60,362 nt of DNA from Rubrivivax sp. (GTDB lineage: Bacteria; Pseudomonadota; Gammaproteobacteria; Burkholderiales; Burkholderiaceae_C). The notes below the pieces were generated by a model, which saw only the letters and a list, made by a program, of their open reading frames with translations, made no database searches and was not told the origin of the DNA. How positions within the stretch are numbered: the stretch's first letter is position 1; every line of letters starts with the position of its first letter. The DNA is taken from assembly GCA_016789955.1 (NCBI GenBank), contig JAEUPB010000102.1, forward strand, positions 1-60,362, given 5' to 3'. This document shows, piece after piece, positions 1 to 60,362 of this stretch. The translations under genes were made by a program, and so were the position numbers.

Positions 1-1455
1 CTGGCCCTGGCCAACCCGACCCCGGAGATCATGCCGGAGCAGGTGAAGGAGGTGCGCAGCGATGCCGTGATCGCTACCGGCCGCACCGACTACCCGAACC
101 AGGTCAACAACGTCCTGTGTTTCCCGTACATCTTCCGCGGGGCGCTCGACTGCGGCGCCACGACGGTCACCGACGCGATGGAGATCGCTGCCGTGCATGC
201 GATCGCGGAACTGGCCCAGGCCGAACTGAGCGAGGTGGTGGCGGCAGCCTATGCCGGCGCGACGCTGTCGTTCGGTCCGGAGTACCTGATCCCCAAGCCA
301 TTCGACCCGCGGCTGATGATGAAGATCGCCCCGGCTGTCGCACGTGCGGCCGCCGAGTCGGGCGTGGCGCTGCGGCCGATCGCCGACATGGCCGCCTACG
401 AGGACAAGCTGCAGACCTTCGTCTACGCCTCAGGGCAGACGATGCGGCCGATCTTCAACCTCGCCAAGCGGGCGCAGCACAAGCGCGTGGCGTATGCCGA
501 GGGCGAGGACGAGCGCATCCTGCGTGCGGCTCAGGTGGTGGTCGACGAGGGCCTGGCGCGGCCGACGCTGATCGGCCGGCCGGCGATCATCGCGCAGCGC
601 ATCGAGAAGTTCGGCCTGCGGCTGAAGGAGGGTCTGGACTACGACGTCGTCAACGTCGAGCAGGACCACCGCTACCGCGACTTCTGGCAGACCTATCACC
701 GGATGACCGAGCGCAAGGGCGTCACGGTGCAGGTGGCCAAGATCGAGATGCGCCGGCGGCTCACGCTGATCGGCGCCATGCTGCTGCACAAGGGCGAGGT
801 GGACGGCATGCTGTGCGGCACCTGGGGCACCACGGCCAACCACCTGGCCTACATCGATCAGGTCATCGGAACACGGGTAGGGGGCAGCCCGAGTACCCCG
901 CAGGATGTGCGCATCTACGCCTGCATGAACGCACTGATGTTGCCGGGACGGCAGGTGTTCCTGGTCGACACCCATGTCAATGCCGACCCGACTGCCGAGC
1001 AGCTCAGCGAGATCACCGTGATGGCCGCCGAGGAGATGCGCCGCTTCGGCATCGAGCCTCGCGCCGCGCTGGTCAGCCACTCGAACTTCGGCACGAGCGA
1101 TCATCCGAGCGCCGCGAAGATGCGCAGGACGCTGGAGTTGCTGCGAGAACAGGCCCCCTGGCTCGAAGTTGACGGCGAGATGCACGGAGATGTTGCGCTC
1201 GACGGCAAGCTGCGCCGCGCACTGATGCCCAGCAGCACGCTCACCGGCGACGCCAACCTGCTGGTGCTGCCGAACATCGATGCCGCCAACATCGCCTACA
1301 ACCTGCTTAAGACGGCTGCCGGCGGCGGCATTGCGATCGGTCCCGTGTTGCTGGGAGCCGCCAAGCCGGTGCATGTGCTCACCTCGTCGACAACGGTGCG
1401 CCGCATCGTCAATATGACAGCGCTGACGGTCGCCGACGCCAACGCTGTGCGCTGA
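1..1455 (+). CDS. maeB: NADP-dependent malic enzyme, MaeB type (5' truncated by window edge)
   Basis: C-terminal 484 codons of a malic enzyme with a phosphotransacetylase-like tail. The frame is open from base 1; the first residues, LALANPTPEIMPEQ, belong to the NAD(P)-binding half of malic enzyme, so the true start lies upstream of the window. From about residue 150 the protein is the PTA-like domain (motifs KRVAYAEGEDERILRAA and LVLPNIDAANIAYNLLK). In MaeB proteins this domain is regulatory and usually lacks acetyltransferase activity. The full family length is about 760 residues. Reaction: oxidative decarboxylation of malate to pyruvate with NADPH, in the cytoplasm. It ends at a TGA followed by a strong hairpin at 1514-1543. 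The identity is certain; the cofactor preference is taken from the family. Confidence 0.95.
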   Translation: MALANPTPEIMPEQVKEVRSDAVIATGRTDYPNQVNNVLCFPYIFRGALDCGATTVTDAMEIAAVHAIAELAQAELSEVVAAAYAGATLSFGPEYLIPKPFDPRLMMKIAPAVARAAAESGVALRPIADMAAYEDKLQTFVYASGQTMRPIFNLAKRAQHKRVAYAEGEDERILRAAQVVVDEGLARPTLIGRPAIIAQRIEKFGLRLKEGLDYDVVNVEQDHRYRDFWQTYHRMTERKGVTVQVAKIEMRRRLTLIGAMLLHKGEVDGMLCGTWGTTANHLAYIDQVIGTRVGGSPSTPQDVRIYACMNALMLPGRQVFLVDTHVNADPTAEQLSEITVMAAEEMRRFGIEPRAALVSHSNFGTSDHPSAAKMRRTLELLREQAPWLEVDGEMHGDVALDGKLRRALMPSSTLTGDANLLVLPNIDAANIAYNLLKTAAGGGIAIGPVLLGAAKPVHVLTSSTTVRRIVNMTALTVADANAVR

Positions 1456-1513
1456 CCCCGCATCCAGGGAGTCGGCGCAACGGCGAGGTTCCCGCTGGAA
1501 ACTTCCCTATGTA

Positions 1514-1543
1514 AGCACTCGCCCATGTCATTTGGCGAGTGCT
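1514..1543 (+). terminator. Perfect 10-bp hairpin after maeB
   Basis: The arms agcactcgcc and ggcgagtgct are perfectly complementary around a 10-base loop. The hairpin lies 59 bp after the maeB stop and is followed by gcattcttg, only a weak T-run. It is probably the maeB terminator. The arms also resemble the HrcA operator half-sites, but the spacing is wrong (see rejected items). Confidence 0.55.
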
Positions 1544-1561
1544 GCATTCTTGTGCGTCGGC

Positions 1562-1590
1562 TTGAGTTTTGGGGGGCCTTCCGGTACCAT
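1562..1590 (+). promoter_or_regulatory. Candidate sigma-70 promoter for the ribonuclease gene
   Basis: TTGAGT (1562-1567) and TACCAT (1585-1590) are separated by 17 bp, each matching 4 of 6 consensus positions. The site lies 28 bp before the GTG start of the ribonuclease. A perfect palindrome, gggttaaccc, at 1608-1617 abuts that start codon and also holds part of the AGGG ribosome-binding site. Confidence 0.35.
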
Positions 1591-1617
1591 TTCGGCTGTT
1601 TTTTTCAGGGTTAACCC

Positions 1618-1992
1618 GTGCTCTCGACCTTGCGCCAGGTGGGGTTCGCTGCCATCGTGGCCTTCGCCACTGTCGGCGCAACTGCCCAGGCCAAGGAAGT
1701 GATGGCGACGGTTTCCCTGTCCCAGCTCCCTCCGGAGGCCCAGCACACCGAGCAGTTGATCCGTGCGGGCGGGCCGTTCCCCTACGCCAAGGATGGCACG
1801 GTGTTCGGCAATCGTGAGCGGTTGCTGCCGCCGAAGCCGAGAGGCCATTACCGCGAATACACCGTCAAGACACCGGGATCCCGCGATCGGGGCGCCCGCC
1901 GCATCGTCTGCGGCGGCCAGCCACCAACGGAGCCCAGCGCCTGTTACTACACCGCCGACCACTACAGCAGCTTTCGCCGCATCGTGCAGTGA
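1618..1992 (+). CDS. Secreted guanyl-type ribonuclease (barnase/RNase Sa family)
   Basis: 124 residues with a GTG start preceded by AGGG seven bases upstream. Residues 1-25 form a signal peptide ending ATAQA. The mature domain carries the RNase Sa/barnase signature: REYTVKTPG (general base E80), DRGARRIV (phosphate-binding R94/R95) and YYTADHYSSF (general acid H115). Family members cleave single-stranded RNA, usually 3' of guanine. Cys98 and Cys109 could form a disulfide, consistent with export. The next gene, 62 bp downstream, encodes a barstar-like inhibitor, so the pair looks like an exported nuclease with its cytoplasmic immunity protein. Whether it serves nutrition, competition or defence cannot be told from sequence. 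Confidence 0.9.
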   Translation: MLSTLRQVGFAAIVAFATVGATAQAKEVMATVSLSQLPPEAQHTEQLIRAGGPFPYAKDGTVFGNRERLLPPKPRGHYREYTVKTPGSRDRGARRIVCGGQPPTEPSACYYTADHYSSFRRIVQ

Positions 1993-2054
1993 TCGGCCCA
2001 TAACTGAATTCATCTTTTCCGAACTGAATCGAACTCGAAAGGAGGATCGCAGCC

Positions 2055-2450
2055 ATGCAGTTGCAGACCATCCGCCCGAACATCGTGCAGGCCATACGTG
2101 CCTATCGGGTCGACGACCTGATGCAGGCCGCCGGCTCGGCCGGGCAGCACTTTCTGTACGCCAATCTTTCAGGCGCCCAGTCCAAGCAGGAGGTGCTGGA
2201 AGGCATCGCCGAAGCGTTCCTGTTCCCGACCCACTTCGGGAAGAACCTCGACGCCCTGTACGACTGCATGACCGATCTGGTGCACAAGGCCGGCGCGCAG
2301 CCGGGCTTCGTCGTCGTGCTGGAGCAGTTGCCTGACAACCCGCGCTTCGACCGCGAAGCCCGCGAACAGCTGCTCGACGTGTTCCGCGATGCGGCCGACT
2401 TCTGGGCGGACCGACGAATACCGTTTAGGTGTTTCTATTCTTTTCAGTAG
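2055..2450 (+). CDS. Barstar-family ribonuclease inhibitor
   Basis: 131 residues with an ATG start and a very strong Shine-Dalgarno aaaggagg at 2038-2045, far better than that of the ribonuclease upstream. This fits a need for excess inhibitor. The core shows the barstar pattern: LSGAQSKQEVLEGIAEAF, then FGKNLDALYDCMTDL (the helix whose acidic residues plug the RNase active site in barnase-barstar), then GFVVVLEQLP and a C-terminal helix. There is an N-terminal extension of about 35 residues compared with B. amyloliquefaciens barstar. It is cytoplasmic (no signal peptide). The partner is presumably the ribonuclease at 1618-1992. Confidence 0.92.
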   Translation: MQLQTIRPNIVQAIRAYRVDDLMQAAGSAGQHFLYANLSGAQSKQEVLEGIAEAFLFPTHFGKNLDALYDCMTDLVHKAGAQPGFVVVLEQLPDNPRFDREAREQLLDVFRDAADFWADRRIPFRCFYSFQ

Positions 2451-2622
2451 CCCGCTCCCAGGAAATCGGGTCATGGGAGCGGGCGACGGAAGTGGCCCCC
2501 ACGAGCACCACGGCGGTGAAGCCGACGGTGAAACCTGCCGCCAACAAGACCGGCATCAATCCGAACTTCGGCATGAACATGCCGATGATGAGTAGCGCCT
2601 TCGACACGGCGATGTGGCTCAA
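2425..2622 (-). CDS. Possible small hydrophobic protein, antisense to the barstar 3' end
   Basis: A 65-codon frame starting TTG (or GTG at 2607). The predicted product has two hydrophobic stretches (ALLIIGMFM and LMPVLLAAGFTVGFTAVVLVGA) and a polar tail, resembling a small membrane protein. It fills the only gap between barstar and rsmA and reads antisense through the last 26 bp of barstar. Against it: no ATG, no clear Shine-Dalgarno, and a 10-bp inverted repeat (2451-2483) inside its C-terminus. I do not recognise a family. It could be a real small gene or a chance hydrophobic frame. Confidence 0.35.
   Translation of the reverse strand: MSHIAVSKALLIIGMFMPKFGLMPVLLAAGFTVGFTAVVLVGATSVARSHDPISWERATEKNRNT
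2451..2483 (+). terminator. Perfect 10-bp inverted repeat directly after the barstar stop
   Basis: The arms cccgctccca and tgggagcggg flank a 13-base loop, beginning at the base after the barstar TAG. It is a strong hairpin without a following T-run. It most likely protects or ends the RNase-barstar transcript; it is symmetric and could also act on minus-strand transcripts. Confidence 0.5.
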
Positions 2623-2623
2623 C

Positions 2624-2639
2624 GCCGCCTGAGCGGCGC
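2624..2639 (-). terminator. Small GC hairpin after rsmA
   Basis: cgccgc-ctga-gcggcg forms a 6-bp stem with a 4-base loop 25 bp beyond the rsmA stop. It has no T-run, so it is at best a weak or Rho-assisted terminator. Confidence 0.3.
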
Positions 2640-2663
2640 GTCTTCGGAGGGCGGTGTGCCGGC

Positions 2664-3443
2664 TCAGCGGAGCTGGCGCACCAGCCCGAGATAGTCCGCG
2701 ACCGGTACTTCTTCCGCCCTGCGCTGCAGGTCGAAGCCGGTCGATGCCGCACGCGCGTCCAGCCAGCGGCCCAGCGTGTGCCGCAGCAGCTTGCGACGCT
2801 GCGAGAACGCGACCTTCACGACCTCCTCCAGCAGCACCGCATCGATTCCGGTGGCCTCGTCGTGCGGCACCATGCGCACCACGGCCGACCAGACCCGCGG
2901 TGGCGGCTCGAAGGCCTCGGGCGGCACGTCGAACAGCGACTCCATCCGATACCGCCATTGCAGCATCACCGACAGCCGCCCGTAGTCCTTGCCGCCGGGG
3001 GAAGCCACCATGCGGTCGACGACCTCCTTCTGCAACATGAAGTGCTGGTCGATGATCCGGTCGGCCACGCCGAGCAGGTGGAACAGGATCGGGCTCGAGA
3101 TGTTGTAGGGCAGGTTGCCCACCACGCGCAGCACCCGACCGGGGCCACGCTCATTGGACAGCGCGGCGAAGTCCACCTTGAGCACGTCGGCCTCGATCAC
3201 CCGCGGACCGCCGCCGGCGGCACGCCAGCGCGCCGCCAGATCCCGGTCGAGCTCGATCACGGTGAGGTCGGCTCCCCGGTCGAGCAATGGCCGCGTCAGA
3301 GCTCCTAGGCCGGGGCCGATCTCGACCAGCGCATCGGCAGGCCGCGGTCGCACGGCCGACACGATGTCGGCGATGACCGTGGCGTCGGCCAGGAAGTGCT
3401 GGCCGAAGCGCTTGCGGGGAATGTGGCCCGAACCGTGCACCAC
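2664..3443 (-). CDS. rsmA: 16S rRNA (adenine1518-N6/adenine1519-N6)-dimethyltransferase
   Basis: About 259 residues, the normal size for RsmA/KsgA. It dimethylates two adjacent adenines in helix 45 of 16S rRNA using S-adenosylmethionine, late in 30S assembly. Motifs seen: [10 protein letters not shown] near the start, SAM-binding [10 protein letters not shown] (41-50), acidic ribose contact VIELD (62-66), and catalytic [11 protein letters not shown] (110-120). There is no ATG near the N-terminus. I chose the GTG at 3443; GTGs at 3440 and 3458 are equally possible and none has a clear ribosome-binding site. It follows surA by only about 17 bp and is co-oriented with it and lptD, so all three are probably one transcript. 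Confidence 0.95.
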
Positions 3444-3460
3444 GAGCCGGGGAACCACCG

Positions 3461-4780
3461 CTACAGCGGCGGCTCGCGCATCTCGATGTAGGCGCGGTTG
3501 CGCAGGTCCTTGGCCCACTCGGCGTAAGCCTCGTCGAACTTGGACTCCCGCAGCGCGCCGCGCGCCTGCTCGCGCAGCGTCTTGGTGTCCACGGCGACAT
3601 TGCGGCGCTCCAGCACCTGGATCAGGTGCACGCCGAAGCGCGACACCACGGGCGCAGAGAGACCCATCACGTCGAGGCGGTTCATCGCCTCCTCGAACTC
3701 CGGCACGTACTGCCCGGGCTGGGCCCATCCGAGGTCGCCGCCGGCCGTCGCGGAACCATCCTCGCTGAACTGCCGGGCGATGTCCTCGAAGCTGCGGGCG
3801 CGTGATTCGATCTGGCGCTTGTACTCCGCCAGCCGCTGGCTGGCGACCTGCGGCGAGAGCTGGTCCGAGGTGCGCAGCAGGATGTGCCGCGCCCGCGTCT
3901 GCGTCACCCGCATCGCGGCCGCCTCGCGGCGGTCGATCAGGCGCAGGATGTGGAAACCCGCACCGCTGCGCAGCAGGGTGGGCGTGATCTCGCCGGGCTT
4001 CAGCCCGCGCACTGCATCGACGAAGAGATCGGGCAGCCGCGACGCCGGACGCGCGCCGATCTCTCCCCCCTTCTCGCGGTTGCCGTCCTCCGATACGTCG
4101 CGCGCCACGCGGTCGAAGGCCTCGCCCGCCTTCAATCGGGTCAGCGCGGCTTCGGCGCGTGCGCGCCGGGCGGCCACCACGGCGTCGGCTGCCCCATCGG
4201 CCACCGTGACGAGGATCTGCGCGATGTTCAGTTCGGCATCCGCCTCGGCCTGGCCCCGCTGCCGCTCCAGCGCCTGGTCGATCTCTGCATCGGTGACGCG
4301 GATGCGCTGGTAGACCTCGCGCTCGCGCACCCGTTCCACGAGGATCTGGTCGCGCAGGTTGGCACGGAAGCGCGCGTAGTCCATGCCCTCGTCGCGCAGG
4401 CGCGTCCGCAACTGAGACAGCGTCAGCTGGTTCTGCGCGGCCACGTTCTGCACCGCGCGGTCGAGCTCGGGATCCTCGACCTTCTGCCCGCCGTCACGCG
4501 CGTAGCTGACGATCACGCGCTCCTCGATCAGCGCATCGAGGATCTGCTTGCGCAGCTCGGCCTCGGGCGGCAGCGCCTGCTTGGCACGCGCCGCGGCCTC
4601 GCGGGCACGTTCGAGGCGCTGGTCGATCTCGCCCGCGGTCACCAGCTCCTGGTTGACCACGGCCACGATGTAGTCGCCATTGCGCACGACCGTGCGTTGC
4701 GCGGCCACGGGCAGGCCCGCCAGCAGCGCGCAGGCCAAGGCAACGACTCGCCACCAGCGGCGAAGGAAGATTTCAGTCAT
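3461..4780 (-). CDS. surA: Periplasmic chaperone and peptidyl-prolyl isomerase SurA
   Basis: 439 residues: signal peptide 1-28 (ends PVAAQ), a SurA N-terminal chaperone domain about 35-165, and two parvulin/PpiC domains about 184-283 and 297-395 ([20 protein letters not shown]), then a C-terminal helix. It escorts unfolded outer-membrane proteins, LptD included, across the periplasm. The ATG overlaps the lptD stop by 8 bp (ATGACTGA), indicating translational coupling to lptD, its best-known client. There is no pdxA between surA and rsmA, unlike in E. coli. Confidence 0.95.
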
Positions 4781-7124
4781 AGGTCGGGACTTCGGTGCTG
4801 CCGCGCACGTCCTCGCGCAACAGCCGGTAGCCGGGAATATTGTCCTTCAACACCTTCAGCGGATTGGCGCCGAGCCGGGACAGCCCCACGAGCTCGAGCT
4901 GCAGCAGCAACCGCGTCGTCGCCTGGCTGCGGCCGGTGGACAGACGCTCGGCCACGACGCGCCCGATCCAGCAGCCAGCGTCGTACTCGAAGCCCACCAC
5001 CGAATCGGTGATGCGCTTCTCCTGCATGCTGTAGTTGATGCGGCCCACGGTGTACCAGCTCCCCGTGCACGAACCTGCAGACGACCCGCGAGCATCGGCT
5101 GCACGGGCACCCGCCGCCGGCCCGGGCGACGACAGCCGCAGCGGCCATTGCCAGCCGATCTCCATCTGCTCGCTGGCCCCGCGGGTGAGCCGGTAGGTGG
5201 TGCTGATGGTGCGGAACTCGCCGGGCGCATAGCGCGCCGTGACGACGGCCCGCTGCGTGCGCTGGGTCTCGGTGCTGTACTGCAGTTCACCGTCCAGTGC
5301 CCAGTTCGGGATCGCCGAGGTGCCGCCCACCAGCAGCAGGTCGGAGAAGCGCTGCGACAGCGGCTGCCCGTCGGAGGTCACGCGCTGCGTGCGCAGCAGG
5401 TAGCGCTGCACGATGCCCAGCCGCAACGCCTCGACCCCCGATGCGTTGTCCACCAGCCGGCCGGTGACGCCGGCGGTGAACTGGTGCGAGTCGGACACGC
5501 GATCGATGCCGGCGAAGCCGTTGTCGGCGAAGATGGTCGTGGCGTTGAAGTCGCGCCCCGCGGCATCGAAATTCGGCAGCCCGGCCTGGTCGCGAAACGG
5601 CGTGTTGACGTAGTGCAGCCGCGGCTCCAGCGTCTGCCGCAGCTCGCGGCCGAACGCCGAGGTCTGGCGCTCGAGCGCCAGGCCGCTGTCGAACGAGAAG
5701 GTCGGGATCACGCGCGACGCGCTGCGGCGCCCGTCGGCCATCGGATCGTCGGTGGAATAGCTGGCCGCGTTCACCGACAGCTTCGGCACGAACCACCAGC
5801 CCGCATCGCGCCACGGACGCGACACCGCGGCCATGGCATGCCATCGCGTGCCTTCGCTGCGGGTGTCGGCCAGGCTGGCGCGGCGCGGCAGCGTGAAACG
5901 GTTCACCTCGGTCTCGCCCTGCCACTCCAGTCCCCCGCCCCAGCGCCCCAGCGCACGCAGGCCCACTTGCGGGCTGCGCTCGTACGGCGGCGTGACCAGC
6001 TCGTCGCTTCCCTGCAGCACCTGCCACTGCTGGATGCGTCCGTACACCACGGCCGTGCCGCCGGGGATCGACCAGTCGCGCTCGATCGAGGCCCGTTGCG
6101 CCAGCAGACGCGGCGTCAGCGCGCGCGAGGCATCGGGAAAGTCACGCCACCAGCCGTCGTCGCTGACCCGGTCGAAATCCACCTGCAGGTAGGTCTGCGA
6201 CAGCGGCTGCGCCTCGTGGTGCCAGCGCAGCGCGCCGCGCGAACGCTCGGCGATGCGGTCGTAGGGCAGCACGTCGGTCTGCACCTGCCCGTTGTAGGCA
6301 GGCTCGAGGTAGCGGAACTCCGCACCCAGGCCCAGACCGCGTCGCGTGATCACGCGCGGCGTCAAGGTGGCGTCGCGGTTGGGCGCGATGTTCCAGTAGT
6401 ACGGCGCCGAGACCTCCAGGCCGCTGCGGTTGTCCAGGTTCAGGCTCGGCGGCAGCCAGCCCGACTTGCGGTCGTCGGTGAGCGGAAAGCTGAGCACCGG
6501 CGCGGCCAGGATCGGCACGCCCAGGAAGCGCAGCACGGCACCTTCGGCGATGCCTTCGTTGGTCTCGAAGTCCATGCGCACGCGGCGAGTCTCGAGCACC
6601 CAGTCGGGATCGCCCGAGCCGTCCCGGGGGCAGCTCGTGTAGCGCGCGTTCAGGGCCACGGCCCGCGCGCTGTCGATGAAGTCGACACGGTCGGCACTGC
6701 CGCCCGAGCCCAGACGCAGGAACTCGTAGCGCGGCTGCAGGAAATAGCCTTCGAAACGCTGCACCTGCAGCTGCAGCTCGGGCCCGCTGTAGACGGCGCC
6801 GTCCTTGCGCACGCGCACCTGCCCCGTGGCCCGCGCGAGGTCGGTGGGCGCGTCGTAGGTCAGCCGGTCGGCACGGATCACCAGCGCGCCGCGGCGGAAC
6901 TCCACGTCGCCGCTGGCGGTGGTTTCGAGATCGGGCTGCCCGTTCAGCTCGCGCGCACGCAGCACGATGGGCAGCCGCTTGCCGGCTTCGCCCCCGGGCG
7001 GCGGCGCCAGATCGGTGGCCGCCTTCAACGGCGGCGGAGCCTCCTGGGCCCATGCACCGCCACCGAGCAGCGCCGCGCAGGCGGCCGCGACGAGACCGTG
7101 GCGCGGCACGGCGCCGGGCGGCAC
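4773..7124 (-). CDS. lptD: LPS-assembly outer-membrane protein LptD
   Basis: About 783 residues. Export signal GLVAAACAALLGGGAWA followed by Q, then an OstA-like periplasmic domain (ETTASGDVEFRRGALVIRAD, RADRLTYD, about 60-180) and a long C-terminal beta-barrel with many alternating aromatic strands, ending in [12 protein letters not shown]. With LptE it inserts lipopolysaccharide into the outer leaflet. Cysteines in YTSCPRDG, GSCTGS and AGCWIG are candidates for the essential inter-domain disulfides. The start is uncertain: GTG at 7124 or 7109, or TTG at 7169; none has a good Shine-Dalgarno. All give a workable signal peptide. It is coupled to surA downstream. Confidence 0.93.
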   Translation of the reverse strand: MPPGAVPRHGLVAAACAALLGGGAWAQEAPPPLKAATDLAPPPGGEAGKRLPIVLRARELNGQPDLETTASGDVEFRRGALVIRADRLTYDAPTDLARATGQVRVRKDGAVYSGPELQLQVQRFEGYFLQPRYEFLRLGSGGSADRVDFIDSARAVALNARYTSCPRDGSGDPDWVLETRRVRMDFETNEGIAEGAVLRFLGVPILAAPVLSFPLTDDRKSGWLPPSLNLDNRSGLEVSAPYYWNIAPNRDATLTPRVITRRGLGLGAEFRYLEPAYNGQVQTDVLPYDRIAERSRGALRWHHEAQPLSQTYLQVDFDRVSDDGWWRDFPDASRALTPRLLAQRASIERDWSIPGGTAVVYGRIQQWQVLQGSDELVTPPYERSPQVGLRALGRWGGGLEWQGETEVNRFTLPRRASLADTRSEGTRWHAMAAVSRPWRDAGWWFVPKLSVNAASYSTDDPMADGRRSASRVIPTFSFDSGLALERQTSAFGRELRQTLEPRLHYVNTPFRDQAGLPNFDAAGRDFNATTIFADNGFAGIDRVSDSHQFTAGVTGRLVDNASGVEALRLGIVQRYLLRTQRVTSDGQPLSQRFSDLLLVGGTSAIPNWALDGELQYSTETQRTQRAVVTARYAPGEFRTISTTYRLTRGASEQMEIGWQWPLRLSSPGPAAGARAADARGSSAGSCTGSWYTVGRINYSMQEKRITDSVVGFEYDAGCWIGRVVAERLSTGRSQATTRLLLQLELVGLSRLGANPLKVLKDNIPGYRLLREDVRGSTEVPTYD

Positions 7125-7250
7125 GGAACGGGGGTGAACGCAGGGACGGTGGCGGGGCGGCGTCGGCAAGGCGCGGCGATTATCAGGGCCGCCGGGGCAC
7201 GCCCCGCCCGGTCATCGCAGGGCGGCGACCTCTCGATGCGCCGTGGCGGA

Positions 7251-8711
7251 TCAAGGGCAGGCGGCGATCACCTGCGCCACCGCGGCGGTGAGCTTCTTGC
7301 CATAGGGCACGTGCAGGAACTCGTTGGGCCCGTGCGCGTTGGACTTCGGCCCCAGCACGCCGCAGACCATCATCTGCGCCGCCGGGAAGCCCCGCTGCAG
7401 CATGCTCATCAGCGGGATCGTGCCACCCTGCCCGATGTAGCCCACCGGTGCGCCGAAGTGCACCTGCGAGGCCTGGTTCATCACCGACTCCAGCCAGGGC
7501 GCGAGGTCGGGTGCATTCCAGCCCGTCGCACCGAGCGCGCCGGCGCGGCCGTCCGGGTGGAAGGTGACCTTCGCGTTGTAGGGCGCGTTGTCCTCCAGCA
7601 GGGCCTTGAGCTTCACACTGGCCTCGTGGCCGTCGACCAGCGGCGGCAGCCGCAGGCTGAGCTTGAACGCGGTGTACGGGCGCAGCACGTTGCCGGCGCT
7701 GCCGAGGTCCGGAAAACCGTCGACGCCCGTCACCGACAGCGTCGGCCGCCAAGTGCGGTTGAGCAGGGCCTGCACGGGATCGGTGGTGGTCGGCAGCGTG
7801 GGGCCGCCGTCGGCCCCGCAGGCCCAGGGGAAGCGCTTCCACACCTCGTCCTGGAGGATCGCCGCGGTGGCACGGGCCTGGTCCTGGCGCATCGGCGGCA
7901 CTGCGCAGTGGAATGCTTCCGGCAGCAGCTCGCCCGTGGCGCTGTTCTCCAGTCGGTCGAGCACGTGGCGCAGGATGCGGAAGCTCGACGGCACCAGGCC
8001 GCTGGCATCGCCCGAGTGCACGCCCTCCGAGAGGATCTCCACCTTCTGCACGCCGCTGACCATGCCGCGCAGGCTCGTCGTCAGCCACAGCTGCTCGTAG
8101 TTGCCGGCGCCGCTGTCCAGGCACACGACGAGGCCGACGTTGCCCAGCCGCGGCTTGAGCGCCTCGATGTAGGCCGGCAGGTCGGGCGAGCCGCTCTCCT
8201 CGCAGCTCTCGATGACGCCCACGCAGCGCGGGTGCGGCAGCCCTTGCGCATGCAGCGACTCCAGCGCGGTGATCGCCGCGTACACCGCGTAGCCGTCGTC
8301 GGCGCCGCCGCGGCCGTACAGCAGGCCGTCCTCGTACTTCGGCGTCCACGGCCCGAGGTCGCGCCGCCAGCCGCTGAACTCGGGCTGCTTGTCGAGGTGG
8401 CCGTAGAGCAGCACGGTGTCGCGGCTCGTCGTGCCCGAAGCGGGCCGCTCGAAGAAGATCAGCGGCGTGCGCCCGTCCAGCCGCACCAGTTCGAGCTTCA
8501 GGCCCGGCAGCTTGCGGCTCTCGACCCACGCCGCGGCGTCGCGCACCACGCGGTCGATCAGCCCGTGCTCGGACCACTGCGCGTCGAACATCGGGCTCTT
8601 CGCGGGCACCGCGATGTAGTCGGTGAGCGCGGACACGATGCGCTCGTCCCACGCGGTGTTCGAATAGGCCGCCAGCGCGGCGATCTCCTGCGGACGCAAC
8701 GGTGCGTTCAT
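7251..8711 (-). CDS. M20-family metallopeptidase (non-specific dipeptidase-like)
   Basis: 486 residues, starting at the ATG at 8711 with GGAG eight bases upstream (an in-frame upstream extension is rejected). It has the di-zinc M20 layout: LLYGHLDKQPE (H105, D107), RGGADDGYAV (bridging D138/D139), ESCEESGS (catalytic and metal Glu 171/172), CLDSGAG (D199), and the late ligand in NAHGPNEFLHVPYG. A lid/dimerisation domain is inserted around 225-390. The closest type is the carnosinase/cytosolic non-specific dipeptidase group rather than ArgE/DapE. It has no signal peptide. It lies 126 bp upstream of the chosen lptD start, transcribed the same way, but with no functional link evident. Confidence 0.88.
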   Translation of the reverse strand: MNAPLRPQEIAALAAYSNTAWDERIVSALTDYIAVPAKSPMFDAQWSEHGLIDRVVRDAAAWVESRKLPGLKLELVRLDGRTPLIFFERPASGTTSRDTVLLYGHLDKQPEFSGWRRDLGPWTPKYEDGLLYGRGGADDGYAVYAAITALESLHAQGLPHPRCVGVIESCEESGSPDLPAYIEALKPRLGNVGLVVCLDSGAGNYEQLWLTTSLRGMVSGVQKVEILSEGVHSGDASGLVPSSFRILRHVLDRLENSATGELLPEAFHCAVPPMRQDQARATAAILQDEVWKRFPWACGADGGPTLPTTTDPVQALLNRTWRPTLSVTGVDGFPDLGSAGNVLRPYTAFKLSLRLPPLVDGHEASVKLKALLEDNAPYNAKVTFHPDGRAGALGATGWNAPDLAPWLESVMNQASQVHFGAPVGYIGQGGTIPLMSMLQRGFPAAQMMVCGVLGPKSNAHGPNEFLHVPYGKKLTAAVAQVIAACP

Positions 8712-8755
8712 GTCGACTCCAAGGGTGTGCGTCCAGTGTATCGACCCGACACCCG

Positions 8756-9847
8756 TCACGGCCGGGCATAGACCGCGTAGATGCCGCCGATCCAGCCCTG
8801 CCGGTCGCGGCGCAGCGGCCCGCGCTCGAACGCCGCCACGGTGTAGCCATGCTCGGCCGCCAGCGCGCGCAGGTGGCGCTCGCCATGCTGGTAGCGAGTG
8901 CTCGACGCCAGCCGCCAGTCGCTGCCGTCGGCCGTCTCCTCGACGGTGAACACGAGCCGCCCGCCCGGCTGCAGGGCGCGCCGCGCCGCGGGCATCAATG
9001 CATCCAGCGCGCCGATGTAGATGAACACGTCGGCCGCCAGGATCACCGCGTACGCCGCGTCCAGCGCGGCCAGGTGCGCCACGGCATCGGCATGCGTGAG
9101 CCGCCGGTAGAGGCCCCGCCCTTGCGCCCGGGCCAGCATGCGCGAGGACAGGTCCACGCCGTCCAGCGCGGCACAGCGCGGCACCCAGTGCGGTGCCGCC
9201 AGGCCGCTGCCGCAGCCGAAGTCGAGCACGTCGCCCAGTCGCTCGGAGGTGGGCAGCAACGCGAGCAACCGCCGCGGCGCGTCGTAGCCGAGCGCGCCGA
9301 CGAGGTGCTCGTCGAAGCCGTCGCTGTAGCTGTCGAAGAGCTGCTCGACGTAGTGCGCCGGCGGCGCGTCGGGCGCCCCGCGGCCGCCTTCGATCGACGC
9401 CAGCACGAAGCGGTGCAGCGCCGGATCGTCGCCCAGTTCCAGCGCGCGGCGCATGCTGCGCGCGGCTTCGTCGATGCGCCCCAGGTCCTTCAGCATCGCG
9501 CCGCGCCGGCCCCAGGCATGGGCATGCCCCGCATTGCGCGCCAGCAGCCGGTCCAGGCTGCGCACGCCATCCTCCAGCCGGCCCAGTTCGGCCAACGCCA
9601 GGCCGCGATGCAGCAGCACGTCCTCGCTGTCGGGCTCCAGCGCCACCACCGCGTCCAACGCCACCAACGCCTCCCGCGGACGCCCCAGCCGCAGCCGCAC
9701 GGCACCGAGGTTCGCGAGCGTCGACGGCCGCCCCGGCAGCGCCGCGAGGCTGGCTTCGAACTGCGCTTCGGCAGCCTGCAAATCGCCGCGGGCGACCGCG
9801 GCCACGCCCGCCTCGAACGCGGCCCGCGCCGTTTCGAACGCCGTCAT
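8756..9847 (-). CDS. TPR-domain SAM-dependent methyltransferase
   Basis: 363 residues. The N-terminal half (about 1-150) is tetratricopeptide repeats (for example ALVALDAVVALEPDSEDVLLHRG). The C-terminal half is a class I methyltransferase with motif I VLDFGCGSGLAAP, then DGVDLSSRML, and motif-IV-like VILAADVFIYIG. Proteins of this build are usually annotated only as methyltransferases; the substrate is unknown. The ATG overlaps the stop of the upstream VOC gene by 4 bp (ATGA), so the two are co-translated. Segment YVEQLFDSYSDGFDEHL is typical of this TPR-methyltransferase group. Confidence 0.85.
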   Translation of the reverse strand: MTAFETARAAFEAGVAAVARGDLQAAEAQFEASLAALPGRPSTLANLGAVRLRLGRPREALVALDAVVALEPDSEDVLLHRGLALAELGRLEDGVRSLDRLLARNAGHAHAWGRRGAMLKDLGRIDEAARSMRRALELGDDPALHRFVLASIEGGRGAPDAPPAHYVEQLFDSYSDGFDEHLVGALGYDAPRRLLALLPTSERLGDVLDFGCGSGLAAPHWVPRCAALDGVDLSSRMLARAQGRGLYRRLTHADAVAHLAALDAAYAVILAADVFIYIGALDALMPAARRALQPGGRLVFTVEETADGSDWRLASSTRYQHGERHLRALAAEHGYTVAAFERGPLRRDRQGWIGGIYAVYARP

Positions 9848-10212
9848 CCCATGCAGAACACGTTCAGCTTGTTGCCGTCGAGGTCGCGGAAGTAGCCGGC
9901 GTAGAACCCGTTGCCACGCGGCCCTGCCGGACCCTCGTCCCGGGCACCCAGCGACATCGCCCTCGCGTACACGCGGTCGACCTTCTCGCGGCTGTCCACG
10001 ACGAGTGCAGCCATCACGCCATTGCCCACGGTCGCGGGCTGGCCGTCGTACGGCTTCATCACGCCCAGGGACGGCTTGTCCATCGCCACGCCCCACGCGA
10101 TGCCGCGTTCCATGTCGAACAGGCGGCGCGCGCCCACCTCGGCCAGCAGCGCGTCGTAGAAGGCCGCCGCTCGCGGCAGGTCATTGGTGCCCAAAGTCAC
10201 ATAGCCGATCAT
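9844..10212 (-). CDS. VOC-superfamily (glyoxalase/bleomycin-resistance-like) protein
   Basis: 122 residues with GGAGG seven bases upstream of the ATG. It begins MIGYVTLGTNDLPRAAAFYD and ends YFRDLDGNKLNVF, the two beta-alpha-beta-beta-beta modules of the vicinal oxygen chelate fold. It is often annotated as glyoxalase-like. Metal-ligand positions are partly replaced, so a true glyoxalase I role is not supported. It is first gene of a two-gene unit with the TPR methyltransferase and divergent from the histidine kinase at 10279. Confidence 0.85.
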   Translation of the reverse strand: MIGYVTLGTNDLPRAAAFYDALLAEVGARRLFDMERGIAWGVAMDKPSLGVMKPYDGQPATVGNGVMAALVVDSREKVDRVYARAMSLGARDEGPAGPRGNGFYAGYFRDLDGNKLNVFCMG

Positions 10213-10243
10213 CGCCGCCTCCGTGTTATCCCGCTGTGCGAGG

Positions 10244-10270
10244 AGTGTAGGCGCGCCCGGCTCCTACACT
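10244..10270. promoter_or_regulatory. Inverted repeat in the divergent VOC/histidine-kinase promoter region
   Basis: The 8-bp arms agtgtagg and cctacact are separated by 11 bp in the 66-bp gap between two divergent genes. The placement suggests an operator controlling one or both, or a hairpin in the 5' leader of the kinase mRNA, whose GTG lies 8 bp downstream. Confidence 0.4.
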
Positions 10271-10278
10271 GTCCGGTC

Positions 10279-11814
10279 GTGTCCGATTCGCGTCCGCCCG
10301 ACCTGATCCGCGCCGCTGCGGGTGGCGACGACTTCCGCACGCTGTTCGAGTTCCTCCCCATCGGGGCCTACCGCAGCACGCCCGACGGCCGGCTGCTGCG
10401 CGCCAATCCCGCGCTGGTGCACCTCAACGGCTGCGAGAACGAATCCGAGCTGATCGCCCGCGTGCGCGACATCGGCCTGGAGTGGTATCTCGAGCCCGGC
10501 CGGCGCGACCAGTTCCGCCGAGTGCTGGAGACCGAGGGCCAGGTCTGCGGCTTCACGTCGGAGATCCTTCGGTACCGCACGCGCGAGCGCATCTGGGTCA
10601 GCGAGAACGCGCACATCGTGCGCGACGCCGCCGGCCAGCCGCTGTACTACGAAGGCACGGTCGAGGAGGTCACCGACCGCATGCAGTGGGCCTTCGCGCT
10701 GCACCGCAGCGAGGAGCAGCTGCGTCAGATCGCCAACCATGTGCCGGGCATGGTGTACCGGGTGCACATGAAGCCCGATGGCAGTGCGCGCTACAGCTTC
10801 GTCGGCGAGGGCATCCGGGCCCTGTACGGCGTGTCGCCGCAGGAGCTGATCGACAACCCGCTGGCGCTGCGCCGCTACCGCCACCCGGCCGATGTCGAGC
10901 GCGTCGACCGCCAGGTCCGCGCGGCCTTCGAAGCTCGAGCGCCGTTGTCGGTGGAATACCGCATCGTGCTGGGCGACGGGGCCATCAAGTGGCTGCAGAT
11001 GAGCTCGTCGGTCACCGAGACGGTGGGCGACGAACAGACCCGCGTGGGCGTGCTGCTGGACGTGACCGCACAGCGCGAGGCGCAGGCGCTGCGCGCCGAG
11101 CGCGACCAGGCCGAGTCGGCGCAGCGCGCGATGACGCAGTTCCTTTCGCGCGTCAGCCACGAACTGCGCACGCCTTTGAACGCCATCCTCGGCTTCGCGC
11201 AGCTGATCGACACCGATCCGCAGACGGTGACGCACCAGCAGCCCTGGGTGCGCGAGATGCTCGCCAGCGGCCAGCACCTGCTCACCATCGTCGAAGACAT
11301 CCTCGATCTCAGCGGCGCGCAGAGCGGCCAGATGCAGATCGATGTCGTCGACGTGGTGCTGGCCGACGTGGTGGCGGAATGCCGGGCGATGCTCGAACCG
11401 CAGGCGGCGGCGCAGCGGCTGCAGGTGTCGCTGGCGATCGACCCGGCGATCGCGTTGCGGGCCGACCGCAAGCGCGTCAAGCAGATCGTCGCCAACCTGC
11501 TCTCCAATGCGGTCAAGTACAACCGGCCGGCCGGTCAGGTCGACCTGCGTGCGCGCCGCGTGCTCGGCGCCGATGGCCCCGCCGTCGAGCTGGCCGTCAG
11601 CGACACCGGCACCGGCCTGGGCGCCGAGCAGCTGGAGCGGCTGTTCACGCCGTTCGACCGCCTCGGTGCGCAGCACCGCGACGTGGCCGGCACCGGCCTC
11701 GGGCTCTCGCTGTCGCGCCACCTGGCCCGCGCGATGGGCGGCGAGATCCGCGTGGAGAGCCGCCTCGACGTCGGCAGCACCTTCGTCCTGAGCCTGCCGG
11801 CTGCGGCCGGTTGA
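10279..11814 (+). CDS. PAS-domain sensor histidine kinase
   Basis: 511 residues, GTG start. No membrane segment is visible, so it is cytoplasmic. Two PAS/PAC modules (about 20-145 and 150-270; YRTRERIWVSENAHIVRD, EYRIVLGDGAIKWLQM) precede a HisKA domain with FLSRVSHELRTPLNA (phospho-acceptor H294) and a HATPase_c domain (NLLSNAVKYN, VSDTGTGLG, GTGLGLSLSRHLARAMGG). There is no receiver domain and no adjacent response regulator, so its partner is elsewhere. The signal is unknown. It has its own promoter region, shared with the divergent VOC gene. Confidence 0.9.
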   Translation: MSDSRPPDLIRAAAGGDDFRTLFEFLPIGAYRSTPDGRLLRANPALVHLNGCENESELIARVRDIGLEWYLEPGRRDQFRRVLETEGQVCGFTSEILRYRTRERIWVSENAHIVRDAAGQPLYYEGTVEEVTDRMQWAFALHRSEEQLRQIANHVPGMVYRVHMKPDGSARYSFVGEGIRALYGVSPQELIDNPLALRRYRHPADVERVDRQVRAAFEARAPLSVEYRIVLGDGAIKWLQMSSSVTETVGDEQTRVGVLLDVTAQREAQALRAERDQAESAQRAMTQFLSRVSHELRTPLNAILGFAQLIDTDPQTVTHQQPWVREMLASGQHLLTIVEDILDLSGAQSGQMQIDVVDVVLADVVAECRAMLEPQAAAQRLQVSLAIDPAIALRADRKRVKQIVANLLSNAVKYNRPAGQVDLRARRVLGADGPAVELAVSDTGTGLGAEQLERLFTPFDRLGAQHRDVAGTGLGLSLSRHLARAMGGEIRVESRLDVGSTFVLSLPAAAG

Positions 11815-11834
11815 ACCGCGACGCTCGCGGCCCG

Positions 11835-12416
11835 TCAGCGCTCGAAGCGGAACACCGCCATGCTGGCCCGCAGGTTCGGCCAGCGGCGGATCTCGCGGCC
11901 GCCGTGCAGGCCGAAGCTGTCGGTCACCACCAGACCGAGCTTGCGTGCCAGCACCTCGAAATCGGCGTAGGTGCCGACGCGGATGTTGGGCGTGTCGTAC
12001 CACTCGTACGGCAGCGCGCGCGTCACCGGCATGCGGCCCGAGACCACGCGCAGCCGGTTGGGCCAGTGCGCGAAGTTCGGGAAGCTGACGATGCCGATGC
12101 GCCCCACGCGCGCCGTCTCGCGCAGCATGCGTTCGGTGTTGCGCAGGTGCTGCAGGGTGTCGAGCTGCAGCACCACGTCGAAGCTGGCGTCGTCGAACAG
12201 GGCCAGGCCCTCTTCGAGGTTGAGCTGGATCACGTCGACACCGCGCGAAACGCTGGCCAGCACGTTCCTGTCGTCCAGTTCGATGCCGTAGCCGGTGCAG
12301 CCGCGCGTGCGCTGCAGGTAGGCCAGCAGCTCCCCGCTGCCGCAACCGAGGTCGAGCACACGGCTGCCCGGCGGCACGAGGCCGGCGATGACCTCGAGGT
12401 CGCGCCGCTCAGACAT
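11835..12416 (-). CDS. metW: Methionine biosynthesis protein MetW
   Basis: 193 residues, starting at the ATG at 12416, which overlaps the metX stop by 8 bp (an upstream in-frame extension is rejected). MetW is a class I methyltransferase-fold protein: [39 protein letters not shown], and the hallmark [13 protein letters not shown]. It is nearly always next to metX in Proteobacteria and has been linked to MetX function. A methyl-transfer activity is not assured. Confidence 0.94.
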
Positions 12417-13569
12417 CGCCCGCTCCCGGCACCGGCACCGCGCCGGCGACGTCGGCATGGACACGGTCGAAGTACGCGCGCATCACGCCGAGGTAGCGCG
12501 CATCGTCGAGCAGGAAGGCGTCGTGCCCGTGGGGCGCGTCGATCTCGGCGTAGTTCACCGGGATGCGGTTGTCCACGAGCGCCTTCACGAGCTCGCGCGA
12601 GCGCGCCGGCGAGAAGCGCCAGTCGGTGGTGAAGCTCACCAGCAGGAAGCGGTTGCCGCGCGCGGCGCCGAACGCGGCCGAGAGGTCGCCGCCGTGGTCG
12701 CGCGCGGGGTCGAAGTAGTCCAGAGCACGCGTGATCAACAGGTAGGTGTTGGCGTCGAAGTACTCGCTGAACTTGTCGCCCTGGTGGCGCAGGTAGCCTT
12801 CGATCTGGAACTCGATGTCCTGCGTCGTGTAGCCCAGCTCGGCGGCGCGCAGCGTGCGGCCGAACTTGCGCTCCATGCCGTCGTCGGAGAGGTAGGTGAT
12901 GTGGCCGATCATGCGCGCCACGCGCAGGCCGCGGCGCGGCACCGCCCCATGGGCGTAGAAATGGCCGCCGTGGAACTCGGGGTCGGTGACGATCGCGCGG
13001 CGCGCCACCTCGTTGAACGCGATGTTCTGCGCCGACAGGTTGGGCGCGGTGGCCACCGCCACGCAGTGCCGCACGCGCTGCGGATGGCGCAGCGTCCAGG
13101 CCAGCGCCTGCATTCCGCCGAGGCTGCCGCCCAGCACCGCGGCGAGCTGCCGGATGCCCAGCCGCTCGACCAGCCGCGCCTGCGCGTCGACCCAGTCCTC
13201 CACCGTCACCACCGGGAAGTCGGCACCCCAGGCGCGGCCGGTGGCCGGGTTCACGTGCATCGGACCGGTGGAGCCGAAGCACGAGCCGAGGTTGTTGACG
13301 CCGATGACGAAGTAGCGGTTCGTGTCCAGCGGCTTGCCGGGGCCGACCATGTTGTCCCACCAGCCGGCGCGGCCCTCGGCATCGAGCCCGGCCACGTGGT
13401 GGCCAGCGTTCAGCGCGTGGCACACAAGCACCGCGTTGCTGCGCGCCGCGTTCAGCGTGCCGTAGGTCTCGTAGACGAGCGTGTAGCCACCGATCGACGC
13501 GCCGCTCTTCAGCGGCAGCGGCTCGGCGAAGGTCATGTGCTGGGGAGAAACGGTCCCGATCGAGGCCAT
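12409..13569 (-). CDS. metX: Homoserine O-acyltransferase MetX
   Basis: 386 residues from the ATG at 13569; a second ATG at 13584 is possible and neither has a clear Shine-Dalgarno. An alpha/beta-hydrolase acyltransferase with nucleophile elbow [10 protein letters not shown] (S149) and late Asp/His in FTTDWRF and PHGHDAFL. It activates homoserine for direct sulfhydrylation to homocysteine. Whether acetyl-CoA or succinyl-CoA is the donor is unresolved: many proteobacterial MetX enzymes paired with MetW use succinyl-CoA. Divergent from the FMN protein at 13745, with 175 bp between them. Confidence 0.94.
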
Positions 13570-13744
13570 CACGTTTAGCGGCATTTGATAGAGCGCCCGC
13601 AAGCAGTTGCAAATCGGCGCTGGAGGTCGCGGAGTATAGCGGCGCGCCCCCCGCGCGGCGCCCACCCTGCGGGTAAGCCGCCGCTGCTGCGGCGGGGTGC
13701 GGCGGCTACGATCCCTCGCGTCTTCCACCCTGCGCCCCACCCGC

Positions 13745-15430
13745 ATGCACGCCTGGCTGGACAAGCTCGATCGTCACTTCCCCGTGCGCTACACGGCCTG
13801 GCTGGCCAGCGCGGTGGGGCTGCTGCTGTTCACGTTCTCGTGGGTCGCATTCAACGTGGGCAGCATCGCCGCGCTGGTGTGCCTGTTCCTCGTCGGCCTG
13901 GGCTGGCGCGACACCCACCAGACGCGCCACTCGATCCTGCGCAACTACCCGGTGATCGGCCACCTGCGCTTCCTGTTCGAGTACGTGCGGCCCGAGATCC
14001 GGCAGTACTTCTTCGAGACCGACCGCGAAGCGATCCCGTTCTCGCGCCAGCAGCGCGCCATCGTCTACCAGCGCGCCAAGGGCGAGTCGGACAAGCGCCC
14101 GTTCGGGACGCAGCTCGACGTGCTGCACCCCGGCTACGAGTGGATCAACCACTCGATCGCCACCACCACGCTGCCGTCGCACGACTTCCGCATCACCATC
14201 GGCAGCGGCAGCGCCTCGTGCACGCAGCCGTACTCGGCCAGCATCTTCAACATCTCGGCGATGAGCTTCGGCGCGCTGTCGGCCAACGCGGTGCTGGCGC
14301 TGAACGCGGGTGCCAAGCGCGGCGGCTTCGCGCACGACACCGGCGAAGGGTCGATCAGCCAGCATCACCGCACCCACGGCGGCGACCTGATCTGGGAGAT
14401 CGGCTCGGGCTACTTCGGCTGCCGCAACGACGACGGCTCGTTCAGCGAGGAGCGCTTCATCGAGAACGCGCGGTCGCCGCAGGTGAAGATGATCGAGGTC
14501 AAGCTGAGCCAGGGCGCCAAGCCGGGCCACGGCGGCGTGCTGCCCGGCCCGAAGGTGACACCCGAGATCGCCGCCGCCCGTGGCGTGCCGGTGGGCACCG
14601 ACTGCGTGAGCCCTGCCCGACACGGCGCCTTCTCCACGCCGCTGGAGATGCTGCAGTTCATCGAGCGACTGCGCGTGCTCTCGGGCGGCAAGCCCACCGG
14701 CTTCAAGTTCTGCGTCGGCCACCCGTGGGAGTGGTTCGGCATCTGCAAGGCGATGATGGAGAGCGGCCTGGTGCCCGACTTCATCGTCGTCGACGGCGCC
14801 GAAGGCGGCACCGGCGCGGCGCCGCTGGAGTTCACCGACCATGTCGGCGCGCCGCTGCAGGAAGGCCTGCTGCTGGTGCACAACGCGCTCGTGGGGCTGA
14901 ACCTGCGCGACCGCGTGAAGATCGGCGCCGCCGGCAAGGTGGTCGGCGCCTTCGACATCGTGCGCATGATGGCGCTGGGTGCCGACTGGTGCAACGCGGC
15001 GCGCGGCTTCATGTTCGCGCTCGGATGCATCCAGGCGCAGACCTGCCACACGGGCGCCTGCCCCACCGGCGTGACCACGCAGGACCCGGTGCGCCAGCGC
15101 GCGCTGGTGGTGCCGGACAAGGCCGAGCGCGTCTACCGCTTCCACCAGCTCACGTTGGAAGCGCTGAAGGAACTGGTGCAGGCCGCGGGGTTGGAGCACC
15201 CCAACCAGATCACGCCGTCGCACATCGTGCGGCGCACCACGAACAGCGACGTGAAGCTGCTCGCCAACCTGCTGCCGCTGGTGGAGCCCGGCGCGCTGCT
15301 GGAGGCCATCGACGGCCGCGCCGACTGGCCGCACAACGTGTTCCGGCTGTACTGGCCGCTGGCCCGCAGCGACAGCTTCCAGCCGGCGGGCATGCTGCAG
15401 CCGCTGCAGCCGGCATACGGCGCGATCTGA
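13745..15430 (+). CDS. FMN-binding glutamate-synthase-family protein, membrane anchored
   Basis: 561 residues; I start at [12 protein letters not shown] because the in-frame upstream segment is low-complexity. An N-terminal hydrophobic hairpin (about 16-50) anchors it to the membrane. The rest is the FMN-barrel domain of glutamate synthase ([48 protein letters not shown]) with a 3Fe-4S-type cysteine set C428-x5-C434-x4-C439. The glutaminase and GltD halves are missing, so it is not ordinary glutamate synthase. Its physiological reaction is unknown. It ends 4 bp before the hybrid kinase, so they are co-translated. Confidence 0.88.
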
Positions 15431-15434
15431 CGCG

Positions 15435-18293
15435 GTGAACGCCGGTCGGCCCGCGTCGGTGACCGCCGTGGCTGACTTCGGCACGCCCACGCGGCGCGAG
15501 ATCGACGTGCTGGCGGCTCGCACGCTGGCGCTGTTCGCCACCGTTGGCGTGGCCGGCGGCATGGTGGCCGTGCTGATGTTCGGCGGCATCGGCACGACGG
15601 TGCGGGCGACGATGCTCGCCATCCTCGCGGTGATGCTGATGGCGCTGCTGGCACTCCATCGCTACACGTCGCGCGAGCGGCCGCGGGCCGTGGTGTTCGC
15701 GACGCTGGCCATCGGCCTGTTCGTCAACGCCGCCCTGGCCTGGGTGATGGGCGTGGGCGTGCACGGCGCGTCGATGGGGCTGATGGCGCTGCTGATCACG
15801 CTGGCCGGCGTGCTGATCGGCGTGCGCTATGCGGTGCTGCTGGCCGTGGCCGGCACGGCCACGGTGCTGGTGCTGTACGTCGCCGAGCTGCGCGGGTGGA
15901 TCGGTGGCGCCGCCATGGCCGCGGCGCTGCCGGCGGTCAACCGCGTCTACACGCTGATCGCGATGATGGGCATCGGCCTGGTCTGCGCCGCGGTGCTGTC
16001 GCGCATGTACCTGCGCACGCTGGACCTCGCGGCCTCGCGCGGGCAGCGGCTGGCGGCGCTGCTGCGCGTCGGTGCCGACTGGGTCTGGGAGGAGGACGCG
16101 CAGCACCGCATCACCTACCTCACCGAGGCTTTCGCGCGGCGCTGCGGCGTGCCGCTGCGCGAGTTCATCGGCCGCGCCTGGTGGGAGGTGCCCGGCCTGA
16201 TCGGCCCCGACGTCGGCTGGGACACGATCCGCAGGCTCTTCGAATCCGGCCTCGGGCTCACCGAGCACCTGATGCACACGCGCGACCCCCAGGGGCATCG
16301 CATCGTGCTCCGGCTCGACCTGAAGCCGCGGCACGATGAGGAAGGCCGCCTCGTCGGCTGGCTGGGCGTCGGGCGCGACGTGACGCGCCAGGTCGAGGCC
16401 GAGCAGCGCCACTCCGAGATGCAGCAGATGCTGGAGGCGCTGTTCCGCACCAGCAGCGACGCCATCCTCCTGGTGCATCTGGGAGACGGCCGCATCGTCA
16501 CCGGCAACGAGGCCCTCGCGCGGATGCTGGGCCACCCGATCGACGACATGGTCGGGCGCACGCCCGACGAGGTCGGGCTGTGGGACGACCCCGCCGAGCG
16601 CGAGCGGCTGCGCGCCGCGGTGCAGCGCGACCACGGCATCGCGGGCGAGTCGGCCCGCGTGCGGCGCAGCGACGGCTCGTCGCTGCCGGTCACGGTGTCG
16701 GCCTCGCGCTTCGTGCACGAGGGCCGCGCCTACGCCATCGCCACCATCCGCGACCAGACGCAGCCCGAGCGCGACCGCCTCGCGGCGGCCATCGTGTTCG
16801 AGCACGCCGCGGTGGGCATCGCCCTCGTGCGCGACGCGACCTTCGTGCGCGTGAACCGTCGCTTCGAGGAACTGCTCGGGCAGGAGCCGGGCAGCCTCGC
16901 GGGCCGCCCGACGCGCATCCTGTTCGCCGACGACCAGGCCGCCGCGCAGATGCTCGAGGAGTCGCGCCGCGCGCTCGAGCACGGCCGCTACGAGCGCCAG
17001 CTCGACGCCGAGCGCCCCGACGGCACGCACTTCATCGCCCGCGTGCGTGCACAGCCGGTGGACCCGGCGCGCCCGCTGGAGGCTGGCTCGGTGTGGCTGC
17101 TGGAGGACGTGACCGAACGCGAGGCGGCGCAGGCCGCCTTGACGCGCGCGCTCGGCGAGGCCGAGGCCGCGAGCCGCGCGAAGAGCGCCTTCCTGGCAAC
17201 GATGAGCCACGAGATCCGCACACCGCTGAACGGCACCCTGGGCATGATCCGGCTGGCGCTGGACACGCCACGCGAGGACCCGCGGCGCGAGGAATTCCTG
17301 CAGCACGCCGCGGCCAGCGCAGCCACGCTGGCCGGCATCATCGGCGACGTGCTCGACCTGTCGCGCATCGAGGCGGGCAAGCTGCAGCTCGAGAGCGCGG
17401 CCTTCGACCTGCGCGAGCTGCTGCACACCATCGAGCGCGCACAGCGGCCGCTGGCCGAGGCGCGCGGGCTGACCTTCACGCTGAAGGTCGACCGCGCGCT
17501 GCAGCCGCGCCGGCGCGGCGACGAACTGCGGCTGCGGCAGATGATCGTCAACCTCGTGGGCAACGCGCTGAAGTTCACCGAGCGCGGCCGCATCGAGGTG
17601 CGCGCCTCGGCGCTGCCCGGCGGCGAGCTGCGGCTGGAGGTCGAGGACACCGGCGTGGGCATCCCGCTCGACGTGCAGGCGCGCCTGTTCCGCCCGTTCG
17701 TGCAGGCCGATGCCACCACCACGCGGCGCTACGGCGGCAGCGGGCTGGGCCTGTCGATATGCCGCGAGCTGGCCACGCTGATGGGCGGCCGCATCGGCGT
17801 GCACAGCCAGCCCGGCGAGGGCAGCCTGTTCTGGATCGAGGTGCCGCTGGCCGTGGTGCGCGACGACGAAGGTGCCGATGCGCCACGCGACGCCACCCAG
17901 CCGCTGACGGGCCTGCGCGTGATGGTCGTCGAGGACAACCCGGTGAACATGATGATCGCCGTGGAGACACTGCGCCGCTGGGGCGCCGAGGCGATCGAGG
18001 CAGCCGACGGCACCGAGGCCGTGCAGCACCTGGGCGACCCGCAGCACGGCTGCCACGTGGTGCTGATGGACATGCACATGCCGACGATGAACGGCGCGCA
18101 GGCCACGCAGGCGCTGCGGGCTATGCCGCACAACCGCCGTCTCCCGATCGTGGCGCTGACCGCGGCGGCGCTGTCCAGCGAACAGCAACAGGCGCTCGAG
18201 GCCGGCATGGATGACTTCGTCGCCAAGCCGATCGATCCGCAGGTGCTGCTGGCGGTGCTGCAGCGGATGGTGACGCGCCCGCGCGCCGCCTGA
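15435..18293 (+). CDS. Hybrid sensor histidine kinase with PAS domains and receiver
   Basis: 952 residues, GTG start. The N-terminus has about five membrane segments (residues 28-190, e.g. LALFATVGVAGGMVAVLMF). Three PAS modules follow (about 210-320, 330-445, 450-565), then HisKA FLATMSHEIRTPLNG (H592), HATPase_c (IVNLVGNALKFTERG, GGSGLGLSICREL) and a C-terminal receiver (VMVVEDNPVNMM, phospho-acceptor D879 in LMDMHMP, and the lysine in FVAKPID). The layout is that of BarA/ArcB-like hybrid kinases without an Hpt domain. Its 4-bp spacing from the FMN protein suggests it could sense a state linked to that flavoprotein; this is inference. Confidence 0.92.
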   Translation: MNAGRPASVTAVADFGTPTRREIDVLAARTLALFATVGVAGGMVAVLMFGGIGTTVRATMLAILAVMLMALLALHRYTSRERPRAVVFATLAIGLFVNAALAWVMGVGVHGASMGLMALLITLAGVLIGVRYAVLLAVAGTATVLVLYVAELRGWIGGAAMAAALPAVNRVYTLIAMMGIGLVCAAVLSRMYLRTLDLAASRGQRLAALLRVGADWVWEEDAQHRITYLTEAFARRCGVPLREFIGRAWWEVPGLIGPDVGWDTIRRLFESGLGLTEHLMHTRDPQGHRIVLRLDLKPRHDEEGRLVGWLGVGRDVTRQVEAEQRHSEMQQMLEALFRTSSDAILLVHLGDGRIVTGNEALARMLGHPIDDMVGRTPDEVGLWDDPAERERLRAAVQRDHGIAGESARVRRSDGSSLPVTVSASRFVHEGRAYAIATIRDQTQPERDRLAAAIVFEHAAVGIALVRDATFVRVNRRFEELLGQEPGSLAGRPTRILFADDQAAAQMLEESRRALEHGRYERQLDAERPDGTHFIARVRAQPVDPARPLEAGSVWLLEDVTEREAAQAALTRALGEAEAASRAKSAFLATMSHEIRTPLNGTLGMIRLALDTPREDPRREEFLQHAAASAATLAGIIGDVLDLSRIEAGKLQLESAAFDLRELLHTIERAQRPLAEARGLTFTLKVDRALQPRRRGDELRLRQMIVNLVGNALKFTERGRIEVRASALPGGELRLEVEDTGVGIPLDVQARLFRPFVQADATTTRRYGGSGLGLSICRELATLMGGRIGVHSQPGEGSLFWIEVPLAVVRDDEGADAPRDATQPLTGLRVMVVEDNPVNMMIAVETLRRWGAEAIEAADGTEAVQHLGDPQHGCHVVLMDMHMPTMNGAQATQALRAMPHNRRLPIVALTAAALSSEQQQALEAGMDDFVAKPIDPQVLLAVLQRMVTRPRAA

Positions 18294-18294
18294 C

Positions 18295-18310
18295 GACGGC
18301 TTGCGCCGTC
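18295..18310. terminator. Small hairpin between convergent kinase and GST genes
   Basis: gacggc-ttgc-gccgtc, a 6-bp stem placed in the 23-bp gap between two gene ends that face each other. No T-run on either side. It may act as a weak bidirectional terminator. Confidence 0.35.
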
Positions 18311-18316
18311 AACGCG

Positions 18317-18934
18317 TCAAGGCTTGGGCGGCGCGGTGTCGACGAAGCTCTGGCGCGTCATCAGCTTGTCGTGCAGCTTGTGCAGGTTGGCGTGGCGGCC
18401 GCGCCAGTCGATCTGCGGGAAGCGGAAGTCGAGGTAGCCGAGCGCGCAGCCCACCGCGATATCGGCCAGCGTCAGGTGGATGCCGCAGCAGTAAGGCTTC
18501 TCGGCCAGGCCCTGGCTCATCGCACGCAAGCCGGCGTCGACGCGCGACATCTGGCGCTCGATCCACGCCGGGCTGCGCTGCGCGTCGGTGCGGCCGGCCC
18601 AGGTGCCTTCGAGCCGTGCCAGGATGGCCGCATCGATGACGCCGTCGGCCAGCGCCTCCCAGGTGCGCACCTCGGTGCGCTCGCGGCCCGACGGCGGGAT
18701 CAGCTTGCCCACCGGCGACAACGTGTCGAGGTACTCGACGATGACCCGCGAGTCGAACACGGCCTCGCCGCCTTCCATCACGAGGCACGGCACCTTGCCC
18801 AGCGGGTTGGACGCGAGGATCGCGTCGCTGTTCCACACGTCCTCCAGCACGAGCTGGAAGTCGAGCTTCTTCTCTGCCATCACGACACGCACCTTGCGCA
18901 CGTAGGGGCTGGTGAGCGCACCGATCAACTTCAT
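18317..18934 (-). CDS. Glutathione S-transferase family protein
   Basis: 205 residues. An N-terminal thioredoxin-like domain (SPYVRKVRVVMAEKKL, NPLGKVPCL, glutathione gamma-Glu contact FDSRVIVEYL) and an all-helical C-terminal domain (LTLADIAVGCALGYLDFRFP). The usual catalytic Ser/Cys sits near residue 9 (TSPYVRK). The build is that of the small bacterial GSTs with unknown substrates. It follows the amidohydrolase gene by 93 bp in the same direction but is not overlapped, so it may have its own promoter. Confidence 0.9.
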   Translation of the reverse strand: MKLIGALTSPYVRKVRVVMAEKKLDFQLVLEDVWNSDAILASNPLGKVPCLVMEGGEAVFDSRVIVEYLDTLSPVGKLIPPSGRERTEVRTWEALADGVIDAAILARLEGTWAGRTDAQRSPAWIERQMSRVDAGLRAMSQGLAEKPYCCGIHLTLADIAVGCALGYLDFRFPQIDWRGRHANLHKLHDKLMTRQSFVDTAPPKP

Positions 18935-19027
18935 GGATGACAGCGGTCCCTGGACTTCTCGTGACGCGCCGCGAACCGGGCGCTGCGCGGCATTCTATCG
19001 ACGGCCCCTGCGGCCACCGCCGTGCGC

Positions 19028-20323
19028 CTAGGGATGCTGTCGCGTGCCGTCCACGTGGGCCGGGCGGCCCGGCAGCGACAGCGTGGTCGCCCGCGGTGCG
19101 CCGCGCGCGAGCACGGTGCCGTCGCGCACCACGAGCAGGCGTTGCGCACGCAAGCGGATCGCCTCCACCGGCGTGCGCGCCTGCAGCAGCACGAGGCTGG
19201 CGCGGCAGCCGACCTCCAGCCCCCAGCCCGGCAGGCCGAGGATGCGCGCGTTGGTGAGCGTCACCGCATCGAAGCAGGCCCGCATGCCGTCCTGCGACGT
19301 CATCTGCGTCACGTGCAGCGCCATCGACGCCACCTCCAGCATGTCGCCGCTGCCCAGCGCATACCACGGGTCCATCACGCAGTCGTGCCCCAGCCCCACC
19401 GGGATGCCTGCGGCCAGCAGCTCGGGCACACGCGTCATGCCGCGGCGCTTCGGGTAGGTGTCGTGCCGGCCCTGCAGCGTGATGTTGATCAGCGGGTTGG
19501 CGATCGCCGCCAGGCCCGCCTCGCGCATCAGCGGCAGCAGCTTGCTGACGTAGTAGTTGTCCATCGAGTGCATGGACGTGAGGTGCGAACCGGCCGCGCG
19601 GCCATGCAGGCCCAGGCGCTGCACGTGGTACGCCAGCGTCTCGACGTGGCGCGACAGTGGGTCGTCGCTCTCGTCGCAGTGCAGATCCACCGGCAGCCCG
19701 CGCTCGGCGGCGATCTCGCACAGCAGGCGCACGCTCTCGGCGCCGTCGGCCATCGTGCGCTCGAAGTGCGGGATGCCGCCCACCACGTCGACGCCGCGGT
19801 CCAGCGCCCGCAGCAGGTTGGCGCGCGCCGTGGGCGAGCGCAGCAGGCCATCCTGCGGGAAGGCGACGAGCTGCAGGTCGAGGTAGGGCGCGACGCAGCG
19901 CTTCACGTCCAGCAGCGCTTCCACCGCCAGCAACCGGTCGTCGCACACGTCCACGTGCGAGCGGATCGCCAGCAGGCCCTGCGCCACCGCCCAGTCGCAG
20001 TAGGCCAGCGCACGCTCGACCAGCGCATCGGCCGTGAGCTGCGGCTTCAGCTCGCCCCACAGCGCGATGCCTTCGAGCAGCGTGCCGCTGGCGTTCACGC
20101 GCGGCAGCCCATACGAGAGCGTGGAGTCGAGGTGGAAGTGCGCGTCGGCGAACGGTGGCGACGCGAGCCAGCCCTGGCCGTCGATCGCTTCGGCATCGGG
20201 TGGTGCGGCGAGGGCCGGGCCGATCGCGGCGATGCGGCCGCCGATGCACAGCACGTCGATGCCGCTGCGGCCGTCGGGCAGGCGCACATCGCGCAGCAGC
20301 AGCGGGCGGGGATTCGAAGACAC
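19028..20323 (-). CDS. Cytosine-deaminase-type amidohydrolase
   Basis: 431 residues starting at GTG 20323, which has AGG five bases upstream; GTG 20329, overlapping the dctM stop, is an alternative. Amidohydrolase superfamily: metal site ADAHFHLDST (H62, H64), DLHCDESDDP (H and Glu typical of cytosine deaminase), SHLTSMHSM, and metal Asp in GLGHDCVMDPWY. The order matches CodA and related deaminases of cyclic ureides or amines. It is translated with the TRAP permease genes, so it probably acts on the imported compound or a close product. The exact substrate is not identifiable. Confidence 0.85.
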   Translation of the reverse strand: MSSNPRPLLLRDVRLPDGRSGIDVLCIGGRIAAIGPALAAPPDAEAIDGQGWLASPPFADAHFHLDSTLSYGLPRVNASGTLLEGIALWGELKPQLTADALVERALAYCDWAVAQGLLAIRSHVDVCDDRLLAVEALLDVKRCVAPYLDLQLVAFPQDGLLRSPTARANLLRALDRGVDVVGGIPHFERTMADGAESVRLLCEIAAERGLPVDLHCDESDDPLSRHVETLAYHVQRLGLHGRAAGSHLTSMHSMDNYYVSKLLPLMREAGLAAIANPLINITLQGRHDTYPKRRGMTRVPELLAAGIPVGLGHDCVMDPWYALGSGDMLEVASMALHVTQMTSQDGMRACFDAVTLTNARILGLPGWGLEVGCRASLVLLQARTPVEAIRLRAQRLLVVRDGTVLARGAPRATTLSLPGRPAHVDGTRQHP

Positions 20324-20325
20324 GG

Positions 20326-21618
20326 TCACCTCATGAACGACGGCAGCCACAGCGACAGCGGCTGCCATTCGAGCACGATGCCCAGCGCCACCACCAGCAT
20401 GGCGCAGAACAGCCACACGCCTCGGAAGATCTGCGCCAGCGAGACGCCGGGCAGCAGCGCGTTCAGCACGAAGAGGTTCATGCCCACCGGCGGCGAGATC
20501 AGGCCGATCTGCACCACCAGCACGATCAGCACCCCGAACCACACCGGGTCGAAGCCCAGGCCGGTGACGATCGGGAAGAACACCGGGATGGTCAGCAGCA
20601 CCATCGACAGCTCCTCCATGATCGTGCCCAGCAGCACGTAGATCAGCATCATCGCGCCCACCACCGCCAGCGGCGACAGGCCCAGGTGCAGGATCCAGTC
20701 CTTCAGGTCGCCGGGCATCGTCGTGAAGTTGACGAAGCTCGAGAACAGCATGGCGGCGATCAGGATCGTGAACAGCATCGCCGTGGTGCGCGCGCTCTCG
20801 ACGAGCACGTCGAACAGGATCTTCCACGTCAGCGCGCGGCGCAGCAGCGCGAACGCGAAGGCGCCCGAGGCGCCGATGCCCGCGCCTTCGGTGGCCGTGA
20901 ACACGCCCCCGTAGATGCCGCCCAGCACCACCACCACCAGCAGCGCCACGCCCCAGATGTCGCCCAGCGCGCGCCAGCGCTCGGCCCAGCTGCTGCGCTC
21001 GCCGGCCGGGCCGGCAGCGGGGTCGCGCCAGCACATCCACGCCACGCCGGCCATCAGCATCGACGCGCACATCAGCCCCGGCAGCACGCCGGCGGCGAAC
21101 AGCTTGCCGATGTTGGTCTCGGTGACGATGCCGTAGATGACCATGATCGTCGACGGCGGGATCATGATGCCCAGCGTGCCGCCGGCTGCGATGACGCCGG
21201 TGGACAGGTGATCGGCGTAGCCCAGCCGCTTCATCGGCGGGTAGGCCACCTTGCTCATCGTGGCGGCGGTGGCGATCGACGAGCCGCAGATCGCGCCGAA
21301 GCCGGCGCAGGCGATCACGGTGGCGTGCGCCAGGCCGCCCCGCACATGGCCGATGAAGGCGTAGGCGGCGCGAAACAGCTCATGTGCCAGGCCGGCCCGC
21401 GCCACGAAATTGCCCATCAGGATGAACAGCGGCACCACCGACAGCGTGTAGGCGAAGCCGGTGTCGTAGACCACCTGCGCCGCGTTGGCCATCGTCGGCG
21501 GCCAGCCGCGCAGCAGGCCGAGCCCGACGAAGCCCACCAGCCCCATCGCGAAGGCCAGCGGGATGCGCAGCAGCGCCAGCAGGAACACCGCGCCGAAGCC
21601 GACCAGCGCCTCGATCAC
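20326..21618 (-). CDS. dctM: TRAP transporter large permease (DctM)
   Basis: 430 residues, about 12 membrane segments, starting at a GTG that overlaps the dctQ stop by 4 bp (GTGA). Family signatures: RIPLAFAMGLVGFVGLG, PLFILMGNFVARAG, GAICGSSIATAATM, GTLGIMIPPSTIMVIYG and ISPPVGMNLFVLN. It is the Na+-coupled translocation subunit for an organic acid or similar solute delivered by DctP. It is followed by the amidohydrolase with overlap or near-overlap, giving a dctP-dctQ-dctM-amidohydrolase operon. Confidence 0.94.
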   Translation of the reverse strand: MIEALVGFGAVFLLALLRIPLAFAMGLVGFVGLGLLRGWPPTMANAAQVVYDTGFAYTLSVVPLFILMGNFVARAGLAHELFRAAYAFIGHVRGGLAHATVIACAGFGAICGSSIATAATMSKVAYPPMKRLGYADHLSTGVIAAGGTLGIMIPPSTIMVIYGIVTETNIGKLFAAGVLPGLMCASMLMAGVAWMCWRDPAAGPAGERSSWAERWRALGDIWGVALLVVVVLGGIYGGVFTATEGAGIGASGAFAFALLRRALTWKILFDVLVESARTTAMLFTILIAAMLFSSFVNFTTMPGDLKDWILHLGLSPLAVVGAMMLIYVLLGTIMEELSMVLLTIPVFFPIVTGLGFDPVWFGVLIVLVVQIGLISPPVGMNLFVLNALLPGVSLAQIFRGVWLFCAMLVVALGIVLEWQPLSLWLPSFMR

Positions 21619-22109
21619 GTGACGCCCCCGGTCTCGGTGCCCGGGTGATGCTGCTCGCCCGGAGGCGCGAAGACCAGCCACAGGTGCATCGCTGCCGTCA
21701 CGGCGCACAGCACGCTCATCAGGCGCACGAACGGCGGCAGCGGCAGCTTGAGCTGCGCAGTGACGTCACCGAAGCCGGCCATCTGCCCGGCCTTGTCCCA
21801 CATCAGCCAGGCCAGGCCCAGCAACGCCGCGGCGCACAGCAGGTCCACCAGCGCCTGCTGCACGCGCCGCACGGCCGCGGGCAGCACCCGGTCGAGCGAA
21901 TCGAACACGACGTGCTCGCCCTGCATCGAGACCAGCGGCAGCCCGGCGAAGATCACCACCACCATCAGCAGTTCGGTCAGCTCCAGCGCGCCGGGCACCG
22001 ACTCCGACAGCAGCTTGCGACCGCTGACGTCGACCAGCGTCAGCAGCATGATGGCGAACAGCGCCAGCGCGGCGATGGCGCCGCACAGCGTGGCGAGCAG
22101 CTTCCTCAA
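21615..22109 (-). CDS. dctQ: TRAP transporter small permease (DctQ)
   Basis: About 164 residues with four membrane helices (KLLATLCGAIAALALF, LTELLMVVVIFAGLPLV, VDLLCAAALLGLAWL, LMSVLCAVTAAMHLWLVF) and the typical EHVVFDSLDRVLP loop. There is no ATG or GTG start: I chose the TTG at 22109 because it matches the usual N-terminus MRKLL. A TTG at 22184 would add 25 residues encoded by GC palindromes and is less likely. The chosen start codon lies in one arm of the long hairpin at 22106-22137, which could limit its translation relative to dctP. Confidence 0.88.
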   Translation of the reverse strand: MRKLLATLCGAIAALALFAIMLLTLVDVSGRKLLSESVPGALELTELLMVVVIFAGLPLVSMQGEHVVFDSLDRVLPAAVRRVQQALVDLLCAAALLGLAWLMWDKAGQMAGFGDVTAQLKLPLPPFVRLMSVLCAVTAAMHLWLVFAPPGEQHHPGTETGGVT

Positions 22110-22177
22110 GGAAACGTGGCTTCGCCACGTTCCTTGATCCCCGCGGGGGACGGCCGGCTCCGGCCGGCCTTGGGGCG
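22106..22177. repeat. Nested palindromes between dctP and dctQ
   Basis: First a 14-bp stem with one bulge (22106-22137; arms tcaaggaaacgtggc and gccacgttccttga, triloop ttc). Next come ccccgcgggg (22139-22148) and ggccgg-ct-ccggcc (22152-22165), enclosed by cccc...gggg. They lie in the dctP-dctQ gap. Such structures commonly protect the upstream binding-protein mRNA and cut back permease expression. It may also be a copy of a genomic REP-like element. Confidence 0.6.
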
Positions 22178-22193
22178 AATTCAAGGGGCCGGC

Positions 22194-23219
22194 TTACTGC
22201 AGCTTCTTGATCTCGGCGCGGAAGTCGGCCAGCACCTTGCGGGCGTCCTTCATCCCCTTGGCCTCGGCCGCCTTGACCCAGGCGTCGATCACGGGCGCCG
22301 TCTTCGCCTCGACGGCCTTGACGAAGGCGGCGTCGGCGGTGAGGAACTGCACCCCCGCGGCCTGCATGAAGGCCTTGCCGCGACGGTCGACCTTGTCCCA
22401 ACCCATGCCGAAATGGCGCGCGGCGTACTCGCCCGACAGCTCGTCGATCGCCTTCTTCACGTCCGGCGGCAGCGAGTCGTACTTGGCCTGGTTCATGATG
22501 AACACGAAGCTCGTGTTGTAGAGCCCGCCGGGGAAGAAGGTGGCGTGCTTGATGACCTTGTCGATCTTGAAGCTCTCCACCGACTCGGCGGGGAACAGCG
22601 TGCCGTCCATCACGCCGGTGGACAGCAGCTCGTAGCTCTCGGGAGCGGGCTTGAGCGTGACGTTCAGGCCCATCGCCTTGCTGAGCTCGTTGACCATGCC
22701 GCCACCGACGCGGAACTTCAGCCCCGCCAACTCTTCCATCCTCGTGATCGGGCGCTTGGTGTTGAACACCATGCCGGGGCCGTGCGTGAACACCGCCAGC
22801 ACCTTCACGCCCTTGTGCTCGTCGGCGATGGCCGGCGTGCGGGCGTAGATGCGCTGGAACGCGACCGACGTGGCCACCGCCGAGTCGCCCAGGAACGGCA
22901 CCTCGGCGAACTGCGTCGTGACGAAGCGGCCCGGCGTGTAGCCGTGCACCGTGAACGAGATGTCCGCGAGGCCGTTGCGCACCGAGTCGAAGGTGGCGCC
23001 GGGCGCGCTGACCGCGCGCGGCAGCGCATTGCAGCGCACCTTGCCCGGCACCTTCTGCTCGAGCTGCTGGCACCACTCCTTCTGCCCTTCGGTGAGCGAG
23101 TGCGACGGCGGTACCCACGACGACAGGGTCAACACGACCTGGGCGCTGGCCCAGGCGGGCATCAGCAGGACCGCAGCGGCCAGGGTGGCTCGACGCGTGC
23201 AACGGTGGAAACGGCGCAT
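22194..23219 (-). CDS. dctP: TRAP transporter periplasmic solute-binding protein (DctP)
   Basis: 341 residues, ATG at 23219 with GGAG six bases upstream. Signal peptide 1-26 (ends MPAWASAQ). The DctP family is clear: TLSSWVPPSHSLTEGQKEW, FTHGPGMVFNT, the conserved arginine motif KFRVGGGMVNE that usually binds a carboxylate, and GVMDGTLFPAESVESFK. First gene of the TRAP-amidohydrolase operon. The ligand is probably a carboxylate, from the Arg motif; its identity is unknown. Confidence 0.94.
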   Translation of the reverse strand: MRRFHRCTRRATLAAAVLLMPAWASAQVVLTLSSWVPPSHSLTEGQKEWCQQLEQKVPGKVRCNALPRAVSAPGATFDSVRNGLADISFTVHGYTPGRFVTTQFAEVPFLGDSAVATSVAFQRIYARTPAIADEHKGVKVLAVFTHGPGMVFNTKRPITRMEELAGLKFRVGGGMVNELSKAMGLNVTLKPAPESYELLSTGVMDGTLFPAESVESFKIDKVIKHATFFPGGLYNTSFVFIMNQAKYDSLPPDVKKAIDELSGEYAARHFGMGWDKVDRRGKAFMQAAGVQFLTADAAFVKAVEAKTAPVIDAWVKAAEAKGMKDARKVLADFRAEIKKLQ

Positions 23220-23408
23220 GGTGACTCCTCGGATGGGCGGCTCGGGCGGGATTGTCGGGCTCGCCGCGGCACGCATCCCGGCCCGCCCGCTAGTGGTTCC
23301 CCCTAGGGGCGGGGGTCTCCCGCGCTCGGGGGGAGGGCAAGTCGTGGTCAGCCGCCTAGCATTCCTTCGAGGCTTCGTGCCTGTCTTCCGACCATCCGGT
23401 TCGCCTTC

Positions 23409-23873
23409 ATGTCCCAGCTCGTCCGTTCCATCGTCCTGCCGTCGCGTCGGCTGCTGGCCGAAACCTGCCATGCCGGTCGGCCGCACGAGGTGGTCGAGGC
23501 GCTGTCCGACGCCGCGCAGGCCTGGGCGCGGCGGCAGGCCTGGGGCACGGCCGAAGCCCATCTCGAGGAAGCGCTGCGCTGGGCGGTGTTCGTCGGCAGC
23601 GTCGATGCACTGGTGGAACTGCACTGCCAGGCTGCCGAGATGGCCGCCTGCAGCGCCGAGCAGGGCAGGCCAGTCGAACGCGCGGCGGCAAGCCGCCGCG
23701 CCCGCGCCCACGCCGTGGAGGCCGGCCGGCTGGCCGATCGCGTGGCCTGTCCGGCGTGGGAGACGGTGGTGCTGCTGCGGGCCAGCGACGTGCTCGACCG
23801 TTGCGGCCACCGCAACGAAGCAACGGAGCTGCAGGCCCGCGCGGTGCGGCAGATGATCGGCAGCGACAGCTGA
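23409..23873 (+). CDS. Hypothetical helical protein
   Basis: 154 residues, almost all helix, rich in Ala, Arg and Glu (RRQAWGTAEAHLEEALRWAV, ERAAASRRARAHAVEAGRLA). The spacing of small and hydrophobic residues hints at two or three TPR-like helical pairs. No signal peptide, membrane segment or catalytic motif. I do not recognise a family. It stands alone, divergent from dctP and convergent with the PP2C gene (7-bp gap). Codon use matches its neighbours, which supports a real gene. Confidence 0.65.
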   Translation: MSQLVRSIVLPSRRLLAETCHAGRPHEVVEALSDAAQAWARRQAWGTAEAHLEEALRWAVFVGSVDALVELHCQAAEMAACSAEQGRPVERAAASRRARAHAVEAGRLADRVACPAWETVVLLRASDVLDRCGHRNEATELQARAVRQMIGSDS

Positions 23874-23880
23874 ACGGCCG

Positions 23881-24915
23881 CTACAAGCGCATCCAGACCA
23901 CCACGCCGGCCAGCAGCAGCACGGCGCCCCACACCATCGCCCGCAGCGTGCGACGCGACGTCCAGCGCGCGTCGCGCCCATAGGCCGCCAGCAGCTGGCC
24001 GGCGCGCTGCGACACCGGCACCGAGGCCACGTCGCCCACCAGCAGCGCCACCGTGATGTCGTCACCGCTGCCGTGGTGCGTGGCGTGTTCGAGCATCGCC
24101 GGCAGCCGGGCCTCGGCCGCCCCGGTGCCGTGGCGCTGCAGCCAGGCCACGAAGGCCTGCGACATCTCCAGCACGTCGCCGCTGTCGCGGAACGAGTTGG
24201 CGTAGCCGTCGGTGGCCAGCAGCACCAACGCCGGTCGCGCCAGCGCGCCTTCGCGCACCACGCAGCGGAAGTCGTGCTCGGCGCCGGGCCGGCTCAGCGA
24301 CGTGGTGAACTGGCCGGCCAGCCGGTCGTCCGGCGGCACCGGGCGGCGCACGCTGCCGTCGGCGTCGACGGTGACCAGGTCGCCGTCGCCGATCTGCCCC
24401 AGCACCAGCGCCCCGGGAAGCGCCAGCGCGAACAGCAGCGTGCTGCCATAGGCCAGCAGCGGGTTGTTGTGCACGCGGGCCACGCCGTCGGGGCCGTCGG
24501 CCTCCTGGAGGCGCCGCCATTCGTCCTGGGTGATCGGCCGTGCAGCAAGTTCCGCACGGGCCAGTTCGGCCCAGCGCTGCACGATGCGGCGCGGCAGCGC
24601 GATGCTCGCCATCTCGGCACGCGCCGTGCTGTCGGCAGCCTCGAAGGCCGACAGCATCGTCTGCATCGCTTCGCGGGCAGCAGACACCGCGAGCCGGGAA
24701 CCTGTGGCACTGCGGAAGTGACGCGCGCCGCCATGGCCGTCGGCGACCGCGATGCCCACGCGGCCCCGCCTGGCAGCCGCGGCGTCGAGCAGCAATGCGT
24801 CCTGGTTGGGGAGGCCGTCCTGCACATGCGCGGCACCGCGCACCGACGCACCCAGCGCACGCCACGCGGCTGCGCGCGGCATCGCTTCGGCGGTGGGCAG
24901 GGGCAAGGCGGACAT
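23881..24915 (-). CDS. PP2C-family serine/threonine phosphatase, C-terminally anchored
   Basis: 344 residues from the ATG at 24915 (an upstream in-frame extension is ignored as atypical). PP2C motifs that hold the two metal ions: GIAVADGHGGARH, GQIGDGDLVTVD, VLLATDGYANSF and HHGSGDDITVALLV. It ends in one membrane helix, MVWGAVLLLAGVVVWMRL, so the catalytic domain is anchored facing the cytoplasm. Such phosphatases usually oppose a Hanks-type kinase or act with type VI secretion or FHA proteins; no such partner is visible here. It is convergent with the small hypothetical gene. Confidence 0.87.
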   Translation of the reverse strand: MSALPLPTAEAMPRAAAWRALGASVRGAAHVQDGLPNQDALLLDAAAARRGRVGIAVADGHGGARHFRSATGSRLAVSAAREAMQTMLSAFEAADSTARAEMASIALPRRIVQRWAELARAELAARPITQDEWRRLQEADGPDGVARVHNNPLLAYGSTLLFALALPGALVLGQIGDGDLVTVDADGSVRRPVPPDDRLAGQFTTSLSRPGAEHDFRCVVREGALARPALVLLATDGYANSFRDSGDVLEMSQAFVAWLQRHGTGAAEARLPAMLEHATHHGSGDDITVALLVGDVASVPVSQRAGQLLAAYGRDARWTSRRTLRAMVWGAVLLLAGVVVWMRL

Positions 24916-25206
24916 CGGCGAGGCCGTCGCAGATCTCGGCAGCGCGGCTCCTGGGTTCTGATGGGTGCGCCAGTCTAGTCGGTGGCCGACTCGCCGCACC
25001 CCGGGGCAGACCAGTGGAAACACCGCGGCGCGGGGCGGTCATCCTTCACGTCCGCGGCCCTGGCGCGCGTCGACCCGATGCGCCGCTGACAGGTCTCACC
25101 TGCGGTTACGCACGAGGGTCAGCGCCGTCCCTAGAGTGCGGCTCGCGCCCCCGGCCCCAGCCCCGGCACGGCGCTCCTACCGTTCCACCTGACCCATCGA
25201 CAGCCC

Positions 25207-27213
25207 ATGCCGAGACTCTTCCGCGCACTCCTGCTTGCCTGCCTCGCGTTGGCAGCCCACCTCGCCCAGGCCCAGGCCACCTTGCGGGCCCCGATGCCGC
25301 TGCTGTCGCTGGCCGAGGCCCGCTCCGAGGGCGCACGGGCCGTCGAGCTGCTCGGCGACCGGCTGCCCGAGGTGGCGGCGCACTACCGCAAGTCGCCCGA
25401 GGAGTTCGCTGCACTTCTGCTGGCCGATCGCTCGCTGAAGCTCGACCGCAACGGGCGGCTGTTCGTCGAGGAAGGCGTGCGGCCGCCGCCCTTCACGAAC
25501 TCGCCCCTGGTGTCGGCCGACAGCGCGGTGGACGGCACGCTGGCGCCGCTGGACCAGACCTTCCTGCTGCACAGCCGGCCGGGCGCGAAGCGAACGATCT
25601 ACCTGAACTTCAAGGGCGCCACGCTCAACGGCACGGCGTGGAACGGCAGCGCCACCACGGTCACCGCACTGCCCTTCGACCTCGACGGCCTGCCGTACTC
25701 GTACAACACCACCGAGCTGCAGCGCATCCAGTACATCTGGCAGCGCGTGGCCGAGGACTACGCTCCCTTCGACGTCGACGTGACGACCGAGGCACCGCCG
25801 GCCGACCGGCTGACCCGCAGCAGCACGTCTGACGACGTCTACGGCACCACCGCGCTGATCACCAGCCGCTCCGGCGTGTATTCGTGCAGCTGCGGCGGCG
25901 TGGCCTACATCGGCGTCTTCGACAGCGTGGGCGACTACTACAAGCCGGCGCTGGTCTTCTACGACGCGCTCGGCCCCGGCAACGAGAAGTACATCGCCGA
26001 GGCCATCTCGCACGAAGTCGGCCACAACGGCGGTCTGTACCACGACGGCACCGCCAGCGTGGGCTACTACGCCGGCCACGGCAGCGGAGCCACCGGCTGG
26101 GCGCCGATCATGGGCGTGGGCTACTACCAGCCCCTGGTGCAGTGGAGCAAGGGCGAGTACGCCGGCGCCAACAACGTGCAGGACGATTTCATCGACATGC
26201 AGGCCAACGGCCTGCCGCTGCGCGCCGACGACCACGGCAACACCCCCGGCACTGCGACGCGGCTGACCGGCACCACCAGCGGCGGCCTCACGAGCTACAC
26301 CGTGGAGGGCGTCATCGGACGGGCCGGCGACGTCGACGTGTTCGCGTTCGCGAGCGGGGCCGGCAGCGTCAGCTTCACCGTGTCGCCGGCCGCGCGCTCG
26401 GCCAACCTCGACGCGGTGCTGGAGCTGTACAACGGCGCCGGCACGCTGCTGGCCAGCGCCAACCCGGTGGATGCGCTGAACGGCAACCTCACGGTCGTGC
26501 TGCCTTCGGCCGGCACCTACTACGTGGCGGTGCGCGGCACCGGCAAGGGCGACCCGGCGACCAACGGCTACACCACCTACGGCAGCGTCGGCCTGTACGC
26601 GGTGACCGGCACGGTGCCGGCGGCCACCGGCACGCCGCCCATCGCGGTGATCGCGGCCACGCCCACCTCCGGCACCGTGCCGCTGACGGTGAACTTCTCG
26701 GGCACCGGCTCCACGGATGCCGACGGCACCATCGTCGGCTACGCCTGGACCTTCGGCGACGGCACCTCCGCCGCCGGCGCCGCGGCGACCAAGGTCTACG
26801 GCAGCGTCGGCACCTACACGGCCCAGCTCACCGTCACCGACAACAGCGGCCTGACGGCGCTGAAGACCGTGACGATCACCGTCAACCCGGCGGTCACGCT
26901 GGTGCCGTTGGGCGTGGGCAACATCGCGATGAGCGTGCGCAACCAGGGCAACGGCGGCCGCGCCACCGCGGTGGTGACGGTTCGCGACAACGCCGGCCGC
27001 GTGGTGCCCGGCGCCACCGTCTCCGGCACCTGGAGCGGCCTCGTCACCGGCAGCGCCAGCGTCGTCACCGGCAGCACCGGCAACGCCACCTTCAACTCGG
27101 CCACCACGCGCAGCCGCGGCACCTTCATCTTCACGGTGACCGGCATCACGCTCGCGGGCTACACCTACACGCCGGCCCTGAACGTCGAGACCAGCGACTC
27201 GATCTCGCGCTGA
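25207..27213 (+). CDS. Secreted metzincin-type zinc protease with PPC, PKD and Ig-like domains
   Basis: 668 residues. Signal peptide 1-24 (LACLALAAHLAQAQ). The catalytic domain has a full metzincin zinc site, HEVGHNGGLYH (H269, E270, H273, G276, H279), and a likely Met-turn at M302 in APIMGVGYY. Then a pre-peptidase C-terminal (PPC) domain about 355-470 (DVDVFAFASGAGSVSFTVS ... TYYVAVRG), a PKD domain about 478-560 (SGTVPLTVNFSGTGSTDADG, WTFGDGTSA), and a last beta-sandwich about 565-665. It is probably secreted by type II secretion to degrade protein or matrix. Its last 49 bp overlap the convergent cyclase gene tail to tail. Confidence 0.88.
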   Translation: MPRLFRALLLACLALAAHLAQAQATLRAPMPLLSLAEARSEGARAVELLGDRLPEVAAHYRKSPEEFAALLLADRSLKLDRNGRLFVEEGVRPPPFTNSPLVSADSAVDGTLAPLDQTFLLHSRPGAKRTIYLNFKGATLNGTAWNGSATTVTALPFDLDGLPYSYNTTELQRIQYIWQRVAEDYAPFDVDVTTEAPPADRLTRSSTSDDVYGTTALITSRSGVYSCSCGGVAYIGVFDSVGDYYKPALVFYDALGPGNEKYIAEAISHEVGHNGGLYHDGTASVGYYAGHGSGATGWAPIMGVGYYQPLVQWSKGEYAGANNVQDDFIDMQANGLPLRADDHGNTPGTATRLTGTTSGGLTSYTVEGVIGRAGDVDVFAFASGAGSVSFTVSPAARSANLDAVLELYNGAGTLLASANPVDALNGNLTVVLPSAGTYYVAVRGTGKGDPATNGYTTYGSVGLYAVTGTVPAATGTPPIAVIAATPTSGTVPLTVNFSGTGSTDADGTIVGYAWTFGDGTSAAGAAATKVYGSVGTYTAQLTVTDNSGLTALKTVTITVNPAVTLVPLGVGNIAMSVRNQGNGGRATAVVTVRDNAGRVVPGATVSGTWSGLVTGSASVVTGSTGNATFNSATTRSRGTFIFTVTGITLAGYTYTPALNVETSDSISR

Positions 27214-30200
27214 GGCTGCGCCTCGGCGCGCTCGACGGCACGCACCCACGGCGTGCCGGTGCGCACCCGCTCGCGCACGTCGACTTCGGCGAAGCTGGCC
27301 AGCAGTGCATCGGCGTCCGCACGCGCCAGTTCGAGCTGGCGCGACGCGGCGGGGTCGCCAGCGGCGAACAGCACGCGCCAGGCGGCCAGCCGCGCTTCCT
27401 GCGGAAACTCGGCGCCCCGCAGGGCATCCGGCTCGTCGAGCGCGGGCCGTTCGGCGCGCACGGCTTCGGCGGCCGCGGCGAGGTCGCCGCCGACCGCACG
27501 GTGCTCTGCCAACCGCAGGCGGCACGCAAGGGCCGCCGTGGTGCCGCCTTCCGCCCGGTGCGCCGGCTCGCATTGCCGCCACAGGCCGGCCGCCTCGTCG
27601 CGGCGACCGAGGCCCCACAAGGCTTCGGCGCGGGTGACCTCGAAGTGCAGGCCGCGGCCATGGAACCCGAGCGCGTGGTAGCGCTCCGCCGTCTCGGCAG
27701 CGAGCCTTTCGGCCGCCGCCGCATCGCCGATGATCAGCCGCAACGTCGCGCCCAGGCCGGCCACGGTCGCGCCGTGCCACGGGATGCCGACCTCGTCGGC
27801 CAGCCGCTGGAACTCCGCGAGATGCCGCTCCGCCAGGTCGACATCCAGCCGGTAGATGGCCCACAGGGCGGCCGCCTCCAGGCACGACGCGCAAAGCCGT
27901 GGATGGTTCATCTGGCGCACCAACTCCAGCCCGCGCGCGATGACCTCCCCGCGTGCGTGGTCGTCGTTGGCGAGCCGGTGGTACTGCGACGCCACCACGC
28001 ACAGCTGCACCTCGTAGATGCCGTCGTTGGGCCGCTCCATGCGCTCGCGCGCGATGCGCGCATGGTGCACTGCGCGCTCCAGATGGTGGCGGGCCAGCTC
28101 CCGCTCGCCGCGCTCGATCGCCATCCAGGCCAGGTTGCCGTGGCACAGCGCGGCGGTGCGGACATTGCCCACCGCCTCGGCGGCCTCGGCACCCTGGATC
28201 GCCAGGTCCCGGGCCGCCTCGATGCGCCCTTCCCGCTCGGCGATCAGCGCAGCTTGGGCGAGCGCGCGCGACTCCCACGTGCGCTCGCCATGCAGGCGGG
28301 CGAGTTCGAGCAGGCGATCGACGTCGCGCTGCTGGCGGTCGCGCCGGGCGAGCACGTCCCACAACGGGATGCGGCGCTCGAGCAGCTCCGCCTCGACCTC
28401 GGGCAGCAGGCCCCCGGCCGTCCGCCGCCACTGCACCTCGGCACGGTCGTGGTACTCGCCAGCCAGCGCATTGGCGAAGCGCTGCTCGGCCAGCAGCGCC
28501 GCACGACGCCAGCAGTCGGCCGCCCGCTCGGGCTGGCCGGAACGCTCATGGTGCTGCGCGGTGATGGCCAGCACCTCGTCGTGGCGGTCGCCGGCATGCG
28601 CTTCCAGCCACTGCGCCGCCAGCGCGTGGGCGCGTCGCCGCTCGGACTTCAGCACCGTCTCGTAGCTCGCCTGCTGCAGCAACTGGTGCTGGAAGCCGCG
28701 TTCGGTGGTGTCGTCGAAGGTGCTGGCGGGGCGCCGGTGCACGAGCGCCTTGTCCTCCAGGCGGGGCAACTGGGCGGGCGCCGCGTCGTCGAGCCGGGCG
28801 ACCGCGGCATCCCAGAACACGGGCCCGATCACGCTGGCCATCTGCAGCGTGCGCCGCTCCGGCGGTGCCAGCGCATCCAGGCGCGCCTGCAGGACACCGG
28901 TCAGCGTGCCGGGGATGCGCGAGGCATCCAGTCGCTCGGGTGCGAAGCGCCAGCGGTCGCCGTCGGTGGCGATGACGCCCTGGTCGAGCAGCATCTGCAC
29001 CAGCTCCTCGGCGTAGTACGGGTTGCCTTCGGCGCGCTGCTCGACGAGCTCGGCCAGCTCGCGCGGCACCGGCGAGAGCCGATCCAGCAGGTCGCGCGTG
29101 ATCTGCGCGCGCTGCGCCGCGTCCAGCGGCTGCAGCACGAGTCGCTCGTGCGACGGCAGATCGTCGCCCCATGCCGGACGCCGTTCCAGCAGCGCCGGGC
29201 GGGCGCCCATCAGCAGCAGCATCGGCCGTGCGCCGCAAGCCTGCCCCAGCACCGTCAACGCCTCGAGCGAGGCGTCGTCGCTCCAATGCAGGTCGTCCAG
29301 CTCGATCAGCAGCGACGCGCCGTCGGCCCCGGCCAGACGCTGCAGCCACAGCCCCAGCGCGCGCAGCGCCTGGTCGCGCAGCAGCCGCGCGTCGCCGCCG
29401 AGGCGCCGCACCGGCGCGCTGGCCGAGAAGTCCAGGCCGATCAGCTGACCCACCAGCTCGGCGGCCGGATCACCGGCCTCCGCGAGCCACGGTGCCAGGC
29501 CCTGCAGCAGCTTGCCGCGGGCCGTTTCGGCGGGGTCGCCGTCCTGGATGTCGAACTGCCGCACCACCAGCTCGCGCAGCAGGCCATGGGGCTGCAGCGC
29601 GCTCGACGGCTGGGCGCGCGACCCCAGCAGGCGCCAGGGCCCGCCGCGCCCGATGCGGCGCTGCAGCTCGTCGAGCAGCCGGCTCTTGCCCAGCCCCGCT
29701 TCGGCCAGCAGCGTGACGGCGCGTGGCCGGCCCGTGCGGGCGACCTCGTCGGCACAGGCCTGCAGCTGCCGAAGCTCGGCATCGCGGCCCACCAGAGGCG
29801 TCTCGACGCCGTCGATGCCCCGGCCGGCGCGTTGCCGCGGCCCGCGCACCAGCCAGCTGGCGATCGGCGCGTCGTGCCCCTTGACCTCGATCGGCGGCTG
29901 CGCCTCGGCGTCGAAGCGTCCACGCACCAGCGCCCAGGTGTCCTGGCTCACGCGCAACCGGCCGGGCGGCGCGGTCTGTTCCATGCGGGCGGCGATGTTC
30001 ACCGCCAGCCCGCGCAGCGTGCTGTCGTCGTCGACGCCGCCGCCGCGCAGCACGCTGCCGGTGTGCACGCCCACCCGCGCGTCGAAGCCGTCGCGCCCGT
30101 GCAGCCGGCGCACCAGGTCGCGGTGCCGTGCCGCCTCCTGCAGCAGCGCCAGGCCGCAGGACACCGCGCGCTCGGCATCGTCCTCGCGCGTCGCGTCGGC

Positions 30201-30542
30201 GCCGAAGGTCGCCAGCAGGTTGTCGCCGGCGTACTGCAGCACCTCGCCCTGGTGGCGTCGGACGATCTCGGTGAAGGCGACCAGCGCGCCGTCCATCACC
30301 TGCTGGATGTCCTCGGGGTCCAGGTGCTGCGACAGCCGCGTGGAGCCGACGATGTCCAGGAACAGGATGCTCGCCTGCCGCAGCCGCCGCTCGGGGGCCG
30401 CCGCAGCGGGCGGCGCAGCCAGCATCGCAAGCTGCGCGCGCAGCGGAGCCTGCGCAAGGTCGATGACGGCGTCGCCGAGCACCGCGCGCTGCGCCTCCAG
30501 CGCGTCGATGGCCTGTTGCAGCGCGGTGGCGGGCGTGGACAC
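27165..30542 (-). CDS. Class III nucleotidyl cyclase domain fused to AAA ATPase and TPR repeats
   Basis: 1125 residues, GTG start. The cyclase domain (about 55-210) has both metal Asp residues (D63 in FLDIVGSTRL, D107 in YAGDNLLATFG) and the transition-state Asn/Arg (N182, R186 in VNIAARM). The base-specifying pair is Gln103/Thr175 instead of Lys/Asp. The AAA/STAND domain follows, with Walker A EAGLGKSRLLDEL and Walker B LIELDDLHWSDD; the C-terminal half (about 620-1100) is TPR-like helices. The layout equals that of mycobacterial cyclase-ATPase regulators but without a DNA-binding tail. It starts 31 bp after uvrA in the same direction. Product and signal are unknown. Confidence 0.87.
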   Translation of the reverse strand: MSTPATALQQAIDALEAQRAVLGDAVIDLAQAPLRAQLAMLAAPPAAAAPERRLRQASILFLDIVGSTRLSQHLDPEDIQQVMDGALVAFTEIVRRHQGEVLQYAGDNLLATFGADATREDDAERAVSCGLALLQEAARHRDLVRRLHGRDGFDARVGVHTGSVLRGGGVDDDSTLRGLAVNIAARMEQTAPPGRLRVSQDTWALVRGRFDAEAQPPIEVKGHDAPIASWLVRGPRQRAGRGIDGVETPLVGRDAELRQLQACADEVARTGRPRAVTLLAEAGLGKSRLLDELQRRIGRGGPWRLLGSRAQPSSALQPHGLLRELVVRQFDIQDGDPAETARGKLLQGLAPWLAEAGDPAAELVGQLIGLDFSASAPVRRLGGDARLLRDQALRALGLWLQRLAGADGASLLIELDDLHWSDDASLEALTVLGQACGARPMLLLMGARPALLERRPAWGDDLPSHERLVLQPLDAAQRAQITRDLLDRLSPVPRELAELVEQRAEGNPYYAEELVQMLLDQGVIATDGDRWRFAPERLDASRIPGTLTGVLQARLDALAPPERRTLQMASVIGPVFWDAAVARLDDAAPAQLPRLEDKALVHRRPASTFDDTTERGFQHQLLQQASYETVLKSERRRAHALAAQWLEAHAGDRHDEVLAITAQHHERSGQPERAADCWRRAALLAEQRFANALAGEYHDRAEVQWRRTAGGLLPEVEAELLERRIPLWDVLARRDRQQRDVDRLLELARLHGERTWESRALAQAALIAEREGRIEAARDLAIQGAEAAEAVGNVRTAALCHGNLAWMAIERGERELARHHLERAVHHARIARERMERPNDGIYEVQLCVVASQYHRLANDDHARGEVIARGLELVRQMNHPRLCASCLEAAALWAIYRLDVDLAERHLAEFQRLADEVGIPWHGATVAGLGATLRLIIGDAAAAERLAAETAERYHALGFHGRGLHFEVTRAEALWGLGRRDEAAGLWRQCEPAHRAEGGTTAALACRLRLAEHRAVGGDLAAAAEAVRAERPALDEPDALRGAEFPQEARLAAWRVLFAAGDPAASRQLELARADADALLASFAEVDVRERVRTGTPWVRAVERAEAQPQREIESLVSTFRAGV

Positions 30543-30573
30543 GGCGGGCGGCGGCGTGGTTCGTGTCGTGCGG

Positions 30574-33500
30574 TCAGGCCGGCGACCGCACGCGCGCCAG
30601 CACCGGCGCCAGCGCGCGCCCGGTGTGCGAGCCCGAGGCCACCACCGCCTCGGGCGGCCCCTCGACCACCACGCGGCCGCCGTCGGCGCCGCCTTCGGGG
30701 CCGAGGTCGATCACCCAGTCGGCCTCGGCGATGACGTCGAGGTCGTGCTCGATGACGATGACGCTGTGGCCGCCGTCGACCAGCCGGTGCAGCACGCGCA
30801 CCAGCTTCTCGACGTCGGCCATGTGCAGGCCCACCGTGGGTTCGTCGAGCACGTACAGCGTGTGCGGCGCCTTCTGGCCGCGCCGCGTGACGTCGTCGCG
30901 GACCTTCGACAGTTCGGTGACCAGCTTGATGCGCTGCGCCTCGCCGCCCGACAGCGTCGGCGACGGCTGGCCCAGCGTCAGGTAGCCCAGCCCCACGTCC
31001 TTCAGGAGCTGCAGCGGGTGGCTCACCGCGGGCATGCTGGCGAAGAACGCCACCGCCTCGTCGACCTCCATGCGCAGCACGTCGCCGATCGAGCGTCCGC
31101 GCCACGTCACGGCCAGCGTCTCCGGGTTGAAGCGCTGGCCGTGGCATGACTCGCAGGGCACCTTGACGTCGGGCAGGAAGCTCATCGCGATCGTGCGCAC
31201 GCCCTGCCCTTCGCACGACGGGCAACGCCCGTCGCCGGTGTTGAACGAGAAGCGCCCGGCGGCGTAGCCGCGCGCCTTCGCTTCCAGCGTCTCGGCGTAG
31301 AGCTTGCGGATCACGTCCCAGAAGCCGATGTAGGTCGCCGGGCACGAGCGCGGCGTCTTGCCGATCGGCGTCTGGTCGACCTCCAGCACCCGGTCGACCT
31401 GGCCGTGCCCATCGAGGCCCGCGCAGCCGCTCCAGGAGGTGCGCCTGCCGGCCAGCGCCTGCTGCACGTTGGCCAGCAGCACGTCGCGCGCGAGCGTGCT
31501 CTTGCCCGAGCCGCTGACGCCGGTCACGGCCACCAGCCTCGCCAGCGGCACGCGCACGCTGAGATGCTGCAGGTTGTGCAGGCGGGCGTCGCGCACCAGC
31601 AGGGCCGGCCCGTCGGGCGCCACCGCGCGGCGCGGCTGCAGCGGGTGCACCAGCGGGTGCGCCAGCAGCCGCCCGGTGACCGAGGCCGGCGTGCGCGCCA
31701 GATCGGCCACCGTGCCTTGCGCCACCAGCGTGCCGCCGCGCTTGCCGGCGCTGGGGCCGATGTCGATCAGGTGCTCGGCGCGGCGGATCGTGTCCTCGTC
31801 GTGCTCGACGACCACCAGCGTGTTGCCCTTGTCGCCGAGCTTGGCCAGCGCCGACAGCAGGATGCCGTTGTCGCGCGGGTGCAGCCCGATGGTCGGCTCG
31901 TCGAGCACGTAGCACACGCCCTGCAGGTTGCTGCCGAGCTGCGCCGCCAGGCGGATGCGCTGCGCCTCGCCGCCGGAGAGCGTGGGCGCGGCGCGGTCCA
32001 GCGTGAGGTAGCCGAGGCCCACCTCTTCGAGGAACTCGAGCCGGCTGCGGATCTCGGTGAGCACGTCGCGCGCGATCTCGGCGTCGCGGCCGGCCAGTCC
32101 CAGCGCCTCCAGCCAGGCGCGCGCCTGCTTCACCGACAGCCGCGCGATGCGGTCGATCGGCTCGCCGCCGAAGGTGATGGCGCGCGAGGTGGCGTTCAGC
32201 CGTGCGCCACCGCAATCGGCGCAGGGTTCGTCGACCAGGCCCTCGACCTCGGCCTCCTCCGACGGGAAGGTCTGCTCGCGGCCCTTGTCGTCGTCGTCGC
32301 GCACCGAGTCGTCGTAGGCCTTGCGCTGCTCGCGCGTCAGGCGCAGCCCGGTGCCCACGCACGACGTGCACCAGCCGTGCTTGCTGTTGTAGCTGAACAT
32401 GCGCGGGTCCAGCTCGGCGTAGCTGGTGCCGCACACCGGGCAGGCGCGCTTGGTCGAGAACACGCGCACCTCGCCGATGCCGCGGCCCTGCGGCTCGCCG
32501 TCGGCCATCGACTCGGCCAGGCCGTCGAGCGGGTGCAGCAGGTGCAGCACGCCACGCCCCAGTTCCAGCGTGCGCGACAGCAGCGTGCGCAGCTCGGCCT
32601 CGCGATCGGCACTGACCACGATGTCGCCCACCGGCAGTTCCAGCGTGTGCTCCTTGAAGCGGTCGATGCGCGGGAACGGTTGCGTCGGCAGGAACTCGCC
32701 GTCCACGCGCAGGTGGCTGTGGCCGCGCGCCCGGGCCCACTTCGCGAGGTCGGTGTAGACGCCCTTGCGGTTGACCACCAGCGGCGCGAGCAGCCCGACG
32801 TGCTGGCCGGCGTGGTCGCGCAGCAACTGCGCGGCGATGCTCTCGGCGCTCTGCGCGCGCACCGGCGCGCCGTCGTGGATGCAGTGCTGCAGCCCGAGCT
32901 TGACCCACAGCAGCCGCAGGAAGTGCCAGACCTCGGTGGTGGTGGCCACCGTGCTCTTGCGCCCGCCGCGCGAGAGGCGCTGCTCGATGGCCACGGTGGG
33001 CGGGATGCCCCACACCGCGTCGACCTCGGGCCGCCCGGCCGGCTGCACGATGCTGCGCGCGTAGGCGTTCAGGCTCTCGAGGTAGCGCCGCTGGCCCTCG
33101 TTGAACAGGATGTCGAAGGCCAGCGTGCTCTTGCCCGAGCCGCTGACGCCGGTGATGACGTTGAAGGTGCCGCGCGGGATGTCGACGCTCAGCCGCTTCA
33201 GGTTGTGCTCGTGCGCGTTGACGATGCGGATCGCGTCGGGCGCGCCCTCGGTCTCGGCCCCGACCGTGCCCTGTCCGCGGCGCACCGCGGCCTGCAGCGG
33301 CACGCCCTCCTCGACCCGCGGCGTGCCCAGCCCGAGCGCCGACTCGTACTCGCGCAGCGCGCGCCCGGTGTGCGACGCCGCGTGCGCCTTCACGTCGTCG
33401 GGCGTGCCGATGCACACCACGCGCCCGCCGCCGTCGCCGGCCTCGGGGCCGAGGTCGACGATCCAGTCGGCCGAGCGGATCACGTCGAGGTTGTGCTCGA

Positions 33501-36252
33501 TCACCAGCAGCGAGTGCCCGGCGTCGAGCAGCTTGCGCAGCGCGCGCATCAGCTTGGCGATGTCGTCGAAGTGCAGCCCGGTGGTCGGCTCGTCGAACAG
33601 GAACAAGGTGCCCTTCTTGGCCGCACGCTGCGACGGCGCGCTCGCCGCCTCGGCGAGGAAGCCGGCGAGCTTCAGCCGCTGCGCCTCGCCGCCCGACAGC
33701 GTCGGCACCGGCTGCCCCAGCCGCACGTAGTCCAGGCCGACGTCGATGATCGGCTGCAGCCGCGCGACCACCTCGCGGTCGTTCTGGAACCAGTGCGCGG
33801 CCTCGGCCACGGTGAGCTCGAGCACGTCGGCGATCGACAGCGACATCGGCCCGCGCAGCACCTTCACGTCGAGCACCTCGGCGCGGTAGCGGCGGCCGTC
33901 GCAGTCGGGGCAGCGCAGGTACACGTCGGAGAGGAACTGCATCTCCACATGCTCGAAGCCGGAGCCGCCGCAGGTGGGGCAGCGGCCGTCGCCGGCGTTG
34001 AAGCTGAAGGTGCTGGCGGCGTAGCCGCGCTCGCGCGCCAGCGGCGCGTCGGCAAAGATGCGGCGCAGCTCGTCGAACGCGCCGACGTAGCTCGCCGGGT
34101 TGCTGCGCGCGGTCTTGCCGATCGGGCTCTGGTCGACGAACACCGCGTCGGCGAGGTGGTCGGCGCCGAGCAGACGGTCGTGCGCGCCGGGGGTCTCGGT
34201 GGCCTTGCCGAACTGCCGCGCCAGCGCCGGGTACAGCACGTCCTGCATCAGCGTGCTCTTGCCGGAGCCCGACACGCCGGTGATGCACACGAGGCGCTGC
34301 AGCGGGAACTCGACCGTCACGTCCTGCAGGTTGTGCTCGCGCGCGCCCTCCAGCACCAGGCGCGGCGTGGCCGTCTCCACCAGCCGGCGGAAGCCGAGGC
34401 CGACCTGCTTGCGCGCGCCGAGGTAGGCGCCGGTCAGCGTGTTGGCGTGGCGCGCCGCGTCGGGCGCGCCGTCGAACACGATGCGGCCGCCGCGCTCGCC
34501 GGGGCCCGGGCCCATGTCGACGAGGCGGTCGGCGGCCAGCATCACGGCCGGGTCGTGCTCCACCACCACCAGCGTGTTGCCGGCGTCGCGCAGCCGGTGC
34601 ATGGCCTGCACGATGCGGCCCATGTCGCGTGGGTGCAGCCCGATGCTGGGCTCGTCGAGCACGAACATCGTGTTGACCAGCGAGGTGCCCAGCGCCGTGG
34701 TCAGGTTGATGCGCTGCACCTCGCCGCCGGAGAGCGTGCGGCTCTGCCGGTCCAGCGACAGGTAGCCCAGGCCGACGTCGCACAGGTACTTGACGCGCGT
34801 GCGCACCTCGTCGAGCAGCAGCTGCAGCGCGGCGTCGCTGGCATCAGCCGGCAGCGCGGTGCGGTCGAGGCGGTCGAAGAACACGCGCAGCCGCTCGATC
34901 GGCAGCTGCATCAGGTCGTGCAGGTTCAGCCCCGGCAGCGCCTCGAGCTGCTCGCGCGACCACGCCGCGCCCACCGGCAGGAAGCGGGCGGGGGGCGGCA
35001 GCACCGCGTCGGCATCGGCCTTCGTGCCCAGCCGCCACAGCAGCGCCTCGAGCTTCAGCCGCGCGCCGCCGCACACGGTGCACGGCGTGTAGCTGCGGTA
35101 CTTCGACAGCAGCACGCGGATGTGCATCTTGTACGCCTTGCTCTCGAGGTACTCGAAGAAGCGGCGCACGCCGTACCACTGCTGGTTCCACTTGCCGTTC
35201 CAGTTCGGGCTGCCCTCGATCACCCAGCGCCGCTGCGCTTCGGTGAGCTGCGCCCACGCCGTGTCGCGCGGGATGCCCGCCTCGCCGGCGTATTTCATCA
35301 GGTCGTCCTGGCACTCGGCCCAGGCCGGCGTCTGCATCGGCTTGATCGCGCCGTTGCGCAGTGTCTTGCGCGCGTCGGGGATCACGAGGCCCATGTCGAC
35401 GCCGATCACGCGGCCGAAGCCGCGGCAGGTGTCGCAGGCGCCGTAGGCCGAGTTGAACGAGAACATCGACGGCTGCGGCTCGGCATAGCGGCGGTCGCTC
35501 TCGGGGCAGTGCAGCCCGGTGGAGTAGCGCCACACCTCGGCCGGCGTGGTCTCGCCGGCGGCGACATGCACGTCCAGCCGCCCACCGCCGCGCTTGAGCG
35601 CCAGCTCGATGGCCTCGACCACGCGCACGTGCTCGGTGCCGGCGTGGCGGAAGCGATCGGCCACCACGTCGAGCACCTTGCGCATGCCGGCGACGCGCTC
35701 GCCATGCACGCGCGTGAAGCCGCTGGCCGCCAGCCACTGCTCCTGCTGCTCGGCGCTGGTGTCGGCCGGCAGCTCGACCGGGAACGTGAACACCAGCCGC
35801 GGGTCGCCGGCCGCGGCGGCCCGCGCGGCGAGATCGGCGGCGATCGACTCCGGCGTGTCGTGTCGCACCGGCCGGGCGGTATCGGCATCGAACAACTGCG
35901 CGGCGCGCGCATACAGCAGCTTCAGGTGGTCGTTCAACTCGGTCATCGTGCCGACCGTGCTGCGGCTGGTGCGCACCGGGTTGGTCTGGTCGATCGCGAT
36001 GGCCGGCGGCACGCCGTCGACGCGGTCGACCGCCGGGCGGTCCATGCGCTCGAGGAACTGGCGCGCGTAGGCGCTGAAGGTCTCGACGTAGCGGCGCTGC
36101 CCCTCGGCGTACAGCGTGTCGAACACGAGGCTGGACTTGCCCGACCCGCTCGGCCCCGTGAAGACCGTCATCTCCCCGGTGCGGATGTCCAGGTCGAGGT
36201 TCTTCAGGTTGTGCTGCCGCGCGCCGCGGATGCGGATGACACCGTGTGTCAT
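30574..36252 (-). CDS. uvrA: Double-length UvrA (two fused UvrA units)
   Basis: 1892 residues against about 950 for ordinary UvrA. It contains two complete UvrA units in tandem, so four ABC ATPase heads: Walker [10 protein letters not shown] (33-41), [11 protein letters not shown] (about 663), [11 protein letters not shown] (about 1040) and [11 protein letters not shown] (about 1581). There are four LSGGE-QR signatures, each followed by DEP(S/T)xGLH. Zinc-finger Cys pairs occur in both units ([36 protein letters not shown]). UvrA dimers scan DNA for damage; here the dimer seems covalently linked. The halves differ throughout, so this is an old fusion, not an assembly error. I start at [15 protein letters not shown]; no LexA-type box is seen upstream. 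Confidence 0.93.
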
Positions 36253-36410
36253 GGGGTCTGTGGAAGGGGTCCGGTGAGGGGGCAATCGGTCAGTATAGGA
36301 GCGCTGCCGCGTCGGATTGCGCACTCGGACACTGGGCGGAAGGCACTCGCTCGGTGCGAGCGAGGCACCATCGTCCACCGCGTCCGCCTGCTGTCTCCGG
36401 AGTCGCTGCC

Positions 36411-37520
36411 ATGCCCCGTACTGCCCGCCTGCTGCTGCTCGCCCTGCTGTCGATCGGCCCGGTGGCGCAGGCCCAGATCCGCATCGGCCAGACGGCCGGC
36501 TTCACCGGGCCGGTGGCGGCCGGCGTCAAGGAGACGACCGACGGCGCGCGGCTGTGGTTCGATGCCGTGAACGCACGCGGCGGCATCGCCGGGCAGAAGA
36601 TCGAACTGGTGTCGCTGGACGACCGCTTCGACCCCAAGCTGGCCGGGGAGAACGCCCGCACGCTGGCGGCCGATGCGCGCGTGATCTCGCTGTTCCTGAC
36701 GCGCGGCACGCCGCATGCGCAGGCGATCCTGCCGGTGCTCCAGGAGGCGAAGCTGCCGCTGGTCGGGCCGTCCACCGGCGCGATGGTGCTGCACGAGCCG
36801 GTGCAGCCGTGGGTCTACAACGTGCGCGCCACCTACCAGCGCGAGGCCGAGCGGGCCGTGATGCACCTGGCCACGGTGGGCATCACGCGCATCGCGGTGA
36901 TCCAGGTGGACGACTCGTTCGGCGCCGACTGCATGGTCGGCGCCCAGCGCGGCTTCAAGGCCGCCGGCGTGGCGCCCGTGGCGCACGAGACCTTCGACCG
37001 CGCGAAGCCCGACTACACCGCGCTGGCGCCGAAGGTGGCGGGGCTGCAGCCGCAGGCCGTGTTGTTCTTCGGCTCGGGCTCGGCGGTGGCCGACGGCATC
37101 GCCGCGCTGCGGCGCGCCGGCTCGCGGGCCCAGCTCGTCACGCTGTCGAACAACGCGTCGTCAGGCTTCGTCAAGCTGCTCGGCGACCACGCGCGCGGCA
37201 CGATCGTGATGCAGGTGTTCCCGTTCGAGCGGTCGCTCGCGACGCGCTTCGTGCAGGAGGCGCAGGAACTGGCCAAGGCCGCCGGCCTGCCGGAGTTGAC
37301 GCCGGCGATGCTCGAAGGCTTCGCCGCGGCCCGCGTGATGGCCGAGGCCCTGCGGCGCGCAGCGCCCAACCCCACGCGCGAGAAGCTGCGCACGGCGCTC
37401 GACGGCATGGGCAGCTTCGACATCGGAGGGCTGGAGGTCAGCTTCAGCCCGCGCGACCACACCGGGCTGACCTACGTCGACATCTCGATCATCGGCGCCG
37501 ACGGGCGGTTCAAGCGCTGA
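36411..37520 (+). CDS. ABC transporter substrate-binding protein, LivK/branched-chain amino-acid type
   Basis: 369 residues, ATG with GGAG upstream. Signal peptide 1-21 ([11 protein letters not shown]). Type I periplasmic-binding fold: [63 protein letters not shown] and [16 protein letters not shown]. The family binds branched-chain amino acids, amides or aromatic acids. No permease or ATPase genes are adjacent, so it is an orphan that must share a transporter encoded elsewhere or serve a sensory role. It is divergent from uvrA (158-bp gap). Confidence 0.9.
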
Positions 37521-37536
37521 GTCGGCAGCGCAGGGC

Positions 37537-37962
37537 CTATGCGCCCGGTGGGGCCGGCGGCAGCGGCCGGAACACCAGCACCGGCCCGGCCGGCGTGCCG
37601 GCCACCTGCGCCTGGACGCGCAGGCCGATGCGGACCGCCTCGGCTTCGAGGCCGTCGACGCGGCTCATCAGCCGCGGGCCCTCATCGAGGTCGACGAGCA
37701 CGACGTTGTACGGACCGCCCTGCTCCGCCCCGCGCGCAACCACCGTGACGGCGTGTACCGTGCCGAGGCCGCCCGGCTCGAACCACGCCAGCCGCAGCTC
37801 GCCGCAGCGCGGGCACAGCCGCCTCGGCGGGAAGATCGCGTGCGCGCAGGCCGTGCATCGCTGGATCGCGAAGCGGCCGTCCCGGAGCTGCGCCTGCCAC
37901 GTCGCCATCGGCCCGGAGGCGGTCTCCGCGGGCGGGGCAGTCTGCCGGGATGCGTCGGCCAT
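37537..37962 (-). CDS. DUF35 zinc-ribbon/OB-fold protein
   Basis: 141 residues, ATG with GGAAG eight bases upstream. A rubredoxin-like zinc ribbon (C36, C39, C50, C53 in RCTACAHAIFPPRRLCPRC) followed by an OB-fold (GTVHAVTVVARG, YNVVLVDLDEGPRLMSRV). DUF35 proteins pair with thiolase-fold enzymes, either HMG-CoA-synthase-like or the retro-aldolases of steroid side-chain degradation, and bind their acyl-CoA. The probable partner is the thiolase-like protein at 41353. Divergent from the acyl-CoA dehydrogenase, with the GTATAC element between them. Confidence 0.88.
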   Translation of the reverse strand: MADASRQTAPPAETASGPMATWQAQLRDGRFAIQRCTACAHAIFPPRRLCPRCGELRLAWFEPGGLGTVHAVTVVARGAEQGGPYNVVLVDLDEGPRLMSRVDGLEAEAVRIGLRVQAQVAGTPAGPVLVFRPLPPAPPGA

Positions 37963-37993
37963 GGGGGCACTTCCGTCTGAGGATTGGACTGCA

Positions 37994-38009
37994 GTATACA
38001 ATTGCATGC
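37994..38009. promoter_or_regulatory. GTATAC-type operator, site A
   Basis: GTATAC-AATT-GCATGC, a near-perfect inverted repeat in the 91-bp gap between the divergent DUF35 and acyl-CoA dehydrogenase genes. It matches 14 of 16 bases of the reverse complement of site B and overlaps a possible -10 hexamer TACAAT (37997-38002). Probable target of the GntR regulator at 43342. Confidence 0.6.
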
Positions 38010-38053
38010 AAAGATCGGTGCGGCGCCGATCCACCCCTTCAGGACCCCGCGGC

Positions 38054-39211
38054 ATGGCCCTCTTCACCGACTTCGGCTACACCGACGAACAGAAGATGAT
38101 GCGCGAGTCGCTGCTGCGGCTGGCGGCCGACACGCTGCCGCCGGCGCGCATCCGCGAGCTCGACCGCGAAGGCGCTTGGCCGCACGAGGCCTACCAGGCG
38201 CTGGCCAAGGCCGGCTGGCTGGGGCTGCTCTACCCGGAGCGCTACGGCGGGCTGGACGGCAGCTACAAGGACCTCGTGGTGCTGCTGGAGACGCTGTCGT
38301 ACCACTACGCCTGCCTGGGCACCACCTACATGACGAGCCCGATCTACGCCGGGCTGCAGGTGCTGCACAACGGCTCCGAGGAGTTGCGGCGCGACTACCT
38401 GGTGCCGATGCTGCGCGGCGAGCTGTACTTCGCGTTCGCCCTGACCGAGCCGCAGACCGGCTCCGACGCGGCGTCCATCAAGACCCATGCGCGGCGCGAC
38501 GGCGGCGACTACGTCCTCAACGGCCAGAAGTGGTTCATCACGTCGGCCCACGTCGCCGACTGGCTGGTGGTGGTGGTGAAGACCGATCCGTCGGCCGACC
38601 CGCCGCACCGCGGCTTCAGCCTGCTGTTCGTCGACGCACGCGCCAAGGGCGTGACGATCCGGCCGATCGAGACGCTGGGCCGGCACACCACGCACACCAA
38701 CCAGATCTTCTTCGACGACGTGCGCGTGCCGGCGCGCTGCCTGCTCGGCGAGGAGAACCGCGCCTGGAAGCAGCTGATGCGCGGCTTGAACCTCGAGCGC
38801 GTGGCGATCGCGGCCTGCGGCGCCGGCAACGCGCAGAAGGCGGTGGAGATCGCCTCCGACTACGCCCGCCAGCGCGTGCAGTTCGGCCAGCCGATCAGCC
38901 GGCTGCAGGTGATCGCGCACAAGCTCGCCGACATGCGCATCAAGGCCGAGGTGGCGCGCCTGGTGACCTACCGCACCGCCGAGATGATGGACGCGGGCGT
39001 GGATGCCCGCATGGAGACCGCGATCGCCAAGGTCGTCGCCACCGAGAACGACTTCCAGTGCGCCGACATCGGCATGCAGGTGATGGGTGGCGCCGGCTAC
39101 TCGATGGAGCACGACATGCAGCGCCTGTTCCGCGACTCGCGGCTGGGGCCGATCGGCGGCGGCAGCAACGAGATCCAGCGCAACATCATCGCCAAGCTGA
39201 TGGACCTCTGA
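38054..39211 (+). CDS. Acyl-CoA dehydrogenase, isovaleryl/long-chain-type active site
   Basis: 385 residues, full-length FAD-dependent acyl-CoA dehydrogenase: FAFALTEPQTGSDAASIKT (FAD contact), NGQKWFITSA, RVQFGQPISRLQ and QVMGGAGYSMEHDMQRLFRD. The usual C-terminal catalytic Glu (as in MCAD, IYEG) is Gly here (G369 in IGGGSNEIQ). A Glu in LNLERVAIA (E248) sits where isovaleryl- and long-chain dehydrogenases keep theirs. It should remove alpha,beta hydrogens from an acyl-CoA, passing electrons to ETF. A MaoC hydratase follows by 12 bp, giving a dehydrogenate-then-hydrate pair. Confidence 0.94.
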   Translation: MALFTDFGYTDEQKMMRESLLRLAADTLPPARIRELDREGAWPHEAYQALAKAGWLGLLYPERYGGLDGSYKDLVVLLETLSYHYACLGTTYMTSPIYAGLQVLHNGSEELRRDYLVPMLRGELYFAFALTEPQTGSDAASIKTHARRDGGDYVLNGQKWFITSAHVADWLVVVVKTDPSADPPHRGFSLLFVDARAKGVTIRPIETLGRHTTHTNQIFFDDVRVPARCLLGEENRAWKQLMRGLNLERVAIAACGAGNAQKAVEIASDYARQRVQFGQPISRLQVIAHKLADMRIKAEVARLVTYRTAEMMDAGVDARMETAIAKVVATENDFQCADIGMQVMGGAGYSMEHDMQRLFRDSRLGPIGGGSNEIQRNIIAKLMDL

Positions 39212-39223
39212 AGGAAGCCGACG

Positions 39224-39691
39224 ATGGCCGACACCCCCGCCCCGCGAGGCCGCTGGTTCGAGGACTTCACGGTCGGCGAGGTGCTGCTGACCGGCCGGCG
39301 CACGATCACGTCGACCGACATCGTCAACTTCGCCTGCCTGTCGGGCGACTTCAACGACGTGCACTGCAACCACGAGTACGCACGCAGCACGCCGTTCGGC
39401 GAGCCGATCGCGCACGGGCCGCTGGTCTACGCGGTGGGCGCCGGGCTGGTCTACGCCTCGGGCGTCAACGACGGCACGCTGCTGGCGCTGCAGGGCGTGG
39501 ATGGCTGGCGCATGCTCAAGCCGGTGAAGCACGGCGACACGATCCACGTGCGCTCCACCGTCGAGGAGACGCGCGCGTCGACCCGGCCCGACCGCGGCGT
39601 GGTGGTGCTGCGCCGCGAGTTCGTGAACCAGCGCGACGAGGTCGTGCAGGAGCTGCGCGCGACCATCGTCTACCGCCGCCGCCCGGCCTGA
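39224..39691 (+). CDS. MaoC-like enoyl-CoA hydratase
   Basis: 155 residues, single hot-dog fold. The (R)-hydratase motif is present as SGDFNDVHCNHEYA with HGPLVYAVGAGL (catalytic Asp/His pair). The substrate tunnel wall is GWRMLKPVKHGDTIHVRSTV. It adds water to a 2-enoyl-CoA, the step after the dehydrogenase encoded 12 bp upstream. Convergent with the AMP ligase (30-bp gap). Confidence 0.9.
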   Translation: MADTPAPRGRWFEDFTVGEVLLTGRRTITSTDIVNFACLSGDFNDVHCNHEYARSTPFGEPIAHGPLVYAVGAGLVYASGVNDGTLLALQGVDGWRMLKPVKHGDTIHVRSTVEETRASTRPDRGVVVLRREFVNQRDEVVQELRATIVYRRRPA

Positions 39692-39721
39692 CCGGCTGCG
39701 CCGCTGCGGTCGCGGCCGACG

Positions 39722-41284
39722 CTACGACGCTGCCGCCTCCCGCTCGGCGACCCAGCGCTCCAGGTCGCCGCGCACGATCTTGCCGGTGCCGTTGCGCGGC
39801 AGTGCCGCCGCGTCGATGACGTGCACCCGCTTGGGCCGCTTGAACGGCGCCAGCACGCCGTCGCAGCAGCGCAGCAGCGACACCGGGTCGACGGCCGCCC
39901 CGGCCGCGAGCGCCACCACCAGCACCGGCACCTCGCCCCAGCGCGCGTCGGGCCGGCGCACGACCACGGCCTCGATCACGCCCGGCTGGCGCGCGACGAG
40001 GCGCTCGATCTCGGCCGGGTAGATGTTCTCGCCGCCCGACTTGATCAGGTACTTGCGCCGGTCCACGTACTCCAGCCGCCCGTCGGCGCGGCGCACGAAC
40101 ACGTCGCCGGTGTGGTACCAGCCGCCGCGGAAGACCTCGGCGGTGGCCTCGGGTGCGTTCCAGTAGCCGCTGAACAGCGTCGGGCCGCGCACCAGCAGCT
40201 CGCCGGGCGTGCCGTCGGGCACGTCGCGGTCATCGGCGTCGACCAGGCGCAGCTCGCACAGCGCGCTCGGCAGCTTGGCGAGATCGGTCGGCATCTCGCC
40301 GGCCGCCAACCGGCCGGCCGACGCCGGCGGCATGCCGGTCTCGGTGCTGCCGAAGGTGTTCGTGTAGGGAACGCCCAGCAGCGCGGTCAGCTCGGCCAGC
40401 TGCGCCGGCGCGAACAGGTCGGCCAGCGCGCCGAACTTCTTCAGCCGCTTCACCCGCGGCCGCCGCTGCCGCAGGTAGGCCAGCACCTCGTCGACCATGC
40501 CCGGAAACACGATCAGGTTGGCCATGCTCTCGCGCTCGAGGTGGTCGCACAGCAGCGGCAGGTCGGGGCCGTCGACGATGACGACCTTGCCGCCCAGCAG
40601 CAGCAGGCCCACCGCGAGCTCGATCGATGCCATGTGGCACAGCGGCGACCACGCGACGAAGCAGTCGCCGCCGTCGACGCCGTAGTCGAGCACGTAGACC
40701 ATCAGCCGCGCCGCGAGCGCGCGCTCGCTGATCACGGCGCCCTTGGGCAGGCCGGTGGTGCCGCTGGTGTAGAGGATGAAGAGCGGCCGCTCGGGGTCCG
40801 CGGGCGGCGGGGGTTCGGCGCGGCGCGGGGTGTCGTCGAGCACCCGTTCCAGCGCGTCGTCGATGCACAGCAGGGCCGCATCGGGCACCGCCGCCGGGAG
40901 CGAGGCCCGGTGGCGCGCGGAGACCATCGTGAGCACCGGCTGCACCAGCTCGAGGGCGTGCGCCAGTTCCGCGGCGGCCAGCCGCGGGTTCAGCGTCGCG
41001 ACGACCGCGCCGAGCCGCATCGCCGCCAGCGCCAGCCACACGAAGGCCGGGTGGTTCTCGCTCAACACCGCGATGCGATCGCCTTCGCGCACGCCGCGGC
41101 CCTGCAGCAGCGCGGCGAGCCGGGCGGCGCGGTCGTCCAGCTCGGCGTAGCTCCAGCGGCGGCCGGCCCACGCCAGCGCGGTGCGGGTGCCGTCCACGCG
41201 CACCCAGCGGTCGAACCACGCATGCAGCGGCAGCTGCGCGGCGGCCCGCACGGCCACGGGCTGCGGAAGCGGGCCTGGACTCAT
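39722..41284 (-). CDS. AMP-forming acyl-CoA ligase 1
   Basis: 520 residues, ANL superfamily. The P-loop is LFILYTSGTTGLPKGAV, then FGSTETGMPP, the hinge region WYHTGDVFVRRADGRLEYVDR, GGENIYPAEIE, and the catalytic lysine in LPRNGTGKIVRGDLE. It uses ATP to activate a carboxylate via an acyl-adenylate to acyl-CoA. I start at the ATG at 41284; a start further upstream would fall inside the operator. Divergent from the thiolase-like gene, sharing a 68-bp promoter region with GTATAC site B. The substrate is not readable. Confidence 0.92.
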   Translation of the reverse strand: MSPGPLPQPVAVRAAAQLPLHAWFDRWVRVDGTRTALAWAGRRWSYAELDDRAARLAALLQGRGVREGDRIAVLSENHPAFVWLALAAMRLGAVVATLNPRLAAAELAHALELVQPVLTMVSARHRASLPAAVPDAALLCIDDALERVLDDTPRRAEPPPPADPERPLFILYTSGTTGLPKGAVISERALAARLMVYVLDYGVDGGDCFVAWSPLCHMASIELAVGLLLLGGKVVIVDGPDLPLLCDHLERESMANLIVFPGMVDEVLAYLRQRRPRVKRLKKFGALADLFAPAQLAELTALLGVPYTNTFGSTETGMPPASAGRLAAGEMPTDLAKLPSALCELRLVDADDRDVPDGTPGELLVRGPTLFSGYWNAPEATAEVFRGGWYHTGDVFVRRADGRLEYVDRRKYLIKSGGENIYPAEIERLVARQPGVIEAVVVRRPDARWGEVPVLVVALAAGAAVDPVSLLRCCDGVLAPFKRPKRVHVIDAAALPRNGTGKIVRGDLERWVAEREAAAS

Positions 41285-41307
41285 CGGGGCAGGGATCTCG
41301 GTGTGTC

Positions 41308-41323
41308 GCATACAACTGTATAC
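41308..41323. promoter_or_regulatory. GTATAC-type operator, site B
   Basis: GCATAC-AACT-GTATAC, centred in the 68-bp divergent gap between AMP ligase 1 and the thiolase-like gene. It overlaps a near-consensus -10 hexamer TATACT (41319-41324) for the rightward genes, a position suited to repression. Confidence 0.6.
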
Positions 41324-41352
41324 TGAAATCCAGAACTCCTGCCCGAGCATCG

Positions 41353-42507
41353 ATGCATGCACTGAGAGGTTCGTCGGCCCTGGTCGGCGTCGCCACCGCG
41401 CACATCCAGGGCGCGCCGGGCCTCGATCCGCTCGAGATGGTGGCCGATGTCGCCGCCGCCGCGGCTGCCGACGCCGGCGTGCAGCTGCACGACGTGGACG
41501 GGCTGTTCACCGGGCTGCAGTCGGAGTTCCTGAGCACGCTGGCGATCGGCGAGTACCTCGGGCTGCGGCCGCGCTTCTCGGACAACAACCGCGTCGGCGG
41601 ATCGTCGTTCCTGTGCCACACGCTGCAGGCCGCGCTGGCGCTGCAGGCGGGGCTCTGCGACGTGGCGCTGATCTGCTACGCCAGCAACCAGCGCAGCGCG
41701 CTCGGCCGGCTGCAGACGTCGGTGGCGGCCAGCTGGTCGGTGACCGAGGCGCCGTATGCCGCTCGCTTCCCGGTGTCGTCGTACGCGCTGTGCGCCAGCC
41801 GCCACATGCACGCGTACGGCACCACGCCCGAGCAGCTCGCCGCGGTGGCCGTGTCGGCGCGGCGCTGGGCGCAGCTCAACCCCGAGGCGTACGCGCGCGG
41901 CCCGCTGACGATCGGCGACGTGCTGGCCGCGCCGCGGGTGTCGACGCCGCTCGGCCGGCTGGACTGCTGCCTCGTCACCGACGGTGCCGGCGCCATCGTG
42001 ATGACGCGCGCCGACCGCGCCCGCGACCTGCGACAGCCGCCGGTGTACCTGCTCGGCGCCGCCGGCGCGCACTGGCACAAGCAGGTCTCGGCGATGCCCG
42101 ACCTCTGCACGACGGCCGCCACCGACTCGGGCCCGCGCGCCTGCGCGATGGCCGGCATCCGCCCGCAGGACGTCGACGTGGTGCAGCTCTACGACGCCTT
42201 CACGATCAGCACGATCCTGCTGCTGGAGGACCTGGGCTTCTGCGACAAGGGCCAGGGCGGCCCGTTCGTGGAGAGCGGCGCCATCGCGCCGGGTGGCGCG
42301 CTGCCGGTCAACACCAACGGCGGCGGGCTCTCGTACGCGCATCCGGGCATGTACGGCATCTACACGCTGATCGAGGGCGTGCGCCAGCTGCGCGGCCAGG
42401 CGGGCGAGCGCCAGGTCGCCGGCGCCGAGCTGTGCCTGTGCCAGGGCAGCGGCGGCGTCTTCTCGAGCCAGGTCACCAACATCCTGGGCACTGCCGCCAC
42501 GCTGTGA
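41353..42507 (+). CDS. Thiolase-fold protein lacking the nucleophilic Cys (aldolase-like), copy 1
   Basis: 384 residues with an SCP2/acetyl-CoA acetyltransferase-type fold. The usual nucleophile region reads NNRVGGSSFLCHTLQAA, with Ser/Gly where thiolases carry Cys. The active-site His motif reads VVQLYDAFTISTI (Y280 in place of His). NTNGGGLSYAHPG (H330) and CLCQGSGG remain. Replacement by Tyr here is the mark of Ltp2-type retro-aldolases of sterol side-chain degradation, which need a DUF35 partner. So carbon-carbon cleavage or aldol chemistry is more likely than thiolysis. Probable partner: DUF35 at 37537. First gene of a unit with the isomerase and GntR genes. Confidence 0.85.
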   Translation: MHALRGSSALVGVATAHIQGAPGLDPLEMVADVAAAAAADAGVQLHDVDGLFTGLQSEFLSTLAIGEYLGLRPRFSDNNRVGGSSFLCHTLQAALALQAGLCDVALICYASNQRSALGRLQTSVAASWSVTEAPYAARFPVSSYALCASRHMHAYGTTPEQLAAVAVSARRWAQLNPEAYARGPLTIGDVLAAPRVSTPLGRLDCCLVTDGAGAIVMTRADRARDLRQPPVYLLGAAGAHWHKQVSAMPDLCTTAATDSGPRACAMAGIRPQDVDVVQLYDAFTISTILLLEDLGFCDKGQGGPFVESGAIAPGGALPVNTNGGGLSYAHPGMYGIYTLIEGVRQLRGQAGERQVAGAELCLCQGSGGVFSSQVTNILGTAATL

Positions 42508-42527
42508 CCACCCCCGCGAGACCGACC

Positions 42528-43334
42528 ATGGACACGCCCCCTCCGCCCGCCGCCGAGATCGTCGATGGCCTGCTCGAACAGCGCCACGGTGACGCCGTGG
42601 TGCTGACCCTGCACGCGCCCGAGCGCCGCAACGCGCTGTCGCCAGAGCTGCGGCTGCGGCTGCGCGCAAGGCTGCAGGGGGCGCTGGAGGCCGACGACGT
42701 GCGCGCCGTCGTGCTGACCGGCGCACAGGGCACCTTCAGCGCCGGCGGCGACGTGCGGCAGATGGCCGAGCGGCCGTCGCCCGCCCTGGCGCGCCAGCGG
42801 CTGCAGGTGCTGCACGACATCGTGCGCGCGATCGTCGGCGGCCCCAAGCCGGTCATCGCGGCCGTCGAGGGCCAGGCCTACGGCGCGGGCTTCTCGCTGG
42901 CCGCGGCCTGCGACCACGTGATCGCCGGCGACGGCGCCAGCTTCTGCGCGGTGTTCGGCCGCATCGGCCTGGTGGCCGACTGCGGGCTGCTGTGGACGCT
43001 GCCCCAGCGCGCCGGCTGGGGCGCCACGCGCGACCTGCTGCTGACCGCCCGCGTGGTGCACACGGCGGAGGCCGCGAGCCTGGGCCTCGTCGACCGCGTG
43101 GTGCCCGCCGGTGGCGCGCTGCAGGCGGCGCTGGACCACGCGGCGGCCTACGCCGCGATCGGGCCGCTGGCGCTGGCGGCCACCAAGTCGGCGCTGGCCC
43201 GGCGGCCGGCGTCCCTGGACGATGCACTCGCCATCGAGGCCGACCTGCAGGCCGCGCTGCGCGTCAGCGAGGACCATCGCGAGGCCTGCGACGCCTTCCT
43301 GTCCAAGCGGCGGGCGACAATGGTGGGGAGGTGA
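42528..43334 (+). CDS. Enoyl-CoA hydratase/isomerase family, PaaG-like
   Basis: 268 residues, crotonase fold. Oxyanion-hole segments are TFSAGGDVRQMA and GQAYGAGFSLAAACD. Both classical hydratase Glu positions are replaced (Ser in GAGFSLA; Phe in the CAVFGRIGL helix). An Asp sits in GLVADCGLLWTLP (D151), as in the PaaG isomerase and Delta3-Delta2 enoyl-CoA isomerases. So double-bond isomerisation is more likely than hydration, consistent with a MaoC hydratase in the same block. ATG at 42528, 20 bp after the thiolase-like gene. Confidence 0.88.
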   Translation: MDTPPPPAAEIVDGLLEQRHGDAVVLTLHAPERRNALSPELRLRLRARLQGALEADDVRAVVLTGAQGTFSAGGDVRQMAERPSPALARQRLQVLHDIVRAIVGGPKPVIAAVEGQAYGAGFSLAAACDHVIAGDGASFCAVFGRIGLVADCGLLWTLPQRAGWGATRDLLLTARVVHTAEAASLGLVDRVVPAGGALQAALDHAAAYAAIGPLALAATKSALARRPASLDDALAIEADLQAALRVSEDHREACDAFLSKRRATMVGR

Positions 43335-43341
43335 CCGCACG

Positions 43342-44082
43342 ATGACCAAGACCGCCACCGCGCGGCGTACCCCGAAGGCTGCCGCGGCCGGCACGCGCCG
43401 CGCGGCCACCGAGACGCCCGAAGGCGACGAGCCCGACGCGAACCGGCTGCCGCGCGCCGAGCAGGCCTACCAGCACATCCGCCAGGCGATCCAGGAGCAC
43501 CGGCTCAAGCCCGGCGACCGGTTGCGCGAGGCCGAGCTGGCCGAGGCGGTGGGCGTCAGCCGCACGCCGCTGCGCGAGGCGCTGGCGCGGCTGGAGTCCG
43601 ACGGGCTGATCGCCAACGACCCGGCGCGCGGGCTGGTCGTCACGCGGCTCGACTACAACATGGTCAGCGAGCTGTACTACATGCGCGAGGTGCTCGAGGG
43701 CACTGCGGCACGGCTGGCGGCGCAGCATGCGTCCGACGTCGAGCTCACGATCCTCGAGCAGATCTGCGAACAGTACAGCCGCAGCATCGGCGACGGCGCC
43801 GCGCTCGAGATGCGCAACCGCCAGTTCCACGAGGCGCTGTACCGCTGCGCGCACAACCGCTACCTGCTGCGCACGCTGCAGGGCCTGCACGACGCGCTGG
43901 CGCTGCTGGGCGAATCGACGCTGCACGACCGCACCCGCGCCGAGAGCACGCAAGCCGAGCACGAGGCCATCACCCGCGCGATCAAGGAGCGCAACCCGGA
44001 GGCGGCCGAGCAGGCCACCCGCACGCACATCCGCAACGCGCAGTTCGAACGCGTGAAGCGCGAGTTCACGCGCATGCGCTGA
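43342..44082 (+). CDS. GntR-family (FadR/FCD) transcriptional regulator
   Basis: 246 residues. After a basic Ala/Thr-rich tail (1-35) comes a winged helix-turn-helix (EQAYQHIRQAIQEHRLKPGDRLREAELAEAV in part, VSRTPLREALARLESDGLI). A C-terminal FCD ligand domain about 110-240 carries metal-ligand-like residues (ALEMRNRQFHEALYRCAHN, EHEAITRAIKERN, ATRTHI). FCD regulators usually release DNA on binding an acid or acyl-CoA. It lies in an operon with catabolic genes, 7 bp after the isomerase. The GTATAC-N4-GYATRC elements in four nearby promoters are its likely operators; that link is inference. Confidence 0.92.
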   Translation: MTKTATARRTPKAAAAGTRRAATETPEGDEPDANRLPRAEQAYQHIRQAIQEHRLKPGDRLREAELAEAVGVSRTPLREALARLESDGLIANDPARGLVVTRLDYNMVSELYYMREVLEGTAARLAAQHASDVELTILEQICEQYSRSIGDGAALEMRNRQFHEALYRCAHNRYLLRTLQGLHDALALLGESTLHDRTRAESTQAEHEAITRAIKERNPEAAEQATRTHIRNAQFERVKREFTRMR

Positions 44083-44100
44083 GCCGCCGAGGCGCGCGGT

Positions 44101-46191
44101 TCAGCCGGCGGCCACCAGCGCGTCCAGTGCCACCACGCCGTGGCCGGCGCGGCGCACGAGCAGCGGGTTGATCTCGATGCTGCAGCCCGCCGCGGCCTGC
44201 GTCACCGCGTAGCGCGACAGCTGCGCCACCGCGGCCGCCAGCGCCGCCACGTCGGCCGCAGGCTGGTTGCGCCAGCCGCGCAGCAGCCGCACGAGGCGGG
44301 TCTCGCCGATCATCGCCAGCGCGCCGGCCTCGTCCACCGGCGCCAGGCGCAGCGCGCGGTCGCCGAGCAGCTCGGCCATCACGCCGCCGGCACCGAACAC
44401 CACCACCGGGCCGAAGGTGGGGTCGTGGCGCACCCCGAGCAGGCACTCGATGCCATCGCCGGCCATCGGCGCGACGAGGAAGCCCTCGATGCGGGCGTCG
44501 GGCCGCGCCGCGGCGACCCGCTCGCGGATCGCCGCCACCGCCGCTCGCACCGCGTCGTCGTCGAACACGTCCAGCACCACGCCGCCGACCTCGGTCTTGT
44601 GCGGCAGGTCGGCCGAGAGCACCTTCACCGCCACCGGGTAGCCGCAGCGCCGCGCCGCCTGCACGGCCGCGTCGGCATCGGCGCAGACGGTGTCGGCCAG
44701 CACCGGGATGCCGAGTTCGCCGACCAATCGCCGGGCGTCGGCCTCGTTCCGGCAGCCGCGAGGGTCCAGGGCGGCCCAGGCCGGATCGGGCGGCTGCAGC
44801 GGCGGCCGCTCGGCCGGCGTCGATGCGGCCACGCGCACCAGCGCCCCGTGCGCGCGCAGCATCCGGCAGGTGTCCTCGAACACCGCGTAGCCGGCTGCTT
44901 CGTAGCGGCGTACGTGCCCGGGCGTGGTGACGATCGACAGCAGCAGCGCCTTCGCAGGGTGCCGCGCCGCCGCGTCCACCAGCGCGTCGGCCCAGGCGTC
45001 GGCCAGCGTCGGCGCGCCGCCGGCCATGCCGACGAACAGCGCCGCCGCGTCGTAGGCATCGCCGTCGAGCAGCAGGTCCAGCACCTCGCCGAAGCGCGGC
45101 AGCTCGTTGAGGATCTGTCCCGTCAGGTCCACCGGGTTGGCGGGCATCGCGTTCGGCACCAGCGCCCGGATGCGCTCCTGCAGGGCCGGCGCCACCGGCG
45201 GCAGCACGAGGCCGTTCTGCACCGCGTGGTCGGTCATCTGCACGGCGAAGCCGCCCGAGGGGCTCAGCAGCACCAGCCGCGGGCCGGCGGGGCGGCGGCC
45301 GCGCACCGCGACGCAGGCCACATCGAGCATCTCCTCGACGCTGTCGGCGCGGTGGATGCCCAGGCTGCGGAACACCTCGTCGTAGACACGGTCCTCGCCG
45401 GCCAGCGTGGCGGTGTGCGTGGCCGCCGCGCGGCCGCCGGCCTCGGTGCGGCCGGCCTTCACGGCGATCACCACCTTGCCGCGGCAGCGTGCTTCGCGCA
45501 GGGCCGCGAGCAGCGCAGGCCCGTCGCGCACGCCCTCGAAGTACGCCAGCAGCACGTCGATGCCGCCGTCGTGCGCCATCGCGTGCAGCAACTCGGCCGC
45601 GCCGACGTCGCACTCGTTGCCGCAGCTCACCCACTGCACCAGCGGCACGCCGCGGTCGGCAGCGAGCTTGTAGACCTGGCTGCCGTAGCCGCCGCTCTGG
45701 GTGACCATGCCGATGCGGCCGACCTCGGGGTAGCCGTCGTCGAACATGCTGGAGAAGGTCATGAACGAGCGGCTGCGCGCATCGAACGCACCCAGCGAGT
45801 TCGGGCCCAGCAGCAGCATGCCGGTGCCGCGCGCCGCGTCGACCAGCCGAGCCTGCAGTTCGCGCCCGGCCGCCCCCGCCTCCGCGAAGCCCGCGGCGTA
45901 GACGATTGCCGCGCGCACGCCCGCCCGGGCGCAGTCGTGCACCGCCTGAACGGCGGCGGCGGCCGGCACGGCCACGATCGCGGCATCCACCGGCCCGGGC
46001 ACGTCGGCGATGCCGGCGTACGCGCGCAGGCCCTGCACCTCGGTGCGGTTGGGGTTCACGGGGTAGACCGGCCCGTCGAAGCCGCCTTCGATCAGGTAGC
46101 GCAGCGTGCGGCCGTTGCCGCGCCGCGGGTCGCTGGACGCGCCGATCATCGCGATCGATCGCGGGCGCAGCAGAGGGCTCAGGTCGCGCAT
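44101..46191 (-). CDS. ADP-forming acyl-CoA synthetase (fused alpha/beta)
   Basis: 696 residues from the ATG at 46191; a longer frame would begin inside the operator array. Order: CoA-binding Rossmann domain 1-130 (RPRSIAMIGASSDPRRGNG), succinyl-CoA-ligase-like domains about 140-430 with the phospho-His segment GGRAAATHTATLAGED, and an ATP-grasp domain about 470-690 (YPVAVKVLSADLPHKTEVGG, GVRHDPTFGPVVVFGAGG). It converts a carboxylate, CoA and ATP to acyl-CoA, ADP and phosphate, reversibly. It is the third CoA-activating enzyme of this block. Convergent with the GntR gene and divergent from the Bug protein. Confidence 0.9.
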   Translation of the reverse strand: MRDLSPLLRPRSIAMIGASSDPRRGNGRTLRYLIEGGFDGPVYPVNPNRTEVQGLRAYAGIADVPGPVDAAIVAVPAAAAVQAVHDCARAGVRAAIVYAAGFAEAGAAGRELQARLVDAARGTGMLLLGPNSLGAFDARSRSFMTFSSMFDDGYPEVGRIGMVTQSGGYGSQVYKLAADRGVPLVQWVSCGNECDVGAAELLHAMAHDGGIDVLLAYFEGVRDGPALLAALREARCRGKVVIAVKAGRTEAGGRAAATHTATLAGEDRVYDEVFRSLGIHRADSVEEMLDVACVAVRGRRPAGPRLVLLSPSGGFAVQMTDHAVQNGLVLPPVAPALQERIRALVPNAMPANPVDLTGQILNELPRFGEVLDLLLDGDAYDAAALFVGMAGGAPTLADAWADALVDAAARHPAKALLLSIVTTPGHVRRYEAAGYAVFEDTCRMLRAHGALVRVAASTPAERPPLQPPDPAWAALDPRGCRNEADARRLVGELGIPVLADTVCADADAAVQAARRCGYPVAVKVLSADLPHKTEVGGVVLDVFDDDAVRAAVAAIRERVAAARPDARIEGFLVAPMAGDGIECLLGVRHDPTFGPVVVFGAGGVMAELLGDRALRLAPVDEAGALAMIGETRLVRLLRGWRNQPAADVAALAAAVAQLSRYAVTQAAAGCSIEINPLLVRRAGHGVVALDALVAAG

Positions 46192-46239
46192 CGCGAGGGG
46201 GCTTGCGGCATGCGCGCCGGCAGTGGCCCGGTGCTTAGG

Positions 46240-46275
46240 GTTGACTTGAGTATACAAAGCTCGACAAAAGAATAC
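46240..46275. promoter_or_regulatory. GTATAC-type operator array, site C
   Basis: Half-sites spaced 10 bp apart: GTTGAC (46240), GTATAC (46250), CTCGAC (46260), GAATAC (46270), each separated by four bases. Only the second is perfect; the third is poor. It lies between the divergent ADP-forming synthetase and Bug protein genes. TTGACT at 46241 could also serve as a -35 element. Confidence 0.5.
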
Positions 46276-46319
46276 AGTGAGGACCAGCGCACCCGGAACC
46301 GGGTGGGAAGGTGACGTTC

Positions 46320-47309
46320 ATGAGCCGTTTCTCCGCTGTCCTCCGGCCCCTGCTCGTTCTGTCCGCCCTGGCCTGCGCCGCCGCGCACGCGCAGGCGCCG
46401 GCCTGGCCCTCCAAGCCCGTGCGGCTGCTCGTCGCCTTCGCTGCCGGCGGGCCCATCGACCTCGCCGCGCGCGTCGTGGCCGACGGCATGACGCAGAAGC
46501 TCGGCCAGCCGGTGGTCGTCGAGAACCGCACCGGCGCCAACGGCGCGATCGCCGCCGAGGCGGTGAAGGCCGCGCCGCCCGATGGGCACACGGTGCTGGT
46601 CAGCAACGCCAGCATGATCACGATCACCCCGACGCTGGTGAAGGACCTGAAGTACGAGCCGCTGCGCGACTTCGAGCCGGTCACGCGCATCGTGCAGTCG
46701 TCGCTGGTGCTGGTGGTCAACCCCGAGGCGCCCGACATGCGCGACGTGCGCACGCTGGCCGACCTGATCGCGGTGGCCAAGCGCAAGCCGGGCGAGCTGA
46801 GCTACGGCTCGGCGGGGCTGAACGGCAACGTGCAGCAGCTCGCCTTCGAGCTGTTCGCCGACCAGGCGGGCATCAAGCTGGTGGCGGTGCCGTACAAGGG
46901 CGCCTCCGAGGCGCAGCTGGCGCTGCTCGGGCAGCAGGTCACGCTGTCGTTCGACACGATGACCGCCGTGCCGCACATCAAGGCCGGCAAACTGCGACCG
47001 CTGGCGGTGTCGTCGCGCGAGCGGCTGCCCGAGCTGCCGGACGTGCCGACGATGCAGGAGCTCGGCTACCGCAACTTCGAGATCGGCTTCTGGTCGGGCG
47101 TGTTCGTGCCCAAGGGCACCCCGGCACCGGTGGTGCAGGCGCTGGCCAAGGCCATCGGCGACGCTGCCGCCGACCCGGCGGCGCGCCCCAAGCTCGACGT
47201 CCTCGGGCGCGTCGTCACCAGCAGCCCCGACGACTTCCGGCGCCACATCCAGGCCGAGACGCAGACGCTCGCCGACGTGATCAAGCGCGCCAACCTCGCG
47301 GCGCGCTGA
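46320..47309 (+). CDS. Bug/TctC-family periplasmic tricarboxylate-type binding protein
   Basis: 329 residues from the ATG at 46320, with AAGG at ideal distance (an in-frame GTG at 46311 overlaps it). Signal peptide 1-25 (LSALACAAAHAQA). Bug signatures: WPSKPVRLLVAFAAGGPIDL, GQPVVVENRTGANGAIAAE, VPYKGASEAQLALLGQQV, FDTMTAVPHIKAGKLRPLAV. Bug proteins bind small carboxylates or amides. There is no tctA/tctB permease here, the common orphan state in Burkholderiales. Its placement suggests it binds the substrate of this catabolic block or senses it. Confidence 0.93.
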   Translation: MSRFSAVLRPLLVLSALACAAAHAQAPAWPSKPVRLLVAFAAGGPIDLAARVVADGMTQKLGQPVVVENRTGANGAIAAEAVKAAPPDGHTVLVSNASMITITPTLVKDLKYEPLRDFEPVTRIVQSSLVLVVNPEAPDMRDVRTLADLIAVAKRKPGELSYGSAGLNGNVQQLAFELFADQAGIKLVAVPYKGASEAQLALLGQQVTLSFDTMTAVPHIKAGKLRPLAVSSRERLPELPDVPTMQELGYRNFEIGFWSGVFVPKGTPAPVVQALAKAIGDAAADPAARPKLDVLGRVVTSSPDDFRRHIQAETQTLADVIKRANLAAR

Positions 47310-47434
47310 CCGGCGCCGCCGCCCCCCGGACCCGAACCCTCGCCGGCACGTGCGGCGCGCCGCCGTGCGCCCGCTCGCGCCACCGCGCGCGGCGCGGCGA
47401 TGCCCCCACGCGCCGGCCGGCCGCGCAATCCCGA

Positions 47435-47464
47435 TTGACAGCCTGCGGGGACGGCTCCTATTCT
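47435..47464 (+). promoter_or_regulatory. Sigma-70 promoter of the acyl-CoA carboxylase operon
   Basis: Perfect -35 TTGACA (47435-47440), 18-bp spacer and TATTCT (47459-47464). The expected transcription start falls inside the operator array at 47466-47491, the classic layout for repression. Confidence 0.55.
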
Positions 47465-47465
47465 A

Positions 47466-47491
47466 GTATGCGCTGGTATACACACGCATAC
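47466..47491. promoter_or_regulatory. GTATAC-type operator array, site D
   Basis: GTATGC-GCTG-GTATAC-ACAC-GCATAC: three half-sites at exact 10-bp spacing, giving two overlapping 16-bp operators. It starts two bases after the -10 element of the carboxylase promoter. This is the best-formed member of the set. Confidence 0.65.
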
Positions 47492-47546
47492 TTTTGAAGT
47501 CCGATCATCCCGTCCGATGCCCGCCATCGCCCCGGCCGAGGCCTGC

Positions 47547-50500
47547 ATGACGCCACGCGTGCTGGTGGCCAACCGCGGCGAGATCGCCATCCGCGTGCTG
47601 CGCGCCGCGGCCGGTCTCGGCTGGCACGGCGTGGCGGCGAGCCCGTCCGACGACCGCCGCTCGCTGCACGTGCGCAAGGCCGACGAGGCGGTGTCGTTGC
47701 CGGGAAGCGGCGTGCGCGCCTACCTCGATGTCGACGCGGTCGTGCGCGCCGCACGCGACGCCGGATGCGGCTACGTGCACCCGGGCTACGGCTTCCTGAG
47801 CGAGCGGGCCGACTTCGCGCGCGCCTGTGCCGGTGCCGGCCTGGCATTCGTCGGGCCCGACGCGGCGACGCTCGAGCTGCTGGGCGACAAGGCCCGCGCG
47901 CGCGCACTGGCCGCGCGCTGCGACGTGCCGGTGCTGCGCGGCACGCCGGCGCTGGCCGGCGAGGACGAGGCGCAGGCCTTCCTCGCGTCGCTCGGCGGCG
48001 CGCCGATGGTGCTGAAGGCCGTGGGTGGGGGCGGCGGCCGCGGCATCCGCGTCGTGCAGCGGCCCGACGAGGTGGCCGAGGCGCTCGCGCGCTGCCGCTC
48101 CGAGGCCCTCAGCGCATTCGGCAACGCCGGCGTCTACGCCGAGGAGTTCCTCGCCGAGGCGCGCCACGTCGAGGTGCAGGTGGTGGGCGACGGCAGCGGC
48201 ACGGTGGTCGCGCTGGGCGAGCGCGAGTGCACGCTGCAGCGCCGCCACCAGAAGCTGGTGGAGGTGGCGCCCAGCCCGTCGCTCGCCGACGAGACGCGCG
48301 AGCGGCTGCTGGCGGCCGCCACGCGGCTGGCGCGCGAGCTGCGCTACCGCAGCCTGGGCACCTTCGAGTTCCTCGTCGCCCCCGGCCCGGCCGGCCCGCG
48401 GCTGGTCTTCATCGAGGCCAACCCGCGGCTGCAGGTGGAGCACACGGTCACCGAGGAGGTCCACGGCGTCGACCTCGTGCAGCTGCAGCTGCGGCTGGCC
48501 GCCGGCGAGGCGCTCGGCGACGTGCTCGGCGACGTGCCGCCGCGCGCCCGCGGCAGCGCGATGCAGCTGCGCGTGACGATGGAGCAGTCGCGGCCCGACG
48601 GCACGCAGGTGCCGGGCGTGGGCACGCTCACCGCGTACGAACTGCCGTCGGGGCCGGGCGTGCGCGTCGACGGCTGCGGCTACGTCGGCTACGCCAACGA
48701 CCCCGGCTACGACCCGCTGCTGGCCAAGGTGATCGTGCACGTGCCCGATGGCCGCTGGGACACGCTGCTGCGCAAGGCCTACCGCGCGCTGTGCGAGACG
48801 CGCATCGACGGCATCCCGACGAACCTCGCGGTGCTGCGCAACCTGCTGCTGCACCCGGCCGTGCAGCGCAACGAGCTGCACACCCGCTTCTTCGAGGAGC
48901 AGCAGCAGGCCCTGCTGGCCCCGGCGGCTGAGCATCCGGCGCTGACGCCCGAGGCCGCCCTGCCGGCGGCCGGGGCCGCGGCCACGCCCGCCGCCGGCGC
49001 GCCCGACGGGGCCGTCGCCGTGCCCGCGCCGGCGGCCGGCCGCATCGTCGAGCTCGGCGTCGCGGTGGGCGACGTGGTGCGCGCCGGCGAGCAGCTCGGC
49101 GTGCTGGAGTCGATGAAGACCGAGTTCCGCATCGATGCCGAGCGCGCCGGCACCGTGGTGGCGATCGCCGCCGCACCGGGAACGGCGGTGGCGCAGGACG
49201 CCCCCATCCTGTGGCTGACGCCCGACGGCGACGACGACGGCAGCGCCGCGCGGGCGGAGCTGCAGGTCGACCTCGACCGCATCCGCCCCGACCTGCAGGC
49301 GGTGTTCGACGCGCACGCCCGGCGCCGGGACGCCGCGCGCCCCGAGGCCGTGCAGCGCCGCCGCAAGCACGGCATGCGCACCGCGCGCGAGAACGTCGCC
49401 GACCTCTGCGACGACGGCACGTTCACCGAGTACGGCGGGCTCATCCTGGCGGCGCAGCGCATGCGCCGCACGCTGGAGGAACTCGAGCAGATCAGCCCGG
49501 CCGACGGCCTCGTGGCCGGCATCGGCTCGGTCAACGGCGACCTCTTCGACGCCACCCGCACGCGCTGCGTCGTGATGGCCTACGACTACACGGTGCTCGC
49601 CGGCAGCCAGGGCTACATGGCGCACGAGAAGAAGCGCCGCATGCTGCGGCTGGCGCTGAAGTGGCGGCTGCCGGTGGTGCTGTTCGCCGAGGGCGGCGGC
49701 GGCCGCCCGGGCGACACCGACCACCTCGGCGGGCTGCGCCTGTTCAACCCGACCTTCTGGGGCTACGCGCGGCTGCACGGGCGCGTGCCGTCGGTGGGCA
49801 TCGCGGCCGGCCGCTGCTTCGCCGGCAACGCCGCGCTGCTGGGCGTGTGCGACCTGATCGTCGCCACCGAGGATGCGTCGATCGGCATGGGCGGCCCCGC
49901 GATGATCGAAGGCGGCGGCCTGGGCGTGGTGGCGGCCGAGGACGTGGGCCCGGTGGCGATGCAGTCGCGCAACGGCGTCATCGACGTCGTCGTGCGCGAC
50001 GAGGCCGCGGCGGTGGCGGTGGCCAAGCGCTACCTGTCGTACTTCCAGGGCCGGCTGCGCGACTGGCGCTGCGCCGACCAGCGGCTGCTGCGGCACGTCG
50101 TGCCCGAGGACCCGCGCCGCGCCTACGACATGCGCCGCGTGATCGAGCTGCTCGCCGACGAGGGCAGCCTGCTCGAGCTGCAGCGGGGCCACGGCACCGG
50201 CGTCATCACCGCGCTCGTGCGCATCGAGGGCCATGCGTTCGCGATCCTCGCCAACAACCCGGTGCACCTGAGCGGCGCCATCGACGCCGCGGCCTCCGAG
50301 AAGGCCGCGCGCTTCATCGCGCAGGCGCAGTCGGGCGGGTTGCCGGTGGTGGCGCTGTGCGACACGCCGGGCTTCATGGTCGGCCCCGATGCCGAGGCCG
50401 AGGGCCTGGTGCGCCGCGCCGGCCAGATGTTCATCGCCGGCGCCAACGTCACGGTGCCGTACTTCACGGTGGTCGTGCGCAAGGCCTACGGGCTGGGCGC

Positions 50501-50825
50501 GGTGGCGATGGTCGGCGGCAACGCGCACGAGCAGGTGTTCGCCGTGTCGTGGCCCACCGGGCACTTCGGCAAGATGGGCCTGGAAGGCTACGTGAAGCTC
50601 GCCTACCGCAAGGAACTCGAGCAGATCGACGACCCGCAGGCGCGCCGCCGCCGCGTCGACGAGATGGTCGCCGCGATGCACGCCAAGGGCACGGCGCTGA
50701 AGACCGCGCCGTTCCTGTCGATCGACGACGTGATCGACCCGATGGACACCCGCCGCTGGCTGGTCGACGGCCTGGTCACCGCTCGCCAGCAGCGCGGCGG
50801 GCCCGACGAACAGACGATGTACTGA
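47547..50825 (+). CDS. Single-chain biotin-dependent acyl-CoA carboxylase (BC-BCCP-CT)
   Basis: 1092 residues; ATG at 47547 with GAGG five bases upstream. Biotin carboxylase 1-445 (RVLVANRGEIAIRVLRAA, KAVGGGGGRGIRVV, FIEANPRLQVEHTVTEE). A Pro/Ala linker, then the biotinyl domain with VLESMKTEF (K524), then a carboxyltransferase about 590-1090 (GSQGYMAHEKKRRM, ANNPVHLSGAIDA, CDTPGFMVGPDAE). Having all three parts on one chain matches the long-chain acyl-CoA carboxylase type described from mycobacteria and Rhodopseudomonas, rather than housekeeping AccABCD. It adds CO2 to the alpha or gamma carbon of an acyl-CoA. First gene of the operon that continues through dppD. Confidence 0.93.
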   Translation: MTPRVLVANRGEIAIRVLRAAAGLGWHGVAASPSDDRRSLHVRKADEAVSLPGSGVRAYLDVDAVVRAARDAGCGYVHPGYGFLSERADFARACAGAGLAFVGPDAATLELLGDKARARALAARCDVPVLRGTPALAGEDEAQAFLASLGGAPMVLKAVGGGGGRGIRVVQRPDEVAEALARCRSEALSAFGNAGVYAEEFLAEARHVEVQVVGDGSGTVVALGERECTLQRRHQKLVEVAPSPSLADETRERLLAAATRLARELRYRSLGTFEFLVAPGPAGPRLVFIEANPRLQVEHTVTEEVHGVDLVQLQLRLAAGEALGDVLGDVPPRARGSAMQLRVTMEQSRPDGTQVPGVGTLTAYELPSGPGVRVDGCGYVGYANDPGYDPLLAKVIVHVPDGRWDTLLRKAYRALCETRIDGIPTNLAVLRNLLLHPAVQRNELHTRFFEEQQQALLAPAAEHPALTPEAALPAAGAAATPAAGAPDGAVAVPAPAAGRIVELGVAVGDVVRAGEQLGVLESMKTEFRIDAERAGTVVAIAAAPGTAVAQDAPILWLTPDGDDDGSAARAELQVDLDRIRPDLQAVFDAHARRRDAARPEAVQRRRKHGMRTARENVADLCDDGTFTEYGGLILAAQRMRRTLEELEQISPADGLVAGIGSVNGDLFDATRTRCVVMAYDYTVLAGSQGYMAHEKKRRMLRLALKWRLPVVLFAEGGGGRPGDTDHLGGLRLFNPTFWGYARLHGRVPSVGIAAGRCFAGNAALLGVCDLIVATEDASIGMGGPAMIEGGGLGVVAAEDVGPVAMQSRNGVIDVVVRDEAAAVAVAKRYLSYFQGRLRDWRCADQRLLRHVVPEDPRRAYDMRRVIELLADEGSLLELQRGHGTGVITALVRIEGHAFAILANNPVHLSGAIDAAASEKAARFIAQAQSGGLPVVALCDTPGFMVGPDAEAEGLVRRAGQMFIAGANVTVPYFTVVVRKAYGLGAVAMVGGNAHEQVFAVSWPTGHFGKMGLEGYVKLAYRKELEQIDDPQARRRRVDEMVAAMHAKGTALKTAPFLSIDDVIDPMDTRRWLVDGLVTARQQRGGPDEQTMY

Positions 50826-50873
50826 GCCGGGCCCGGCTCGCCACCCCATCCGCACCGCAGCAGGAGACGACGC

Positions 50874-51794
<921 letters not shown>

Positions 51795-51816
51795 CCGGCA
51801 GGCGACGGAGCCGTCG

Positions 51817-52980
51817 ATGAGCGCGCCCGCGGCCTGCATCGCAGGCATCCACGAGCTGCCCACGCGCAAGGCACCCGACCACACGGTGCCGCAGCTGCAC
51901 GCGATGGCCGCGCGCGGCGCGCTGCTCGACGCGGGGCTGGGCTTCCAGGACGTGGACGGCTACTTCTGCGCCGGCGACGCGCCCGGCGGCCTGCAGATGG
52001 CCGAGTACCTGGGCCTGCGGCTTCGCCACTTCGACGCCACCGAGGCCGGCGGCGCGAGCTACGTGCTGGACGTCGGGCATGCCGCGCAGGCCATCGCCGC
52101 GGGGAAGTGCACGGTGGCGCTGATCACGCTCGCGGGCCGGCCGCGCTCGGAGGGCGTGGCCACCGGCACCACGCCGCGCATCTACAACCTCGCCTCGCCG
52201 GACGTGCAGTTCGAGGCGCCGTTTGGCGCGACGGTGGTCAACCTGTACGCGATGTCGGCGGCGCGGCACAGGCACCTCTACGGCACCACGCCCGAGCAGC
52301 TGGCGTGGATCAAGGTGGCGGCGTCGCACCACGCGCAGCACAACCCGCACGCGATGCTGCGCGAGGTGGTGACGGTGCAGGACGTGGTCGACTCGCCGCT
52401 GATCGCCGACCCGCTGCACCGGCTGGACTGCTGCGTGATCAGCGACGGCGGCGGCGCGCTGGTCGTCGTGCACCCGTCGATCGCGCGCGGCCTGCGCCAG
52501 CCGGTGGTGCGCGTGCGCGGCGCCGGCGAGGCCGTGAAGCACAGCCGCGGCGGCGAGGTCGACCTGTGCACCACCGCCGCGGCGGCGTCGGGCCGGGCCG
52601 CGTTCGAGCAGGCCGGCGTGACGCCCGCGGACATCCGCTACGCGTCGCTGTACGACAGCTTCACGATCACCACGCTGCTGCAGATCGAGGACCTGGGCTT
52701 CTGCGCCAAGGGCGACGGCGGCCGCTACGTCGCCGACGGCAACCTGATCGCCGGCAGCGGCCGCCTGCCGTTCAACACCGACGGCGGCGGCCTGTGCAGC
52801 AACCACCCGGCCAACCGCGGCGGCATGACCAAGGTCATCGAGGCCGTGCGCCAGCTGCGCGGGCAGGCGCACCCGGCGGTGCAGGTGCGCGACTGCGCGC
52901 TGGCGCTGTGCAATGCCATCGGCGGCTCGGCGATCGGCAACCGCCACGCCAGCGCCACGCTGATCCTCGAGCGGGAGTGA
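51817..52980 (+). CDS. Thiolase-fold protein lacking the nucleophilic Cys (aldolase-like), copy 2
   Basis: 387 residues. Same class as the protein at 41353 and alignable end to end, but clearly diverged. The nucleophile region is TEAGGASYVLDVGHAAQA (no Cys). The His motif is ASLYDSFTITTLLQIEDLGF (Y279). NTDGGGLCSNHPANRG and CNAIGGSAIG remain. A DUF35 gene follows 7 bp later, the same order as Ltp2-DUF35 pairs of steroid side-chain degradation, so a retro-aldol role is favoured over thiolysis. The Met start is 22 bp after the SDR stop. Confidence 0.87.
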   Translation: MSAPAACIAGIHELPTRKAPDHTVPQLHAMAARGALLDAGLGFQDVDGYFCAGDAPGGLQMAEYLGLRLRHFDATEAGGASYVLDVGHAAQAIAAGKCTVALITLAGRPRSEGVATGTTPRIYNLASPDVQFEAPFGATVVNLYAMSAARHRHLYGTTPEQLAWIKVAASHHAQHNPHAMLREVVTVQDVVDSPLIADPLHRLDCCVISDGGGALVVVHPSIARGLRQPVVRVRGAGEAVKHSRGGEVDLCTTAAAASGRAAFEQAGVTPADIRYASLYDSFTITTLLQIEDLGFCAKGDGGRYVADGNLIAGSGRLPFNTDGGGLCSNHPANRGGMTKVIEAVRQLRGQAHPAVQVRDCALALCNAIGGSAIGNRHASATLILERE

Positions 52981-52987
52981 CGACGCC

Positions 52988-53401
52988 ATGAGCACCGCCC
53001 GCGACCCGCTGATCCAGCCCTCGCAGCGCGAGGTGATCGCGCCCACGCCCAGCGCCGAGACGCTGCCGTTCTGGCAGGCCGCCGCCGAGGGCCGCCTGCT
53101 GCTGCGCCACTGCACGGCCTGCGGCCGCAGCCACCACTACCCGCGCAGCATCTGCCCGTTCTGCATGAGCGACGCGACCGAATGGCGCGAGTCGGCCGGC
53201 ACCGGCACCGTGCACGCGTTCAGCGTGATGCGCCGCGTGCCGGTGCCCTACGCGGTGGCCTATGTCGAGCTCGACGAGGGCCCGCTGATGCTGACCAACC
53301 TCGTGCGCACCGACCTCGACGCGCTGCGCATCGGGCAGCGCGTGCAGGTCGTGTTCGACCGCCACGACGGCGGCGTGCTGCCGGTGTTCACGCCGATCTG
53401 A
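52988..53401 (+). CDS. DUF35 zinc-ribbon/OB-fold protein, partner of copy 2
   Basis: 137 residues. N-terminal helix SAETLPFWQAAAEGRLLLRHC, zinc ribbon C42, C45, C56, C59 (CTACGRSHHYPRSICPFC) and OB-fold (GTVHAFSVMRRVPVPYAVAYVELDEG). It follows the thiolase-like gene by 7 bp, and the two almost certainly form a complex. It is distinct from the DUF35 at 37537. Confidence 0.92.
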   Translation: MSTARDPLIQPSQREVIAPTPSAETLPFWQAAAEGRLLLRHCTACGRSHHYPRSICPFCMSDATEWRESAGTGTVHAFSVMRRVPVPYAVAYVELDEGPLMLTNLVRTDLDALRIGQRVQVVFDRHDGGVLPVFTPI

Positions 53402-53409
53402 GGGCGCCC

Positions 53410-55032
53410 GTGCAGCCGCAGCGCTTCCACCCCTTCGACGGCCTGGACCTGGGCTGGTTGCTGGCCACGCAGGCGGCGCTGCGCGGCGACCACCCGGCGG
53501 TGGTCTACGCGCCGCACGACCGGCCGCCGCAGTCGCTGACCTACGCCGAGTTCCACGAGCAGGCCCGACGCGTCGCCGCGGCGCTGCTGCGGCGCGGGTT
53601 GCGGCCCGGCGAGCGCGTGCTGCTGCACATGGACAATGGCATCGAGTTCCTGCTCGCCTGGTGCGGCTGCGGCCTGGCGGGGCTGGTGGCGGTGACCACC
53701 AACACCCGGCTGTCGGAGGACGAGCTGCGCTACTGCGCCGACCACGGCGGCGTGGTGGCCGCGCTGACGCAGCCGGGCCTGGCCGAGCTCGTCGGCCGCG
53801 CCGCGCCGCACCTGCGCTGGATGGCCGTGACCTCGCACGACGGCGGCGAACCCGCACCGCCGGCCCTGCGGCCGCACGGCGGCGACCGTTTCGACGCGCT
53901 GCTGGAGACCGCGGCACCGGCCGGGCCGCCGGCGCCCACGGGGCCCGCCACGCCGCTGGCGATCCAGTACACGTCGGGCACCACGTCGCGGCCCAAGGCC
54001 GTGCTGTGGACGCACGCCAACGCGCTGTGGGCCGGGCGCGTCAGCGCCGCGCACGAGGGGCTGCGGCCCGACGACGTGCACCTGTGCGTGCTGCCGCTGT
54101 TCCACACCAACGCGCTGTCGTACTCGACGCTGGCCACGCTGTGGATCGGCGGCACGCTGGTGCTGCAGCCGCGCTTCTCGTCCAGCCGCTACTGGGCCGT
54201 GGCGCTGCGCCACGGCTGCACCTGGGCCTCGATGATGGCCTTCTGCTACCGCGCGCTGGCGCAGGTGGAACGCCCGCCGCGGCACGCCTTCCGGCAATGG
54301 GGCACGGCGTTCTCCGACCCGCTGGTGCACCGCACGTTCGGCATCCCGACGATCAGCTGGTGGGGCATGACCGAGACGCTGACCCACGGCCTCGTCGGCG
54401 TGCCGCACCTGCCGGTGCGCGACGGCATGATCGGCCGCGCCGCGCCCGAGTACGGCGTGCGCATCGTCGACGACGACGGCCGCCCGGTGGAGCCCGGCGG
54501 CACCGGCACGCTGCAGATCCTGGGCGTGCCCGGGCTGTCGCTGTTCGCGCGCTACGACGGCGACGCCGAGGCCACCGCGCGCGCCTACACGCCCGACGGC
54601 TGGTTCGACACCGGCGACCAGATCCGCGTGCACGACGACGGCCTGCTGCAGTTCGCCGACCGCCGCAAGGACATGCTGAAGGTCGGCGGCGAGAACGTCG
54701 CCTCCAGCGAGATCGAGCGCGTGATCGGCGCGCTGCCGTTCGTCGCCGAGGTGGCGGTGATCGGCCGCCCGCACCCGATGCTCGACGAGGTGCCGGTGGC
54801 CTTCGTGCTGCCGCGCGCGGGGGCGCCGGAGCCGCAGGCGCGGCTGGCCGAGCTGGTGCTCGAACGCTGCCGCGCCGAGCTCGCCGCCTTCAAGGTGCCG
54901 CACGAGGTGCACGCGGTCGACGAGTTCCCGCGCGCCAACGTGAACAAGATCGCCAAGAGCCGGCTGCGCGAGCAGTGGCGCGCGCGCTGGGCCGTGCCGG
55001 CGGAGCACGCCGTGCGGAAGGTCGTGCGGTGA
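53410..55032 (+). CDS. AMP-forming acyl-CoA ligase 2
   Basis: 540 residues, GTG start with AGGG six bases upstream. ANL motifs: LAIQYTSGTTSRPKAVLWTH, WWGMTETLTHG, GWFDTGDQIRVHDDGLLQFADR, KVGGENVASSEIE, and the catalytic Lys in FPRANVNKIAKSRLRE. Related to the CaiC/DitJ-like group of CoA ligases. It activates a carboxylic acid, probably the compound brought in by the ABC transporter whose first gene overlaps its stop by 4 bp (GTGA). Confidence 0.92.
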   Translation: MQPQRFHPFDGLDLGWLLATQAALRGDHPAVVYAPHDRPPQSLTYAEFHEQARRVAAALLRRGLRPGERVLLHMDNGIEFLLAWCGCGLAGLVAVTTNTRLSEDELRYCADHGGVVAALTQPGLAELVGRAAPHLRWMAVTSHDGGEPAPPALRPHGGDRFDALLETAAPAGPPAPTGPATPLAIQYTSGTTSRPKAVLWTHANALWAGRVSAAHEGLRPDDVHLCVLPLFHTNALSYSTLATLWIGGTLVLQPRFSSSRYWAVALRHGCTWASMMAFCYRALAQVERPPRHAFRQWGTAFSDPLVHRTFGIPTISWWGMTETLTHGLVGVPHLPVRDGMIGRAAPEYGVRIVDDDGRPVEPGGTGTLQILGVPGLSLFARYDGDAEATARAYTPDGWFDTGDQIRVHDDGLLQFADRRKDMLKVGGENVASSEIERVIGALPFVAEVAVIGRPHPMLDEVPVAFVLPRAGAPEPQARLAELVLERCRAELAAFKVPHEVHAVDEFPRANVNKIAKSRLREQWRARWAVPAEHAVRKVVR

Positions 55033-56042
55033 GCGCCGCGCCGGCCGGGCCCGTGGTGTCGGTGCGCGACCTGCGCATCCACTTCCCCGCCGGGCGCGGC
55101 GAGACCGTGAAGGCCGTCGACGGCGTCAGCTTCGACGTGCAGCCCGGCGAGAGCTTCGGCGTGATCGGCGAGTCGGGTTCGGGCAAGTCCACGCTCGGCC
55201 GCGCGCTGGTCTCGCTGCTGGCACCGACGTCGGGCACCGTGCGGCACGACGGGCGCGACCTCGCCGCGCTGCCGGCCTCGGAGTTCCGGCGCCAGCGGCG
55301 CAGCTACCAGATCGTGTTCCAGGACCCGAACGCGGCGCTGGACCCGCGCATGACGATCCTGCAGAGCGTGCGCGAGCCGCTGGACATCGCCGGCGAGGGG
55401 GACGCCGCCTCGCGCGGCCGCGCCGCGCTGCAGGCGCTCGACCACGTCGGCCTGGCCGCCGAGCACGCCGCCCGCTACCCGCACGAGCTCTCGGGCGGCC
55501 AGAAGCAGCGCGTGAACATCGCGCGCGCGCTCACGATGACGCCGCGGCTGATCGTCTGCGACGAGGCCGTGGCGGCGCTGGACGTGTCGATCCGCGCCGA
55601 GATCCTGAACCTGCTCACCGCGCTGCAGCGCGAACTGAAGCTGGCCTACGTGTTCATCACGCACGACCTGGGCATCGTGGCCCACGTCAGCCAGCGCGTG
55701 GCGGTGATGTACCTCGGCCAGTTCGTCGAGATGGCGCCGGTGGAGATGCTGCTGGCACGGCCGCTGCACCCCTACACCGAGGCGCTGCTGTGGGCGCAGC
55801 CGGTGGCCGTGCCGGCGTCGCTGCGGCCGCCGGGCCGCCGCGTGCTGCAGGGCGAGATCCCGAGCCCGATCTCGCCGCCGTCGGGTTGCCGCTTCCGCAC
55901 GCGATGCCCGCACGCCGCCGACCGCTGCGCCGCCGACGTGCCGGCATGGCGCGAAGCCGAACCCGGGCGCTGGGTCGCCTGCCACTACGCCGGCGCCGTG
56001 ACCGGCACCACCCCCTTGCTCGAGGAGACCAGCCATGCATGA
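55029..56042 (+). CDS. Dipeptide/oligopeptide-type ABC transporter ATPase (DppF-like)
   Basis: 337 residues, GTG overlapping the ligase stop. Walker [13 protein letters not shown]-loop QIVFQDPNAALDPRM, signature LSGGQKQRVNIARAL, Walker B LIVCDEAVAALD (Ala where Pro is usual), H-loop FITHDLGIVAH. The C-terminal oligopeptide-transporter motif CRFRTRCPHAADRC is present. It pairs with the second ATPase at 59429 to drive import. Confidence 0.93.
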   Translation: MSAAPAGPVVSVRDLRIHFPAGRGETVKAVDGVSFDVQPGESFGVIGESGSGKSTLGRALVSLLAPTSGTVRHDGRDLAALPASEFRRQRRSYQIVFQDPNAALDPRMTILQSVREPLDIAGEGDAASRGRAALQALDHVGLAAEHAARYPHELSGGQKQRVNIARALTMTPRLIVCDEAVAALDVSIRAEILNLLTALQRELKLAYVFITHDLGIVAHVSQRVAVMYLGQFVEMAPVEMLLARPLHPYTEALLWAQPVAVPASLRPPGRRVLQGEIPSPISPPSGCRFRTRCPHAADRCAADVPAWREAEPGRWVACHYAGAVTGTTPLLEETSHA

Positions 56043-57585
56043 CCACCCGACCTCCCTGCGCCGCCGCGATTGGCTCGGCACGATGGGCGCGTTCACTGCC
56101 GCCGGCCTCGGCCTCGGCCCGCTGGCCGCCCGCGGGCAGGTGCGCGGCGGCGTGCTGCGCGTCGCGGCGCCGCACAACCCGACGACGATGGACCCGTCCA
56201 CCGGCCGGCACGGCAACGACCACGTGTTCCTGTTCCCGGCGTTCGACGCGCTGATCGACCTCGACATGGAGACGCTGCTGCCGCGGCCCGGCATCGCACA
56301 GGCCTGGAGCACGCCCGACCCGACCACCTTCGTGCTCGACATCCGGCCCGGCGTGGTCTTCCACGACGGCACGCCGTGCGATGCCGAGGCGGTGCGCTTC
56401 AACCTCGAGCGCTCGCGCACCGACCCGAAGTCGAACGTCAAGATCGACCTCGTCAACGTGGCGTCGGTCGACGTGAGCGGGCCGCTGCAGGTGACGTTGC
56501 GGCTGAAGGCCCCCGACAGCGTGATGCCGATGACGCTGGCCGACCGGCCGGGGATGATGTCGTCGCCGGCGGCGATCAGGAAGTTCGGCGCCGACTACGA
56601 CCGCAACCCCGTGGGCGCCGGCCCCTGGAAGGTGGTGAGCTGGAAGGACAACGAAAAGGTCACCTACACGCGGCACACGGCGTACTGGCGCAAGGACCGG
56701 CCCTATCTCGACGGGCTGGAGCTGTCGGTGATCCCCGAGGTCAACACCGGGCTGCGCACGGTGATCGCCGGCCAGAACGACCTCGTCTACGCGCTGGCGC
56801 CGCAGCAGAAGGCGGTGGTCGAGCGCGCGGGCGGGCTGCGGCTGGTGCAGGGCCGCACGCTGGCCACGTGGCAGATCTACCTGAACTACGCCAAGGCGCC
56901 GCTGGACAACCTGAAGGTGCGGCTGGCGATGTGTCACGCCGTCGACCGCGACGAGTTCAACCGGCTCACCACCGCCGGCATCGCCGAGCCGACGGTGCAG
57001 ACGCTGCCCAAGGGGCACTGGGCGCACGACCCCTCGCTGGACGGCACCTACCGGCACGACCCGGTGCTGGCGCGCCGGCTGCTGGCCGAAGCCGGCCACC
57101 CGAACGGCGTGGAGATCGAGATCTACGCCGCCAACGACCAGCGCTCGCAGCAGCGGCAGGAGGTGCTGATCGAGCAGTACCGCAAGTCCGGCATCCGGCT
57201 GAAGTTCCTCAGCGTGCCGGCCAACGAGCTGGGCGCCAAGTTCATGGGCGAGAAGCTGGGCCACGCGGCGCTGTCGGTCTACACGGGCCGCGTCGACCCG
57301 AGCCAGTTCTTCAGCATCATGTTCGACAAGACGTCGTTCATCAACGCGTCGCGCATGGAGGGCGCACCGGGGCTGGAGGCGGCGATGCTCGAGGCCCGCC
57401 GGCTGCAGAAGCTGGAGGACCGCCGCGCGGCGATCCACAAGGTGCTGCGCCTGGTCAACGAGCACGCGCTGTACGTGCCGCTGCTGCTGCAGCCCGAGGT
57501 CGACGCGATGACCGCGCGCGTCAAGGGCTTCAAGCCCAACCTGCTGGGCAAGCCGCGGTTCGACGACACCTGGCTCGAAGGCTGA
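56035..57585 (+). CDS. ABC transporter substrate-binding protein, DppA/OppA family
   Basis: 516 residues, ATG overlapping the previous stop by 8 bp. The N-terminus LRRRDWLGTMGAFTAAGLGL looks like a Tat (twin-arginine) signal, so it may be exported folded. SBP family 5 features: NPTTMDPSTGRHGNDHVF, VVFHDGTPCDAEAVRFNLER, NPVGAGPWKV, RLAMCHAVDRDEFN and VPLLLQPEVDAM. The family binds peptides, opines, nickel or other large solutes; the clustering with CoA ligase 2 suggests a carboxylic acid here. Confidence 0.93.
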   Translation: MHDHPTSLRRRDWLGTMGAFTAAGLGLGPLAARGQVRGGVLRVAAPHNPTTMDPSTGRHGNDHVFLFPAFDALIDLDMETLLPRPGIAQAWSTPDPTTFVLDIRPGVVFHDGTPCDAEAVRFNLERSRTDPKSNVKIDLVNVASVDVSGPLQVTLRLKAPDSVMPMTLADRPGMMSSPAAIRKFGADYDRNPVGAGPWKVVSWKDNEKVTYTRHTAYWRKDRPYLDGLELSVIPEVNTGLRTVIAGQNDLVYALAPQQKAVVERAGGLRLVQGRTLATWQIYLNYAKAPLDNLKVRLAMCHAVDRDEFNRLTTAGIAEPTVQTLPKGHWAHDPSLDGTYRHDPVLARRLLAEAGHPNGVEIEIYAANDQRSQQRQEVLIEQYRKSGIRLKFLSVPANELGAKFMGEKLGHAALSVYTGRVDPSQFFSIMFDKTSFINASRMEGAPGLEAAMLEARRLQKLEDRRAAIHKVLRLVNEHALYVPLLLQPEVDAMTARVKGFKPNLLGKPRFDDTWLEG

Positions 57586-57597
57586 AGGGCAGCGGGC

Positions 57598-58563
57598 ATG
57601 GCGCAGAGCCTCGGGCGACGCTACGCGACGCTGGTCGGGCGTCGGCTGGTGCAGGTCCTGCCGGTGCTGGTGCTGGCCACCTTCGTCGTGTTCGCGCTCG
57701 TGCAGCTGATCCCCGGCGACCTCGCCGTGACGCTGGCCGGCGAAGGGGTCAGCGAGCAGCGCATCCAGGAGATCCGCCAGCAGCACGGCCTCGACCAGCC
57801 GCTGCCGGTGCAGTACGGGCGCTGGCTGTGGCAGGCGGCGCAGGGCGACCTGTCGACGTCGCTGCTGTCGCGCGAACCGGTGGCGACGTCGATCGCGCGG
57901 CGGCTGCCGAACACGCTGCTGATCGTCTCGCTGGCGCTGCTGATCTCGATGGCGGCCGGCATCCCGCTGGGCATCGTGGCCGCCACGCGCCCGGGCTCGC
58001 GGCTCGACGGCTTCGTCACCACGCTCGGCTCGCTGGGCATCGCACTGCCCGGCTTCTGGCTGGCGATGATCCTGGTGGCGGTGCTGTCGATGAAGCTGCA
58101 GTGGTTCCCGGTGTCGGGCGCCAAGCCCTTCGGCACCGAGCCGTTGCGCGCGCTGCACCACGCCTTCCTGCCGGCGCTGGCCCTGGCCGCCAGCGGCGTG
58201 GCCGAGGTCGCGCGCCAGGCGCGCAGCGCGCTGCTCGAGGTGATGGGCTCGCAGTACGTGCGCACGCTGCACGCCAAGGGGCTGCCGCTGTCGTCGGTGT
58301 TCTGGAAGCACGGGCTGAAGAACGTCAGCGTGGTGCTGCTCACCGTGTTCGGCCTCACGGTCAACCGCATGCTCGGCGCCACGGTGGTCATCGAGGCGGT
58401 GTTCGCGGTGCCCGGCATGGGCAGCCTGATCGTCAACGCGGCCACCGGCAAGGACTTCCCGGTGGTGCAGGGCGTGATGCTGACGATGGTGCTGATCGTC
58501 ATCGGGCTGAACCTGCTGATCGATATGCTCTACGTCGTGCTCGACCCGCGGGTGTCGCGATGA
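57598..58563 (+). CDS. ABC transporter permease (DppB-like)
   Basis: 321 residues, six membrane helices. N-terminal LVQVLPVLVLATFVVFALVQ, RIQEIRQQHGLDQPLPVQYG, the EAA-type cytoplasmic loop RTLHAKGLPLSSVFWKHGLK, and AVPGMGSLIVNA. First permease of the importer, 12 bp after the binding-protein gene. Confidence 0.94.
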   Translation: MAQSLGRRYATLVGRRLVQVLPVLVLATFVVFALVQLIPGDLAVTLAGEGVSEQRIQEIRQQHGLDQPLPVQYGRWLWQAAQGDLSTSLLSREPVATSIARRLPNTLLIVSLALLISMAAGIPLGIVAATRPGSRLDGFVTTLGSLGIALPGFWLAMILVAVLSMKLQWFPVSGAKPFGTEPLRALHHAFLPALALAASGVAEVARQARSALLEVMGSQYVRTLHAKGLPLSSVFWKHGLKNVSVVLLTVFGLTVNRMLGATVVIEAVFAVPGMGSLIVNAATGKDFPVVQGVMLTMVLIVIGLNLLIDMLYVVLDPRVSR

Positions 58564-59426
58564 GCGCGCAGGCCTCGGCCTCAGGCACACCGGTGCGCCC
58601 GCCCCGCCGCTGGCGTCGCCCGCGCCTGGGCACGGCGCTGGCGCTGGCCTACCTCGCGGTGCTGCTGCTGCTGGCGCTGGCGGCCCCGTGGGCGGCGCCG
58701 CACTCGCCCACCGCGCAGGACCCCGCCGGCGTGCTGGCGCCCCCGAGCGCGGCCAACTGGCTGGGCACCGACGACCTCGGCCGCGACGTCTTCAGCCGCC
58801 TCGTCCACGGCGCGCCGCTGACGCTGTCGGCAAGCCTGCTGGCGGTCGGCGTGGCCACCGCGATCGGGCTGCCGCTGGGCCTGCTGGCGGGCTACCTCGG
58901 CGGCTGGTTCGACGAGCTGATCAGCCGCGTCGTCGACACGCTGCTGTCGTTCCCGGCCATCGTGCTGGCGATCGGCGTGACCGGTGCGCTGGGCGTCGGG
59001 CTGACCAACAGCATGATCGCCGTCGGCGTGGTGTTCTCGCCGACGCTGGCGCGGCTGGTGCGCGGGCAGACGCTGATCGTGCGCAGCGAGCTGTACGTCG
59101 ACGCCGCGCGCTGCTTCGGCGCCGGGCCCGGCCGCATCATCGTGCGTCACATCCTGCCCAACGCGGTGCAACCGGTGCTGGTGCAGATGACGCTGCTGCT
59201 GGCGGCGGCGCTGCTGGCCGAGGCGAGCCTGAGCTTCCTGGGGCTGGGCGTGCAGCCGCCGCAGCCGAGCTGGGGCGCGATGCTGGCGCGCGCCTACCAC
59301 TACATGGAGATCGCGCCGGAGCAGATGTACGCGCCGGGCATCGCGATCCTGCTGACGGCGCTGGCCTTCAACACGCTGGGCGAGAGCCTGCGGGTCGCGC
59401 TGGACCCGACGCTGCGCCACCGCTGA
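58560..59426 (+). CDS. ABC transporter permease (DppC-like)
   Basis: 288 residues, overlapping dppB by 4 bp (ATGA). N-terminal helix LALAYLAVLLLLALAAPWAA, then LGTDDLGRDVFSRLVHGAPL, the EAA loop YVDAARCFGAGPGRIIVRHI and SLSFLGLGVQPPQPSWG, all typical of DppC/OppC. Second permease of the importer. Confidence 0.94.
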   Translation: MSAQASASGTPVRPPRRWRRPRLGTALALAYLAVLLLLALAAPWAAPHSPTAQDPAGVLAPPSAANWLGTDDLGRDVFSRLVHGAPLTLSASLLAVGVATAIGLPLGLLAGYLGGWFDELISRVVDTLLSFPAIVLAIGVTGALGVGLTNSMIAVGVVFSPTLARLVRGQTLIVRSELYVDAARCFGAGPGRIIVRHILPNAVQPVLVQMTLLLAAALLAEASLSFLGLGVQPPQPSWGAMLARAYHYMEIAPEQMYAPGIAILLTALAFNTLGESLRVALDPTLRHR

Positions 59427-59428
59427 CC

Positions 59429-60362
59429 ATGGCCGCCGCCGATTCCGCACCGCTGCTCGCCGTCGACGATCTCTCGATCCGCTTCCGCGCGGGTGGCGGC
59501 GAGCTGGAGGTGACCCGCGGCGTGACCTTCACCGTGCAGCGCGGCGAGCGCGTGGGCATCGTCGGCGAGAGCGGCTGCGGCAAGACCGTCACCGGGCTGG
59601 CGCTGATGGGGCAGCTGCCGGGCCACCTGGCGCGCGTCTCGGGCAGCGTGCGCTTCGAGGGCCGCGAACTGCTGGCGATGTCGCGCGCCGAGCGCCGCAC
59701 GGTGTGCGGGCCGGGCATGGGCATGATCTTCCAGGAGCCGATGAGCGCGCTCGACCCGGTGTTCACCGTCGGCGAGCAGATCGTCGAGACGCTGCTGGCG
59801 CACCGCGCGATGGGCCGCGCCGAGGCCCGCGAGCGGGCGGTGGAGGCGCTGGCGCGCGTGGGCATCCCGCTGCCGCAGCGGCGCTTCCACGAGTACCCGC
59901 ACTCGCTGTCGGGCGGCATGCGGCAGCGCGTGATGATCGCCATCGCGCTGGCCTGCGAGCCGCGGCTGCTGATCGCCGACGAGCCGACCACGGCGCTGGA
60001 CGTGACGATCCAGGCGCAGATCGTCGAGCTGCTGCTGTCGATCAGCGAGCGCACCGGCACCGCGCTGCTGTTCATCACGCACGACCTCGGCGTGGTGGCC
60101 GAGATCGCGACGCGCGTGATCACGATGTACGCCGGCGAGGTGGTGGAGGACGCGCCGATCGAGCAGGTGTACGCGCGGCCGCGGCATCCCTACACGGCGG
60201 GGCTGATGGCCTCGCTGCCCGACCTCGCGCGGCGCGGGCAGCTGCTGGCGTCGATCCCCGGCCGGGTGCCGCAGCCCGGCGACATGCCGGCCGGGTGCCG
60301 CTTCCGGCCGCGCTGCCCGCACGCCGCGGCCGGCTGCGACGCGCCGCAGCCGCTGCGGCGCG
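59429..60362 (+). CDS. ABC transporter ATPase (DppD-like), 3' end outside window
   Basis: At least 311 residues; the frame is still open at the window edge. Walker A GESGCGKTVTG, Q-loop MIFQEPMSALDPVF, signature LSGGMRQRVMIAIAL, Walker B LLIADEPTTALD, H-loop FITHDLGVVAE, and the C-terminal motif CRFRPRCPHAAAGC. Only a short tail should be missing. It starts 2 bp after the dppC stop. Confidence 0.94.
   Translation, partial: MAAADSAPLLAVDDLSIRFRAGGGELEVTRGVTFTVQRGERVGIVGESGCGKTVTGLALMGQLPGHLARVSGSVRFEGRELLAMSRAERRTVCGPGMGMIFQEPMSALDPVFTVGEQIVETLLAHRAMGRAEARERAVEALARVGIPLPQRRFHEYPHSLSGGMRQRVMIAIALACEPRLLIADEPTTALDVTIQAQIVELLLSISERTGTALLFITHDLGVVAEIATRVITMYAGEVVEDAPIEQVYARPRHPYTAGLMASLPDLARRGQLLASIPGRVPQPGDMPAGCRFRPRCPHAAAGCDAPQPLRR

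What the first reader, a model, noticed from the sequence alone, without database searches (positions are those of the whole stretch)
37994..47491. A shared GTATAC-N4-GYATRC operator links four promoters of the catabolic block into one regulon
Sites A (37994), B (41308), C (46240) and D (47466) all sit in promoter gaps of the catabolic genes. A is GTATAC-AATT-GCATGC; the reverse complement of B is GTATAC-AGTT-GTATGC, 14 of 16 identical. D and C repeat half-sites every 10 bp, one helical turn. B overlaps a -10 hexamer and D follows a TTGACA promoter, as expected for repression. I noticed no other GTATAC when reading the window, and in DNA this GC-rich it should be rare. A FadR-type GntR gene (43342) sits in the middle; this family often binds sites with GT...AC cores. 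The regulator-site link is inference.
Basis: partly seen in the sequence, partly recalled or inferred. Interest (0 to 1): 0.85.

Follow-up and report, generated by a model that had tools for sequence, protein, structure and literature searches.

The report
One repressor's repeated operator sites
A small set of nearly identical DNA sites, rare in this bacterium's genome and clustered at the promoters of one catabolic gene block, is very probably the docking site of the GntR-type repressor encoded in that block, because the same kind of site sits beside the same regulator in other bacteria.

Summary
GTATAC occurs four times in the window (0.62 expected), each time in a promoter gap. The exact 16-mer has five places in the 5.26-Mb draft assembly: A, B, two overlapping at D, and one outside the window, C2:5265. 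Site C is weak.

A motif learned from promoters of the GntR gene's orthologs, window excluded, is TATACAATTGTATACA. Its eight best matches among 120,694 strand positions of the window are A, B and D. With each clade left out in turn, the ortholog promoter site ranks first in 16 of 18 loci. The C2 site lies 11 bp before a TcuA-type dehydrogenase gene; a homologue of that gene is divergent from gntR in 13 of 25 ortholog loci. None of 16 paralogous GntR loci has a comparable site.

Best reading: a VanR-group FCD repressor, one dimer per GTATAC-like box as for Atu1419 on ATGTATACAT, boxes repeated at 10-bp pitch. gntR, third gene downstream of B, is probably autoregulated. A new member of a known kind. 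Binding, effector and repression are untested.

The parts
37994..38009 (+). Operator A, GTATAC-AATT-GCATGC, between the DUF35 gene (-) and the acyl-CoA dehydrogenase gene (+)
   Evidence: Exact 16-mer; best window hit of the ortholog-derived motif, 20.2 bits, above the largest value (15.4) of 200 Markov simulations
41308..41323 (-). Operator B, GTATAC-AGTT-GTATGC on the - strand, between the AMP-ligase gene (-) and thiolase-ECH-gntR (+)
   Evidence: Exact 16-mer; 13.4 bits, above the 95th percentile (12.3) of the simulations but not above their largest value (15.4)
47466..47491 (+). Operator D, three hexamers GTATGC-N4-GTATAC-N4-GCATAC, directly after a TTGACA-18-TATTCT promoter
   Evidence: Two overlapping exact 16-mers; 10.1 bits, not significant alone against the simulations
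46240..46275 (+). Site C, weak: GTTGAC, GTATAC and GAATAC in 10-bp register, between the ATP-grasp CoA ligase gene (-) and the TctC receptor gene (+)
   Evidence: GTATAC exact; 3.2 bits only, rank 11; hexamers
47435..47464 (+). Promoter-like site, ends 1 bp before operator D
43342..44082 (+). gntR, FCD/VanR-type regulator, 246 aa, the proposed repressor
   Evidence: Pfam FCD 7.4e-27 and GntR 1e-19; model and fold matches
37537..37962 (-). DUF35/ChsH2-type OB-fold protein (target side of A)
38054..39211 (+). Acyl-CoA dehydrogenase (target side of A)
39224..39691 (+). MaoC-like dehydratase
39722..41284 (-). AMP-binding CoA ligase (target side of B)
41353..42507 (+). Thiolase-like protein (target side of B)
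   Evidence: NCBIfam PRK06158 588.5 bits, cut-off 421
42528..43334 (+). Enoyl-CoA hydratase/isomerase, 7 bp before gntR
44101..46191 (-). ATP-grasp, NDP-forming type CoA ligase (side of C)
46320..47309 (+). TctC-type receptor (side of C)
47517..50825 (+). Fused biotin carboxylase-biotin carrier-carboxyl transferase (target of D)
50874..53401 (+). Short-chain dehydrogenase, thiolase-like protein and second DUF35, probably one operon with the carboxylase
   Evidence: operon inferred from spacing

Best explanation
Sites A, B and D, and one site on another contig of the assembly (C2:5265-5280), are operators of the FCD/VanR-type GntR protein encoded at 43342. Each GTATAC-like hexamer (GNATNC) is the core of a short palindromic box for one dimer. 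Boxes are repeated two or three times at a pitch of 10 bp, one helical turn, so that neighbouring dimers would lie on the same face of the DNA. Without inducer the protein would sit at or next to the -10/start region and block the catabolic operons, its own (thiolase-ECH-gntR, downstream of B) included, and in trans a tcuA-like dehydrogenase gene. An effector, most likely a carboxylic acid or a product of the pathway bound near a metal in the FCD domain, would release it. Shown by computation: the sites, their rarity and clustering, their conservation with the regulator, the identity of the DNA-contact residues with those of Atu1419. Inferred: binding, repression, cooperativity, autoregulation, effector.
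For: De novo motif from 20 ortholog promoters without window sequence, 19 of 20 with a site of 14 bits or more; it ranks A, B, D top in the window. Leave-clade-out: first in 16 of 18 loci. Held-out orthologs G578 and G266: best site of the locus just upstream of gntR. 13 of 25 ortholog loci have a TcuA homologue divergent from gntR with a site of 13 bits or more between them; the only strong match of such a TcuA in the own genome is the gene behind the C2 site (TcuA model NF006130 582.6 bits, cut-off 369). All exact 16-mers in 20 genomes searched (9 places in 5 genomes) lie in a gntR-ortholog locus or at C2. Paralog control: 16 loci, best 7.5 bits. Hexamer pairs at 10 bp: 43 against about 5. 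Six DNA-contact residues of Atu1419 identical. Promoter directly before D.
Against: No binding or expression data. D alone (10.1 bits) is below the 95th percentile of simulated windows (12.3) and B (13.4) below their maximum (15.4). The exact 16-mer is absent from 13 of 18 genomes that carry an ortholog; they have degenerate forms. Ortholog L052 has no site in the region tested (0.6 bits) and L051 ranks 11th; in L042 the site is not directly upstream of gntR. C2 and C32 are contigs of one draft assembly, 79.6% complete, so binning and missing sites are open.
Confidence: 0.85

Rival explanations
1. The sites belong to another FCD/GntR paralog of the genome, and the resident gntR is only a neighbour.
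For: 16 other loci with a GntR match exist in the assembly; a GTATAC core is not unique to one FCD regulator (Atu1419).
Against: None of the 16 paralog loci (2.5-3.7 kb each) has a site above 7.5 bits; the orthologs of the resident gene do, in unrelated neighbourhoods; two same-genus genomes without an ortholog at 1e-45 have no 16-mer.
Confidence: 0.05
2. Same regulator and sites, but the protein works as an activator or a dual regulator rather than a repressor.
For: Function was not tested; site A and site C do not follow a consensus-grade promoter.
Against: D lies 1 bp after a -10-like hexamer, where bound protein would block; Atu1419 and NanR, the nearest characterised relatives read about here, are repressors.
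Confidence: 0.08
3. GTATAC is a shared promoter element (TATACT as -10) and no operator.
For: GTATACT, which holds TATACT, occurs at B on the + strand and at A and C on the - strand (read).
Against: A promoter element does not explain 10-bp arrays, rarity in the genome, or conservation next to one regulator.
Confidence: 0.02
4. Chance in AT-richer intergenic DNA.
For: Gaps A, B, C have 56-62% G+C against 72% for the window, which raises the chance of GTATAC.
Confidence: 0.01

Closest known systems
Atu1419 of Agrobacterium fabrum (VanR group of FCD regulators; PMC7797058, abstract and passages; PDB 6Z74, 6ZA0, 6ZA3, 6ZA7, 6ZAB)
   Same: Best fold matches of the model; same GTATAC core (ATGTATACAT); all six contact residues checked are identical (R31, E34, S44, R45, T46, R49 line up with R60, E63, S73, R74, T75, R78) and so are the metal ligands N137, H141, H192, H214 (N159, H163, H207, H229); represses its own and catabolic genes; a box overlaps the -10.
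   Different: About 30% identity; its boxes stand far apart (190 bp) and a tetramer loops between them, whereas here boxes follow each other at 10 bp; other pathway.
NanR of Escherichia coli (PMC8012715, abstract and passages)
   Same: FCD-type regulator with repeated short boxes in one operator, three dimers on three repeats, cooperative.
   Different: GGTATA repeats less than half a turn apart and asymmetric; cooperativity needs a 32-residue N-terminal extension. Here the pitch is a full turn, and orthologs with arrays have tails of differing, often short, length.
PmiR of Pseudomonas aeruginosa (PDB 7XP0, 7XP1)
   Same: Best PDB match by sequence (3.3e-21); related fold.
   Different: Its operator and its 2-methylisocitrate effector are recalled; no paper on it was read.
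MdcY and other FadR-subfamily regulators with 2-nt spacing between GT and AC (PMC4494728, passages)
   Same: That paper lists GntR, HpxS, HypR, MdcY, PrpR and UxuR with GT-N2-AC sites, the shape of one GTATAC box.
   Different: Single palindromes in that description; here arrays. That MdcY and MatR bind ...GTATAC... is recalled, not read.

Membership tests
GntR superfamily, FCD subfamily | N-terminal GntR winged helix and C-terminal FCD domain | tested here: met
   Pfam GntR 70.4 bits (cut-off 27), FCD 94.7 bits (cut-off 24.3)
VanR group of FCD | Six, not seven, helices in the FCD domain | tested here: met
   Six helices at 105-245 in the AlphaFold2 model, mean pLDDT 80.9, pTM 0.62; best fold matches are Atu1419 chains, TM-score about 0.5
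Metal-binding FCD | N/D-x3-H ... H ... H ligands | tested here: met
   N159, H163, H207 invariant and H229 nearly invariant in 19 orthologs, aligned with the Atu1419 ligands; metal binding itself not tested
GntR/FCD operator | Palindromic GT...AC box in target promoters | tested here: met
   GTATAC at A, B, C, D; ortholog motif. Neighbouring boxes vary at the second and fifth letters (GNATNC)
NanR | NCBIfam NanR model (NF003011) above its cut-off | tested here: not met
   77.1 bits against a cut-off of 260
NanR-like operator | Repeats less than half a turn apart | tested here: not met
   10-bp pitch
GntR/FCD repressor | Specific binding, repression, release by an effector | not testable with these tools
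   Needs protein and cells

The most novel reading that the evidence does not exclude
This clade of VanR-type regulators assembles as a line of two or three dimers on abutting GNATNC palindromes one helical turn apart, a cooperative operator design different from the half-turn NanR array and from the distant-box looping of Atu1419; and in this lineage it has spread from a tcuA partner to the promoters of a whole acyl-CoA/carboxylase block while keeping tcuA as a target in trans.
Probability: 0.4. Interest if true: 0.5.

Novelty: new member of a known kind. Interest (0 to 1): 0.4.

Why it matters
It offers an operator layout, dimer boxes at one-turn pitch, in which cooperative binding of FCD regulators can be tested by changing the spacing alone. 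For the pathway it gives a lead: the regulator's usual partner elsewhere is a tricarballylate-dehydrogenase-type gene, which hints at a di- or tricarboxylic acid or a derivative as substrate or inducer.

Tried and rejected
Relaxed motif: TGNATNC-N4-GNATNC has 7 places in the genome, only 2 of them in the window, so it is not used for counting; GNATNC-N4-GNATNC in the window alone gives A, B and D twice (4 against 0.48 expected). GTATACNNNNGTATAC with up to 2 mismatches gave 9 distinct places, 5 in the window (A, B, C, D1, D2) and C2, C53, C85, C95, with 10 strand matches for the control against 18; the C53, C85 and C95 sites score 3.1 bits or less with the ortholog motif and were dropped. A NanR-like role for the N-terminal tail was considered and not adopted: residues 1-32 have pLDDT under 50 and the tail varies in orthologs that have arrays. 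G181 has a perfect GTATAC-N4-GTATAC (14.6 bits) but no ortholog at 1e-45; left aside as another system.

Motif set: of 26 orthologs, 20 promoters were used; L033, L034, L041, L047, L049 were left out as near-duplicates and L042 because no site lay directly upstream of gntR. Regions were chosen by me after the first scan, for the Pigmentiphaga-type loci as the gap before the TctC-gntR operon, so the choice was not blind; the window was not in the set. In one search the sites of the remaining clades had been picked with the full motif, and 18 of the 20 loci were used (not L052, L056). In one search some query frames (w49211, c2_8185, c2_10066, c2_11184) were mechanical ORFs and are not relied on; the query labelled c2_TctC is an epimerase-family protein, and the MmgE query carried one extra codon in front. 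L053 dropped out of the tree.

Papers: GntR + FCD domain + GTATAC: 0 papers. GntR + tricarballylate: 1 paper, listing only. Searches with TGTATACA or tandem palindromes list only the top rows of larger sets; among the rows shown, Atu1419 is the one GntR paper that holds TGTATACA. I found no report of this regulator, in an open-access library and with these searches only.
Full report
Observation. GTATAC occurs four times in the 60,362-base window, each time in a promoter gap (0.62 expected). In the whole assembly (5,255,933 bases, 79.6% complete) the exact 16-mer has five places: A, B, two at D, and C2:5265-5280; the backward control has none. With one mismatch allowed there are 15 strand matches against 6 for the control, so only the exact form is used. 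In 199 other genomes of the family the 16-mer has 13 places in 11 genomes, and the control is as common there. Two genomes of the same genus have none.

Genes. A lies between a DUF35 gene and an acyl-CoA dehydrogenase-MaoC pair; B between an AMP-ligase and thiolase-ECH-gntR; C between an ATP-grasp CoA ligase and a TctC receptor; D before a fused biotin-dependent carboxylase, a short-chain dehydrogenase, a thiolase-like protein and a second DUF35. gntR follows ECH by 7 bp, so it is probably transcribed from the promoter at B and would be autoregulated (inference). The only consensus-grade promoter in 37900-47600 is TTGACA-18-TATTCT, ending 1 bp before operator D.

Orthologs. A scan of GTDB species genomes gave 25 loci with relatives of 45-57% identity; one more (61%, G055) was found in 200 family genomes (2 of 200 with the own genome, at 1e-45). 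In a tree with 16 paralogs of the own genome, the window protein pairs with the G055 protein (98/95) inside a clade of 26 rows (window, G055 and 24 of the 25 loci; 99/97) that holds no paralog; the 25th, L053, could not be placed for lack of sequence, and the paralog branches are long. The gene is rare and patchy: 3 of 369 class genomes with the own one, at 1e-60.

Motif without the window. EM motif discovery on 20 ortholog promoters gave TATACAATTGTATACA, that is GTATAC-AATT-GTATAC without its first G; 19 of the 20 carry a site of 14 bits or more, L052 does not. Scanned over the window it puts its eight best hits at A (20.2), B (13.4) and D (10.1). In 200 third-order Markov versions of the window the best hit averages 7.5, with a 95th percentile of 12.3 and a largest value of 15.4. 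So A stands out from all simulations, B from 95% of them, and D does not by itself; D is carried by its three boxes, its place after a promoter and the exact 16-mer count. C reaches 3.2. The C2 site has 12.6. Sixteen paralog loci of the own genome reach at most 7.5. With each clade left out in turn, the promoter site ranks first in 16 of 18 loci, second in L044 (first is a further site upstream of an NMT1-like receptor gene) and eleventh in L051. Arrays of 14 bits or more: 18 in 3,950 bp of these promoters and 4 in 289,025 bp elsewhere; the first number is partly by construction. Two orthologs not used for the motif, in G578 and G266, have the best site of their locus just upstream of gntR.

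Exact sites and the gene. In 20 genomes (own, G055, two of the same genus, and those of 16 ortholog loci), the exact 16-mer occurs at 9 places in 5 genomes. Five are in the own genome; the other four, by my conversion of coordinates, lie inside the gntR loci L035, L040, L042 and L048. Thirteen of the 18 genomes with an ortholog lack the exact form.

Architecture. In the ortholog promoters, hexamers with at least 4 of 6 letters of GTATAC form 43 pairs at 10 bp, 24 at 20 bp and 30 at 30-31 bp, against about 5 for each spacing in shuffled sequence. The 43 partly reflects the choice of promoters by a paired motif; the excess at 20 and 30-31 bp does not follow from a 16-bp motif and points to true arrays, as at D. 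Atu1419 binds the 10-bp palindrome ATGTATACAT, one dimer of its tetramer per palindrome, with Arg45 reading the G (PMC7797058, passages). The six contact residues that I checked are the same in the window protein; R60, S73, R74, T75 and R78 are invariant and E63 nearly so in 19 sequences. So one GTATAC box per dimer is the simplest reading, and two or three dimers per operator its consequence. NanR is the precedent for three cooperative dimers on three repeats, but with repeats less than half a turn apart (PMC8012715, passages).

The fifth place. C2:5265-5280 ends 11 bp before the start of a TcuA-family FAD dehydrogenase gene (NF006130, 582.6 bits, cut-off 369), divergent from an MmgE/PrpD gene. 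In 13 of 25 ortholog loci a homologue of this dehydrogenase is divergent from gntR, with a site of 13 bits or more between the two; a fourteenth (L040) has one 8 kb away with its own GTATAC-N4-GTATAC. The TcuA of L040 has one strong match in the own genome, C2:5304-6749, 43% identity (the next is 2.5e-4). In G055 the bases upstream of gntR read, by eye, as the start of the same kind of protein. This ties regulator and site together without the window, and extends the regulon in trans. L040 and L051 also hold homologues of the window's D-operon genes (thiolase-like 60% and 70%, DUF35 52% and 45%).

What is not shown. No binding, expression or effector. The metal-ligand residues and the TcuA, TctC and PrpD-type neighbours hint at a carboxylic acid effector; this is inference. 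Site C is undecided. C2 and C32 are contigs of one draft assembly; their G+C contents are alike (0.74 for the first 16 kb of C2, 0.72 for the window), which does not prove one organism.

Verdict. The system is a new member of a known kind, with an operator layout that merits a spacing experiment.

Noticed in passing
L028 (own genome C2:1-16000), 161-10055: Around the fifth site: CoA-transferase III gene, MmgE/PrpD gene (-), TcuA-like gene (+), epimerase-family gene and an ETF-domain gene; a second small catabolic set that may share the regulon.
   Followed up: partly
window 47517-50825: Biotin carboxylase, biotin carrier and carboxyl transferase domains fused in one 1102-residue protein; substrate unknown.
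   Followed up: no
L051:2879 and L051:20214: GTATAC-N4-ATATCC upstream of a thiolase-like gene (70% identical to the window's) and of a DUF35 gene in Paraburkholderia antibiotica: a possible diverged form of the operator.
   Followed up: partly
L042:11940 and L044:13946: Strong sites away from the gntR promoter: before an AbrB-family (PF05145) gene in Uliginosibacterium and before an NMT1-like receptor gene in Vreelandella.
   Followed up: partly
G181:C1:2317196 (L064): A perfect GTATAC-N4-GTATAC just before an ORF that looks KfrA-like by eye, in a genome without a gntR ortholog at 1e-45; probably another system.
   Followed up: no
window 43342-43440: The GntR protein has an N-terminal tail of about 37 residues, of which 1-32 have pLDDT under 50; tail length varies among orthologs.
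   Followed up: partly
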